Source: Turritopsis dohrnii (lineage: Eukaryota > Cnidaria > Hydrozoa > Anthoathecata > Oceaniidae). From it: DNA of 64,000 nucleotides. The DNA is taken from contig BQMF02000034.1 of the NCBI GenBank assembly GCA_027922465.2, positions 1,364,001-1,428,000 on the forward strand, in the 5' to 3' direction. This document shows positions 1 to 64,000 of the stretch, in pieces (the stretch's first letter is position 1; each line of letters opens with the position of its first letter). The notes beneath the pieces were generated by a model that saw only the letters and a program-made list of their open reading frames with translations, was not told where the DNA came from and did no database searches. The translations under genes and the position numbers were made by a program.

Positions 1-369
1 AGCTTTGAAGAAGAATTTTAAGAATGCTTTCCTGTTTGTACCTAATGTTAATCATTAGAACATTTCTTAGAGAGGAACTATTGGTGCTTGGGGGAAATAT
101 GTTTGAGTAAAGAAGAAAGTTCATAATGAATAAAAGTATGTTGGGAAAAAGAAACTTTCAGTGTTCATCAAGGAATGCATGTAATATCAAAATTATTGGA
201 GAAATATCTAATTAATACATGCAAGCAATTTTCTAAGAAAATTTAATTTAATTTTACGTAGTTTTTTTTATTTCGTTTTTTGTTTTTGTTTGTTTTTATA
301 TATATTTTGTTTTGTCACCCAATCACCCTCCGTTGTCTATCAATAGTCTGATTCTTGCATTCTTCTGTA
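1..369. other. Non-coding AT-rich flank
   Basis: I see no supportable gene, only T-rich homopolymer runs around 255-310. Confidence 0.5.
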
Positions 370-372
370 TTA

Positions 373-1092
373 AGGTGGATTTCCATAGAGCAGCAAAATG
401 CGCTGTGGCGATAATATCGCTCTGGAAACTTTGAAGTGCATGCGCATGTCATGCCAATCACCGCTGTTTCATAGATTTTTATGAAGTCGCACGCGAGAAA
501 AAAGCTCCGACGCAAAGTAGAAAAAATTCAACTTTGCGACGGAGCTTTTGAGCGACAACCAATCAGTTTGCTTGAAATTTGAATGATTACGTAATTTTCA
601 TTCTGATCTTCCACAAACAAGATGGCGTCTCAACAGCACTGTCAACAAAATGTATGGGAGAATCAAATTGATAGTGATGACAATAGAGACCTTTATCAAC
701 AACTTTTTCTTAACTTCCAAAATACTTGAAAAAATATGCATGATCAAATAGCATAAGGTCACGAATTAAAGTACTGTATAAGCCCTTCGCACGACTTTGT
801 AAAAATAGTGATCTAACCCACATCGGTTTTTTCTCTTTTCTTTACGATATTATGTGTCCTTCTAATTCTACGCCATACAAGGTATGTCACTGCTATAGCA
901 AGATGCTGTCTAAATACAAGCCTTCTGTTCAAAACTGCCATATTGCTTGTTTACATTTTTTTCCAGAGCACAATTTTGTGATGATCTATAAAATCGCCTT
1001 CACTTTTTTCGCGAGAGATCGTTCGCCCGGCGATAACCTCGCGGGCGATATTATCGCCACAGCGCATTTTGCTGCTCTATGGAAATCCACCT
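373..1092. mobile_element. Harbinger-type MITE with TTA target duplication
   Basis: The terminal inverted repeats begin AGGTGGATTTCCATAGAGC and extend about 45 bp inward (373-~417 against ~1044-1092). The element is flanked by TTA at 370-372 and 1093-1095, the 3-bp TWA duplication typical of PIF/Harbinger transposons. The roughly 720-bp interior has short ORFs but nothing resembling a transposase, so this is a non-autonomous copy. The inner palindrome at about 506-549 (CTCCGACGCAAAGT and its complement) may be subterminal structure. The superfamily is inferred from the target duplication and from similarity to the element at 8881. Confidence 0.8.
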
Positions 1093-1199
1093 TTAGCCAA
1101 TTTGGTTTTGATAGCTGATTATGCGAGTTATATCTCCTGGTCTTGTTTAAGTTTTGTTTCCACACTTTTTTCCAACTCTTTAACACTATTCTCTCAATT

Positions 1200-1363
1200 C
1201 CTTATCTACAAAGGCCTCGGGCAAGTTAGAGCAATGCTATACGTAACTCTGACAGTAAGTCAACTACCAGTTGCAAGTCGGCGGGCAGAAGACCCTTCCT
1301 GGGTTGAAAGCCCAAGGACTAAAAGCTCTCGGTTACTTACTTACTTACTTACTTACTTACTTT
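1200..1363 (+). repeat. SINE-like dispersed repeat with (TTAC)n tail
   Basis: This segment is repeated in inverted orientation at about 31877-32028. Both contain GTTAGAGCAATGCT and GGACTAAAA and end in a TTAC/TACC-rich tail (here a clean (TTAC)n at 1332-1363). A dispersed, oriented copy with a simple tail is typical of a short retroposon. I could not identify the origin of its head. Confidence 0.6.
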
Positions 1364-1711
1364 ATACGAATATCCTGTATAAAGATTATCAATAATAATA
1401 AAAATGCTCGGTCATGTTATCACTACTAGTACTAAATTCCTATCAGAAAAGATGAAATTGTTCAATAAAGACAAAAACTCTGAGGCAATGATTCAGGATA
1501 GATATGTGTCAGGGAAACAAACTTGACGATGATTGAAACTTTGAGATTTTGATTGGCTAATGTTCATGTAAGATGTGATAGATTTGATAGAAAATTAATG
1601 TTAGCAACATATGACTTTAAGACATTAACATACGTATAAATGAGATTGTAAACCATATAACATTTAGCGGACGATTCATATAGCCATCGATTCTCACAAT
1701 GCATGTGTATA

Positions 1712-1910
1712 TACGATGGCCCAGAAGGGTCAAACTGCGCGCACGTCAAGAAATACTGCGCGCTTTCCTTTTACTGCGCGCTTCTCCTTTTTACTGCGCG
1801 CTCTTGTGTAAGCTTACACTGCGCGCTACCATCGACTATTCTGCGCGCTCTTCGTAATACTGCGCGCTTCCCTACGACCACATTGCTACGACCGTATCAA
1901 AATTCGTGTG
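1712..1910 (+). repeat. Left terminal inverted repeat with phased GCGCGC boxes
   Basis: This pairs with the reverse complement of 8171-8371. It contains seven copies of an ACTGCGCGC-type box spaced about 20-23 bp apart, roughly two helical turns, in a region otherwise poor in CpG. Regularly spaced subterminal boxes are the usual layout of transposase binding sites; that role is inferred. Confidence 0.9.
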
Positions 1911-1943
1911 TTTGTAACATAAAGGTGTGAACACATGGCTTCA

Positions 1944-1966
1944 TCTATATATTAATAGCCGATTCT

Positions 1967-1998
<32 letters not shown>

Positions 1999-2452
1999 TT
2001 GTAAGTCACGCAAAATGGTAGATGTGAACTGCGAAAGAAATCGAAGAGTCAGCAATGTAAGATCACACATAAATTATTTCTCTTCTTGTGGGCGACGTCA
2101 GTGTGAAACCATTGTATTGAGACCCTAATCGAATGCGACGTTTAGGGAAAATTATCTCGATAACCAATAGGGATAACTGACGTTTATTGGGGTCCGCGAT
2201 ACAGGCGATGGGGTGACGAAAAATTTGGGTCTAATTTTTTTTGGGGACGGGTCTGTGACGTCATCATAATCTTTGAACAATGATATCTCTGTAACGGTTG
2301 ATCGTAGCGGAACGATCCCATACATTTTTTTTATCAGTTTTTCGAGCTCTACAACATGGGAACACTTTCGGTTCCCAATTCCTTATTTTTATTTTTCGTG
2401 AAGTCAACGCATGCTGAACATGGGCGGCGAGCGACGCCGCCTTGGCGGCTAG
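1944..2452 (+). mobile_element. Non-autonomous Helitron nested in the transposon leader
   Basis: It begins TCTATATATTAATAGCC, immediately after an A, and ends CTAG immediately before a T, the A|T insertion pattern of Helitrons. Near the 3' end GGCGGC pairs with GCCGCC, leaving an 11-nt tail TTGGCGGCTAG; a second GGCGGC in the tail allows an alternative hairpin. A CTGT microsatellite (1966-2001) follows the 5' end. The same 5' and 3' ends recur at 33139-34443 and 34444-35288. There is no Rep/helicase coding. The 3' end lies 13 bp upstream of the HECT ATG. Confidence 0.9.
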
Positions 2453-2465
2453 TTTAGAATTAAAC

Positions 2466-4926
2466 ATGGAGAAACTGATCCGCGATATCGTATCTGAAGA
2501 AATTGAAAAAAAAATTCCTCCATCATCTTCTGCTAATAATACCGCTAACACTGCTAATAATACCACTAATAATACTAATAATACGAGATTCAATACGGGG
2601 AAGAAGAAAGCAGCAAAACCAACTGCCATTGCAAGCAGATTAAATGGGTTGCTTTCAAGTCTGTCAAAGAAAGGGAGTGGGAGTGGTGTCGGGAAAAGAA
2701 GTGGAAAAGAACTAAAGGTTCAAGTGAGATGGGCAAGGAATGAGTTGGATGGACAACTTGTATATGTCAAGACTGAAGATGGCGGAGGAAAAAGATTTAT
2801 AACATTAACTCCAGGGAAACAAGCATTTGGGGATGTTGTAAATAAAGCGATAGAAAAATTTTACCCAGATAGAAAAGAAGATCATGATACAATGGAAACA
2901 AAACTACGTGATAAATTGGGTGAAGATCTAGATTATTTAGAAACCCTTCCCAATTACATGGAGCGGACAGGGTTTTATGCCTCCAAATGTGTTTTTACAC
3001 TTATCACAGGTGATGATGGTGATAAGTGCAATGAAAATATTGTTAGTGATATGTTTGATGATTCTGATGCTGAGGATCTAATGGTTGGTGTAAGTGATCT
3101 AAATTCAACACCAAAGGCAAAGCATTTCGAAAAAAGGAAATCTGATGATCAGCAGCCAGGCCCCAGTCAGAAGAAAACTATGATTTCTAGCTATTTTTCA
3201 CGATGTTTGGACTGTCCTGTTTGTTTTCAGTCGTTTCCTTATGACCAAATTGAGACGCATGCTTCGGTCTGTGCTGAGAACAAGTTCAATTCTATCCTTA
3301 TAAATGACTCAGATGATGTGAACAGTGAAAATGATACAGTGCCCTATGATAATGTTGATGATTATATTGAAGAAGTTCCTAAACCAGTTTGCTCAGTGGT
3401 TTTGTCAGTAAAAGACATTTTAACACCATTATCTGCTGCCCAGATGATTGGACCTTGCCGTCAATTCAAAATAAGGAGGGGAAATGCCTGGCAAGATTTT
3501 TGCACATACACCGATAAGCCTTGGATGAAAGGTTGTAAAAACTTTTCTGTCCAATTTGTTGGTGAATTAGGTATTGACACAGGTGGACCGAAGAGGGAAT
3601 TTTTTTCATGTAAGTTTATTAATCAGCATTATTGAGAAGCAATATTAAGGATTAAAGGAAGCACATGATAAATTGCTATTGACAAATAGATGATGGACTC
3701 TAGATGGTGGTGGTAAATTTATTTTATCATTATTATTATTGTTATTATTATTGTTGTTCTTTAGTATGTCTGACAGAAATTTCTTCAAAGTTATTCCATG
3801 AAGGTGTCCCTGTGAAAAGTACAATGTTAGTTACAAATCGAGAATTTTTCAAGGCTGGGCAACTAATTGCTCATTCGTTGTTACATGGTGGACCCAATCC
3901 TACACTTTTCTCTGATTGGTGTTACTATTATATATCATCTGCAAAGACACCATCTCCCAATGATATAATTGTCCCAAGTTCTTTTAAAGAAAGGGATGAT
4001 ATTAAAGAGGTAAAGAAACTAAATGAAATCATTTTTTCTTCCAATTTTGTGATCAAACAAGATTTGTCAATATATCTTTTTGTATGTTGTTATTTTAGCT
4101 ATTTACAGATGATGAAAATCATTATAAAGCTATTTTGTGCAAGGAATCGTACCTGGATATGCTTAGTTTAATTGGATATAGAGGTGTACCATCTAAAGAG
4201 AAATTAAGTGGCAGGCATGACATCATTCAGTAAGTATAAAATGTTTTTTCTTTAAGCCCATGTTTTAGGGTTTTTTGTATCTCAATCTGATAGTTTCAAA
4301 TGATTTTTGTGATTTCTGTACAGGTCAATATTTTTTAAACTGGAGGTTGAACCTGTTGTATCCGCTTTAACACAACTTGTGGATGGTTTGGAAGACGTTA
4401 TAGGTGTCATTAGAAGCTATCCTGATTCTTTCAAAGTTTGCTTTGTCAAAAAAGATGAAGGCTTAACTAGTGATGAGTTTCTAGATTTTCTGAGTGTCAC
4501 CTTTAGTGAAAAAGGTTCGACCAACTACATAAAAGAAGTCAACACATACAAATACTTGACAGATTTTGTGGAAGAGTGCCATTTTCTTGGTAAGAATTAT
4601 GACATAAGAATTGAAAGATTTATCTTTATTTTCTTATGTTCAAGTATTAAATTATATTAAAATTGCTATATATAGAGACATCACCAGTGAAGATTTCTGA
4701 ATTACTAAAATTCATTACTGGTACCCCTTCAGTTCCTGCTATTGGTTTTGAAAAGAAATTCGTGATATCCTTCCGTCATGATTGTATGGAAAAATGTCAA
4801 TGTAGGTGTGTAAGTTCCACATGTGCTTTGACATTGACAATACCAACGCATTATGCAAATTATGATGTTTTTAAAGAAATGATGATTTATAGTTTGATGT
4901 CTGAATTGGGTTTTGGGCGTTTGTAA
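2466..4926 (+). CDS. Transposon-borne HECT E3 ubiquitin ligase with a UBZ-like zinc finger (G2E3-like)
   Basis: This would transfer ubiquitin to substrates through a thioester cysteine. The exons are 2466-3609, 3765-4009, 4099-4229, 4324-4589 and 4676-4926; all junctions are GT-AG with matching phases, giving 678 residues. I chose the ATG at 2466 (context AACATGG); the longer open frame upstream begins at a TTG inside the Helitron. The N-terminus has an Asn/Thr-rich low-complexity stretch (~25-45) and a basic segment. A C2HC finger with ligands C250, C253, H265 and C269 resembles RAD18/UBZ4 ubiquitin-binding fingers. The HECT domain runs from about residue 310 to the end, with GELGIDTGGPKREFF in the N-lobe and the catalytic cysteine C645 in SSTCALTLTIPTHY. 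It resembles the G2E3-like HECT proteins expanded in fish and invertebrates. It is linked to the integrase gene by shared inverted repeats. Confidence 0.88.
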
Positions 4927-5529
4927 ATGTTGTTATTTCTGGATACTTGTATGTCAGTAGGATTGATGTGATCTAGATCAATTTAACAAAATTTTCTTAT
5001 AACAACTGTGACGAATTTCTGTGCTGAAGGTAGAAAAGGCAGTAGTGTCTTTCTGTTTGGTAATCAAGACCCTATAATGGTGGACATGAAGGTATCGCAT
5101 TTTTACTTTGGATGGCGTGCTTTAAGGAAAATGAATTATGTTTTAAAATTTTCGAAGTCACTTTACAGTTTTGGGTTGCACTAAGTTTTTTGACTTCTTA
5201 GAGTTTTAACATTAACTTAACATTATTTATTCTTCTGTTTATGACATGTTCATTCATGCATTGTATATGTTGCATTATATTATATATATATGTTATATGT
5301 ATTTATATTTTATATTTCTATTTTATTTTTATTTCTATTTTTATATTTATGTATATATATATCTTTGTTGTAAATATGTTTAGTATGGAAATACTTGACT
5401 CGTGTTTCACATTATTTGTTTCTATTTTCTTCTCTAAAATAGTCTGACAATAGACTATTGTCATTGTTATACTGATTTTCATTACTACATGGAGCTCTCA
5501 TTTTAATTCATTTAGAGTAGAACATAAAG

Positions 5530-6856
5530 ATGTCAATGCCAAACTACATTCCTTGTCTCAATTCAACTAGGTTATCTAGTATTGATGAAATTGTGACCAA
5601 TTATTTTCATAATGGCTTCACTTATTGCGAGATTTTGGGTTTCCTTTTAACACAACATGGAATTAGGATAAGTTTATCATCATTGAAAAGGATATTGAGA
5701 AGATTAGGTTTAAAAAGGAGATGTGGCACTGATGAAAATCGAGCGGAGGTGGAAGATGTTATTGCTAACGAGATACAAGAAAGTGGTGCAGTAATGGGTA
5801 GGATATAGCTACACTATACTCTACGGGTAGCTATACTGGCAATAAATGATATCTTGAGGGTACGGAAAGCAAGCTAACACACTTTTAGTTGCTTTCTTAT
5901 TCATTCTAGGATACCGTAAGTTATGGCAAGTCGTTAAGTCATATGGAGTGAATGCACGAAGGTCAACAGTTATGGAGATAATTAGAGAGTTGGATCCGGA
6001 AGGTGTAGCGAGTCGTAAAAATAGACGATTGCGAAGAAGAAAGTATAGTGTTCCTGGGCCTGATCATATGTGGCATCTAGACGGCTACGATAAACTAAAA
6101 CCGTTTGGTTTCAGCATACATGGTTGTGTGGATGGTTTCTCCAGACGAGTCATATGGCTGGAGGTTGGGCCAACGAATAAGAAACCGGAAGTTATAGCCA
6201 ATTATTATCTTCATGCTATAACCAAGTTGAATCGTTTACCAACCAGAATGCGTTCTGATCATGGAACAGAAAACTGTATTGTTGAAGCAATCCAAATTGC
6301 TTTGAGATCAGCTCATAACGATGAGTTCTCCGGACTCGGAAGCTTTATGACAGGATCGTCAACTTCCAATCAAAGAATTGAAAGCTTCTGGTCCCAGTTT
6401 ACGAAAGACCGTCCTTCTTGGTGGCGTTCAGCATTCCAAGAACTTCTTAATTTGGGCCTTATTGATGGTGGTAATTTTTTAATAACTGAGTCGGCGAGGT
6501 ATTGCTTCATGCACTTAATAAGGAACGATTTAAATGAATTGGCAATCCGATGGAACCAGCACATCTTAGCTCCAAGCAAAAAATCCGATTTACCTCGTGG
6601 AAGACCCGATACATTATACTTTGTGCCTGTTTTGTATAACTGTCATCCATGTCATAAGAATGTTGATATGTCTGAAGTGGAAGAATTTCAGGATCCTGAA
6701 TTTGCCATCTTGCAGGCTGATAACCAACCAGAATTTATTGAATTTGCAGAAACCGTTCTGCGATTTAATAATTTCGATAGGTTGAAGCCTGAGACCTTTC
6801 GTGAAGGTCTGAAAATGCATATTACTTTATTAACAGCCATTGAAGAGTATTCATGA
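5530..6856 (+). CDS. IS3EU-type DDE integrase/transposase
   Basis: This is the likely transposase of the 1712-8371 element. The exons are 5530-5797 and 5910-6856 (phase 1), giving 404 residues. The N-terminal ~80 residues hold helix-turn-helix-like segments, followed by a GYRKLWQVVKSYG motif of the kind that precedes the catalytic core in bacterial IS3 OrfB proteins, and a basic linker. The rve-type core keeps all three acidic residues: D147 (WHLDGYD), D206 (RSDHGTEN) and E247 (NQRIESFW), a D-58-D-40-E arrangement. The E motif and the following WW segment match integrase-core proteins found in multiple copies in fish and invertebrate genomes. There are no internal stops. It begins 603 bp after the HECT gene on the same strand, so the two probably have separate promoters. 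The IS3EU assignment is by motif and by the 6-bp target duplication. Confidence 0.9.
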
Positions 6857-7565
6857 CTTTAATTAGAATACAGTATATCTCGTTAGGCCAGATCAATTTT
6901 TCTGTTTCTTCCGGTATACTTAAAGTAGTCGCAGTCGGACTTTTCTGTAATTCTTACTTCAAAAAATTGGAAGATTCGAAAAATGTTTAACTATGCAACA
7001 AGAACCAACCCAACACCCATGCCTTTGATTTCAATATATTTAAGAGCAAAAAATCAACTTCCTTTGAAGTTCGTGACGCGATGGATTGAACCATGTCATT
7101 AAAATCTTAACTTCACAAATATTTTCGAATCTGAAAATTCTGATTGGCACTTTCCATTTTCCGACTGTTCTGACACAGGTTTTACCTTAAGTGGATAAAG
7201 TTTCGCATGGATTAAATTTCGCGGTTTTAAATCCACGCGAAATTGAATTTTGAAAAACTCGAGTTTTTCTAAGGGCTAAAGTAAATCAGACATAATTTTC
7301 AATCATTCTTTGCGAAATTTAATAATTGTATTATCTCCTTGGTTAAATGTACTTTCACGTTTCTTGAGGCAATGAAGAAAATAAGGATTATCAAGGCAAG
7401 GGAAAATGACGGAAATATTTTGATTTTTAATATATTTTCAGAAACAAAAGTTAAAAATATTTTACAAAATTATACGAAGCTTTTCGTTCTCTCGAACATC
7501 TTCAGGTATATATGTTACAATAAAATTAAAACCATACTACAAGTATAAAATTGTCTAGGGGATTC
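6857..7565. other. Non-coding 3' region of the transposon
   Basis: AT-rich DNA between the integrase stop and the Penelope-like fragment. The short open frame at 7339-7548 has low-complexity composition and no recognisable motif. Confidence 0.4.
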
Positions 7566-7830
7566 TTAAGTATACCGTTTTTGAAAAGTCGTACGTAAAA
7601 ATTTTATGTCTAATTGGTCGTGAATGGTGGGTTTATATCTCATGATGTAGAAAGCTTCCATGGTTTTACGCTTCTTTTTGTTCTGTGGTGCCTTAGTAAC
7701 TATTTTCCATGAGAAAGCATGACCATTGTTGTTCAATATATGTTTTGCCGGTTCCGAATTACCATGCAGTTTATCGTGTTCAAACCACCGTACTGTCGAA
7801 TTTCTTTTGATTTTTGATTTTATATTACAT
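7566..7830 (-). pseudogene. Penelope-like retroelement fragment (C-terminus of the GIY-YIG endonuclease region)
   Basis: The minus-strand frame reads through EPAKHILNNNGHAF and then RKTMEAFYIMRYKPTIHDQ. A His-bearing helix followed by a Leu/Met-Glu-Ala motif and a KPxxNxQ-like end is the pattern at the C-terminus of Penelope-like (and some DIRS/LINE-associated) GIY-YIG endonucleases. The reverse transcriptase and the GIY-YIG catalytic start are absent, as expected for a 5'-truncated copy. It is nested in the IS3EU-like element, opposite in strand to its genes. The assignment rests on motif memory only. Confidence 0.55.
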
Positions 7831-8170
7831 AAATAGTTGTTTTCAGAAGAGTAGACCCATCTCCAAATTGTGCTCAAAATTTGAACAGTTGGAAAGGAAA
7901 AAAATGGAAACAAAAAACGATGTTTTAGAGAAATTGAAAATACTTTATTTGACTAAAAAAACAAAGCGTGTTTTGCTCTATATGTCTTGTTAAAACACAC
8001 AAGTCAAACTTAACTCGTGTTGTAAATGGAGCTACGTTTTTACATACAACAAAGTTCAATTTCTAGAACTCATTTTGAATATTTAAAATTTTTGCTTTAT
8101 GTAAAAATATTTCTGTCAAATGGACTAATTAAAAAATCACACATTTTTCCTTTAATCACACCATTCGAAA

Positions 8171-8371
8171 ACACGAATTTTGATATGGTCGTAGTTAGTG
8201 TGGTCGTAGGGAAGCGCGCAGAGTATTATGAAGAGCGCGCAGAATAGTCGATGACAGCGCGCAGTGTAAGGTTACACAAGAGCGCGCAGTAAAAGGGAGA
8301 AGCGCGCAGTAAAAGGGAAGCGCGCAGTATTTCTTGACGTGCGCGCAGTTTGACCCTTCTGGACCATCGTA
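8171..8371 (-). repeat. Right terminal inverted repeat with phased GCGCGC boxes
   Basis: Its reverse complement matches 1712-1910 with scattered substitutions and small indels, including the same regularly spaced GCGCGC boxes. The terminal CCATCGTA is followed at once by the TGTATA duplication. Confidence 0.9.
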
Positions 8372-8377
8372 TGTATA

Positions 8378-8877
8378 GCCTTGCATTCTACTTTTCTTTT
8401 CTGAGTTGCAGTTGCAGTTCCATTTCAAGAGCCATATTCTTGTGTTAATTTACATGCTGGTTGAACTTGGTACAAAGTAAAATTTATTGTTTGCAAACTC
8501 TTATTCCTGTTTCATATTTATGACTTCCTGAGTTTACTGTCGTTTACGTCTGTTTTATTGTGATTGTAAGGATAAACATGCTCCTAAAGTTTTCTTTTTT
8601 TCTTTTCTTTTTCTTACAATATCGTCATTAGGATTAGGGTTTTCTTCATAACCATACATTAGAAATTGTTTTTAGGAAAGATAACTAAAAATAACATAAA
8701 ACAATTGAAGAAATAAATCCGATGGTCTTAAATCATGATGTTGTAGTAGGTAAATGAAAAACAATATTTATTTCCAAAAAATCATTATCGGTATCCAATC
8801 TTACCTTCATTCAAAGAAAATCGCTGGTAGGTATGAGTAATTTCATATTGTTGTAGTGCAACCATCCCACAAATTTA
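8378..8877. other. Non-coding spacer between two transposons
   Basis: AT-rich host flank between the IS3EU-like element and the Harbinger. I see no gene or structured repeat in it. Confidence 0.4.
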
Positions 8878-9007
8878 TTAAGGCGGGTTTCCACTTAAGC
8901 GAAATCGGTCGCGCGGGCAGCACTGCCCGCGCGACCGCTTTCGCTTAAGTGGAAATTGATAGAAGTTTAAGAAGTGGCGTACTTTTTCACAACTGCTAAT
9001 TATAAAT

Positions 9008-9277
9008 ATGAATATGTCGAGAAGGAATTTGCTGATTGCTTTGCTGTTAATTAGACGATCAAAGAAATACGAAAAAAAGAAGAAAGCTAGAAGATTTTGG
9101 GTGAGGCAGCTATACCAAGAGCGTCACAAAAAAGGAGAGTACCATTTACTCATAAAAAAGATGAAAATATTCGATAAAGAGTATTTTTTCCAACATTTTC
9201 GGATGACTCCAGCTAAATTTGAAGAACTGCTGTCGTTAGTAGAACCAAAAATAACAAAAAACTTATACCCTCTGCTG
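9008..9277 (+). pseudogene. Truncated Harbinger transposase (HARBI1-like N-terminus)
   Basis: From the ATG at 9008 the frame encodes a Lys/Arg-rich start followed by RFWVRQLYQERHKKGEYH and, further on, FQHFRMTPAKFEELLSLVEP. This is the N-terminal helical region that precedes the DDE nuclease in HARBI1-type transposases. Similarity stops at about 9277, where the reading frame runs into the antisense of the MADF gene (frame stop at 9355). No DDE residue remains. About 85 of the usual ~350 residues survive. Confidence 0.75.
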
Positions 9278-9279
9278 GA

Positions 9280-9570
9280 TGTATCCCAAATACACTTATA
9301 CCTCTTAATTTCTTCAATTAGAAATTCGTCTGTGTCTTCATTTCCCTTCTCTTGATCCTGAATCTCTTCTTCTTCTTCTTCTTCTTCTTCTTCTTCTTGA
9401 GAATAAGCATGTTGTTGTTGTTGTTGTTGTTGTTGTTGATGATGATGATGATGATGTTGCCACTGTTGGTGAAGATCCTTTTGTTGAAATTGCATTTGAT
9501 AGCGGCGAAACATAGCTAAATGCATTTTCTTCGGAGTTAAACATGTTTTCAGTCGACATAGTGGTAACAA
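9280..9570 (-). pseudogene. Truncated Harbinger MADF/Myb-like protein with poly-Q, poly-H and poly-E tracts
   Basis: Read on the minus strand from about 9570, the frame encodes poly-His, poly-Gln and poly-Glu runs and then FLIEEIKRYKCIWDTSSRGYK, whose second half is the start of a MADF domain. MADF/Myb-like DNA-binding proteins accompany the transposase in PIF/Harbinger elements and help it bind the ends. The domain is cut after its first ~20 residues at the deletion junction near 9278. The triplet runs (CTT, TTG and ATG on the plus strand, 9364-9456) are repeat-expanded codons of this gene. Confidence 0.7.
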
Positions 9571-10129
9571 AAATTAAAAAATTAAAACTATATTAAGAAC
9601 TTTTCTTTAATTTTTTTAATTCTTTACTGACGTTTTTTTAGTTTAAAAAGACATAATAAAATATAAAAAAGATATAATTAGGCCAGGTGTATGTTTTATT
9701 TCCACGTGTGCATAGTTCATTCTGATTGGTTAAAACTGTAGATTTTCTTGAGCGAGCGATTTCGCACGCTCTAGAAGTTGAATTGGCTTCAACTACAGAA
9801 AGCGACCGCGCGACCAAATGTATTGCATAATAATGCTCAAGTTTTTTAAAGTGAGCATGCGCAAAGTCGTGCGAATTCGCCCGCGCGGCCAAGTTCGCTT
9901 AAGTGGAAACCCGCCTTTAGGGAGATTTACGAAATCGACGAGCCTGCTACACGAAAAAAATCAATAACTTGTGAGAAGTTTTTTAAAACTGTTCAATTAA
10001 AAAGTTACTTCAGAGGTTTAGAGCCTTTTGTTGTATCAAAAGAAACATCATTATTGTGCACGCTTATTTCAGGCGTTGATGTAAAGTTTCTAATGACTTT
10101 GTAAGGAAAAATTGCGATATTGGCGACTG

Positions 10130-10320
10130 AGTGACGAACAAATTTAGGTCCAAATTTGTCTGGGTACGGAGTCTGTGACGTCGTTAAAGTCTTTGGTCGA
10201 CAATATCTCAGTACCGCTGGTTGCAGTGAAACGATCTCACGCATTTTTTTGCTGAGTTTTTCAGCTCTACAACTTGGCTAACCTTCCGTTCACGATTCGG
10301 TGCTTTGTTTTCGTCATATT
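10130..10320 (+). repeat. Degenerate Helitron-family relic
   Basis: This resembles the interior of the Helitron at 1944-2452: both contain a GACGAA...AAATTT...GGTC block, TCTGTGACGTC, an ATATCTC-GTA block and TTTTTC-GCTCTACAAC in the same order. Recognisable Helitron ends are missing here. Confidence 0.6.
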
Positions 10321-10866
10321 CAAAATTAAAACTCGTATATGGGATACTAATTACTTCTAATTTACAACAACAATACAATAGCATGTAAAAATTAAGATCA
10401 ACTTTCCCTCGAAAATTATAGATGAAGAACATAAATTTTTAGAATTTCCGCTGTTATGGTTATAACATCGTTGAAGTTAAGAACTATCATTCTGGTGAAT
10501 CACTTTTTGTAAAACGGCAAAAGCCATTCAAACAAACCTTTGACAAAAACTGGATTCAAAGGAAGTCAAAAAAGTGGAAGACTATCTTATAATAGCTAGA
10601 ATTTCTTTACATAACTTTAACTGTTCATAAGTGCATTTTGATTTTTCTGTTCTAAATAGCTGCCGTTACACCGGTTTTTCTTTGGTAAAAAATTCAAAAA
10701 GATTAAAGCATTGAATATAGAAAAGTGGTTTGGAATTGTCTGACTAAAAGTATGAAACAACCATAGTTCCATCTAAAAATTAAAAACAATTCATAAAAAA
10801 AATACTACAATCCAATATTACTATTAAAAACCTGAAGGTCCTAAATCCAACTATTATTAGGAAGTA

Positions 10867-11066
10867 CAGTACAACCCTGTTAAGTCGGACACCGTTTAAG
10901 TCAAAGTGGAAACTGCAAACTAGAACCATAACAGAAAAATATGAAGTAATGAATTCGATTAGTCAGACTAAATGGACTTAAGATGAAGTTCCACTAAGCC
11001 AGACTCCCGTTACGTGAGACCAATTTTTTCGGACCCTTGCGAGTCCGAGTTAACGGGGTTGCACGG
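10867..11066. mobile_element. Pogo/Tigger-like MITE with TA target duplication
   Basis: Imperfect inverted ends CAGTACAACCCTGTTAAGTC and the complement of GACTCGGAGTTAACGGGG-type sequence lie between TA dinucleotides at 10865-10866 and 11067-11068. Ends reading CAGTA-AACCC-TTAA-TCGGAC are typical of pogo/Tigger elements. There is no coding capacity. It lies about 100 bp past the stop codon of the beta-helix gene. Confidence 0.7.
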
Positions 11067-11163
11067 TATCAAAGATGAATAACGAACAGAACAAACATCG
11101 CCAAAACCAACTAAATCAAATAATTTCAACTCGTTAGTTATGTAAACAAAAATTATATGAAAG

Positions 11164-14100
11164 TTAGTTAAGCTTTTTGTACAGCAGTAATTGCACTTGG
11201 CTTAAACAAGAAAATATTATGTTACAGAAAATATTGTACAAACCACAGATAATTAAAAACACAGATGGATTTAAGACATTCTCCAGAATAAAGTAAACTG
11301 CTCGAAGCTTTTTTATGCCATCTTCACCACTTAAATCGTAAACAAAAGAAAACTGACTGACCAAATTAGTGATAGTTAGAATACACAAGCTTGCAAGAGA
11401 TAGCATTTCCAAATGATTCACTGACTGTGCCTTGTATGGTGACACCTTCACATGTACAACTAACACAATAACGAGAATTGGTGCGATGATGCCAAGTCGG
11501 TATAACGGATCGATGAGAAAAACGGCACATGAAGCAATGGCAAATCTGGATAGTAGCTTCCAAGAGTCCCAAAAAATTGCACCTTCTCCATTTTTTTTTC
11601 TGCGAAACGGATCCTCAAACAGTTTTAGCAGAGATGTTCTTAACTGCTCATTTCCAATCTTATTTCTTTCCATTCTGAAACAATTAGCATATAGGAATAG
11701 CAACGGTGCGATTACTGGAAACACGAAACAGAGGAAGCATTTTTTGTTGGATATCATATGTCGGTTCAGCATCGATATTGCAAGATACAAAGCGAAAGGG
11801 AACGGCACAATCCACAAAAACAGGAACAAATACGTCAGGTTTTGCCACCATGTCCAGCATTTGATTTCGCCATTAATAAATAGAACGTGGACGTCATTGA
11901 TCTGTTGACAGTTGATCATCATCAGAGAAAACAGAGCCAATGATTTGTAGTTTAGCATTAAAAGACGTACAAAACAAATATATACCAAATGTTTGTAAGG
12001 TCCTTTTGTGTTTATATTTTGGGTCACAACTGCAGCATTTTCACTTATCACATGACTCTCCTCGTTTTCGCATTCGGAGAGTTCATAGTCAGTAATGTAC
12101 TCAAAGCGATTTTTCCTGCAAGCGATTGTTGCTAATTTTTTATACAAGAAGCAAACGAATAGAAGTATTCCCAGTAACGATATCATCAACGTAAAAAACA
12201 TCACATGCTTAACAACTAATTTGGAAAGGATGTCAAGCTTGACCATCGGACAAATTCGTGCGGGAATTTTGAATATGTCTACGTTAAAAATAGCTGTTAG
12301 AATTTCATCACTTATATTTTTCGATCGTTCGTAACCAACATTTATTTGAAAAAGCGCTTTTAGTTGATAAAATGATACCAAAACATCGAAGATCGCAGAT
12401 ATCGGTATGCTATTCTGCTGATGATTGGTTAAATGATGAGTTTCATCGGTGCTTGGTTGGCTAGCAGGAGAATCAGATTCGTTACGCATTATTAACATCT
12501 TTGATTTTGTGAACATTTGTATGATAGATAGTCGGAGTTTTTGCAACAATTCTGGAATTTTATTAAGAAACATGACGATGACTACATATATAACTGCAAA
12601 CGAAAAATATATAAGCCAGAATGTCAATGTTTCTTTGCATGTCGCCTCTGGTATGCATTTCATTGAGAAATAATCCAGTTGATATCCTTTTTTACATGCT
12701 CCGCATAATACTCCTTTTCTATGACGGTTACAAGTAGAATATGAAGTACATTTCACCCCATGTCTCGAGCAACAGTACTGCTCTGGACAAGGCAAGAATG
12801 ATATTTCTTTGCTGCCATTTTTGTATCCCCAATAATTTTCCTTGCTTGTGATGTTTTCGTGACAAATTGCACCAGTTGGACAAGCTAGACAAACTTTCAT
12901 GGATGCTTTTGTTGTGTTTTTTACATAAAATCTATCTGTGGGATATATGTCATCTTTGATTCTGGATTTAACTGTTATGTTTTCTATATAAACATTGTCT
13001 GTGGAATATATGGTATCTTTGATTTTGTTTTTAACTGCAGTGTAATAACCACGAGGACAATGTTTGCAGTAATAATTTAATTCCTGGATAAGAAGTCCTT
13101 CAGCAGGATCACGATTGTAAGTACGATCCCAATAAAAACTGTGTGGACATGTTATCTCGAGTTCAATGGAAATATGACTTGGTCCGAGATTTGGATCGTC
13201 AAATGGATAAATAACTGTTGCAATAGGGTTAAGTAAATGTCCCGGTAATGTATCTATTACAACATCCTCAACTTGCAGATGCGTTGTTCTGTTGCTTGCT
13301 TTAATGGAGATTAAACTTCTTTCGTTGCCATTGATGGAGTTTGTAAAATTAAGTGCTTTTAGGTGAACAAATAATTTATTATCAAGACAGATGTTTCTGA
13401 TTGCAATAAGCATTCCTCCATCGATGTTATTGGCGGATGACGATGTAAATGTGATGTTACTATTAGAAGAATACAGAAGACTTCCAGAAGTTTTGCATCC
13501 TGACCAGACTATGTTTTCTAGTACTCCAGAAGCGGATTTAAAAGCAAAGTAATGTATGTTAGCATCTATATTCGCGTTGGTGTTCTCAATATTCAAATTG
13601 TAAAATGACCCTTTTGCTCCATCATTAGTAGTAAACATATCAGCTATGAAATAATTGCCAAAGAGTACTCCATGAGATAAAACAACAGAGGAATTATTTG
13701 AAACACTGACCATGGCAGCGATCCTGTTATTCTTTAATGTTAAATTTGTGATAGTGGTATGACTTGCGCTTGTGCTAGTAAGTGTCTGAAAATAACCTTT
13801 GGTGTTCTGCATGGAAAAATCATGAAGCAATGTTATACTGTGTTGTAATAAGATTATAGGGATATGGTAATAATCCCAATAGTATCCATTGAACATTGGG
13901 AAAAAAGAACCTGATGCTTGTAAAATGTTAACATTTTCTAATCGAACTCTGCAACTGTCAAATTTAAAAAGCCTTGTCTTTATTTTGATGTCAGAGAAAT
14001 TCATATGAAACAATGAAACAGTGCTGTGTCTGCATGAAACTGCTTCCAAACCATGCACATGGTTAACGTGCAATCCTTTTACACTCACACTGCTGTTTTC

Positions 14101-16623
14101 CGTCGTATGGATCATAATTACTCTCTTGACAACTTCAAGTTTTTCCAAACCTGTCCCATTTCTATACAACTTCACGCTTGAATTTCTTTCTTCATTCATG
14201 ATCGATATGTTACCCATTATTGCTTCCTCAATACGCGCTGAACTTTTTCTGATAGAAAAAAGACCTGACTGCACTAGATTGTCAAAATTATTTGCATGAT
14301 ATGAAGTCTCGCGTACAAAAACATTTGAAGATTCGGCTGCTAGCATTATTGTTGTATCTACGTTATTACTCAAAATGGTGTTCATTACTATTGCAGTGGA
14401 ATGTATCAAGCACACAACAGATAAACCATTGTTTTCCATAATAAGTGTACTGTTCATTGAAATATTGCTGTAAACTGCCATAATTCCACATGATGAATTT
14501 AAATGGTTATTTCTGTAGAATGCTGTGGTTGATAAGACTTTGCTGATGTCTTTATCAAAAAGTGTATGATTTCCATTTAATTTGGAAAATGTATTTTTTC
14601 TGAATTTAGTGATAAGGGTGGAGCTCACCCGAATCACTGGCGACCATTTTGTGCTAATATCAGTGAAAGTGCATCCTGTAACGATAAGTGACCGAATGCT
14701 GTCAACTGAGATGTATGTATTTGCGGATTCTGTATCTTTCATGAAAGGCATCGTATGAACTTGAGAAAAGGTCACATTTTGTAAATGGGCTGTTGTATAT
14801 GGAGGATTCTGCATTGAACTGGAGGCTGACATGATCATAAAACTCGAATTAAAAACTGTATGTGAAATGCGTAAGGAAATGGTAGCGGATTGTGAAACCA
14901 GTGAACTATTTTTAAAAGAAGAATGAATAACAGTTACTAATGAGTTTTGGTCGGTTTTGGATACATTTAAATGCGGCATGATTTTGATATAAGATCCCGA
15001 TAGAAACTCTGTTGAATACAGTGACGCCTTGACACGACCGGTGATTTGCATAGATGCAGATTTTGAACAACGTGACATGAAGACTGAATTTCTTATCTGG
15101 ATGTTTGTTTGATCATTAATGGATTTTACAAGGATGCCAGAGTAAAAAGCAGTGTTTGATATTTCAATTATGGTTGGTCCCGATACGCTACAAGAAATAT
15201 CTTGACCAATAGTAGCATTTTTGATTGAAATTTGACGATGAACAGGATGATAACGTAAGCTCTGTTCTTTGATGAAAATTAAATTTGCTTTGGTTTCCTG
15301 CACTTTGAAAATGGAATTTTTGATTTCAACATAGAAAGACTGAAGAATACCTCTTTGATCATTTTCTGCAAGGAGCCCAGTATCGGCAAATGTTATCCCT
15401 TCCACATGAAGATAAATATATTTGACTTTTACTGAAACATCCAAAAGATATCTAACGTATCTGAAGCCTATGATAATAGGCTGAAAATTACTCCTCGGGT
15501 TTTTAACTATTGTCATATTGACGGACTTTGTGCACAATTGTATTGGACGTTGAATAACATACTTGTTAGCTTTGTTTGAACCACCATCCAGTATTATTGT
15601 ACCACTAAAATCAAGTTTAGCAGACAGAATATATTCGAAAGTTTTGCACGGTTGAACTTGGCTTCCGCAATTCTGATTGTCTTGTCCAAATAAAGACATG
15701 TGACAAATTGCTGCGTTTGCTAGTGGAACTGAAACAAAGAAAAAATAGACAGATTAGAAGAGTTTTTTGCAATGTGGATACCATAGCTTCTGTTCATGTA
15801 AACGCGGAGATAGGGAAGAAGATTTAGGGTTAATAAGCTGTTTTGAAAAGCTCATAAACTGTTTATAAGTATTTTACATCGTATAATTTGTTAAGAATAG
15901 TGCTGTACAACAAATAGGAAATAAGAAACCTTCTTGAGTTATCAATAATTACTGGAATTTCGGATCAATAACTCATGGACAAGTTATTAACTGTCTTTTG
16001 CTGCACCCTATAGTAGGGAGGGCATGCGACCCAAAGAATTTGTGTGCTCAATTGAATAAGTTGGTATATCGATATGATTGTTCGCATGATAACTCATAAG
16101 GTTGCTACAATATCAAATCTTGCAAATGCCAGTTGCATATGCTCAGTGTTTTGAATTTCAGTCGGTGTCAATGGTCACAAAAATATGAAATAGTGTGATT
16201 CATCTTTCTTCTGTTTTCATGTTAAATACAAACGTTTTGAGATCTAAAGCTAATGAGTTCGTTTGCTCACAATTGCTACACGGTAAAAAATAATTTCTTA
16301 TGACAAGAAAAAAAAAACTTTCAAGAAGATAAATTTGAAAAATATGAGATATATTATCATTGCCGAATAGCTAGAAAATTTTTTAAAAATAATTTAAATA
16401 ACTTTTGGTAAGTAAATCAAACATTTCGAAAAAGCGGATGTGAGAATTTAAGAAAAAATATCTAATGTTAGAAAAATTTTCTTAGTAAGATTTTATTTTT
16501 TACAGTAAACTTTGTTTTCATTGTATCGTACTTGTGCTTTTAGATGGACAAGTGAAAAACCTATCGAGTGTTAACAACAAAGCTTTACTTACCTAAAACT
16601 TGCAAAATTAAAAGGTAGTACAT
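11164..16623 (-). CDS. Large extracellular beta-helix protein with Cys-rich linker and multi-pass membrane C-terminus
   Basis: I predict two exons: 16593-16623 and 15728-11164 (donor GTAAGT, acceptor TTTCAG, phase 1), giving 1,531 residues. Exon 1 supplies a hydrophobic MYYLLILQVL that joins VPLANAA to make a signal peptide; the second exon alone has no secretion signal. Residues ~30-880 consist of short strand-turn units with many Asn-x-Ser/Thr sites and isolated Cys, typical of a right-handed parallel beta-helix. Residues ~890-1030 are Cys-rich (CKHCPRGYY, CLACPTGAICHEN, YCCSRHGVKC, LCGACKKGYQ). From ~1040 to the end there are about eight or nine hydrophobic segments, the first being FWLIYFSFAVIYVVIVMFL. 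This architecture occurs in uncharacterised families of early-branching animals. The ligand and function are unknown; a surface receptor or adhesion role is inference. The huge second exon is uninterrupted. Confidence 0.8.
15729..16592 (-). other. Intron separating signal-peptide exon from main exon of the beta-helix gene
   Basis: Donor GTAAGTAAAG (reading minus) and acceptor CTTTGTTTCAG with a pyrimidine tract. I see nothing else in its 864 bp apart from AT-rich sequence. Confidence 0.7.
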
Positions 16624-17520
16624 CCCTGCTATGTTATCTCTATTATGCTTTCAACATTACTATTACGCCTCATTAATATTTTGAATTATGACAGCTGCAA
16701 TAAAATTGCAAGAAATAAAATTTAGTTGAGGTCCCATTAAAGTTTCATTACGATATCATTAATGGATTGTTTCAAGCCACTTTCTAGTTTTTTCACTCAA
16801 AAGCTATACTTTTACCCTAATTTGGCACTTTCAAATCGTAGGAATAGTAAAATGCCGCTGGACTCTTACAAGTATCGTCGGTATTTGTTAGTGCTGATCA
16901 GTATTTGTAGCATCTATTTATGGTATTAGCATTTTATCCAGTAATGATCGATACTTTTAAGTATGATTCCGTAGTTAAGAGATTTTGGGGCCTATGGAAT
17001 ATCAATTTGCAAATCAATTCCGGTTCTGGATGGTGAGTTTTGCAAGAGAATGCAAGCGGATATGAGAAAGATGTTTTAGATTTTGAATTGTCAAAAATGA
17101 GTAATACGGGTATAATCTCAAATTAACGGTTTAAAATAATTACTTCATATTAGAAAGTATTCCACAAGAACCATGTTATCATCATTATTACTGATGCTTT
17201 ATTGCGCCATCTAATTGTTCTCAAGCTGTTGCAAATTTTCTCAAAGTTACAAACGAGAAAAGAAATCGAAATTCTATAGAACGTAAAAATGATTAGAAAT
17301 CTCCAGGTAAAAAAAGCAATGTTTTATCGTCCGACGATATTTATAGCAATCAGTTTTACCCATGACAAATATATTGCACAAAAAGTATGTAATCAGCTGA
17401 GGTTGATTTTTTAAACGAAACGCACAAGAAGTTAGATTTGACCATAACGTAAACCGCCTGAGAACGGTGATGTTATGTTACGTTGCGGTGTATCGTTACG
17501 TACGTTACGGCGATATGAGT
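16624..17520. other. Upstream region of the beta-helix gene
   Basis: This should hold the promoter of the minus-strand gene starting at 16623. I cannot point to a convincing TATA box or initiator; the sequence is AT-rich without obvious repeats. Confidence 0.35.
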
Positions 17521-17681
17521 ATGTTCATCCGACAAATCGTTACTTTTACGTTAATAAAGTGAAAACACTTTTAAACGTATTTGAACAAATGAGGCTGACC
17601 CTGACACTTACCCTCACTAGCCCAGACACATTTCATAAGGTTTACACCGTAAAGTCTGGTAACGATTTGTCGGACGAACAT
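17521..17681. mobile_element. Short MITE with 23-bp inverted ends
   Basis: ATGTTCATCCGACAAATCGT at the left end and its inverse at 17659-17681 differ at one of 23 positions. The interior (17548-17652) matches the reverse complement of the interior of the element at 23705-23857, so the two belong to one family with different terminal sequences. Confidence 0.65.
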
Positions 17682-17739
17682 ATTATATTGCACATTAAAT
17701 TTTTCCCAAACGATATTTCATGTTTTTATCTTTATTTAA

Positions 17740-17815
17740 TTTAATGTATATGTTACGGGGAATATGATAAATTGAGAATTATGCATATTCCCCGGTTATT
17801 TTGCATGATAACCTT
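17740..17815 (+). repeat. Inverted-repeat arm A (partner at about 20620-20695)
   Basis: Contains GTTACGGGGAATATGATAAA and TTATGCATATT; the partner 3 kb away carries the same order in reverse complement at roughly three-quarters identity. Confidence 0.5.
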
Positions 17816-18191
17816 TTCCCTCACCCTCACCCTAACCCTATCGGGAATTACACGTACGCATTTTTCCGATTACTTTGAAAACGTAAAAATATTTTATCTT
17901 TTAAATGATTTATGTCTCAATTTCATGTTCTAATTATTTAACTTCGAGGCTGGGCATGTTCTTACGATGTTCTTAATTTTTTGCCGAATTTCAGCCTAAG
18001 TGTTCTTATAAACTGGGTTCTAATAAAAAACAAGATTCGCAAAAATGCGACTATATATATTTCCCCAAAGTTGCGTAATTTTTGCCAATTATTGTGTGTA
18101 CATTGATAACCATGAGAAAAATGTTTGATGAAACAATTACAGTATAAAAAGTGAGAGGTTACTATATGGGCACTTAACTAAAATTTATATG

Positions 18192-18222
18192 AGTAGTAGT
18201 AGTACTAGTAGTAGTAGTAGTA
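18192..18222. repeat. (GTA)n microsatellite
   Basis: Interrupted GTA triplet run of about 30 bp. Confidence 0.85.
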
Positions 18223-18888
18223 TATATTCTTCACTCAAACAGATACATACAATATAAGTATAATTCCCAAACAAATAAAACAAGGAAAATCATGTACACA
18301 TCTGAAAAAATGAAAGGAGACACACCTTATAGTCAATGACAAATCAGAGAGGTGGCCTCCTAAAATACAAGTTAAGTGCAAAACTGTATCACTACTTTAA
18401 ACAAGTAAAAATTTAATTTGTAACAAATCAGTAATACTGAAAATAATGCTTTTGTAAAGATTAATAAGTTTAGATTTTGAAAGAGTGGTGAGGTCGGATC
18501 CTGGATAAAGCATCTGAAGCTCATTCCACTGAACTACAGAGTGGTAAAAAGAGTTTCTGCCATATTTGGAGGTATTACATTGTGGTCTGACCTAAATGCG
18601 ACTAATATTTCCCATTAAACAACTGCATATATCATCAATATGTAAAAGAATTTTATCATAACAAATGTATGATCTTTATTGTTGCAGAAGCTTTGCATCC
18701 GTAAACAATGTAAAACAGAACACTTGTTTTTTGTAACTCAGATAAAATCTTACAACATTATATTATCAAATTTGTATACAGGTGGTTTCACTGTACAAAA
18801 GAAAAAAATGTTAAACCTAGTTTTAATAGCTACAGTGGAATTGTAAATAAAATGTAAATAAAATTCTCAATAATGAAACTTCTCAATA

Positions 18889-19343
18889 CACGCTTTTTTT
18901 TATAAGAACAATTTTATAAGAACACGAGCCTCAGATTTGGCCAAAAAATAAGAACAAAATAAGAACAACCCGAGGCTCAAATCATTGTTCCATAAGTTAA
19001 GAACAGCCTGAGCCTGAATTTTCTTGGAAAATAAGAACATTCATGATGGGAATTCTCTCACTGGTAAGTGGTTTAGAAGTTTATTGGGTTTTTTCATCTG
19101 CAATAAATGTACGAATGGGTCATTGCCAAACAGCAACCATACTTCTTACCAATTGTTTTTAACAAATATTTCTATTTTACTGGAAGTTCCATAAATAAGA
19201 AGAACAAAATGAGGTTGAAATTTGAAACTGTATTCTTAAAGCAAAGAACAAAATAAGAACAATTCAGGCTGAAAAAGGCTCCAAAAATAAGAACAGCCAG
19301 CCTCAAGTCAGATTTTACTGGTTCTTATAAAAAGAAAAGCGTG
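18889..19343. mobile_element. TA-flanked MITE with CACGCTTTT ends
   Basis: The ends CACGCTTTTTTTTATAAGAAC and the inverse at 19323-19343 are flanked by TA on both sides (18887-18888, 19344-19345), the duplication used by Tc1/mariner-type transposases. The interior is built of short variants of AAGAACA...GAGGCT in both orientations. Related copies or pieces lie at about 17945-18040, 59985-60035, 61787-61953 and 62475-62800. There is no coding. Confidence 0.7.
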
Positions 19344-19345
19344 TA

Positions 19346-20619
19346 TGCTGTTTATTATTATGCATAAACATTTTCAATTAGCTATATATAGTATAATACT
19401 TTGGGGTAAACATCATAAGCAAATAACTAATAATTATGAGCAATCAAAATTTTTACTTACACAAATATTACGTAGCATTTCAAATTAGGACCGAAGAGTT
19501 ATTTTCAAAAAAGAGATGGGCTTAAAATGACAATTTATAAAACCAAATTCAAGTATCAGAATAAATATCTCTGTTCAAAAAAATGTGTTCACACTCATTG
19601 TTTATTATGTGATAAAAATAACCTTCGTAAATCCAAAATGGAAAAGAACAACAGATTTTTGTAGTGAAAATACATATCCATAACCAAACCACTACATAGC
19701 TGAAAACAGAAGTTTGTTTTCTGGCTTGATTTGATTTACAGACTGTTTATGTTTGTTGTTCGTAAGAAAGATTGTCAGTAATTATATATATATTACATTT
19801 TGAAAAATAAAATATGATATACAGCATCAAAACAGTATACATGACCACTTCATTCATAGTAAACTATGTTTCTGTTGTTGGATTAAACAACTATCCAAGT
19901 ATACTCCACCAGATTCTTTCAAGTTATTATGAGTCTCAATCCTGTGTATTAAAATATTATACGTAACTGGTTTTCTGAACTTATATATACGACATCACAT
20001 ATTTACTTGCTGTTTTTAATTAACGTAACTGGTTGAACTGGTGGTTGATCTCCACGTGAAAAGGGTTTCCTTCTTTATTATGCTGTATACATCATCGTGC
20101 TTTCACAGTTCAGTTGGGCTACATTACATCAGGATCATACCAAATAAATGTTCAGCCTGGTTATTGAGAATGAACCTTTGCACTGGAATCACAGCTTCAA
20201 TGGTTTGTTGTTCCAAGCGTTTAATTACCAATATCATCATCATAACACATTACATTATTGTTATCAACACAAAAATAAAACACAATGTTTCTTTTTTTGT
20301 CTGTTTTTTACACGTTCATTCAAAAGTTTTTAAAACTTTTTAAGAAATAAAACGATTCATTTCCATCACTTTTAATGTTTCATTTATTGAATCATTAAAG
20401 CTAGCTAAAAACATCTTCAAAATCCCATCTGCACTGACACTGACTGAAAAGATGGCGTACTACTTTACTGAAGACTAGCCTCTAATCTTATCTACCTTAG
20501 CTAGGCCAGAGTTCAATACTGAACTGCGGCTATAAAAGTGAACGAAAAGAAGAAGGAGAAGGAGGAGGAGAAGGAAATGCCGGTTTTAACATATATTTCG
20601 CCCTCTAGGGGAAATTATA
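19346..20619. other. Non-coding AT-rich stretch
   Basis: The open frames around 20041-20343 are short, overlapping and low in complexity. I find no splice-supported exon here. Confidence 0.4.
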
Positions 20620-20695
20620 TAAAAAACGTGTATGTAAAATAACTGGTTAATATGCATAATCCCCGAATTTATCACAATCCCCGTAGCATATGTAT
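20620..20695 (-). repeat. Inverted-repeat arm B (partner at 17740-17815)
   Basis: Its reverse complement reads CTACGGGGATTGTGATAAAT and then GGATTATGCATATTAACC, matching arm A. Confidence 0.5.
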
Positions 20696-20852
20696 TTACT
20701 ATTTTACTATTTACTATTTAGATTGTAGCTATATTTTAAATTGTGTGATTATTTATACACAGGACGTACGTTAGCTATTAACATACGTCCTTATGACATA
20801 CGTCCTTCAGTCTTTATGACTGAAGTATCGTGTATAAACATTCAGAATAAAT

Positions 20853-20853
20853 A

Positions 20854-20884
<31 letters not shown>
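20853..20884. repeat. (AAAT)n microsatellite
   Basis: About eight tandem AAAT units, just after two spaced copies of an AACATACGTCC-like motif. Confidence 0.85.
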
Positions 20885-21284
20885 CACTTCATTTACAAAA
20901 ATTACCATTTTTTAGTAGTAATGTTGCATAATTTGTTGCTAAGCATTAACTGAAAAAATATGTATTTCTGGTCTTGAAAATCTTTGTGTACGTTTAAGTA
21001 TTTGAGTACAAAAGTCAAGGACATAGTACTGCAACCTAGTGTCACAACTTTAAGAAAATGTGCTGTAGCTATGCTAGTGTCATGCAGATTTCAAAATTTC
21101 ATGTTGCTAATTTATTTAAGATTCTGGTAGTACTGTTGCTTAATTTTTTGGAGAAAATTTGCCAGTGTTGTTTATAAAAAAACAAACGTGTATTCAGCTA
21201 CAAAATTTAGAGGATTCAAATTCCAGAAATACTGGCCAATCTGTTTGAGACTGGTATTTAAGTAATTTTAAAACCCTTTAACTA

Positions 21285-21856
21285 CCGTAAATGAAAAAAT
21301 TAGCTCCCGGGGCGCTTATTTGAAATTTCAACCTATAGAGGGGCGCTTATTCGGCAGGGGCGCTTATTCAAGGATGGGCGCTTATTAAATTTTCACATCA
21401 TGACAAGGAAAATGTATTTTATCAATATTTTATATATAATATAATCATCTCGAAATAGTATCCGAAATCATGTCAAACTAAACTAAATGTCAATATCTAC
21501 GTTTTCTTGATGGTGTCAGAATCGACAACAGGGAATCAGGTGTTGCTGTCGCAATGTCGATTTCATCAATCTGAAATGGATCAGTATCTTTTTCTGTCCA
21601 GATTGAAAGTTAACTTCTTAAAATTTCCTTTCCGGCTTTACAGGGCTGATTTTCTTTGAAGCATTAAATGCATTTAGATACCAACTATAATAACTATACC
21701 TATTATTTTTCGCTTGTCTCAAATAAGCGATTCTACCGATGAAATAATCGCCCTCTTTTGTTCTAGGCGGGGGAGGTTATTCGGGCAGGGGTGCTTATTG
21801 GAAAAAAAACTCTAATCCCGGGGCGCTTATTCGGCAGAGGGCACCCTCATTTACGG
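21285..21856. mobile_element. MITE with CCGTAAATGA ends and GGGCGCTTATT subrepeats
   Basis: CCGTAAATGA at the left and TCATTTACGG at the right are exact inverses. Inside both ends the motif GGGGCGCTTATT is repeated four or more times in the same orientation. Looser pieces with GGGCGCTTATT or GGGCGCTAATT occur near 35975, 36478 and 48890. The interior is non-coding. A TA duplication is present on the left only, so the superfamily is uncertain. Confidence 0.6.
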
Positions 21857-22324
21857 CAACCAATTCTGTTGGTCTTAGGGAATGTTGAAACTATATGACC
21901 AAATTCTTAGAAAGTGAGTGTGAACGCGTATAAAGATATAAAGTTTTGTTGATGTTGTTGATATCAAATCCAAAAGAGAAGAACAGATATTGAAACGTCG
22001 CAGGAAAAGGAGTAATAATAAAATGTTAGTAGAACCTAATTTTGGTACTGATGACGTCATTATTTCTTGACAGGTCTTATTTGGAATTCATCTCTTTTTT
22101 GATGTTTAAACAATGTCCAACCGGAATATGTTTTACAAAGGAAAGAACTAATACCCAAGTACTTTTAAAATAGTAGCGGCGGGTCTAGAGTCTAAGATTG
22201 AAACTTTGTGGAGAAGTGCATAAAAACAATTTTTGAGTTCAATTAATATTAACAATGGCATTATTTGAACGTTTTTCTTTTATGGTTAAATTGCTAGCAC
22301 TTTCCTACACAAATTGTGACTTAC

Positions 22325-22422
22325 CTCCAGATCCACCACTGTCGTCCCAATATTGTACTCCCGGAAGCACTTGTTGTGTACTACCTTCCACGAAAGGAGG
22401 TCTTAAGTAGATTTCACTATAT
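22325..22422 (-). CDS. Candidate orphan coding exon (low confidence)
   Basis: On the minus strand a 98-nt open segment runs from an acceptor (GAATGTAG) to a strong donor (GGAG|GTAAGT). It would encode YSEIYLRPPFVEGSTQQV... ending WDDSGGSGG, entering in phase 2 and leaving in phase 1. Composition and the donor look exon-like, but I found no neighbouring exon and no family. It could be chance. Confidence 0.25.
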
Positions 22423-23704
22423 CTACATTCGAAATTCGAATGTTAGTAAACAAGTCAGGATTATTAAAAAACAGACGGCTTAGAATAGACGTTGTTCGAA
22501 AGACGTAATTTAGACGTTATAAAGACGCCTAAAAGTTGTCTTGTGACGGATAGGTTGAAATGCAGTAGGTTTGCAATGAGATTCTGATTCAATTATCCCG
22601 GTAACTAATAGGGATAACTTTTTTTCATATAGAGCCATTTTACGTGCACAAATCAATATAATTACAAACATATCTCTATGAACATTTTACAAATCAACCA
22701 ATCAGCGGGTGATTTATTCGGCAGTGCTCAGATTTACATCATCACTATGTGCGAAGATCTTCTTTACTTATCGGGAACCGGCTTCGAAACAGGCTGAAAG
22801 TTATTACGGAGCCAAATTTTACTATGCTGGAATCGTTATGTCCAATGTTATTTTCGGAGTGATTTTTGTCCAACGACTCTGAATAACAAGAAAATCCCCC
22901 ACCAAGTCACTAACTCTGTTGTCTTTTCACAATTGTAGCCTTCCCTCGGCAACTTTTCCATTGTCAGATGCAGAACTAACTCTCACTAGAATTCACTCGT
23001 TGTAATCGAAGATTCGAAAGGATCATGAACATGTTAACAGCGCTGCATCTTTCAACGGTGTCTTGTTGTTCCATAGGTCAATAACATTGGGGATAACTGA
23101 CGTTTTTGGAGGATTGATGGATCGTACGATTGGTACTGAATATCAGCAACTTCCAGCATAACAGTTACTGATCATAGGGCAAGTGTGTTTAGAGCATTAA
23201 AAATGACAGGCAGATTGAAAATCTAGTCATTTTTGAAAATCTGTATTATCAAGAACAATCACAAAAACATCATCGGCCACCGATGCTATCATCATTAATT
23301 CTTGCCAGGAAAGAATGAATGCAAAGAACTGGAACGTAACACACAGACCGAAAGACATGAGTAATCTGACCAATAATCATATGCATTTACATGTTATATT
23401 TTTTCTTATCTACTTTATATAACTCGAAAGAAAATCGATTGTGGCAAATTATGCAACTCCACGATTATGCAACTCCACCTTTTAAATCCATTTTCCATCT
23501 ATCTATATTTATTGCTGCCTTTCATTGCACTTTCTAAATCCTATTTGTGAGGAGTACGCTAAGTAGTTTACATAAGGTCATTCGTTGATGAAAGCAATAT
23601 AAAATAATGGTATCGTTTGATGAAGGAGCATTCAAAGTACTTATGTAGAGAAGACAACATCAAGAAAGAATATTAGACACTATGCAACATTAGCATAAAG
23701 TTTG
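22423..23704. other. Non-coding with scattered Helitron-like fragments
   Basis: Short matches to the Helitron interior (TAGGGATAACT at about 22609, GGGGATAACTGACGTTT at about 23089) suggest old degraded copies. An open frame without ATG around 22680-22878 ends in a hydrophobic segment but has no supported splice sites. Confidence 0.35.
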
Positions 23705-23857
23705 TGGGACAGGATTCAAACATTATGCTTTACGGTGTAAACCTTGTGAAATGTGTCTGGGTTAGTGAGGGTAGGGTTCGGGCTTAACCTCATTTATTCA
23801 AATACTTCAAATATAAGTGTTTCTACCGTAATAATGTAGTGTTTGAATCCTGTCACA
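23705..23857. mobile_element. Short MITE with GACAGGATTCAAACA ends
   Basis: GGACAGGATTCAAACAT at the left and its inverse TGTTTGAATCCTGTCAC-like end at the right define a 153-bp foldback element. Its interior is the reverse complement of the interior of 17521-17681. Confidence 0.6.
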
Positions 23858-25517
23858 TAAACATACCATTAGACAATGATACAGCATTTTGGTTGAAATG
23901 GAGTTCTCGTTATCTGTTATGTTTAGTGAAGTTACAACTTTCTGTTTACAAAGAAAATGGGTTTTCAAGGGTACGGTTTTCCAAATGTCTTAGTTTTTGG
24001 TGTGGTTGTAATTATCTCTTATGGTTTTACTGAAGCTGAAAATGTCGTGGCGATAAAATTTCCTGCATTGCGATTGGTTAGATTACAGACAATTCCTTGG
24101 AACCAATCGATTGTAGGGAACTTCTGTGCGGTGATATTTTCCGTTAAGTGACGGTAAAAATCGATCTTTTGCCTTGATTTGGGATGAAAATTGACATTAG
24201 CGCTTGCGTATTTGTTAAAATTTGAAATTTGTCTGTTTTAGTCCATATACTGCAACATTTGTTAACACGTAATACCGATTCAACAAATATAATGGATTGA
24301 AACTTGAATCTGAAATACAATTTTTTATCAAATATTTTTTATTAAATATTTTGGTGCATTTCGGCCTGTTACCAGAGATCATATAAAATATGCCCTAGTA
24401 ATGTTGTTTTTACTGCGTATATATTGCTTAGCATCAGGCGAATTTTATGGTACCAGAGATCTTGTAATAAGATCTGAAAATATATACCAAGACCATAGGC
24501 GTAATAACATATATTCGCTATGTAGATTTTGTTTCGCATAATGTGTATTTAAATCATAAGCTTTCATACCTATCTGTTAAAATCAATTGCTTCATAGTTT
24601 AACTCCGCCTGAACGAGACACGCTCGCTTCAAGGTGTGCACTCTAGACGTTTTGGATGTATTAAGCCTTCATAATCTTCTGATTTGAAAAAAAAAAAACA
24701 AAAAACAAAACAAACAAACTCGAGAATATCAAATATCGTTTAGCCTACTTTGTCAGATCGACTAGCCTGTATAGCTTTACAAATAAGACATAAGGATTTG
24801 TAAATCGGTGATAATCGGATTAACAAGAGAAACTTAATTAAAACGATACTTTGTAGCAATCCGATCTTCAAGAAGATATATGTTCATAATGGCACCATAC
24901 TAAACGCGTTTTAATGAGAACTTCGTGTCAAAAGATCACCGCCTACAAAAGGTTACTAAAAATAGACTGTCGAAACGAACAGCATGCATGATCGAAATAG
25001 TTAATCTAATCGGATATTTTGTAAATATTATCGGATAAACTTGGCGTGGAAATAAATGTAACATGTATATTCTTTTCGCAGGTTATCGATATCCGTTCAA
25101 AACAAAACAGTTATAAAAAAAATTAACTGCTCTTCCACACGGATTCATATTTTTTTTTTTTTTTGCCTCCACCATCTTTGTTTTACGTTTACTCATTGTA
25201 AGCAACAAAAAGTTTCACTGTTGGTTGGCGCCTTATAGAAAGATGGCTATATCATTATATGGGTAAACACAAGATACTATTCAATGTGGTAAAACCTTCC
25301 ATGTGATCCGAATTGCCTGACTGAAGTTTCGGAATCGAATTGGATTGATTATTCAGTAAACATAGTTTCTGCTTAGCTAAAGAAACTCCATGTTATGATC
25401 TTATTAACATTAAACGATGTATGATATAATATGTCTTTTCATAACTTCATAAATCATCCACTGTTGCAATCCTCCACTCGTTGCTAATCTTACTTATTAT
25501 TACGTAATTCATCATTG
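23858..25517. other. Non-coding stretch
   Basis: The frame at 23957-24151 starts with a signal-peptide-like run but has no domain or splice support. A repeated TACCAGAGATC motif occurs at about 24371 and 24451. Nothing else is recognised. Confidence 0.35.
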
Positions 25518-25700
25518 GTAGGTGATATATTGGGTGTTGCAGGAGGGCATCCAGTAGAGCACAAGCCTTTGATTGGGTTTGTGTCATTCACGAGAGTGTC
25601 AAATACTTCGGCGCCTCCAATTTAAGCCGTGGCCCCACCTAGAAAACAGATGCAATGGCTGAGTGTGGCCAGCAACGTAAGACAATACCAAATAAGTAAA
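25518..25700 (+). repeat. 5'-truncated copy of tRNA-derived SINE
   Basis: Shares GGGTGTTGCAGGAGG, GAGAGTGTCAAATACTT and the following segment with the reverse complement of 32432-32600. The tRNA-like head is missing and an AAATAAGTAAATAAAC-type tail follows. Confidence 0.65.
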
Positions 25701-26842
25701 TAAACAAATAGTAGAAGAACTTCGAGAAATAATGTTTCCCCGAGCTATCATTCCTATTTGTTAATGACATGAATATTATTCCAAACGATAGCGAAGTGGA
25801 GGTTGGTAAAATGGACAAGTCATGAATTTATTGATAAGAGTCTACCAGAAATTGCATCGCACAGATGACTATGGATATGTCATAATCTTCATAATTGCCT
25901 CGTTTGGAATAATCATTTTGATGATATTTTCGTTCATTGGTCGTAAAAGTACGAAAGTACATATCGTATGAACGTCATCGTTATACTGACTTGAAGCGAT
26001 GCATAATTTTAGAAGAAGGATTTTTTTGAATGTGAAAACCACACTTGATAAGAATGATGAAATATGGAGGGTAATTTATAAAAGGAAAAACCGTCCTATT
26101 AGACAAAACAAGTTCAAAATATAGCAAAAATGTTTCGATTAACAAACCATTACCTTACTTATAAAATTTTATGCAATGGCAATTTTATCGAAGAAACAAT
26201 TTTGTGTAAAATACAAAAAAGTTCCGTGTCCGTATTTCTCATGCGTCCATTCAAGTTGGAGAATTCGATTTCCTTCAATAACTAAATATATATAAGTTTT
26301 GACAATTCAACTCGACATCTTCGTTTTATGGGTAGAACCATTAAAAATGTTTCCTTGGCTACGGAACTCTTATATTTTCTTTAAAAGTCCAGACATATGA
26401 CACATTCCTCTAATTATTTTAGGTATTTATAAAAAAGATTTATCAAATATTACATAATGTGTTTTGATGTCTAGGAAAATATGCCACAGCAAGCAGAAAA
26501 ATCCCCTTGTGACTTTTTCGGAGAGGCGTGATATGTTCGAGATTAGTTAAAATGAGCAAAGCTCTTTTCATCAATATCACTAGTTAATCTTCCTTTTACG
26601 TACTGTTATGCGCTCATCAAAATTTCGATGCTATAGAAAACAATACTTTAACATAGCTATGGGAAGTCTATAGAGTTTTTGATGCTATTTTTACACAACC
26701 GATTAGACAGGGTATGCATAACTTAAGTCACATCAAAAGGAGGTTGCTTCTATTATTATCAAGACGCCTCTGCATGTAAAGCCTCAAAGAAGGAGGGTTC
26801 ATATATTCGAAAAAAAGCCATAAATAGTTAGGAATTTAGGTA
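25701..26842. other. Non-coding upstream region of the acyltransferase gene
   Basis: No exon or repeat could be supported here. Confidence 0.35.
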
Positions 26843-27031
26843 TTGCAGCTCTTAAAGATTTTCGTGTTTGTGAAATACGTTCATATTGACGATATGTTCA
26901 ATATTTGCTGTCGCTGCAAACTTAAAGAGATCTACTGTACCAGCGCAAATCTTTTGGCTGGTCAAATATCACTGCATCGGAAGATCTCACTACAAGCGCC
27001 ATCAAGAGGTATTTTACAAGTAACCAACAAC

Positions 27032-28026
27032 ATGCATTCAGAAGAAGAAGATGGGAATGTTGTCTTCTCTAAACCAGTTGAACCTCTTACCTCATGTGTA
27101 CTTACTAAACGTTCACATGTTATAAGTGCACAAAATTTGCTGTACAAAGCATATTTCGAAGAAGCAAAGTGGAGATGGTTACCAGACAACCCAACTGGTA
27201 AGTTAACTTATCGATTATGTTCATCTGATATATTTTGTGATTGTCGGTCGTGGAACACCTAGTGTGACTGCACATAAAAAATAGAGTTTTGTATACGTTG
27301 CCAGAGTAACTGAAAAAATATGTTTCTGTATCCGCTTCTTTTTACGGCGTTTTCCATTTAAATTGGTTTTCCGCTAGAAGAAGCATTAGATGTTGTTTTT
27401 AGCACAAAATCACAAATAATTTTGAAATCTTGTAAATAAGAGCATAACACGGTGTTCAAGCAAAACCTTAACAAGCCCTTCCCATTATAATTTCGCGCAA
27501 TTAATCTTGCAATGATTTGTCGACTGTATTATTGATAGGGTTTACACTGAATGACGATGGTTTTATCCGATACATAACCGACAATTTTGAAGACGCGTCA
27601 TTTTGGGTCGGTGTGTTTCATCATGACGAACTGATAAGCTGCATTCGGACTGTATTTCGGACAGATGATAATCCTAAACTAGATATAGAAGGCTACGAAG
27701 ATTCCAAGAAAGAATGTATCCAGACTGTATTACGTAATGATAATCTGGTCGAAATGCAACGGTATTACACAAAGCCAGGATACCGTTGCGCAAGTGTGAA
27801 CGCATTGATCATGAACGTTGTTGGTCGAAAATTAGTCTCAATGGGGGTTGATGTGATCGGGACATCACACATTACTTTTTATAGTCGATTTGGAATCACA
27901 AAAATAATCGACAGAAACTTTGATTACGGTGATGGAGTTAATACAAACGTCATGTTTGCGTCAGCAGAAAATGTCAAGAAGTGTGTTCAGCTCACATCTA
28001 AAGCTTTACAACTGCACTATAAATAA
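27032..28026 (+). CDS. GNAT acyltransferase with LuxI/FeeM-like (autoinducer-synthase-type) pattern
   Basis: The exons are 27032-27197 and 27539-28026 (donor GTAAGT, phase 1), giving 217 residues, one GNAT domain. I chose the ATG at 27032; an in-frame ATG further upstream (26897) leads into unconvincing sequence. GNAT proteins move an acyl group from a CoA or carrier donor to an amine. The pattern is not the usual RGxGIG type. LLYKAYFEEAKWRW near the N-terminus, a central strand ending in ISCIRTVF, then VEMQRYYTKPGYR followed by a long helix and VIGTSHITFYSRFG, align by eye with the [RK]YxVF, WRLL, ExSRfav and late strand-helix blocks of LuxI-type and FeeM-type N-acyl synthases. The substrate is unknown. 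The AATAAA at 28022-28027 overlaps the stop codon. The intron argues for a resident eukaryotic gene. Confidence 0.7.
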
Positions 28027-28027
28027 A

Positions 28028-28997
28028 GTTGCACTGGCATAATGATTTGTTTCCATATACATTGTAAATACTATTATGGTCAGGGAGTAGGGATAATGGA
28101 TTGTATCATAGTTTGAATTTGTTTTGTTTCTTCTAAAAGATTTCTCTGTTTCTCACACTTATGGCTAGAGCAAATACTTTACTTACCCCACCGTTCTGAA
28201 AATCACTAATCAACATCAATTGAGCATAAACATTATGCCATTGCTTGCTATAAATAATTCGGAAGATTTATCAACATTTCTAAGTATCATGACATATCCT
28301 TGCACCTTATTACTCTACTCACCAATTACCGAATATTCTTTTATCTGTGATCAGAAGGTTTGTTTGCCAATGAAAAGGTGATCTAGCACGGTACCAAGTT
28401 TCCTTTATCCCCCTATTTTCTAAGGAAGAGAGCACAAATTTTTGTGAAGCGAAGAGATGAGCCAATGCCTGTGTTTGTGACTGGTGTGATCCACGTTTGA
28501 GCTCCAAAGTCCTGTTGTATTATCATTGTATCATTTCAGTATCCTTTAAAAGCAGCGTATTCACCCCATTAAGATTCAGTTATTATCGTTGATGAAACCA
28601 GAATGGAAACCCAAAGACTGTAAAGTCCCATCGCTGAACACATTTGCTATATCAAACTTACTTCAAGAAAACTTTATTTCTGAACGTCCTTGTACCCTTA
28701 AAAACCCCAATACTGGTACAAAATCCGCGTTTCTGACTTTATTCGCAAACGTATCATTGACTTAAAACTACCGAGGTTTAGCTAACAGTTTTCTCAACGT
28801 TTTTGGGAATATGTCTTTATATTTATGTATGTTACAGTTCTTTTATCATGAGAAAAACATCGATAAAGTGCGCATTTCTATAACAATAGAACAGCATTGC
28901 AGTAAAAGTATAGATTTCGAAAACTTCATGAAGAATTCTTCATACCATAAAGGATGACAAATAAACAAAGCTCCCTTCATATCCACCCACCCAACAA
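28028..28997. other. Non-coding downstream of the acyltransferase
   Basis: AT-rich DNA without a supportable gene. Confidence 0.35.
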
Positions 28998-29119
28998 CCC
29001 AGCCGGCACATTAGCTAAAAAAATCACTGTGGAGGAGTGCATTTCTATAGAAATTTGCACACAATTTCAATGAAAATGCTCTTCTTCATGGTGACTTTTT
29101 GACGGTTTTGCACAATGGG
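28998..29119. mobile_element. CCCAG-family MITE, copy 1
   Basis: A 122-bp copy running from CCCAGCCGGCACA to CACAATGGG, with ATTTCTATAGAAAT inside and AA on both sides as a possible 2-bp duplication. It is in the inverse orientation to the copies at 40301 and 57568. Confidence 0.75.
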
Positions 29120-31413
29120 AACAGCCTCTTCGGAAGTGAAATCACAACACCACACACATTTTCAAATATATCTTGTATCCAACTTGTTTGTTTATGTAAT
29201 CCCTTGAGCCTTAATCAAGTTACCTTAATTTGTGTGATACTTTTCCAGTTTTCTCACGATTCATCTCAAACTCTCACTAGAATTGTAAATAAAACAAGAT
29301 GCCCTTATGGGCAGAAGGATTTCTGCAAAATCAGCTGAAGTATGAAAATGGAAGACTAACAATAACGTGAATGAAACTTGAATGGTTTTGAATGATTGGA
29401 CAATAAAATACAACACAATACAACATTGACTGCTGCTCAGTGTAGACTGCACACAGCAGGTAGGAATTGTAACACACAAAATAAAATGAGTTTTGTTATT
29501 GAAATATTGAAGTTAAATATGTTCAAACAGCTGACCAAAGGTGTGCTACCAGTGAAAATTTTAATGAATAAATTATTTGAAATTATATGTTGACTCTTTT
29601 GAATGTTTGAATGAGAGTGAGAAATGTAAAAAGTAATTTTATAATTACATAAACAATACACAAATTACATATAAAAGAAATGTGTGACATAACAATCAAC
29701 CCAAAATGACCTATTTTAATCTAACACAATAGAAGAAAAGTTTATAAAAATTCTTTAAGAAATTTGAAAAGGTTGAATGATCTTTACAAGGCATGCCGAA
29801 AGTGTAGTTGATATTATGTAAAACTTTATTGCATATAGACATCTGAATGACATGAAACATTGTTTATTTTGGGTATACAAAATACAATCAAGTTTACATT
29901 GATCTTCTCTGATATCACAGTGATTACGTATGAAAATCACATAATATGCTTTAAACATTTGATATGCACTTCCAATCTTCTTAATTACATACAAACAGAA
30001 TTCCCAATGTTGCAAATACAAAAAGTAATCAAAGATCTTGATCATTAAAAGTATATGCTTTAAAAATTTATACCAAAATTTACCAAAATTTTGTATTGTG
30101 TTACTAATAGTACAGTATTTTGAATTTATACACAGTTGGAACATTTCAATTTGCCAGGATAATGATCAAGGCTATATTATTACAAAACAAAACGCGATCA
30201 TAGAAAAAACATATGAACAAACAAATCAACAAACATGAAATAATAACAAATACATAATAGTTTATATGACGCTCGACCCACACACAAGCCACATACAAAC
30301 AGGAATTCAAAAGATAACAAAAGCAAACACGGGTCCACACAGCACGTAAAAATTGAACGCAACGAAATTGTTCATTAACAATCGTGATTAGGAAGAACAT
30401 TCATAAATAGGGGCATTGTCAGTATAACTTAGCTAGAAAATCATCAATCAAAAGTGGTACAGAGCAGACAACCACTACTTAATGTTAGAGCTGAGGAGGA
30501 AACGGTATAAGGTATTACAACCCAAACAAGAAACAAAAAAAAATCTTTTGTATCTAGAAAGGCTTAAACATTGAAACAGTTTTCCCTAATACGAACACAT
30601 AGCTCTTTTACTCAAAACTTCTTACTTTACAACTTCTTAGTTAGACAGAAGTATCGCACTAAGAATAATATATGTACTCCTCAGAGCTTCATAAAAGCAT
30701 AATTGACACTACAAAAACTTTATTACACTACAAACACTTTAAACTATATATACCATCAGACTATATATTTATTTACATCTGAATGAAAAATAATTACTTT
30801 ATTTTGGAATAAAGTATACAGAATAATGAGTGTACATTGATCATTTCTGATTTCAAAGTAATTGCGTAAGTACACAAACTTCAAACATTTAAGATTGCTA
30901 TCAATCTTCCTTTGTACGAATGGACTAATTGTAAACAAAAAAGTAAACAAAACTTTTGATCATGAGAAATGCAAAACTGAAAGTTGAATGTTTTTTACAG
31001 GATGTGAAAGTCTTTTGAATTGTATATCAAAATTAGGAAGGCTGTCCATAATTAGAGACATTGATAACCTAAAAACTACTGATCACCAACAAAAAACAAT
31101 ACTGCATTTCAAAGTATTATACAAGCACATAAGCTTAAAAGCTAGAGTTAAACATTAAAGATATAAAAAGTGATGCATAGTAGGCAGATAGTTGGAGCTG
31201 AGATGGAACTTAAGCTGAGCTGTACGCATCCAGAGCTTAAAAAGCATTACAGCCCACATTTGAAACAAACAATGATCTTTTTTTAAAAAAAATCTCAGAC
31301 ATTAATCTCAAAAACAAAACATACCTTTTCATTCTGTTTATAAAATGAAACGAAAAATCACCATTGAATCATAATAATATAATATAAGATAATAACAAAT
31401 TACTGCTACAGAT
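29120..31413. repeat. Non-coding region with a diverged tandem duplication
   Basis: Blocks at about 29870-30560 and 30800-31300 share, in the same order, GTGTACATTGATC/GTTTACATTGATC, a CAATCTTC segment, a CATTG-AGTA-A-CT segment and GAGCTGAG-GGAA followed by a run ending ATCTTTT. Identity is low and patchy. All open frames inside are AT-driven. Part may be 3' UTR of the minus-strand exon at 31428. Confidence 0.5.
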
Positions 31414-31427
31414 TTTATTCTTCATCT

Positions 31428-31562
31428 TCAGTTTTGGAAAAGTGCATCTTCTTTAATTATACTGACTAAAGTTGCTTTGGGATCCTTTAGGTTGGTTTTT
31501 TGTTGAGTTTCTTCGACTGAAATGCGTGACTTTGGCTTCGTGTAAACATTCGCACGAGATTT
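31428..31562 (-). CDS. Probable terminal coding exon of an unidentified gene
   Basis: On the minus strand, a long pyrimidine tract and GGTTTTTAG precede a 135-nt open segment encoding 44 residues starting KSRANVYTKPKSRISVEET and ending KEDALFQN, then TGA. AATAAA follows nine bases later (31414-31419 on the plus strand). The polar, Lys/Glu/Ser-rich composition and the acceptor plus polyadenylation signal support a last exon. The phase is assumed to be 0. Upstream exons should lie above 31600 on the minus strand, but I could not find them among the repeats. No family is recognised. Confidence 0.45.
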   Translation of the reverse strand, partial: KSRANVYTKPKSRISVEETQQKTNLKDPKATLVSIIKEDALFQN

Positions 31563-31876
31563 CTAAAAACCGCTAGGTTTGGACAGTAAGAAAAAAAAGA
31601 ACAGAGCCGGTTTTAAGGTATTTCTTGCTTTCGCAGAAATCCAACTACATCATGACTATAATATAAATATATGTTAACGAATTGTGTTTCTCAGTTGTTG
31701 ATTTGTCATGCTTCCACAAATACGCAACAACATCAATTTAGTTCAATTTACTATTTTTAGAAAATTATGGTGTCTGAGAGAAACCTATTCAATTTAAACT
31801 GAAATGTACAAATGAGTCTGAAAACACATACTTGTGATTAAAATGGTCGCACCTTTCCCCTTAAACAATCCATCTA

Positions 31877-32028
31877 AAGTAGGTAAGTAAAGTAACCTGG
31901 TGTTTTTAGTCCTTGAGCTTCCGTTCGTAACGGTTGGTTCTTCCACCCACCGATTTTCAACTATAAGTTGACTTACCGCCAGAGATACGTATAGCATTGC
32001 TACAGCATTGCTCTAACTTACACGAAGG
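31877..32028 (-). repeat. SINE-like repeat, second copy
   Basis: Its reverse complement matches 1200-1363: GTTAGAGCAATGCT, CTATACGTA-CTCT, GTAAGTCAAC and CAAGGACTAAAA, ending in a degraded TTACTT tail. Confidence 0.6.
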
Positions 32029-32431
32029 TAATCAATTGCATCGGATTGGAGTATCGACATATAACCGCAGCGGTCGTACTCAAAGATACTATGCACTGTC
32101 GCTGCACTAAGGTGGAAAAGAATTCAGAAATTTTTTGTCTAATTTCTGGTCGTGGATTAGCAATACCCATCAAAAAGTCAAATCACTGTTGAATTTCTTG
32201 AATTTATACATGAATATATTTAAATACTGCCGTAACATGCTCCCTGCGGTTATCAAAGTCTCGTATTCAATTCCCGGATGGATCATACCAAAGACTGAAA
32301 AAATGGAACTTGATACCTCTCTGCTAAACACTCAGCAAATTATGAGAATGATCAAGGGCACATGGAGAACTGCTGGGATAAGAATGGCGTCCACCCCTAC
32401 CGTAAGGTACAAGCGATCGAAAAGGGAGTCT

Positions 32432-32738
32432 AAGTGTTGCCCTTATTATCATTATTACTTGGTATTGTTTTACGTGGCTTTCCAGGAGGGGCCATGGCTG
32501 AAGTTGGAGGCTCCAAAGTATTTGACACTCTCATTAGTGACACCAACTCATTCAAAGCCTGAGCTCTTCTGGATTACCTCCTGCAACACCCGATGTATCA
32601 TCTACCCAATTTCTCTCACATGGCATGGGTCGACCCGTCGCTTTGGTACATTCACTCAGGCATGATGAATCGTCACCAAGGAGAATTGAATCAATCTCCT
32701 GCATGAAATACGAGAGTGATAACCACTATACTACGGCA
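32432..32738 (-). repeat. tRNA-derived SINE with A and B boxes
   Basis: Read on the minus strand, the head resembles a valine-type tRNA gene: an A box TAGTATAGTGG (32723-32733) fitting TRGYNNARNNG, and a B box GATTCAATTC (32683-32692) about 40 nt later. A ~200-bp body shared with 25518-25700 follows, then an AATAATGATAATAA tail. This is the layout of a pol III-transcribed SINE. The acceptor stem does not pair well enough for a functional tRNA. The open frame on the other strand (32135-32665) is a shadow. Confidence 0.75.
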
Positions 32739-32745
32739 AATATTG

Positions 32746-33137
32746 TCTGTTTTTTTGGTTCAATTCACATAATTTGGTGAATTTTTCTGAATTTTTCTCA
32801 GTAGAGAAATCCAAGGACTGCAATCCTAACCCATACTGTAAGGCTTAAAAATACTGTAATAGCTTGAAAAGGGAGCTTAAGGAGTTTTCTTTCGGCTATG
32901 GTCGACCAACTAACTTTAACTTTCTGAAATCGCTTGAAATTATAAAATAATTAGACAATGGCGAATTCAAAATTCTTTAAATTCTATAACTGAAACTTGA
33001 AAATATCAAATCAAATACTCAGGTCAGTTGAGTATTGATTTCCATTTTGTTTTTGGTTATTTTTTGGTATTATTTCCGAAGTAGTATTTTTTCCGAACCT
33101 TCTGGGATGAGTTAGAAACGTTTCTTCTTTGTTTGAA
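32746..33137. other. Non-coding spacer
   Basis: AT-rich, nothing recognised. Confidence 0.4.
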
Positions 33138-33138
33138 A

Positions 33139-34443
33139 TCTATATATTAATAGTCGATTCTCCGTTTGTCTGTAAGTCACGCAAAATGGTAGATTGAGTT
33201 GTGAGAGAAATTATTTCTTTTTTTGTGTGCGACGTGAGTTCGAAGCAAATACATTGCAACCCCAATAGAACGTGACCTTTTTTTTGGCTGGTGAACCAAT
33301 CGAAATAATGTTTTGTTTTTATTATCATTGTTAGTTTTATATTCCAAGGACCACCGTTGACTTGGCTTTGAAAACAATACATCAAATAAATACAAAGAAA
33401 CTAACTGATTAAACATTTTGGACAATCAGCAGCAGTGGCAGAACGTGGCAGCATATTCGTTTTGCCAGTGTATCCTAACGCTTGCCTGACTGTATGAGAC
33501 GGGTGAACTTTTTTCCGAGCAATCAAAATGTTTAAAAACCGATAGGTAAAAAAACAGTATTATGAAACAAAATATTTTTTTGCTTTGTCTTAAAAGTTGT
33601 CTTAATTTCTTTTAATCGATTTCTTTTAATCTATTTTAATCTGATCGAACGTTTTTTTATTCACTTCATTCATTTAGCACGTGCATTTTTTTCTCCTCCC
33701 GTGTGATCTTTTTAAGAGAAATCATTTTTTCACCTACTTCTGATAGCACCCATGTTAGAGCGCGTAAAACAAAAGCTAATTATAAGTTGAAAAGTGATAT
33801 TTGATTGGTTTAAAATCGTAAATAAAAACCACGTGAAGTTCACGTTCGGAATGCATTGTGTAAAGGTCGACCTTCACTTAGCCGTGCAAGCGCGGCGCTT
33901 AGACGATCTATTGTTATTAAAACAATAGATCGCCTGAGCGTAAAAGGTGTTCGAAATGTTACCTCCACTTTCATACGAATAAAAACAAAAAAATGCTTTG
34001 CTGATTACGCTTTTGTTTTATACTTTTCCTGAAAGCTGATTGGTGCCATCAAAATCGTGTCGCCTGAAAGTAGAAGTTGTTTCAACTCCCAGACGAACAC
34101 TTTTCTTTCGTATACGAATTGGATATTGCGCAATGTCTAATTAGAAAAACAATAGATCGTCCGAGCGCCGCGCTCGCACGACTAAGTGGAGGTCGGCCTT
34201 AAAGCAAGAAAGTCTGCTGACATTTTAAATGCAACTGCGACAATGAACGGCTGAGTTAAGAACATGCAAGATATTTGAAACACCAAGAACGCATTTCTCT
34301 TCACGTTTAAACGAGCTTTGTTAAGCGATAAAGCCAGCAGCAAAGGGAGTCTTATCGCTGGTTTTAAGTGCAATAATTTGGAGCAGGTGGTGATACAGCG
34401 CAGGCTGAACATGGGCGGTGAGTGACGCCGCCTTGGCGGCTAG
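33139..34443 (+). mobile_element. Helitron, first of a head-to-tail pair
   Basis: Starts TCTATATATTAATAGTCG after an A (33138) and ends in the GGCGGT...GCCGCC hairpin plus CTAG. It is followed directly by a second Helitron start. No Rep/helicase. It contains a nested Harbinger MITE (33864-34199). Apart from that insertion its first ~650 bp match the second copy closely; the 3' halves then differ until the last ~40 bp. Confidence 0.88.
33864..34199. mobile_element. Harbinger-type MITE nested in a Helitron
   Basis: The inverted ends AGGTCGACCTTCACTTAG... and its near-inverse run for about 50 bp, including GCGCGGCGCT and ACGATCTATTGTT. TAA duplications lie at 33861-33863 and 34200-34202. An inner palindrome around ACAATAGATCG repeats the subterminal sequence. 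Confidence 0.82.
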
Positions 34444-35288
34444 TCTATATATTAATAGCCGATTCTCTGTCTGTTTGTTTGTCTGTCACGCAAAATGGTA
34501 GATTGAGTTGTGAGCGAAATTATTTCTTTTTTTGTGTGCGACGTGAATTCGAAGCAAATACATTGCAACCCCAATCGAACGTGACTTTTTTTGGCTGATG
34601 AACTAATAGGAATAACGTTTCGTTTTTATTACTTTGTTAGTTTTATATTCCACGTTGACTTGGCTTTGAAAACAATACATCAACTAAATACAAAGAAACT
34701 AACTGATAAAACATTTTGGACAAAAAGCAGCCGTGGGAGAACGTGGTAGCATCTCGGTTTGCCAGTGTATCCTAACGTATCCTTGCCTGACTGTCTGAGA
34801 CGGGTGAACTTTTTTTTCGAGTAATGAAAATGTTTAAAAACCTATAGGTAAAAAAAAATATCATAAAACAAAATATTTTTTTTTGCTTTTGTCATAAAAG
34901 TTGTCTTTAATCGATTTCTTTTAATCTATTTTATTTTATATCAGATCGAACGTTTTTTTTATTCACTTGATTCATTTAGCACGTGCCTTTTCTTCTCTCC
35001 TCCCGTGTGATCTTTTTAAGAAGAGAATCCATTTTCCCCTTACGTTTGATAGCACCCATGTTAGAGCGCGTAATTTTTTTTAAACAAAAGTTAATAAAAA
35101 GTTGAAGTTTTCTCTCTATACGTTTTGAGTGTATTGTTACACTGATAAAAGATTGGTTTTACCAGAGGTTGTGACTTCGAATCTGCTTCTGGTTGTACGA
35201 GCCGTTTATAAGGAAATTTGACGTTTATTGATACAGTGATACAGAGCAGGTGGACATGGGCGGCGAGCGACGCCGCCTTGGCGGCTAG
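34444..35288 (+). mobile_element. Helitron, second of a head-to-tail pair
   Basis: Begins TCTATATATTAATAGCCG immediately after the CTAG of the first copy and ends CTAG followed by T (35289). It has the same 3' hairpin and a CTGT/TTGT repeat after the 5' end. No coding capacity. Confidence 0.88.
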
Positions 35289-35289
35289 T

Positions 35290-36999
35290 GGTATAAAAAC
35301 AATGAATATCAATGTTTTGATAATCATGTTGCATATAATTTTGATTTAATCATATAATTTATGCACATAATTTAATATGTTCAGCGTGATTGTTATTCAT
35401 TTCCCAATAAAACATATTGTCGTATGACAAGAGACTGGTAAAAAATAATAGAATTTGTTTTTTATGAATTCTAATTGGTAAATGATATTTACTTGGCTTA
35501 CTTGGTCAACTTTTATACCCTGTCTTTCTGTCTTTGAGGTGCTTAGGTGATCGAGTGTAATCGTTCAGTTCTCATAGATCTCCAATGTATATGTTGGCAT
35601 AGCAAAACTTTGGGTGTGCCAAAAAAATTTAATAGATTTTTAAACACTCTTATGACGTAATCCACAGAGGCTTATTTATGCGGTTTTCCATTTTAATACA
35701 CCATGGCCATTACAAACTACCGTTTTCTCTCTAAAAAGAGCCTGGACTATTTGGGGGATGGGGGTGGAGAGTGGCGCTTACAGAGAAATTGTGAAATGGT
35801 CATGGTAGCTGTGTACGAGGCATTGCTTTTTATCATAAAAGAATAAAAAAACGTATTTTTCATGGCAACGAAATAAGAATTTGCACTTATAACTTACATT
35901 AAAATATAATTATAATATATAATGTTCCTTCCAATTACAGAATTTTCGCTTTTTATTCAAAGTTCTAATTACCGCCGGGCGCTTATTGGAGAGGGAGACA
36001 GTAGCATATAAATTTAGCATTATATTTTTTATAATATAGTAATAAAAACCTTTTTGGCGTTCCATATAAATATTTCAGTAATATTCATTGTTAGTCATAG
36101 ATCAATATAATTTATTCGGCAAATTAAAAAAATGACGGATCAATAAGATGATGAACTGTTATTATGTAGAGCTGAGGATTGCGCTATGCTGATGTCAGTA
36201 GAAATGGAACGATTGAAGGTCTGGGAACGAGCAGCTGTTTATTATTAACAAAGAGTTCAATTAAAGTAAAAATTGATTGGCTCCCTCCCTCCCTGCTGAC
36301 ACACTTTTTTCATCTTTAACCACTACACTAAGACAAGAGTTTTTGGTCTTTTTCATTTAGTTGATTTATTTCTTACTTTGCAGCGGCTGATGGTAGCTTT
36401 GTTTTTATTAAAATAACCTAAGTATCTAGGTTTAATGCCTCTAGGGTAGGTAGTTTTGAAACAAAGAGGATGTAGGCGCTAATTTGAGAAGGGCGCTAAT
36501 TTATTGGTCGTCATGCCGAAAGGTGTACACAGCATGAGGAGTTGGATAATAGGCGCTCTAAATTATGCAGATTTTTTTTCTACTCGAAAATTTCGATAAT
36601 GCTGAATATATGCATTCAGAATATTCGAAACTTTCTCGTTTGTTATCTTTTCTTCAACGCGAAACTGGTCAATAAAAAATTGAAAAGTATATTCATGAAA
36701 CATGAATACTCTATCGTAATTGAAGAGAGGTTTGGTTTTGGTATGGTACAGAAAAAAAAAAAAAAAAAAACTCATCGAAAGAAAGAAGGAGTATTTTTAA
36801 TGTGGTTTTGATTTCAAGCGATTTATTACGAAAATATCATCACTATGTTTTTATTTGCATTATGTGGTTTAAATGTATTGGCTATTAAACTATTGCCATT
36901 GGCAAATGTGTTTGGTGTTTACTTTTGCAGTTATTGAGGAAAAAACATTTTTCAACTGTAAAAGAATGTATTTACTTGAACAAGTTAATATATAATATA
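35290..36999. other. Non-coding stretch with GGGCGCTAATT fragments
   Basis: Pieces of the GGGCGCTTATT MITE family (about 35975, 36478 and 36550) may be the ends of a ~600-bp degraded copy. An A-run is at 36751. No exon supported. Confidence 0.4.
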
Positions 37000-37213
37000 T
37001 AGGGTAATATGGGGTAAGATGGGTCGGCGGGGTGGGTCGGGTCATTATTACTTGAAGTGTAGCTATAGAGCCCTAGAAACCGATTTTTTATCGGATAGAA
37101 ATGGTAGGCGAGTAGTGACGGTTGTTATGTTAAAAATATCGGTTTAAAAGGCTCTATCTACACTTTAAGTAATAATAACCCTACTTACCCTGCCCTGCCC
37201 CTATATTACCCTA
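37000..37213. mobile_element. Palindromic MITE with AGGGTAATAT ends
   Basis: The left arm (AGGGTAATATGGGGTAAG through TTATTACTTGAAGTGTAG) pairs with the right arm over about 75 bp with mismatches, leaving a ~60-bp loop. It is a foldback element with no coding. It lies about 600 bp upstream of the aquaporin gene. Confidence 0.7.
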
Positions 37214-37819
37214 GTGCGTAAGACCTAATCTGTTAACTGTTTTGTTAACGTTTTTGAAGACCTTCTCAAGTAAAAAATTCTGACTAAAAACAAAGTAAAC
37301 AAAGCAACCGTGTTTAGATTGCAGCCAAATTGTTGTTTTTAGTAAAGGACATTCTCAAGCAGGGACTCTTTTTAGAAATTGTACTAAAAATAAAACAAAA
37401 ACATGACATCGAGATTTTATATTATAACAGTTACCTTGCAAGTATTGGTGCAAATCAAATATTTTAAATAGAAGATATGAAAATATTTTTGGAAGAGTAA
37501 ACATATTGACCTGACAATTTATTTCTTCTTGCAAATTTCTTCGTGGTAACTTTCCGTACGAAAGATACAAAAGTGTATCAATACTGAAGCAAAAAACTGA
37601 ATAACTCTTAAAATTTCCCTTCTTGAGGAAAATTGTCAACACGAGCACTACAAATGGCATGTGACAAAAAAAATCACTTAAGTAGCAATATATGAAGTTC
37701 TTGCCAAGTTATGCTGATCATACACTTATACAATTTGAAGTTTACGTAAACAAAATTTTACAATTCAAGAAGGAAAAGAAACTGTCATTACAATTTTAAC
37801 TATGACCGTATTTTAGAAC

Positions 37820-40800
37820 ATGGTAAAGTGTAGAGAAGAAGTTGGTCAACTAAACCTTTATGTTGCTGTTATTGTGGAAGGGTTATCGGTTGCATTTTTG
37901 GTATTTATTGGCGGCACGGTGTTTATAAGAAATAATAATGTCACCGGTGAAGGGCTTATGGTGACAGCGACTGTATTTGGTTTTACGCTAGCAATTTTAT
38001 CCCAATGTTTGAAGGTTAGCAAATCTCATAATATTAATCTCATTATGAAGTTTTCGAATATAATTAATGTCATTTGTGTTAATTGTTTATTGAAGGATGT
38101 GTCCGGAGCGCATATCAATCCGGCGATAACAATAGCATGCGTTCTAACGACTCGTGTGAGTCTTCTTCGCGGATTTTTATACATCGTCTTCCAAACTGGC
38201 GGTGGTAAGTTTGCATTTGTTTCAGAGTAAACCAACTATGCTGGAAGGTGGGAGATTATGAAGGACTCATTCAAATTCTTAGTATTTGTTTTCCAAACTT
38301 CTATTGGGTGTTATCAACATCACGTGATTCTAGATGTGGACTCAATCTGTCGCAAAGTACAGCTTACCGCTCGTAGCTTGAACACCTAACAAAGGGTTGA
38401 ATTCTTATATCAAACTTCGGTCATTTGGTTATTATACAATCAGACATTACTATTGATGTTACTACACATATGGCGAACATTTTCTCAGGACTCAAAGCTT
38501 TCTGTACCTTACGGAAAATGTTATAGCTACCTTAAGTAATACCTAATGTTAATGCCAAAAAAGCCCCCGAAAATAAGGCACCAAAAGGTTAACCAATTGT
38601 TGAACAGCTTAGAAAATGTTATGTTGTTCTTGGAAAGGGTTTTTTAGCTAATAAAGTTTCTTCTTTGTGTCAATTATTTTTATTATAAATTAGTATGTTT
38701 AAAAAGCTCAAGGTGTATGTTTTCTGTTTCAGGAATCCTTGGAGCGTTCGCTTTACAAGAATTGACCCCAAAACCTAAAAGAAAACACTTAGCAATGACG
38801 ACACTATCTGACGATTTATCATTGCAAAAGGGCATTGGGTACGAAATTGGTTTCACGTTTTTATATACATGGGTTTATTTTGCTTCAAAGACATCACGTG
38901 ATCAATTCAAAGGATTTGGCGGTCCATTTGCAATCGGATTAACATATTGGATCAGCCATATAGTGCTTGTAAGTTTCCTGTTTGTGTGTGTGTAACAATT
39001 TGGTTGTTGTTATGCAGCCTTGTATCAAAACAATTCAACGAGAATGTCATTTTATTTCAAGAAATCCCAAAAGTAATAGTTAGAGAATAGCCAATATATC
39101 ACTACCTAAGTAAACGTTTCGCTACAAAAGTATCCGCTTTTAAGTTTGACATTTTCGAAGAACGATGTGTTTAATAATAAAAGACACATTCTTTTTATGT
39201 AAATGTACTCTTTCGTTTAAATTGCTTTTCCAAATAATTGAAAGTATCTGCTTTTTTATAAGAATTGTTTATAGGAGGAGGTCTGTTCCTTTTTTCAAGT
39301 GTGGAAACAATTGAAAAGATTCCTTCCGTATGAAAGCATAGAATTATCTTTTTCTTCATTTAGCTTCCATTAACTGGTTGCAGTTTGAATCCGGCACGAT
39401 CATTTGGACCTGCAGTGATAATGGAAGATTTTACCGACCACTGGGTAAGTATCAACCTATACTGTGTTCACAGTTGGTCAGCCATATACTGTGTCACAGT
39501 CGGTCAGCCATATAATGAATTCACAGTCAGTCAGCCAAGTAACTGTATGCACAGTCAGTCCAAAAAATGTCCAACATTATGTATCTTTTCAGTCTTATGT
39601 GTCGATTAGGTTACCTGCACGTTTTCCTTTTTTCCTCTACAAATTCGGACTGCAGCTACCTTTGTGAATTATGCACTTAATGGACTTGTTGTCCATTAAA
39701 CTTTGTTCAAAATCGTAACAATCGTACGTTCTTTGCCATGCTAAATGTATAATGAAAGCCACAATACTTTTGTAAACTATCAAACTTCTTGCTGTGGTTT
39801 TGATGTTGTTTATATCGTATGACCGAGTTGGGTTGGTATGACAAAACAATTTTTTTAACAACACAAAATACAAAAATTCCTTTAGGACCTCCCCTGAGTT
39901 GATGTCATTAGAAAAATTAAGGGATTGAAAATTGCAAAGGTTGACGTCAGCAGTAGTGTCACCTTCCTCTCCTCCCCCTGTCAACCAGTGTCAACTTTAA
40001 CCCTAACTTTACTCAATATAAATGTCGCCTATGTAACCAAGGTGCTCATTACGAATATACTGACAATTGCTATCAAGAATAAACTTTGTTCTGCACAAAT
40101 CATGTTTTCAAGGGCTTATGCGTTTTCGTTACCTGTTACTTAGATTTACTGGGCTGGACCTATTCTTGCTGCAGGGTTGGCAGGGCTTTTATACGATTTC
40201 GTATTCAGACGTGCCAAAAACAAGAACCCATATGAACCAATCACATTTGGAATATGCTGCAAGGTAACTGACGTTCTGTTATGCACAAACAAGAGCAGAT
40301 CCCAGTGGACAAAATCGTGAAAAATCACAGCGGTGAAGAGCATTTTTATTGAAATTGCTTGTAAATTTCTATAGAAATACACTCATTCGCAGAGTTTTTT
40401 TAACAAATGTGCCGGCTGGGATAGTAGTATCCATCCTTTATTTATTCATTTGTTTTATTATTATTTTTTATACGATTTTCTCTTTTCATTCAAGTATTAG
40501 ATAAATTGAAAACTGTTTGGTACAAGCATCATCCCTATTTAGGTTTTAATAATTGTGATAGTAATCGAAAATTTTGCAAATTATATATAAAAAAGAGGGG
40601 AAACTGTTTGGACAGACCTTATTTAGAATGATGAATGACTTTTGTGAAGTGTTTTCTCCTCAGGAGTTGTTACCTTACACATATGTTATGAAGCTTGAAG
40701 TTGAGGCGATGGCTGTTGTGATGTAATTCCTGAAAAAATCTATTTGTTATGATGTTGCGAATTAGCCCAAACATATGTTGTTGCTCACTTTTAAATTGAT

Positions 40801-40929
40801 AAATGTAATGCAGACTGCACTTTCGATACTCTTCTCTTATAGCCAAGTCGCGAAGACGTGATGATGCCACAGTATCAAAGCGAATTTCCTTCCGATTACT
40901 TCATCAAACAAAATGAAAGTGGGGTTTGA
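37820..40929 (+). CDS. Aquaporin (water-selective type)
   Basis: A membrane water channel. The exons are 37820-38014, 38096-38204, 38733-38968, 39364-39444, 40144-40263 and 40843-40929; phases agree and the total is 275 residues, normal for the family. The half-helices carry NPA at 73-75 (GAHINPAIT) and NPA at 189-191 ([13 protein letters not shown]). The aromatic/arginine filter reads F53, H177, C186 and R192, the same set as AQP1 and other orthodox water channels; C186 is where mercury blocks AQP1. Six hydrophobic segments are visible. The last exon was recovered by joining AAG|GTAACT to an acceptor at CTCTTATAG; without it the frame ends in unrelated residues. AATAAA lies at 41058-41063. 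The first exon may have a further 5' UTR exon, since an acceptor-like TATTTTAG sits just before the ATG. Confidence 0.9.
38205..38732 (+). other. Aquaporin intron 2
   Basis: GTAAGT to TTTCAG, 528 bp, no repeats recognised. Confidence 0.8.
39445..40143 (+). repeat. Aquaporin intron 4 with minisatellite
   Basis: Near its 5' end (39467-39562) a 27-28 bp unit CACAGTCGGTCAGCCATATA is repeated about 3.5 times with small changes. The rest of the 699-bp intron is unremarkable. Confidence 0.75.
40301..40420. mobile_element. CCCAG-family MITE, copy 2 (inside the last aquaporin intron)
   Basis: Runs from CCCAGTGGACAAAATCG to GTGCCGGCTGGG, 120 bp, with AT on both sides. It contains ATTTCTATAGAAAT. Confidence 0.8.
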
Positions 40930-42173
40930 CGAAATCGAAGAAAGGTTAACGAATAGAATGTCTTTGAGGATGACTGCTGTATGTCGTTGCCGCCGAACTA
41001 GCAATTGCCAACCACGTATTTAAGGTTGAGAGACAAAGCTTTCAAAGGTTCCGTTAAAATAAACAATCACATTCCAAAGGAAGAATCAGAACATTTTCCA
41101 TTTGCTGTTTCATTACCGATGATGATCTATATTGGAAAATGTAATTAACTGCTTGGACTTATCATAACTAACCTGATTGGTATATCTAATTTTGATTATT
41201 ACAAAAACAATCTTATACACACAAGCACAGAGGAAGTATCAACACAGTCTACTCATAAATTATGACAAAATGTGACTATGTAAATGTTACTTGATATTGA
41301 ACTAGAACTTATATTTAGGTCCCAAATATTATCAGATCTAGCCAGTGAATATATATAGAACACAAAGCGTCGTTCCCAAGGAGTCGTCGTCATCTAGTAT
41401 ATTGTAAAAGCAAGAAATCCTTGAAACGAACTTGTAGAGTACTGAAAAAGTATTTTTTGTGGGTGGATCAGACAAATATATATCAAATACGCTGCGTCAC
41501 ACAAACTACGATGTTTAAATAAGATTGCCCAAAATTGTCGTCACCAAGCTCATTCAGCTGTTTTAATCATATCAAAATACAAGGATCTGATTACGAGTTT
41601 GATAAACCCTTATTGTCTATAACATAGTCAAGGTTAATATATAGGAGATCTATAGCAGCATATAAAATTTCTCTTCGTAGTCTAAACCTACAATAATAGA
41701 TCTGTAACCCCGACTGCGTGACATCAAATAGGCTTGCTATAGAATATTTGGCCTGATGTCCTTGAATTTCATATTAGTAAATTCGTAAGTTTACAAAACT
41801 AGGGACTTTTTTTTTAGGGAACAAGAGTTTTTTTTGCAAAGTTATCGGAAATCACTTAATTAATGAAAACAGTAATACGTAAATCATTTTTATACAAAAT
41901 ACATCTATAAAAAGTCATGGGATATAGTCGCAAAATAATCATTAAATTCTAATAACACCTTCAAAAACGTTCATCCAACAATTACAGTAAAGATTCCTTA
42001 TTCTCCAGGTAAATAGGAAAAATATGAATTATTTTACATGCAGCTTAAAACTCTCATAAACAGGCCCCTAAATATATATATAGTATTGTTGATCAATCAG
42101 GAATATCATTTTCAGCGTTGCAAATAACAATAAGTGATCATAATCTTATAGAAGTAGCTCTAAAAAATACTGT
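40930..42173. other. Intergenic region between convergent genes
   Basis: Aquaporin ends at 40929 on plus and the coiled-coil gene ends at 42174 on minus, so both 3' UTRs lie here. No repeats recognised. Confidence 0.5.
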
Positions 42174-43291
42174 TCAATCTTTGTTTTTTGCTTGACCGAC
42201 TGTGTCGAATTTGTGGAAAGTGTCCTTTTCCATTTGATTTAAACATTTTTTCAAAAATTCGCTCGATCCCATTCGACTAGCAGCTTTACTAAGTTCAACA
42301 GTTGGTTTTAAAATCTTGCCATTACGTGGGACGATATTGGAACGCTTAGCTAAACTTTGAATAATAGTATCCATTTGTAATTTATTTACACTGTCTTTGG
42401 TTTCTATAATAGTTTGTGCTTGATGAAGTTGGGTAGTTAATGTTTTTATAAGATTTTCCTGTTCCTTGACCATATCAACTAGTTCCTGATGTTCTTCATA
42501 AACATTGCCTTTCACATTACCATTAACAATCTCCTTGATTGGTATCTTTTCATTAAAACCAGGGCGAGTGCTCCTTTCTGTGTTGATATATTCCTTCAGT
42601 TGATTCAAATAGTTAACGAAATGAAGTTGGAATGTATCTTGAAAGTGTTTGAATTCATGTTTTAACGATTTGTGATGAGTTGTTAAACCCTCCATGTAAT
42701 CTCTTAAAAAGATTATTTTTTCTTCAATGAGAAATTGTTTTGTGTAGCCATCATCAGCATTAAAATTCTTTTTGGTTTTCAATTCCTCATTGAGTTTCTG
42801 ATTCAAATTCTCTTGGAGAGCTAACCTTTCGGACATTTTCTTTTCCCGATCTTTCGTTTCTTTAGATTCAGTTAAAATCTCATCGATGTGGAATTGGGAA
42901 TTATTTAAACTTTTTTCTAACTGGGATATCATCTCCTGCAATTTTTCTATTCCATCTTCTTTTTCTAACAATATTTTTTCAAGCTCCTTCTCCTTGTTTT
43001 TGGAGACGAGTTTGATTTCATTCAATTCAGCTCGAAGTGCTTCAATCTTGGCCACATATTTGTTTTCCTCCTCACGCATTATTTGTAATCTATTAATCTC
43101 TGATTGAGCTTCCACAAGGCCATTCTTATGAAATCGATTTTCATCCCGCTGCTCAATAAACTGCTGATGCAAGTTTTCTAACTGGCTACCTTGATCTTCA
43201 ATGATGGTCCAGTCCTTTTCAATTTGAAACTCAGCTGTTTTTAGTTTCTGTTGCATTTCATCAATTCGTGTCAATAGATGCATATATTGAG
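42174..43291 (-). CDS. Coiled-coil gene exon 7 (C-terminus)
   Basis: 371 codons plus TGA, acceptor TTTCACGTAG. Heptad-rich to about 60 residues before the end, then a basic tail. No usual AATAAA was found in the next few hundred bases. Confidence 0.8.
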
Positions 43292-46200
43292 CTACGTGAA
43301 AAAAGACAGTGTTAACGAAATAAAGGGATGGCGAATGACGATCAATGATCATCAAGATATCATAGGTAAAAAAATGATAAGAAAATCTGACGCCATCTTT
43401 AATAAATTTTTACCTTCATTTTTAATTGAATCTGGTACAGTATAGGAAACATCATCTTTCATTTCATTTAAAATTTCTGTTTTTGCATTTTCTTGATGCA
43501 GGAGCAATTCTTTTTCTTTCTTAGCCAAGGCCTCTTTTTTTTCGTCCTCGTAAGAGTTTGTGAGATTCTCCACTTTCCTATCATGGCAAACTTGCAAATC
43601 GTCCATTTCTGCCTGTAACGTCTTCAGAAGCTTTTCCAGTCTCTCTATTTCCTGGCATTGTATATGATTTTCATTGCAATAAGTTTCTTTTAAAATCAGT
43701 TCTTGCTCATATTCGTTCTCTTTCTTTTGCAGCTTCAAAAGCAGTTCGTGATTGTGACGTTTCAACATCTCGTTATCGTTTCGAATCTCATTAACAGTCT
43801 TCCCAGGCGCCTCAACTATGATTTCTTCTTCCAAATTGAACGGGGATGGAGATATAGTATCATTTCGTGAACTTAACTCGACCAAAGATTCCGAACAAGA
43901 GATCAAATTCAATTCAATACACGTCTGGATCTTTCCTTTAAGGCCAGTAATTTTTGCATTTGCTTTGTCCAGTTTCTCGTGAAGTTTATCAATGTACGAA
44001 TCTTTTGATATTGATTCTAGTTCTTTAATGTAACATCGAAGCTGATCGATCTCCAAGCAACATTCTTCAGCCAGTTGTATTAACTCTTTTATTACGTCAG
44101 TTTGCGATGACGTGGTTTCTACTATAAGTTGACTTGAAATTGCGTTAAAACTTGGTGTTTCCATCTCGGCAATGCCGTCTTCATTTTGCTGTTGAGGGTT
44201 AAGTTTTAGAGATAATTTAGTGATGGCGTCCTCTTTCTGTCTCAAATCTTCTAGGAAGTTATCAATATCTTCATTTTGATTTCGTATGATCTTGTTCTTT
44301 TCTCTGATTTTCTCACGCGATAACTTCAATTTCACTTTCAATTTATGTACGTAGTCTTCGTTTAAAACTTCATCACTGTCACCCAAGGTACTCTCAACGT
44401 CTGATACATCACTTAAACCTAAATCATTTTTAAAATGTTACATAGTTAGTACTATTGATTTGCAAGAATCTATTACAAGAATCTATTAAAAGTTATTATC
44501 TCTGTAATTTGAACATCGAGGAACCCAATAAATGTTTTGATTTATGGAGAGTTCGAATTGTGGTGGTTCATTTACAAGGAAATGATACGAGGACATTTAA
44601 ATTGATTCCAGGAATATGTTAAAGCGTAGCTGAATGCAGAGCGAGATTCGACAAACAAAATATTCATTGAATTTCTTTTGTTTTAAGAAAAAAAGACAGT
44701 CCTATGTGTGTTGTCAAAAATGGCGGCCAAGCGTCATGAAGCGATCAAAATGATAAGTCACAAAAGCCACTTTTTACTTCATCTATACGTTTTCTGTACA
44801 ATCTCAGTTCAGATAGACTTTTTTCAAAGAAGCTTTTAGACTTTTAAACAAGATTTAAATTGTATCCTGCCTTATAAGGATGATGAGCATCCATTTATAG
44901 CCTCGCACAGAGCGAAATCTGTTGGTGTTATATCGATGGAAGGAGGAATTCCCTGATATCCTGCTAATTGTCAAGGCAAGATAAAGCATTAAATTTATCA
45001 AATCCTGTGAAAATATAATCAGGGAAGACCACGATCTCCCACGACTTTCATTTTTCTGGGGGCATATATCTACGCCATTTTCTTTTCCTCTATATCTTTT
45101 TCTGTCACTTTAATCACGTGACTTTCACTAAATTCTTGTATGTCATGTGATATTATTCTGAACTGGACACCTGTAATGAAATGGCAGAAATGTTCTATTT
45201 CAAAACAAACGAAAACTCGGTATGAATATCTACTAGGTGCAAGAAATCGCTTCGTTTCACTGTGGTTAGGTTATGGCTGAGTGTGTTGCGTCACTGGCTG
45301 CTTCAGTTTTCCTTATTATGTTTGTCTATTTCATATGATTTTGCATTTTCAGATGTAGATGTGTTAAGATGTATGTAGACATGAGGTAGTAAGCTTTTAT
45401 CTATAAGAAATATGCAGTCATGTTTTTGTTTTTAGATTGTGCATGAAATACAAACAATGTCTTTCTATAATACTTAAATGAGTGGCAAGAGGAGACAATG
45501 ACTGTGCCAGGGAGAAAAACAGATATAGCAGAGTTTTGAAAGTATTAGAATTACTGGTGATTAATGTTCGTGCTTATATAAATCAATGATAAAAATTCCT
45601 GACTTGATATTGTAATTATTGACTTTAGGACACCCGTGGTGGAGTAAAGTATTTAAAATACCCGTGGTTTCTCCTCCTACTACTACTACTACTCCAAGTT
45701 ATGAGCGTTTTCGTGCAGCGTTCACATGACATCGTTGCGGAATTCGCAAATTTGGTCAAATTAGGACTTCCAGTTGACCAATTTTCATGAAAATTTGCAC
45801 ACAGCACAATTGAAAGGTGCTGATTTCAAATTTGACAATGATTTTGTCAGGTTTGACTAAAATTGGCCAATTTAGGCCAAATTTGGACCAAATTTCGTAA
45901 ATTCTTCAATTTTCACAATAATTTGCACGGATCACATTTGAAAGGTACTGATTTCGAATTTGACAATGATATTGCCAGGTTTGACTAAAATTGGACAATT
46001 TAGGCCAAATTTGGACCAAATTTCGAAAGTTCTTCAATTTTCATGAAATTTTGCAAGGATCACAATTAAAAGGTGCTGATTTCAAATTTGACAATGATTT
46101 TGTCAGGTTTGACTAAAATTGGCCAATTTAGGCCAAATTTGGACCAAATTTCGAAAGTTCTTCAATTTTCAGGAAATTTTGCAAAGATCACATTTGAAAG

Positions 46201-49200
46201 GTACTGATTTCGAGTTGGACAATGATATTGCCAGGTTTTACTAAAATTGGGCAATTTAGGTCAAATTTGTCCAAATTTAGAAAGTTCTTCAAATTTCAAA
46301 AAATTTTGCGCCGATCACATTTGAAAGGTGCTGATTACGAATTTGTCAGTCATTTTGTCAGATTTGACCAGAAATGGGTAATTCGGGCCAAATTTGAATC
46401 AAGCTTAGAAATTTCCGCAATATTCATAAAAATTTCTACAACTCACAATTGGAAGTTGCCGATTTTGAATTTGCCAATCGTTTTATTAGATTTGAACATA
46501 ATTTGGCAATTCGGCAACGTTGTATTTTGAGATTAAATAATGCATCGTTGTGTTACGTCCTGAAGTCTTCAAGCCAAGCGGCTTCTTGTTCTTTTATTCG
46601 ATTCCTCTAATAATTTAAGTGCAGAATGGTTAAGATATCTGCATTTCAATGCATTCCTTAAATCATTAAGCTTGAGCCATTGTTATTTTACTTGGATGGA
46701 ATTGAAGACTGTTTGTCCAATAAACTGAATCTTCCGTAAGCAAATAGTGCACAGTGGCTGTGTTGATAATCCCAGCTTTGAACGATATGTTCAATGAAAG
46801 AAAGTTAATTGTTGTCAAATCTGATATGATAACTGGCAATGCATGAAAATACAAGATGACGTATAAGAGAGAGAATAGACCTCGATATTATTGCTGAAAA
46901 AGTGTTATCAAAGAGACAAAAATGCTGATTTTGGATGTTTTATTTTTCAGTTATGGGTGAATATATACTTTTGTGTTGATACAAATTGCCTGCACATTAC
47001 AGAAAATATATTCTCATGTAAAAAATAACAAAAATGCTATTAACCGTCACTTCCTTTAATGAACAAATAAACACATGGTTTCAAACCCATTTTTGCTGTG
47101 CCTAAAAAAATGTGGTTATATTCTCTGAAATGTGGTTATATCTTCTTGTATGTCGTACTGTTTAGTATTATTTCATTGTATTTTACATATTATATACATT
47201 GTCTATTTTATTTAGTATAGTTATCTAATTAATTAATTTATTTTATATATTATATATAATTATTATATTTAATTTTTCCCTTTGAGAACTGCACATCATT
47301 ACCCTAAACCCTTGGTTCTTAGTCCTTCTGTTCTTGGTCATTTTTTCAGCTTTTTAGATTTTCAGGGTTTTTTTTGTTTTTTGCTTTTCCCCATGTTTTT
47401 ATATTTTCATTCTCTCTACTAGTTAATTATCAGAGAGGAATTTTAGTGCATTATATATATTAGCATACATTTCTCTTCTCTGAAAGTGCTTGACAGTCAG
47501 GAACAATTTTACTTTACTTTAAAACCAGTTCAGTTAGCTGATGAATCCGTGAAGGAAGAAACTTAAAGTTCAACGAAAAATAGTTTTCTTCTTTTCATCC
47601 TTTTATAAGTATGTTTATATTTATATATAAGACAAAAAAACACACAAGAAAATTTCACAATATTTCGCTTTTTTAAAAATCTTTGTCAAGTGTTATGTTT
47701 ATATTTATATATACATGCAGTAGGTCCACATCAGTATTGTACTGCACTTTTCAACGAACTTCTTTACCAAATAAATTATCAATCTCCATACCTATCTAAC
47801 ATGGTTTCAAATTCATTTTTGTTGAGTCTAACAAAATGCGACTTTCGCTAGTCTTGTAAGTCAATATCAGCTATCTTGAGTTTTAAAATTTTTTTGAATT
47901 GTGTTGCCAAAATTAATACATCTTTATTTGAAGGTCACATAACTTATATATATATTTATTATCTGCAGAGGTCAATTTAGTATATTTGTGGTTATACCAA
48001 GCTATTTCCCTCAAAATAAAACATGTTTTTTTTTCAAAGCAGGCGTTCTAAATATATTTAAGCTAACGTTTGGGTAATTTTTAAGATGCTGAGCATATTA
48101 CCCAGTTCACTTTTACACTCTTTTCTCCTGATCAAAATCCCAAATCAAAATCTTGTCGCTTTGAACACTATTCCGCGTATAACTAGGATAAAATACAATT
48201 CAAACAGAAGTTTGCGCGATTTATTTCACTTCTTTTCATTGGTTGAAAATACGCTTTCAAGCAATTTAATTGGCGAAAAAAAACAATCACATACATTCCT
48301 GAAATTCCTGACAACACACATAGAACATAGCAAAATCTATCGCTCTGCATCCAGCTACGCTTTAACGTATCCCTGATTGATTCGAATTAGATTGAACTCG
48401 AATTATGGGAGTTCAAATTATAAAAATTGGAACAAATTTTTTACCATTATTATTGATTCTTGGATAATTAAAGATTGCCAAATTTGTCGAACGTCCCATG
48501 GGAAAAGACTGACTTCTTTTGAAGTTTCGATTGTATATATCTGTCATGTTATCTTTGGAGACATGAATTTCTGGTAAAGTGATGTCACCATCTTCCAAAG
48601 ACATTTCAGTAGCTTGTTTCGAATCATCTGAAAAGAAACAGATAAAGAAAACATTTTTGTTTGCAGAAAATTAAATTTTTGAGACATCCTTTTAGGTAGG
48701 AAATCGTAATGTTTAATTTGATATTCTAAAATACATATTCTTCAATAAGTGCCCGGACATTTCGCAATTTCTTATGAAGTCATGATCACCATAAATTAAT
48801 TAATCCATCAATTGCATGTATTTTGATCATAATTTTTAATAATATCAAGAATTCCAACTCATCTCTTTCTCTTACCACTGGACGCTTATTAGAAATAATT
48901 TAAGTTTTCAGAATCCCCAAGGGCTCTTATAGGAGAGTGGGCATTTGAAAGAGAGAAGCAGCCTTTTAGTATATAAAAACAGTAAATAGGCACGTATTAG
49001 GGAAGCCGTTTAAAAGAGTCTGAGTACATATTTGAAGCTAGGAGACATCTTCGTTTGGTTAGAATGTTAATGCAGCCACGTTTTGATTCTTTACATTTTA
49101 TCTAAACATTTACCGATTTATAGTTCGTGAATCAAATTTAGCATAGATTTAAGTGATGAAGAAGTCCGCATGGACAGTTAAACCTAAATGGAACATTTAT

Positions 49201-52200
49201 AACTTCAATAGTGACAAACATGGCCGTAACTTAATGTGAGGGGTTATTGACAGTAAACATGTATTAATGGATCACTTACCAGTGGACGTATCTTTATTTG
49301 ACAGGTCGATAACTGATTCACTAGATACATTGCTGTTAGTTTCTAAAAACGCCTTTTCATCCTGATATTCGCTAATCTCGTGAAAAGAAGTCTGCTGTAC
49401 TTGCTTTTCATCAGTATCTACTGAGAGTTCTTCATTTTCTTTGGAGTTTAGCGTTTCAATTTGATGTTGTAAGCTGTGACATTTCTCTTTTTCGTTTGAT
49501 ATATCAATTTGAAGCTCTTTTATGATAGCATCTTTTACCTTTGTTTGCTTAGATAGTTCTCCATTCAGCTGTCTCAATTCTTCATGTGTAGATGTCTGTA
49601 ACGACAGTTGTTCAATTGTCGAATCAAAGGACTTTTCGAGTTCTGATAGCTTGCAATCTTTTTCTTCTCCTTCCTGCTTGACTGAATCCAGCTCTTTGCG
49701 GAGATCTTTTATTTCTGTTTCTGACAAATCGAGCATTTGCTGTAGCTTCTGACAATGCGTTTCCCTTTTTTCAAAGACGTGGTTCTGTTCTGTAAGGATA
49801 TTGCTTACTTCCTTCAACTCTGTCGATTTTAAATCTCTGTCTTCTTCACAGATTTGTAACCTTTTTTTCAAGTTCTTTGCATCTCCTTGTAACACAGCAA
49901 TTGTCTCTTTGCTAACCTCAAGTTCTGCATTTTCTTCTTCAAGTAATGATTTCAGATGTTCACATTCCATTTGAAGTTTATCCATACTGGCATCTTTCGT
50001 TGAATGTAAAGCCTCACTGCTCGCTATTTTTTGTTCAAATAGGTTATTTTGTTTCTTTAAGTGTTCGTAATCATTAAACAGCTCTTGCTGACGCTTTCGA
50101 AGGATTGATATTTCTTTATATAATTCTGTATTTCTTTCCTTATAGTCAATGAGCTGTTGTTGACAAACATCTAAGGCTTTCTCTACGTGTTCTTTTGCTC
50201 GAAATCGTCGTACGTCACTCAAACGAACTGCTGGTTCACTTAAAACCTCACTTACAACAAGATCTGCCATCTTCTCTTTGTCGTCTTCGTTTTCACTGTC
50301 TGACATATCTGTCTCATTGCCTTCCTTTGTCATGTTGCTACCTGGAACATAATTTTTGAAGAAGTCTTCCATTTCTGATGTTAGTTCACCATCATGGATG
50401 CAAGATTCGAAATCTTCAAAGTCACTGACGTTTTCATGTTTATCCAAGACTGAGTTTGAAGCAGCGTTTGATTCCAGTAGAAATTTAACTTCAATCAACT
50501 CTTCTACTGTTTCGTTGTTATCGTCAGATGACACATCATGGCTTTCACTACTTTTTGATGTACTTTTCTTCTGTAACAACTGTCTTTCCATATGGTCAAT
50601 GGTTCGCTTATATTCAGCGTTTTGTTCCCCCAAAGTTGACAATCTTTGCTGAAGTTCTTGATTTTTCTGTTTCAACTCAGACAACTCAGACACCATTTTA
50701 TCATTTTCACTTTCGTCTGTTGCTGTGACTGTTACAATAACATTGGGTGCTTCATTCTGTTCTTGAACTAGCTCATTCAAATTTGGAATGAAGTCTTTCT
50801 TTAAAGCGTCGGTGAATTCATCGCCATGCAGTTTTCTCAACATGGCATAAATATCATGGCAATGCTTTTCCAAGTCTTTGTTTATTTTGTTTAATTCATC
50901 AAACTCCCGTTTGATTGATTGCTGAGATGTCTGTTGAGACACCAAATCCGCTTTGAGCATTTTATTCTCGTATAGCAGGCTTTTGTTTGTTTCCTCCAGT
51001 TCTACTCGCTCGTACTCATTTAAAATGTCGGTTTGAAAGAACAAGTTCATTCCAAGGTTGGCATCATCGGTTGCTACACTTTCTGAAAGATCACTTTGAT
51101 AATCTTTGCCCAAAGCATTTCTGTTCTCCTCAACTTGTTCCTTTAATTCGTTGTTTCTTTCCAACAAACGATTATTGATATCTTCTAAATTTGTGTTGTC
51201 TTTATCCAATGAATCCAGACGTTTTTCCAAGCTATACAATTTAGATTTCAATTCAGTGTTCCGTTTCGTCAAGTCTTCAATAACAAACTGCAGTTCTTCT
51301 ACTTCAATTTCTCGATCATCTTCATCATCATCATCATCACAGTCATTCTGACGTATACTGCTCCTTTTTGGTAACTGCTGTTCTAATGGATCTGTTTGAG
51401 TTGACTTGCATTCTAAAACGCAAGAGCTTTTTCTTATAGCTTTAACGTCGAATGAGATATTGCATTCATGACTAATCTTTCTTTGAAGTTCTTGCCTTCT
51501 TCCTTTCTTTCCGCTGCCTTTCATACTTTCTACCTTCAATATCTCATTTTCATTCTCCAAGGAACTGATCTTTTCTTTTAGCATATCAATTTGTTTCAAC
51601 GAAGCACCAACAGCTAAGCTCTCCTTACGAAGATTGAAGTTTCTTTGCAATAATTTCTCATTCGATTCTTTAATCTCTTCATTTTCGTGTGCAAGAAATA
51701 TCGCTTCTTCTTTGATAACCTCAACAGCATTGGAAACATCGGCACTTATATGATTCTCTTCTTCGATGACTGCAAAATGGGTTTTGAAATCTTGAATGGC
51801 CATGCTGTCTTTGCGTTTCCTTGACTTATCACTGGTTGATGCAGTGTTTTCTAAATTGATAATTCTGCCATGTAATTCGTCGTTAATTGATTTCAAAGCT
51901 TCCATTTCAATCGAAAGAAGTTCCAGTTCCTTCTTTATCTTGTTCTTATCCTTTGTAACTGATTCCAAATCCTGAAACAGTTCGCTGTTTTCTTTTTGCA
52001 ATTTCTTGAATTTCTTTGCCAAACCGTGTTCTTTAACTTCCTTTTCCAAATAGCTACTAGATCTTTCTCTGTTCTCATCAATAATGATTTCTTTCTTTGA
52101 GGAGCTTGTGTTTTCTACTTTCTTGTGTTCTTTGTGTTTACTTTCCAAACTTTTCATTTCATCTTGCAGGTACTTCTTCTCCGTCTGCAAAAACTTTATT

Positions 52201-55200
52201 CTGCCATTCAGACTTTCAGATTCCTTGAGAAGTCTTTGTTTATCAATTGATATTATCTCATAATCAGCTTTCAACAACTTTAGTTCCTGTTCAGGGTCAT
52301 TCTTAAATCTTTCTTCTACAGATTGACGATGATCTGATTCATTTATCTCTATACCATGCTCATGAAACCTTTCTTTGTAATAATCAATTTCACGTTCCAA
52401 ATATTCGACATCTTTTTTCAAATCGCCAATCACCCTGTTGCTGTTTTTGAATTTCTTAGATAGATCTTCTAGTTCTTGGTTCAAACATTCAATTGTTTCG
52501 CTCTTATCAAACGAATCATTGCGATCTTGATCAATCAATGCTTCTATGCATTTTAGTTGGATTTCAACTTCTCTGTATTTTCGTTCCAGGAAGCTGCAAT
52601 TCGCTTCAGAAAGCCTATACGCTTGCTCCAGCTCCAACAACTTTTCGTTTTTATCTTCTGTCTGATCAATGTTTTCGCCAGTGCCTTCCATGTCAATATC
52701 TTCTAACTGATTTTCTTTGTTGAATTCTTTTTTACTGTTCTTCAAGTGATCTAATTCTTTCCTCAAACGCTTGTTCTTTGATTTGAGATCATCAGCTTCA
52801 CGCCTGGTAATTCGTAGTAACCGCTCAAATTCGTCTTTACGTTTTGTTTCAACTTTCATTTCTTGCATTTCAGTGGACGTTTTATCAAACATTGTTAGAA
52901 TATTGTGCAGTGATACATCCAAGGCGTTACCAGAGAAACTATCATAGGATAAATCTATTTTGTTGTCACTGTCAAATGAAGATGGGAGGTTCATGGAAAA
53001 GTTGTCATTGATGATATGTTTTGCTTTGTCGAATGATAAAGGTTTTGATGAGTGTTGAGATACAGCTGGTGCGTTAGTAATTGCCACTATAAGAAACACA
53101 GCAATTTTCAAGTCAATATAATTTGTAAACACATTACAAGAACTCATTTGAAACATCAAATGAAAATATTAAGCTGGAAGATCAGAGAAACATTAAAAAT
53201 CAAGTAACTGAAAAAAGTAGCATTTTACCAGTATCATCTACTGCCTGGAAATGAACAATGTACAGGACACCATCAGCTAGGGCATTGATTCCAAGATCAC
53301 GAAATACTGAACAAAGAACATTGTAGTTGTTAACATCAGTTTGAACATCATTATCGGTTTGTTTGCCATCGCCTGACTGATCTATCGATTCAATTTTCTG
53401 CTTCAAGTAATCAATATTTTCGTTTAATTGACGTTGTTTGGCTTTCATTTGGTCACACTTATGGTAACTGCTCTGCAACATTTCTGTCAGCTCTTCAACT
53501 AAATTCTCTTCTTCTTTCGATTGATCAAATTGGTATACCTCCTCCAGTTTTTTTGTTCGATTTTGTAATGCACTCAACTCTTTTTCAGATATTGATACAC
53601 CTAAATAATTAGATATAATAATAGATCTTAAAAAAGCATGTTGTTTACTTAGTGGAACTTGCTTGATAGATAGCGCCCCTACAGTCAGTTCATCAAACTC
53701 CGACGCCAACTAAGACGAAAAGGTATCGATCCTTCAGAAGATGACGAATTAAAAACAATGTGAATTTCAAATTCTTTAATACTAGATGCAATGTAACGAC
53801 ATTGGGCTATTAGGTAACTCATCACGCATCTGCTGCAAACTTTTCATTTGCTATGCAAGATTTTGAAATCTGGTAATGGATACTATCAATTGCTAAAACA
53901 TTTCCAAGTAGTAAAATAAGAAATGGAATTCCTTTTTAAAGAAAAACGCAAGGATTGGTTAAAATCTTTACCCTTATTGTTGTCAAAATTCCTAAAGTCA
54001 CTATTCATATTCAACACAGCTATTATCCTTAGAGACATTCAAGTCCTCTCTTTTTGGTTATGTTATCCAACTCAAAAGTGATGGCAGTCCTGATGCTACT
54101 TTTCTAAACAGATAAAAAGAAACAATTTTAAAAGAAATCCTACCGGCATACGTCAGCATTTGTTGTCCATCACCATGTTGTATAGATACTTTGTAACTAA
54201 CACCAATTTCGAAATTATCCAATCCACTCTTTCGACATACTGACAATAGGTTACTGTTAAGTACTTCCAGGCGCTTCACTTCAGTTTCTAGTGTCACAGT
54301 CCTATCTCTCTCATCAACTAATGCTTTTTCTAAAAGCGATTCTGTCTCCTTGTCGTTGTTCTCATCTGCTGCATCAAGCTTCAGAAGGTGCAGATTGTGC
54401 GTTTTAACATGAATTAAACGCGGTTGTTTCGTACCTTTTAGTTTCACGAAGTTCTCTTTAAGGCCTGAGTTTTCATTATCCAAGTCCTTTACATGGTTTC
54501 TTAACATGTTGATTTCGTTTAAGTTCATCTCCCCAGAATCTTGTAATTTTTTAAGTCGTTCTTCAAGTTCGTCAATTTCGTCATGTAAATTGTTGGTTTC
54601 ATTGAGTAACTCTTCATTTTCTTTAAACACTCCTTCCACTTTCATGTTGATATTTCGAAGATGTTCATTTTGTTTCTGCAGCTTGTTGCACTTTTCCTGT
54701 AAGTCCTTTTTTTCTTCATATTCTATATCTTCTAAATCAGATTTCCTTTCAATCTCCTTATCATCATCACTGATGCTACTTTCGTTTCTCTCTTTTTTCA
54801 GCTGTTGGTGCAGTTCTCTATTCTCAAGCGATAATTGCGTGTTGATTTCAATCAGATCTTCTAAATCTGCAGTCAGTGCTTGGTTTACTGTCACCATATC
54901 GTCCATTTGGAAACTTATTCTGCGTTTTTCGTTTTTAAGTTTCTCTACACGCTCAGACAGTTGCATGTTTTTTCGATTACTCACTACGGCAGAGTCAATT
55001 TCAGGGTTGAATTCTGGTCTGATGATATTGTATTTCTCCAAAATCTTCGTTTCTGTTGATTGAAACAAGTTATAGCATTCATCTAACTCCTCTAAAGCTT
55101 CGTTAAAACTGATGTTTTGCTCCAAGAAATCTTGATGTTTGTGTAAATTAGTTTCCAGCTCTTGATCAATGCTCTTAAGAAGTTCTAATAAAGCATTTTG

Positions 55201-56662
55201 TCTTTCTTGTAAATCCCGCTCGAGTACACTGCAATCGTGGTCGCTGTTTTGCTTAAATTTCTCCATTTCTGTAATTGTTTCATCAACAATATCGATTTGG
55301 TTTTGAAGAAAGTCACTCCTTTTGTTTGCATCTTGTAATTGCTGAATCAAAGATGATATACGATCTGAAGCATGATCAACTGTTTCTCGAAACGATTTGT
55401 TCTCCTGCTGGCATTTACGAATATTATTCTCAATATCATCAAGTTCGGCTTGTGAAATACATTTGAAGTCATTAAACTTCTTGTATCGCTTCTTTATTTC
55501 ATGTTGGTTCTTTTCCCAACCCAACAATAATTTCTCTTCCATTGCCATATCTTTATCAAAGTTTATCAAACTTCGAAAATCCGATATACATCCTTGGTGT
55601 GAGCTCTGTTTCGACGATTTGGTGCGATGATATGCTTGAAAGATATCTTCAAGACGAACCATCAAATCGGTCTGTTGATCAGTTTCGAGTTTGTTGTTTC
55701 TTAATAAATTCTCAATATAAGAAAGAACATAGTTTTCCAAATTTGATGATGTATCACTCTTCTTTCGGTCACTATTATCACACTCATAACCTAGAAAGTC
55801 AACAATTTAGATCAAAATCCTTGAGGAAAGATGGTTTCCTAAAATATCAAATATATAAATAAACAATTCATTTGATGTTGAGCAAATCCCAAATTATAAG
55901 GACATTAAGGGTCAAACATTCAGAAATTCTGTGCCATTCGATACAGTTATATTGTCATCAAATATTATCTCAAATGCAATTCTCTCTGGTAAATATCGTA
56001 TCGCTGCAAAAGCAGACTTTTTAAGATTTTATTTCTCGTAAACCTGCAAAACTCTAACAAAAAAGTAAAAACAACTGGAACCATTTGTGGTATATTGCTC
56101 TTTTCAGTTGAGCTTTGTATAAATAGTGACTTGAAGCAACTAGCATTTCAGAAAGTAAGATATCATATTTTCCCAACTTTTTTGAAAATAGGTAAGAAAA
56201 AAGATTATTATGATTTGAAACATACTGCCCATGCGCGGATCTAGAGCATAGTCGAAATTTATGAAAGAACGTTCAGCTATTTAGAAGTAAAACTTGCTAG
56301 AAAAGAATGAACCATTAAGATTGGAAAGGCGTTTATAACATTAGGCTTTCTTGATTAATTTACTATTCCCTGGATCCACTTCTCCCAAGTATTTACACAA
56401 GTCAATATTGCTTCAGAGAAGCCGTACCAATAAAAGCCATTTAACTTGATTTAACTTTACCTTCATTCCATAAATACGGCACAAGTTGTGATAAGACTTT
56501 TCGAAGGGCGTTGATTTCTTCATGAACATCTTCATCGTGAACTGACAGCTCTTGATGCATGTGAACAGTGTCTAGATACTTCTGCAATTTATTTGCTTTG
56601 TTACTTTTACTGACATCTTCCAGAGTAGCCTTGAGTAACTGAATTCCATTAATTGAAGACAT
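42174..56662 (-). CDS. Giant coiled-coil protein, seven detected exons, all phase 1
   Basis: The exons (minus strand, 5' to 3') are 56662-56461, 55790-54144, 53600-53229, 53086-49280, 48627-48445, 44418-43414 and 43291-42174, totalling 2,777 residues. Every junction is GT-AG and every intron is phase 1, so each internal exon is a multiple of three and could be skipped in frame. Almost the whole protein is heptad-patterned Glu/Lys/Leu-rich coiled coil with short breaks. No kinase, motor, pleckstrin or zinc-finger domain is visible. Xaa-Gln-Thr-Asp motifs recur, the best being KSTQTD (51393-51409), a canonical dynein light chain LC8 site. By architecture it could be a centrosomal, ciliary, Golgi or cytoskeletal scaffold; I cannot name it. 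The start at 56662 is the first Met after an upstream stop. An acceptor-like TATCTTTAG shortly upstream would keep phase 1, so an earlier exon is possible. Confidence 0.78.
43414..44418 (-). CDS. Coiled-coil gene exon 6
   Basis: 335 codons, acceptor ATGATTTAG, donor GAAG|GTAAAA. Coiled coil with an SSQTDV motif. It is separated from exon 5 by the 4.0-kb intron that holds the satellite array. Confidence 0.8.
45690..46525. repeat. Satellite array, 128-bp unit, about six copies, with dimeric higher-order pattern
   Basis: GGTGCTGATTTCAAATTTGA-type blocks start at 45816, 45944, 46072, 46200, 46327 and 46455. Units 1 and 3 share GGTGCTGATTTCAAA plus ATTTTGTCAGG; units 2 and 4 share GGTACTGATTTCGA plus ATATTGCCAGG. 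Units 5 and 6 are more diverged. The array lies within the fifth intron of the coiled-coil gene and has no coding. Confidence 0.9.
46530..48444 (-). other. Remainder of coiled-coil intron 5
   Basis: AT-rich with TATATA runs near 47200-47260 and 47940. I looked for further phase-1 exons on the minus strand and found none supportable. Confidence 0.45.
48445..48627 (-). CDS. Coiled-coil gene exon 5 (small, non-coiled)
   Basis: 61 codons, acceptor TTTTCAG, donor AATG|GTAAAA. Encodes a Ser/Asn/Arg-rich linker containing RNFKRSQSFPMGRSTNLAIF, not heptad-patterned. RSQSFP looks like a possible 14-3-3 or basophilic-kinase site, which is inference. Confidence 0.7.
48628..49279 (-). other. Coiled-coil intron 4
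   Basis: 652 bp, GTAAGT to TTTTCAG, with a small piece of the GGGCGCTTATT-type repeat near 48885-48950. Confidence 0.6.
49280..53086 (-). CDS. Coiled-coil gene exon 4 (largest)
   Basis: 1,269 codons between acceptor TTCTTATAG and donor ACTG|GTAAGT. It opens with a ~60-residue Ser/Asn/Asp-rich stretch, then long Glu/Lys/Leu heptads. An acidic Asp run (at about 51320-51345) and two QTD motifs (KSTQTD, FFQTDI) interrupt the coil. The open frame continues three codons into the intron before a stop. Confidence 0.85.
53229..53600 (-). CDS. Coiled-coil gene exon 3
   Basis: 124 codons, acceptor TTATTTAG, donor ACTG|GTAAAA. A short coiled coil, a DVQTDV motif, then SVFRDLGINALADGVLYIV, the second copy of the non-coiled module seen at the end of exon 2. 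Confidence 0.78.
54144..55790 (-). CDS. Coiled-coil gene exon 2
   Basis: 549 codons between acceptor CTTTCTAG and donor GCCG|GTAGGA. Mostly coiled coil. The last ~35 codons are not heptad-like: SVCRKSGLDNFEIGVSYKV, resembling the end of the next exon. QTD motif near the start (DQQTDLM). Confidence 0.8.
55791..56460 (-). other. Coiled-coil intron 1
   Basis: 670 bp between GTAAAG and CTTTCTAG; no repeats recognised. Confidence 0.6.
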
Positions 56663-57347
56663 ATCTTTTGGATTCTCCAGACTTTCAATCGTTCTAATGG
56701 TTACTAAAGATATTTTTCAGAACTGCTCTTAAATTCATGCAGAACACACAAGAAACTATCATGATAAAAGGTTGACCTATTCAAATTCAGTATTCATATC
56801 ATATTATCCAAATAAGGAATACACAGGATAGTATTTTGATCCTAAATATTTTTTTCAAATGAAAAACTGAACTGACTTAATTTTACTTTTCGTAGAGCAT
56901 TAAAACTGTTTGATAAAAACTCTTTACCAAATAAAAAGTGTAAAAGGTAGCTTAAACTATTGTCCGAAACAAGAATATAATGTATTTTCTGAAATAAGAG
57001 CCCGGGTCCTTACTGCAAATTTATAGCATTTTGAAGGTTCCTTAAGAGGTTTTAGAATAACAAGTAGTTGCGTTATTGGAGTTCTTATCACAACGAGAAA
57101 CTGAAAATGGTCGTTTGGAAAATAAAATGAAACCCTACTCCCTCTCATCTTCACTAAGGTCTTCAACTTTTTTAAGATGCCTTATACTGAGTGCTATTTC
57201 ACCGCCCTGCGCTTTAGTTGAAAATGCTCATCATTTTCCAGGAAGGTGCTTATTCAATGAAAGTGCTAATTATAGGGAATACTGTACCTTGAAATTTTTC
57301 ACTTGGATACATCAACTTTTCTTAATATTAAGAATGTTATGATTATA
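56663..57347. other. Region upstream of the coiled-coil gene
   Basis: Expected promoter of the minus-strand gene. Around 57190-57285 there are degenerate GCGCTT/GTGCTTATTC pieces of the GGGCGCTTATT repeat family. No TATA box stands out. Confidence 0.35.
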
Positions 57348-57448
57348 CAGTAGAATCCTGATAGCTCGAACCCCCGATAACTCGAACATTCGATAAGTCG
57401 TACTATTTTCTCGGTCCCGTAGGGGTTCGAGTTATCGGGATTCCACTG
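57348..57448. mobile_element. Pogo/Tigger-like MITE (101 bp) with TA duplication
   Basis: CAGTAGAATCCTGATAGCTCG at the left and the inverse of CAGTGGAATCCCGATAACTC at the right, flanked by TA at 57346-57347 and 57449-57450. A diverged relative is at about 63330-63405. Confidence 0.85.
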
Positions 57449-57567
57449 TATAATAATCTTTGGAATTTTTAAATCATCGATCACATTTTTTTTCTTCTAT
57501 GTTTTTCTTGTTTTCGATTCATTTTTTTATAATTTTTAGTACCGTGCCAGCAAACGAAGACCTATCA

Positions 57568-57689
57568 CCCAGTGGTCAAAATCGTGAAAAAGTCGCTGTG
57601 ATGGAGAGAATATTTATTGAAGTTTTGTGTAGATTTCTATAGAAATGTATTCCTTCGCAGAGATTTTTTAAATAATTGTGCCGGCTGGG
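57568..57689. mobile_element. CCCAG-family MITE, copy 3
   Basis: From CCCAGTGGTCAAAATCGTG to GTGCCGGCTGGG, flanked by CA on both sides. Confidence 0.82.
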
Positions 57690-58277
57690 CACTCACTACA
57701 GTATGATGAAAGAATTTCATTCATCACTGGTTTACATTAATGTAAATCATAGGTAAGTTGAAGGTCAGTAAAAAATCACGAGGAGGCCAACATTATTTCT
57801 TTTCAGGAAAAGTCGAGTAAGCTCTCCTCCACAATGCCTCTCTAAAAGCCTCGAGAAAACATCTATCATAGACTCAGTTGAAATGTCGGTTCCGTACTTA
57901 TGTCGGAAAAAGTAGTATTGCAAAAACTATTTGTTTTGTTTTGACGAAAGGACAAATGATTGATTCGATCGTAATCACAAGTCTAATGTATGCTGTTTAC
58001 ACTAAAAGTAAACAAGGGCTTTAGGTTTACAATATTAATCGTTTTCAATATGTAGTGTTCTGTGCAAACATTTCTTAAAGATATTTGATAAAAATATTTA
58101 TGTACTTACTCAACACCAAGGCAGATTCATAATGGATACTACATAGTATTTATTAGTTTAACAAAGTTCAAATTCTTTTTACATAGACGTGAACGCCATG
58201 TTAGGGAAAACTATTAAAACAATTACAGAAAATTAACATTTGTCCCACTGTCTCCCGTAAAGAAAGTTACAGGGGTT
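57690..58277. other. Non-coding spacer
   Basis: AT-rich, no supported features. Confidence 0.4.
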
Positions 58278-58372
58278 CAGTCAACCTCAAACCCAGGGTC
58301 TCTTGCCTTTCCGATATAGAGTATAGAATATATCCGTATATCGAAAAGACAAGAGACACTGGGTTCGAGGTT
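58278..58372. repeat. Long hairpin/foldback repeat
   Basis: AACCTCAAACCCAGGGTCTC pairs with GAGACACTGGGTTCGAGGTT and the inner sequences continue to pair toward a loop near 58325. A 35-bp-arm foldback with few mismatches. Confidence 0.8.
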
Positions 58373-58606
58373 CGGAGTTCAGTTTCAGCTCTAACAACTT
58401 TGTTAAGGCGGCGGTGTTACTAAGAAAGAGTTCCATTTTGCTTTGTCCAAGATTTTATTTTTGAGCATTAAATAGTATTTAGAAGGGATTTACAAGAAAA
58501 TCTTTTATGTAAAAAGATTGAAACCTGAAATTTCTTAAGAATGAATATTAAAGAAAAAATGATTCGGTGGTCATTTCAAGTTTGTTTAATACAAACATAT
58601 CATGCA

Positions 58607-58723
58607 CCCAGTGGGCAAATTTGTTGGCAATCACAGCGGCAGGGCGCATTTCTATAGAAATATGCACACTTCAATAAAAATGCTTTTCATCTCAGTAGTT
58701 TTTTAAGGAGTTTGGCCACTGGG
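58607..58723. mobile_element. CCCAG-family MITE, copy 4
   Basis: From CCCAGTGGGCAAATTTG to TTTGGCCACTGGG, flanked by CA on both sides; contains ATTTCTATAGAAAT. Confidence 0.8.
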
Positions 58724-60309
58724 CAATGGCTGAGTGATCTCTGAAGCTATCTTCGTTAAATTACAAAATGTAAATGAAGACGGATACACTCACAGTGAGT
58801 GCACAGAAGGTAGTGAGATGGACATTTCCTCGATGACCAATAATAGGGGAAGGTTAAAGTTTAGGGTTGGGATTGGGATTAGGGTTAGGATTTGGGGTTA
58901 GTGGTCGTCGGGTTAATGGCCCGTCGGGATTGTCCTTGAATTCTCACAGATAGTAGCAAATAAATCATAAACAAGATGCCCTTGTTGGCGGAAGATTTTT
59001 TACATACTAATAAAAATATGATAACATGTTGACAACTAAATTAGATCCTTATTTTGATTAACACTGTTGTTTATGTCACTTTTCTTGAAAAGTGAAACCG
59101 AGAAATACTACAGAACGCCTTTGCAACCTTATTGACAATAAGTGGAAATAACAAATTGGGAACAAAAGCAAACTTTCCAACAAAAAACTATCATATGAAG
59201 CATTAAAATAAATAATGAATCGTAGCACAGCACAGACGATTGTAAGGTATTCCCTTGCTTCACAGAACTACAAAATGAATGAGACGTTTACAGTCACTCA
59301 ATCTTACCTGCAGTGTCCATTTGGTAATCCCGTTATTATGATATCAATCTCTTCTATAAAAATATGTTATGTTTTCAACCAGGCTCTCGAGTCAAGTCCA
59401 TAGTGTATCTCATATAAACAGATTTCGATCTCCTCCAATAATTTGTTATTAAGTTTCTTAGGTTAAAACACGACCGCTTTTTTTGTTCTACACTTCACAC
59501 TTTGCACATCTCTTTAATTTTTTGTAAACAAACATGGTATCATAATAATTTCGCGCCATTTTATATTTACTTACATATATGTTTTCATATTTCCTTGTTA
59601 ATAGTGGGAATTTGACCACGTTATGACGCGATTAACTTTATTAAAAACAAACTTCATAACAGATAGTGAAATCTTTATCAACAAGACATGGCCACAAAAC
59701 GAACACACGTTGTTGTTGTGTTTTTTGTACAAGGAATCTTAATTTCCCCCTGAGCCTGATGTTCCTGATCATTTAAGAGAGTATCAGCCTCATAGTTCCA
59801 TAATGAGCTCCTTATTTTTTTTTCTGTGTGTATGTAAGTGTCTTGTTGAAAACCTTGCTACTGGTTACTGGCTTTTGACACTTTTCGCTTGCTTTTTTTT
59901 TCGAAAATATGAAAAGTTTAAGTTTGATTCTATTTGCATGTTTTATTTTGTTTAGAAAACTGAAATTTCCTCATTTTTGACCCTTTTTCAGCCTCAAGCT
60001 CCTTATAAAGATGTTCCTTATAAAAAACAAGAACGTGTAATCTTATAACAGTGAAGGAAATAAACAAAACGTGGCCCTTATAATGAACTTACCAATTAAA
60101 GGAGAAGTGAAGCGGGCCTTATGTTTATTATGGAATGTAGTGTATAGTTTTCTATCTGCACTCTTTCTTTTAAGTGTACACTCCCAGAAGAGTCTTCTTC
60201 AGCAGTTGTTTTATATTCAATTTTATTATATTTATCATTGTTTTTCACAGAAATTTTGAAAGCTGAAAGTTGAAACTCAGTCATGACGACAGACCACAAC
60301 AAATATCAG
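58724..60309. other. Non-coding stretch
   Basis: A degenerate AGGGTT/TTAGGG-like run lies at 58862-58902. A segment with ACAAGATGCCCTT-GGC-GAAG at about 58973-59000 also occurs near 29292. A fragment of the AAGAACA/GAGCCT repeat is at about 59985-60035. No gene supported. Confidence 0.4.
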
Positions 60310-60431
60310 CCCAGTGGGCAAAATTGTCGAAAAGTCACTGTGACAAAGAGCATTTTTATTGAAATAGCGTGGATATTTCTATAGAATGCACTCCTTTGCA
60401 GACAATTTTTCAACAAATTTTCCCACCGGAA
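60310..60431. mobile_element. CCCAG-family MITE, copy 5 (degraded right end)
   Basis: Starts CCCAGTGGGCAAAATTGTC and matches the family through CACTCCTTTGCAGACAATTTT; the right terminus is altered (CCCACCGGAAG). Confidence 0.7.
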
Positions 60432-60538
60432 GGTGTTATGTTAAGAAACCATGATGTTGATATGACTGACACAGCAAGGCTATTGAAACTAAAGAGTCAA
60501 TAGTTATCCTTTTTTCTATTTCTGCACCTTTCCACTAT

Positions 60539-60635
60539 GTAAAGCTGCTAAAAAATCACTGTGGTGGAGTACATTTTTCTAGCACATAAACACCATATCA
60601 ATTGAAGTGCACTTCGTCGCAGACGATTTCACTCA
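60539..60635. repeat. Partial CCCAG-family MITE
   Basis: Has AAAAAATCACTGTGGTGGAG and ...GTCGCAGACGATTT from the family interior but neither clear terminus. Confidence 0.55.
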
Positions 60636-61428
60636 CTAGACAATATTTGATCCCGTGTTATTTCTCAATTATTGTAACAGTCACGGTCAAAATTAATGTC
60701 CCTATACACGACTACAACTACTTTGTTTTGTGACACTCCTTGAAATAGGTTTGGAGTAGCAGACACTCTTATTCTGCATCCCCATAGGTCCTTTGTGTGA
60801 TTTCACTTCAGGATTAAGAAACCGGATACAAATCATTGAGGAAGTCTGTCAATTATAATGGCAGATCCATATACGCAATTGGTGTTTTGGATCTGACTAA
60901 ACAGGGATGTGTGAACAGGGAAGTGGATAGTGGACAAGTATGAGGTTAAAGAAACAAATTTCTTATTTCGCATTTCTTATTTCACATTTGTTATTTCAGA
61001 AAGCAAATTGAAGTGCAGACTTTTCTAAATTTGCCAAAAGAGATAAATTAAAAACGGAAAACTAACCATGATGCATTAACACCAATACAAGAATTCATTC
61101 CAAGACGATTAGTACGATTTAAGGTCTGGGCATGAGGTTGTTATCAGCGGCTCGAAGTCACTTTTATTATTATGTTCAACTTTCTAGCAGCAAGTGGAAC
61201 ACTGTTTTCAGCACATTCTCTCTCGAAAAAAATCTTCTGGGACGTTTCTGTTTTTTTAGATAAGCGTTTTGGTTAGTTTAAGAAATGCTGGTAACTTTCA
61301 AGAAACATTAAAATTGACTTGATTTATATTAAGAGAACTGGAAACGATCACGTGATATGAATGAAATATGCTGAATGCAAATTTTAATGGAGGTTTTAAT
61401 AAACAGAAAACCCTTCGGTATGATTTAA
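60636..61428. other. Non-coding spacer
   Basis: AT-rich, no feature supported. Confidence 0.4.
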
Positions 61429-61549
61429 CCAACCCGGCACATTTGTTATAAAATCTCTGTGAAGAAGTGCATTTCTTTAGGAGCATACATACAATTTCAA
61501 TAACAATGTTCTCCATCGCAGTGACTTGTTAACAATTTTGCCCACTGGG
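61429..61549. mobile_element. CCCAG-family MITE, copy 6
   Basis: Inverse-orientation copy running from CCAACCCGGCACATTTG to TTTTGCCCACTGGG, flanked by AA on both sides. A further partial piece is at about 61573-61622. Confidence 0.72.
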
Positions 61550-61786
61550 AATAAATCATCTTCTAAAGTAAACCAATTGGCAAAAACGTCAAAAAGTCAC
61601 TGCGATGGAGAACATTTCCAATGAAAATAATTTGTACTGTTGACTCTTGTTATCTGGAACATGCGCATCTCGAGTTTCGTAAATAATAACCTTGATCTTC
61701 TCCTCAGCATTTTCAGCCGGCCATGAATCTCGTTTTTTCGAAGTCACGCTTAAACTTTTTATCCCGCCCATTGAGGGTTCAAAATA

Positions 61787-61953
61787 CACGCTTTTTTTTT
61801 TTTATTAGATGGCGTTTTTTTCGTTTCATAATGAATATTCTTAACTTTTTAGCCAGAATCATCCTCAAATATTCTTAAGAAATTCTTGACTTTTCGGCCA
61901 ATTTCATCTTGAACATTCTTATAAAGCGTATTCTTAATTAAAAAAAAAGCGTG
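61787..61953. mobile_element. Short MITE with CACGCTTTT ends
   Basis: CACGCTTTTTTTTTTT at the left with a preceding TA, and AAAAAAAAAGCGTG at the right. The interior has TATTCTTAA repeats related to the element at 18889-19343. Confidence 0.65.
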
Positions 61954-62474
61954 ACTCAACTGTATGGAAGTGTAATTCTACGCAGTGACATAAATTGTCC
62001 AGTCTGACAGTCGCGTTCACGAACAGTAACCCAAAGTAATCTTAATTTCGGAATCATTAAATAATCGCTTAATAAACAAATTCCATGATGACGTTTACTG
62101 TTTTGTCTCGATGATTAGACATAAGAAATGTTTTTTTCATTGATAAAGTGTTTTATATGAAGGTTGATGTTTCCTGCACGAATTCTTGCCAGTGTAAAGT
62201 TTATTATTACACAACGTGTAAATCTTTTGCCATTAGCTTAGGAAAAAATTTTATCCTAAGGTCTTTAGAGATTTTTACCCGTTTTGAAATCTTATTACAA
62301 GCTAAAGACTCTACAGTGTGTCCCAGAGAATTTCGGTCTGAGATTTTAACAAGCTATAACTTTTCACACATATATCAGATTTTAGAGATTTTTACATCAT
62401 TCGATAGCATTTCTCTCAAGGATTTTAAAAACCTATATCTTAAATAATTTAGTCCAACACCTTTGTTGTTGTTG
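61954..62474. other. Non-coding spacer
   Basis: The frame at 62148-62447 is AT-driven and lacks motifs. Nothing else seen. Confidence 0.35.
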
Positions 62475-62800
62475 TTCCAAAAATTAAGAACAGCCTGAGC
62501 CTAAATTTTCTTGGAAAATAAGAACAACTCATGATGTGAATTCTCTCATTGGTAAATGGTTTAGAAGTTTATTGAGTTTTTTTTCACCTTCAATAACTGT
62601 TGCGAATGGGTCATCGAACAAAAAATTCTATTTTACTGGAAGCTTTCATAAATACATAAGAACAAAATGAGGCTGAAATTTGAAACCGTGTTCTTAAAGC
62701 CAAAAACAAAGTAAGAACAATTCAGGCTGAAGAAGGCTCCAAAAATAAGAACAACCAACCTCAGGTCAGATTTTACTGGTTCTTATAAGACGAAAGCGTG
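62475..62800. mobile_element. Left-truncated copy of the CACGCTTTT-ended MITE
   Basis: Closely matches the right two-thirds of 18889-19343 in the same order (AAGAACAGCCTGAGCCT, CTCATTGGTAAATGG, CTATTTTACTGGAAG, TTTTACTGGTTCTTATAA) and ends in GCGTG at 62800. The left terminus is missing. Confidence 0.75.
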
Positions 62801-64000
62801 TCTAAACCATTTCCGGAAATTTACGCTCCTAACACGATTGGCTATAAAGGGGCCCTTGCACTTTGTGTTACATTATTACTTCATTAGGAATCGACAAATT
62901 TTTATATCAAAGACAAACTGTAGCTACATGTCATTTTTCAATTGGATATGTCGTTTATTCTGACTTGTCACTCACTTCAACTCTTGCCTTCATCGTACTT
63001 TGTGCCATTTCTGAATTTCATTATTGGCTAACTTAATGATAGTGCACTACTATTAATATATAGATTCAAACTTTAAATGAACGTAAATACATTCTTAAAT
63101 CCATTTGTATAACCCCCACCAACCCTCCACCCCCGCCCCAAAAATACGAAAGCATACACTTTTACAGTGAGCCCCTTTTCAATATACACAAAAAGGAAGA
63201 AATCCCGGGTCCAAAGTTGGTTACTGCACTTCGAATTATTGTAGGCCAGTTTCTTTTTGAGGAATCATTGGCAATGCGACGAAATCGTTTGGTTGAGACA
63301 ACAGCAACTTCCGTACTATTATACAATGCAGTAGACTCTCCATAACTGGAACTCTCACTGGGAATAACAAATCGTTCGAGTTATGGAGCGGTTCGAGTCC
63401 AAAAGAGAAATTTCAAAACTTTGGTAAAGAAATTTTCACCACTAGTATATAAAACTTTGGAAACCAAAAGAGTAACTAAGAACACGGTTGCGTGTTCTGC
63501 CTCCACATATACCAGGAGCCATTTCTCTCTTCAAACAAAGACACAGAGAAAGGTTATCTTAGCATTGTCTGATAAAATACTGATTGGTTTAAATTTGGTC
63601 TTACAGTCACCATAATACATAATACATAATACATTCTCACTGGTTTTATGACTTTGTATTGTAGCGACGATTAAACACGGCGTCGAAACAAGATTGATAA
63701 AGCGTGCTTACGGGGTTTGAGCGAAGACCTCGAGATGTGACAAGACTGGACCCTTTTGTACATAACGTTACATTTTGAAGTAGAGACAAGTACATCACAT
63801 GTGGTTATCGGCTTAGTCTTCTTACATTGCATTTGAGATACGTTTGTTAACATAACAGTTCAGTAAGGATTGTTTTTGTTGTTCTTGACAAACGGGTTTG
63901 AGCAATGATTATCTTCTGATTAGGTTCTAGCACGCGTTCAAATAATATAACACTCCATTAATCTGGATAAGAACACCTGAACATTTTTAATATTTTTTTG
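62801..64000. other. Non-coding stretch to window end
   Basis: A diverged pogo-type foldback (GGAACTCTC... / CGAGTTATGGAGCGGTTCGA) is at about 63330-63405. No gene supported. Confidence 0.35.

Follow-up and report, generated by a model that had tools for sequence, protein, structure and literature searches.

According to published accounts, IS3EU (GingerRoot) transposons have TA..TA termini, 6-bp target-site duplications (TSDs) and a DDE integrase without an HHCC motif (Kojima 2023; PMC10045372), and the main text of that paper contains neither 'ubiquitin' nor 'HECT' together with IS3EU. Fungal IS3EU elements carry a TET/JBP dioxygenase and an alpha-kinase, the TET-bearing ones having TAYGG..CCRTA ends and 6-bp TSDs (PMC12730594). 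Published links between DNA transposons and the ubiquitin/SUMO system include proteases encoded with transposases, as in Ginger1 and Mutator. Ginger1, a DNA transposon of the integrase type from hydra and other animals, has OTU or Ulp1 protease domains, and its authors proposed that the ubiquitin/SUMO pathway acts in transposition or repair (PMC2836005). In RAG-like transposons, RAG1L and RAG2L are convergent (PMC7204232).

We analysed a stretch of 64 kb of Turritopsis dohrnii DNA (hereafter, the window). Positions 1712-8371 very probably represent, judging from sequence, a complete IS3EU-type DNA transposon of 6,660 bp, in which a predicted HECT ubiquitin ligase gene lies beside a DDE integrase gene. 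Its features are as follows:

1706..1711, no strand: left target-site duplication, TGTATA
1712..1911, + strand: left terminal inverted repeat, starting TACGATGGCCCA
1944..2452, + strand: nested non-autonomous Helitron, 509 bp, TC..CTAG, inserted between A and T
2466..3609, + strand: HECT exon 1, with the N-terminal region, the CPVC-x11-H-x3-C finger and the start of the HECT domain
3765..4009, + strand: HECT exon 2, from hand splicing
4099..4229, + strand: HECT exon 3, from hand splicing
4324..4589, + strand: HECT exon 4, from hand splicing
4676..4926, + strand: HECT exon 5, with the putative catalytic Cys645 (SSTCALTLTIP) and the stop
5530..5797, + strand: integrase exon 1, N-terminal part
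5910..6856, + strand: integrase exon 2, with the rva_4 integrase core and D147/D206/E247
6857..8167, no strand: 3' non-coding part
8168..8371, - strand: right terminal inverted repeat, with seven copies of CTGCGCGC
8372..8377, no strand: right target-site duplication, TGTATA

The transposon is one insertion, bounded by the TSD and by terminal inverted repeats (TIRs), and both genes are open. A preliminary description of this locus had reported 6-bp TGTATA duplications, inverted repeats of about 200 bp and two intact multi-exon genes on one strand, and all of these were confirmed. The TIRs are 93% alike, with an ungapped arm of 160 nt at 94%. Each contains CTGCGCGC seven times, at intervals of about 20 bp (18-25 bp in the left TIR), and all 14 copies in the 64-kb window, where 0.17 were expected, are confined to the TIRs. 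The 3' non-coding part shares pieces with non-autonomous copies, which are mostly about 1.1 kb long, and an Rfam search of positions 1500-8600 returned no match. That HECT and integrase share one mobile unit is supported.

The integrase, spliced by hand from two exons across a GT..AG intron, is 404 amino acids long without an internal stop and matches the Pfam rva_4 integrase core (6e-32). The three acidic residues that had been claimed for it are present as D147, D206 and E247, with spacings of 58 and 40 residues; among 33 aligned integrases D147 is invariant and the other two nearly so. The HHCC pattern is absent from residues 1-140, and a PDB search with the integrase profile gave no match. 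Termini of the TA..TA form are found both in the window element (TACGATGG..CCATCGTA) and in L059, a divergent second element (TACGGTGG..CCACCGTA), and the TSDs of both are 6 bp long (TGTATA and AAAAAG, respectively). TSDs of 6 bp and of varied sequence also flank 14 of 21 related copies tested, but not the other seven. Compared by description, the termini, duplications and integrase agree with published IS3EU, as had been proposed. The window element thus has the termini, TSD length and integrase type of IS3EU/GingerRoot, for which the published main text draws no link to HECT (PMC10045372). The ends of the fungal TET-bearing elements are matched by L059, which starts TACGG, but not by the window element, which starts TACGA.

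Hand splicing of the HECT gene gave five exons encoding 678 amino acids, with GT..AG at every intron and no internal stop. In G2E3, PHD-type fingers precede the HECT domain; at E <= 0.1 the only Pfam domain of the window protein is HECT (PF00632; 1e-9, 38.9 bits against a cut-off of 23.9), and a PDB sequence search gave weak matches to Rsp5/E6AP. The active-site cysteine that had been described is found at Cys645 in SSTCALTLTIP, invariant across six aligned HECT proteins, so that the predicted ligase has both the HECT profile and the C-lobe cysteine. The zinc finger of the earlier account is likewise present in the sequence, as CPVC-x11-H-x3-C, a spacing that we take to be that of RAD18-type UBZ4 fingers; in the window protein it received no Pfam score, and the one zf_UBZ match, in P0124, was sub-threshold. 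The C-x2-C-x11-H-x3-C spacing recurs in P0123, P0124, P0125, P0127 and L035, and was unmatched in P0001, P0002, P0126, L038 and the examined part of L059. Directly before the finger, KTMISSYF could be read as a PIP box, a reading that we rejected as it is not conserved in P0123 or P0124. The AlphaFold model of exon 1 was poor (mean pLDDT 35).

One alternative is that a host HECT gene was captured once and is carried as a passive passenger without a role for the element. In its favour, gene capture by transposons does occur, and at the DNA level the window copy was the only full-length copy found, among many non-autonomous ones. The 20 copies fetched for having the closest repeats, moreover, were all without HECT coding sequence and without integrase; they are therefore non-autonomous derivatives. 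The preliminary description had turned on whether copies with the same repeats contain HECT, and here the outcome is mixed: none of the 20 does, but these copies have lost the integrase as well, and 14 others keep pieces of both genes. These 14, among 26 non-window HECT loci inspected with flanks of about 1.5 kb, are deletion derivatives in which HECT exon 1 joins the integrase C-terminus (from residues 348-358 onward) in the same orientation; their junctions fall into two or more classes. Unpurged haplotypes or local duplications may explain some of the repeated copies. Compared with the window, HECT remnants have an excess of differences at third codon positions (reaching P < 0.05 at 21 of the 22 loci) and dN/dS of 0.16-0.41 (22 loci), which speaks against passive capture; by these measures, HECT evolves under purifying selection. 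Applied to the short remnants of the integrase, the same test found no locus among 15 with a third-position excess at P < 0.05.

L059 (ends TACGGTGGCCCA) has an open integrase of 394 amino acids, 39% identical to that of the window, and a convergent HECT gene (Pfam 3e-16). A further family, C481, has a convergent divergent HECT in fetched DNA (Pfam 2.6e-7) that the first two HECT queries had missed. Genome-wide, HECT lies within 5 kb of the integrase at no fewer than 95 of 193 sampled integrase loci, a lower bound in that only the best candidates were scored; about 1.3 would be expected by chance if the assembly is treated as one line with even placement. The sample omits 10 of the 113 rows in the first integrase set, which were N-terminal exons of the integrase, and 19 of the 109 in the second (11 further pieces and 8 repeats of first-set loci). 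HECT exon pieces were merged by hand and by script, and short remnants are among the HECT loci counted, as host genes probably are too. Pair density was 42.5 per kb at 0-2 kb, compared with 0.03-0.5 beyond 12 kb. The pairs are convergent in 87 of 95 cases, making the same-strand layout of the window the exception. HECT is therefore a recurrent component of IS3EU-like elements in this genome, a point that had been left unchecked. No HECT was detected within 5 kb at 98 of the 193 loci. Classed by identity to the L059 integrase, these include 22 of the 29 loci at 49-54% and 28 of the 41 loci below 49%; some integrase families may really be without HECT.

Such recurrence, with paired integrases down to 38% identical to that of the window, makes a single passive capture very improbable. 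Alternatively, the HECT genes could be separate mobile units that insert repeatedly beside IS3EU elements. In one predicted protein (P0125), HECT occurs together with transposase domains, HTH_psq and DDE_1, and the nearest HECT outside the window subfamily (C8, 38-44%) adjoins a truncated integrase of another type. Yet the strong bias to convergent pairs would be hard to reconcile with such insertions, as would the constant spacing within multi-copy families (1,442-1,445 bp at five places, 756-780 bp at ten). HECT also lies within mapped TIRs in both elements with known ends, the window element and L059, the other pairs being judged by distance and orientation. We regard this explanation as the least credible of those considered. 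Because of the deletion derivatives, the dN/dS values, L059 and the genome-wide pairing, HECT does not appear to be chance cargo; it is almost certainly, from these sequence comparisons, a regular and selected component of the element. The idea of a ligase as transposon cargo thus holds as to its place in the mobile unit, but the recurrence and dN/dS point to a selected partner gene instead of a one-off passenger.

How might a ligase serve such an element? The integrase would bind the arrays of roughly 20-bp periodicity in the TIRs and move the element with a 6-bp stagger; the HECT protein would ubiquitinate either a component of the transposition complex or some host protein present there, whereupon the complex might be taken apart and repaired, or silencing relieved. 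Most likely, HECT would benefit the element by ubiquitinating a host factor or the complex formed by the integrase. We tentatively suggest that it may act on the transposition complex or its repair and not elsewhere in the cell. To an equally tentative degree, it could instead help through host silencing or host genes, for example by removing a repressor. HECT is a separate gene, unfused to the integrase, and the TET/JBP dioxygenases of fungal IS3EU have been proposed to aid escape from methylation silencing (PMC12730594), but the present data fit action on the integrase as well. Finally, HECT could limit the element, turning over the integrase and keeping copy number low, as a single full-length copy among many non-autonomous ones might suggest. 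However, where other integrase donors occupy the same genome, a parasite should have difficulty in keeping a gene that limits it, and the L059 family is multi-copy with HECT near at least 16 of 19 loci; we consider self-limitation unlikely.

RAG1 combines a DDE recombinase with a RING-type ligase region, which resembles the association of HECT with integrase, although RAG belongs to another transposase superfamily and its ligase is RING, not HECT. RAG-like transposons also share the convergent two-gene layout of most HECT-integrase pairs (PMC7204232). Ginger1 is linked to the ubiquitin/SUMO system, as here, but has 4-bp instead of 6-bp TSDs, and its protease is fused to the transposase and removes ubiquitin/SUMO, whereas the jellyfish ligase is a separate gene (PMC2836005). 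Fungal IS3EU also have accessory genes, a dioxygenase and a kinase in place of a ubiquitin ligase (PMC12730594). The recurrence in many families of a ligase gene that is separate and under selection opens the suggested part of ubiquitin in transposition to direct testing, and tagging proteins may belong to how these transposons move or survive.

The recurrence of HECT beside integrase would explain why HECT genes and integrase-core genes are numerous in this genome, as had been suggested for some animal genomes. Lineage-specific expansions of both kinds of gene, which annotation may count as host genes, could have their source in such pairs; in T. dohrnii, studied for rejuvenation, transposon ligases so counted could mislead gene-family comparisons. 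It is conceivable, though short of probable, that animal IS3EU-type transposons are generally two-gene elements of integrase and HECT, usually convergent, that ubiquitin ligation is required for their transposition cycle, and that loose G2E3-like HECT genes in animal genomes are their debris. In a protein database, whose sequences come without genomic context, we found two HECT relatives in a first search (8000 candidates sharing most words scored) and six in a second; for the integrase there were 370 relatives, 120 of them listed. A viral contig search found no relative, and a genome contig search found one decayed 3.8-kb contig of a sponge-symbiont MAG, in which HECT was not found and which is perhaps carry-over from the sponge.

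Helitrons are recognised by a 5'-TC, a 3' hairpin followed by CTRR and insertion between A and T. The insert at 1944-2452 has all of these hallmarks, its hairpin being GGCGGCG/CGCCGCC, and four related copies (L024, L027, L030 and L036) have Helitron-free sites at the same place. It is thus a nested Helitron and not part of the IS3EU-type element, and 13 bp separate it from the start codon of HECT downstream.

The transposon at window 1712-8371 is bordered on either side by TGTATA, and its terminal inverted repeats (TIRs), which begin TACGATGG, are ~200 bp long and 93% alike. Each TIR holds seven copies of the motif CTGCGCGC at a spacing of ~20 bp; these 14 are the only copies in the 64-kb window, against 0.17 expected, and are probably protein-binding arrays. 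Inside the element, two plus-strand genes read without internal stops when their exons are joined at GT..AG: a HECT protein of 678 aa in five exons and an integrase of 404 aa in two, recognized by Pfam as HECT (1e-9) and as an rva_4 integrase core (6e-32). In an alignment of 33 integrases, all share D147 and nearly all share D206 and E247. The nearest integrase among the protein-database matches listed, 58% identical, is from another hydrozoan, Hydractinia symbiolongicarpus. The preliminary description of this element, as TGTATA duplications and inverted repeats around HECT and integrase genes, was thus correct: ends, duplications and both open genes were recovered. For IS3EU transposons, PMC10045372 describes TA..TA ends and target-site duplications (TSDs) that are usually 6 bp.

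The window copy has itself been invaded. Relative to four related copies, L024, L027, L030 and L036, in which the sequence is uninterrupted, it carries 509 extra bases (1944-2452) with 5' TC and a 3' hairpin followed by CTAG, placed between A and T. By these sequence features, the insert can be classified as a non-autonomous Helitron nested in the element, which without it measures 6,151 bp. The HECT start codon follows 13 bp further on, and the insert may have separated HECT from its promoter. Pieces resembling it occur elsewhere in the window, at 10114-10298, 33161-33211, 34396-34520 and 35251-35289.

It had also been proposed that HECT travels with the IS3EU-type integrase, and this holds well beyond the window copy. 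When integrase matches in the genome were placed against HECT matches and merged to 193 integrase and 243 HECT loci, at least 95 of the 193 integrase loci had a HECT within 5 kb, and at least 95 of the 243 HECT loci had an integrase within that distance, where chance would give ~1.3. Per kb of gap, pair density is 42.5 for gaps of 0-2 kb but drops to 0.03-0.5 once the gap exceeds 12 kb. Relative to the nearest HECT, 87 of the 95 integrases are convergent and 2 divergent; the same-strand pairs comprise five with HECT first, the window among them, and one with the integrase first. Within families the spacing stays constant from place to place (1,442-1,445 bp at five loci, of which two share a contig, and 756-780 bp at ten), as would be expected of a pair that is mobilized together, though some of the repeated pairs may represent haplotypes left unpurged or may have arisen by local duplication.

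A second element with both ends present, 4,769 bp long, lies within L059 (C533:124500-130500). Its ends are TACGGTGGCCCA, its TSD is AAAAAG, and its TIRs of ~129 bp have their own ~20-bp arrays. The integrase is open (394 aa) and 39% identical to that of the window; the HECT gene, for which the Pfam check covered the long last exon only, lies tail to tail with it on the opposite strand. Pairing frequency by integrase class is tabulated here.

Integrase loci with a HECT within 5 kb, by integrase class
55-84% to the window integrase: 9 of 15
At least 85% to the L059 integrase: 16 of 19
55-84% to the L059 integrase: 0 of 1
49-54% to the L059 integrase: 7 of 29
Below 49% to the L059 integrase: 13 of 41

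With two HECT queries, only 3 of the 87 loci in the class below 49% to the window integrase had a HECT within 5 kb. On contig C481, a 1.8-kb stretch next to an integrase of this class contains a convergent and very divergent HECT (Pfam 2.6e-7), and adding it as a query raised the count to 49 of 87. Because this divergent query added HECTs to a class nearly without them, the 98 integrase loci with no HECT within 5 kb may be a mix of true absence and detection limits.

Joint descent can also be read from internally deleted copies. A HECT protein search of the genome gave at least 80 matches (best 65 of 700 candidates scored), from which 26 loci outside the window were examined. At 14 of these, which include the near-identical pairs L025/L026, L028/L029 and L032/L033, a HECT exon-1 remnant is directly followed on the same strand by the last ~50 integrase residues, most of both genes being deleted. 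At least two junction classes are present (HECT ~87/integrase ~353 and HECT ~216-229/integrase ~358). HECT and integrase are convergent at two further loci (L021 and L023), and no integrase piece was found within the short flanks of the HECT remnant at the other ten. These arrangements indicate that, as in the window, the parents of the 14 derivatives were single elements with HECT ahead of the integrase, and that the two genes descend together. At L012 the two remnants are fused in the same frame, and fused remnants occur in other non-autonomous derivatives too.

The preliminary description had suggested examining other copies with the same terminal repeats. At least 41 genomic matches to the left TIR were obtained, including the two in the window (best 40 of 204 candidates scored). 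The best 20 outside the window consist of the repeat plus 3' non-coding sequence of the element, and none contains HECT or integrase coding sequence, which makes them non-autonomous derivatives; pieces of both genes are present in the 14 other derivatives. Most of the TIR copies are ~1.0-1.2 kb long, with L049 at 1.8 kb, L056 at ~4.4 kb and L055 at ~6 kb, and matching 6-bp duplications of varied sequence were found for 14 of 21 copies tested. L055 contains Helitron-like repeats, and the ends of the nested Helitron recur there in tandem at a spacing of 851-871 bp. At the DNA level, segment 3764-5529 is complete in the window only; the next matches are on C443 (half covered, 90%) and C476 (a sixth, 71%).

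The HECT remnants bear a signature of coding constraint. Compared with the window, third-codon-position differences are in excess at 22 loci, several of which are near-identical copies and hence not independent, with a one-sided P < 0.05 in 21 (lowest 1.5e-5). The dN/dS of 0.16-0.41 is a conservative estimate, because decay after deletion would raise the ratio. For the short integrase remnants, the same test gave P < 0.05 at 0 of 15 loci, with dN/dS of 0.24-0.55.

What might the HECT protein do? Its N-terminal stretch is rich in Asn and Thr; it also carries a CPVC-x11-H-x3-C finger, spaced like RAD18-type UBZ4 fingers, and a HECT domain that includes the catalytic Cys. The finger pattern recurs in HECT relatives P0123, P0124, P0125 and P0127 and at a locus on C83 (L035); no match to CPxC..H...C was found in the N-terminal region of the HECT relative L038 or in the examined part of L059. 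A candidate ubiquitin-binding finger joined to a ligase domain would suit recruitment to ubiquitinated chromatin or repair sites. We favor a model in which HECT would act for the element's benefit, on the integrase complex or on a host factor at the site. According to PMC2836005, Ginger1 elements encode protease domains of the OTU or Ulp1 type, and a part for the ubiquitin pathway in transposition is proposed there; fungal IS3EU elements carry TET/JBP and alpha-kinase genes, according to PMC12730594. A full-text literature search, with Repbase entries and subscription papers beyond its reach, found IS3EU and HECT together in no paper, and HECT with transposon terms gave nothing on point by title or abstract opening among the matches listed.

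The integrase family nearest to the window's usually has a convergent HECT that is 27-34% alike to the window HECT among the matches listed. If the subfamily of the window HECT is set aside, the closest HECT, again among the matches listed, is at C8:250500-252163 (38-44% by exon). Directly downstream of it on the same strand is a truncated integrase of another type (L061, G000:C8:248500-250500, 1922-1257, minus strand), with an NQRIERLW motif and 30% to protein P0075. Because HECT likeness and neighboring integrase type disagree between the convergent family and C8, there are hints that HECT genes may have been exchanged between lineages. In P0125, a predicted eukaryotic protein of 1170 aa, a HECT domain occurs together with the transposase domains HTH_psq and DDE_1, which hints either that a further transposon group carries HECT or that the gene model is a fusion. 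At L038 (C471), an integrase lies 10 kb away. Elsewhere in the window, the minus strand holds long, coiled-coil-like open frames at 42174-55806 and a membrane-protein-like open frame of 1,529 aa at 11164-15753, their character being judged by eye; these are probably host genes.
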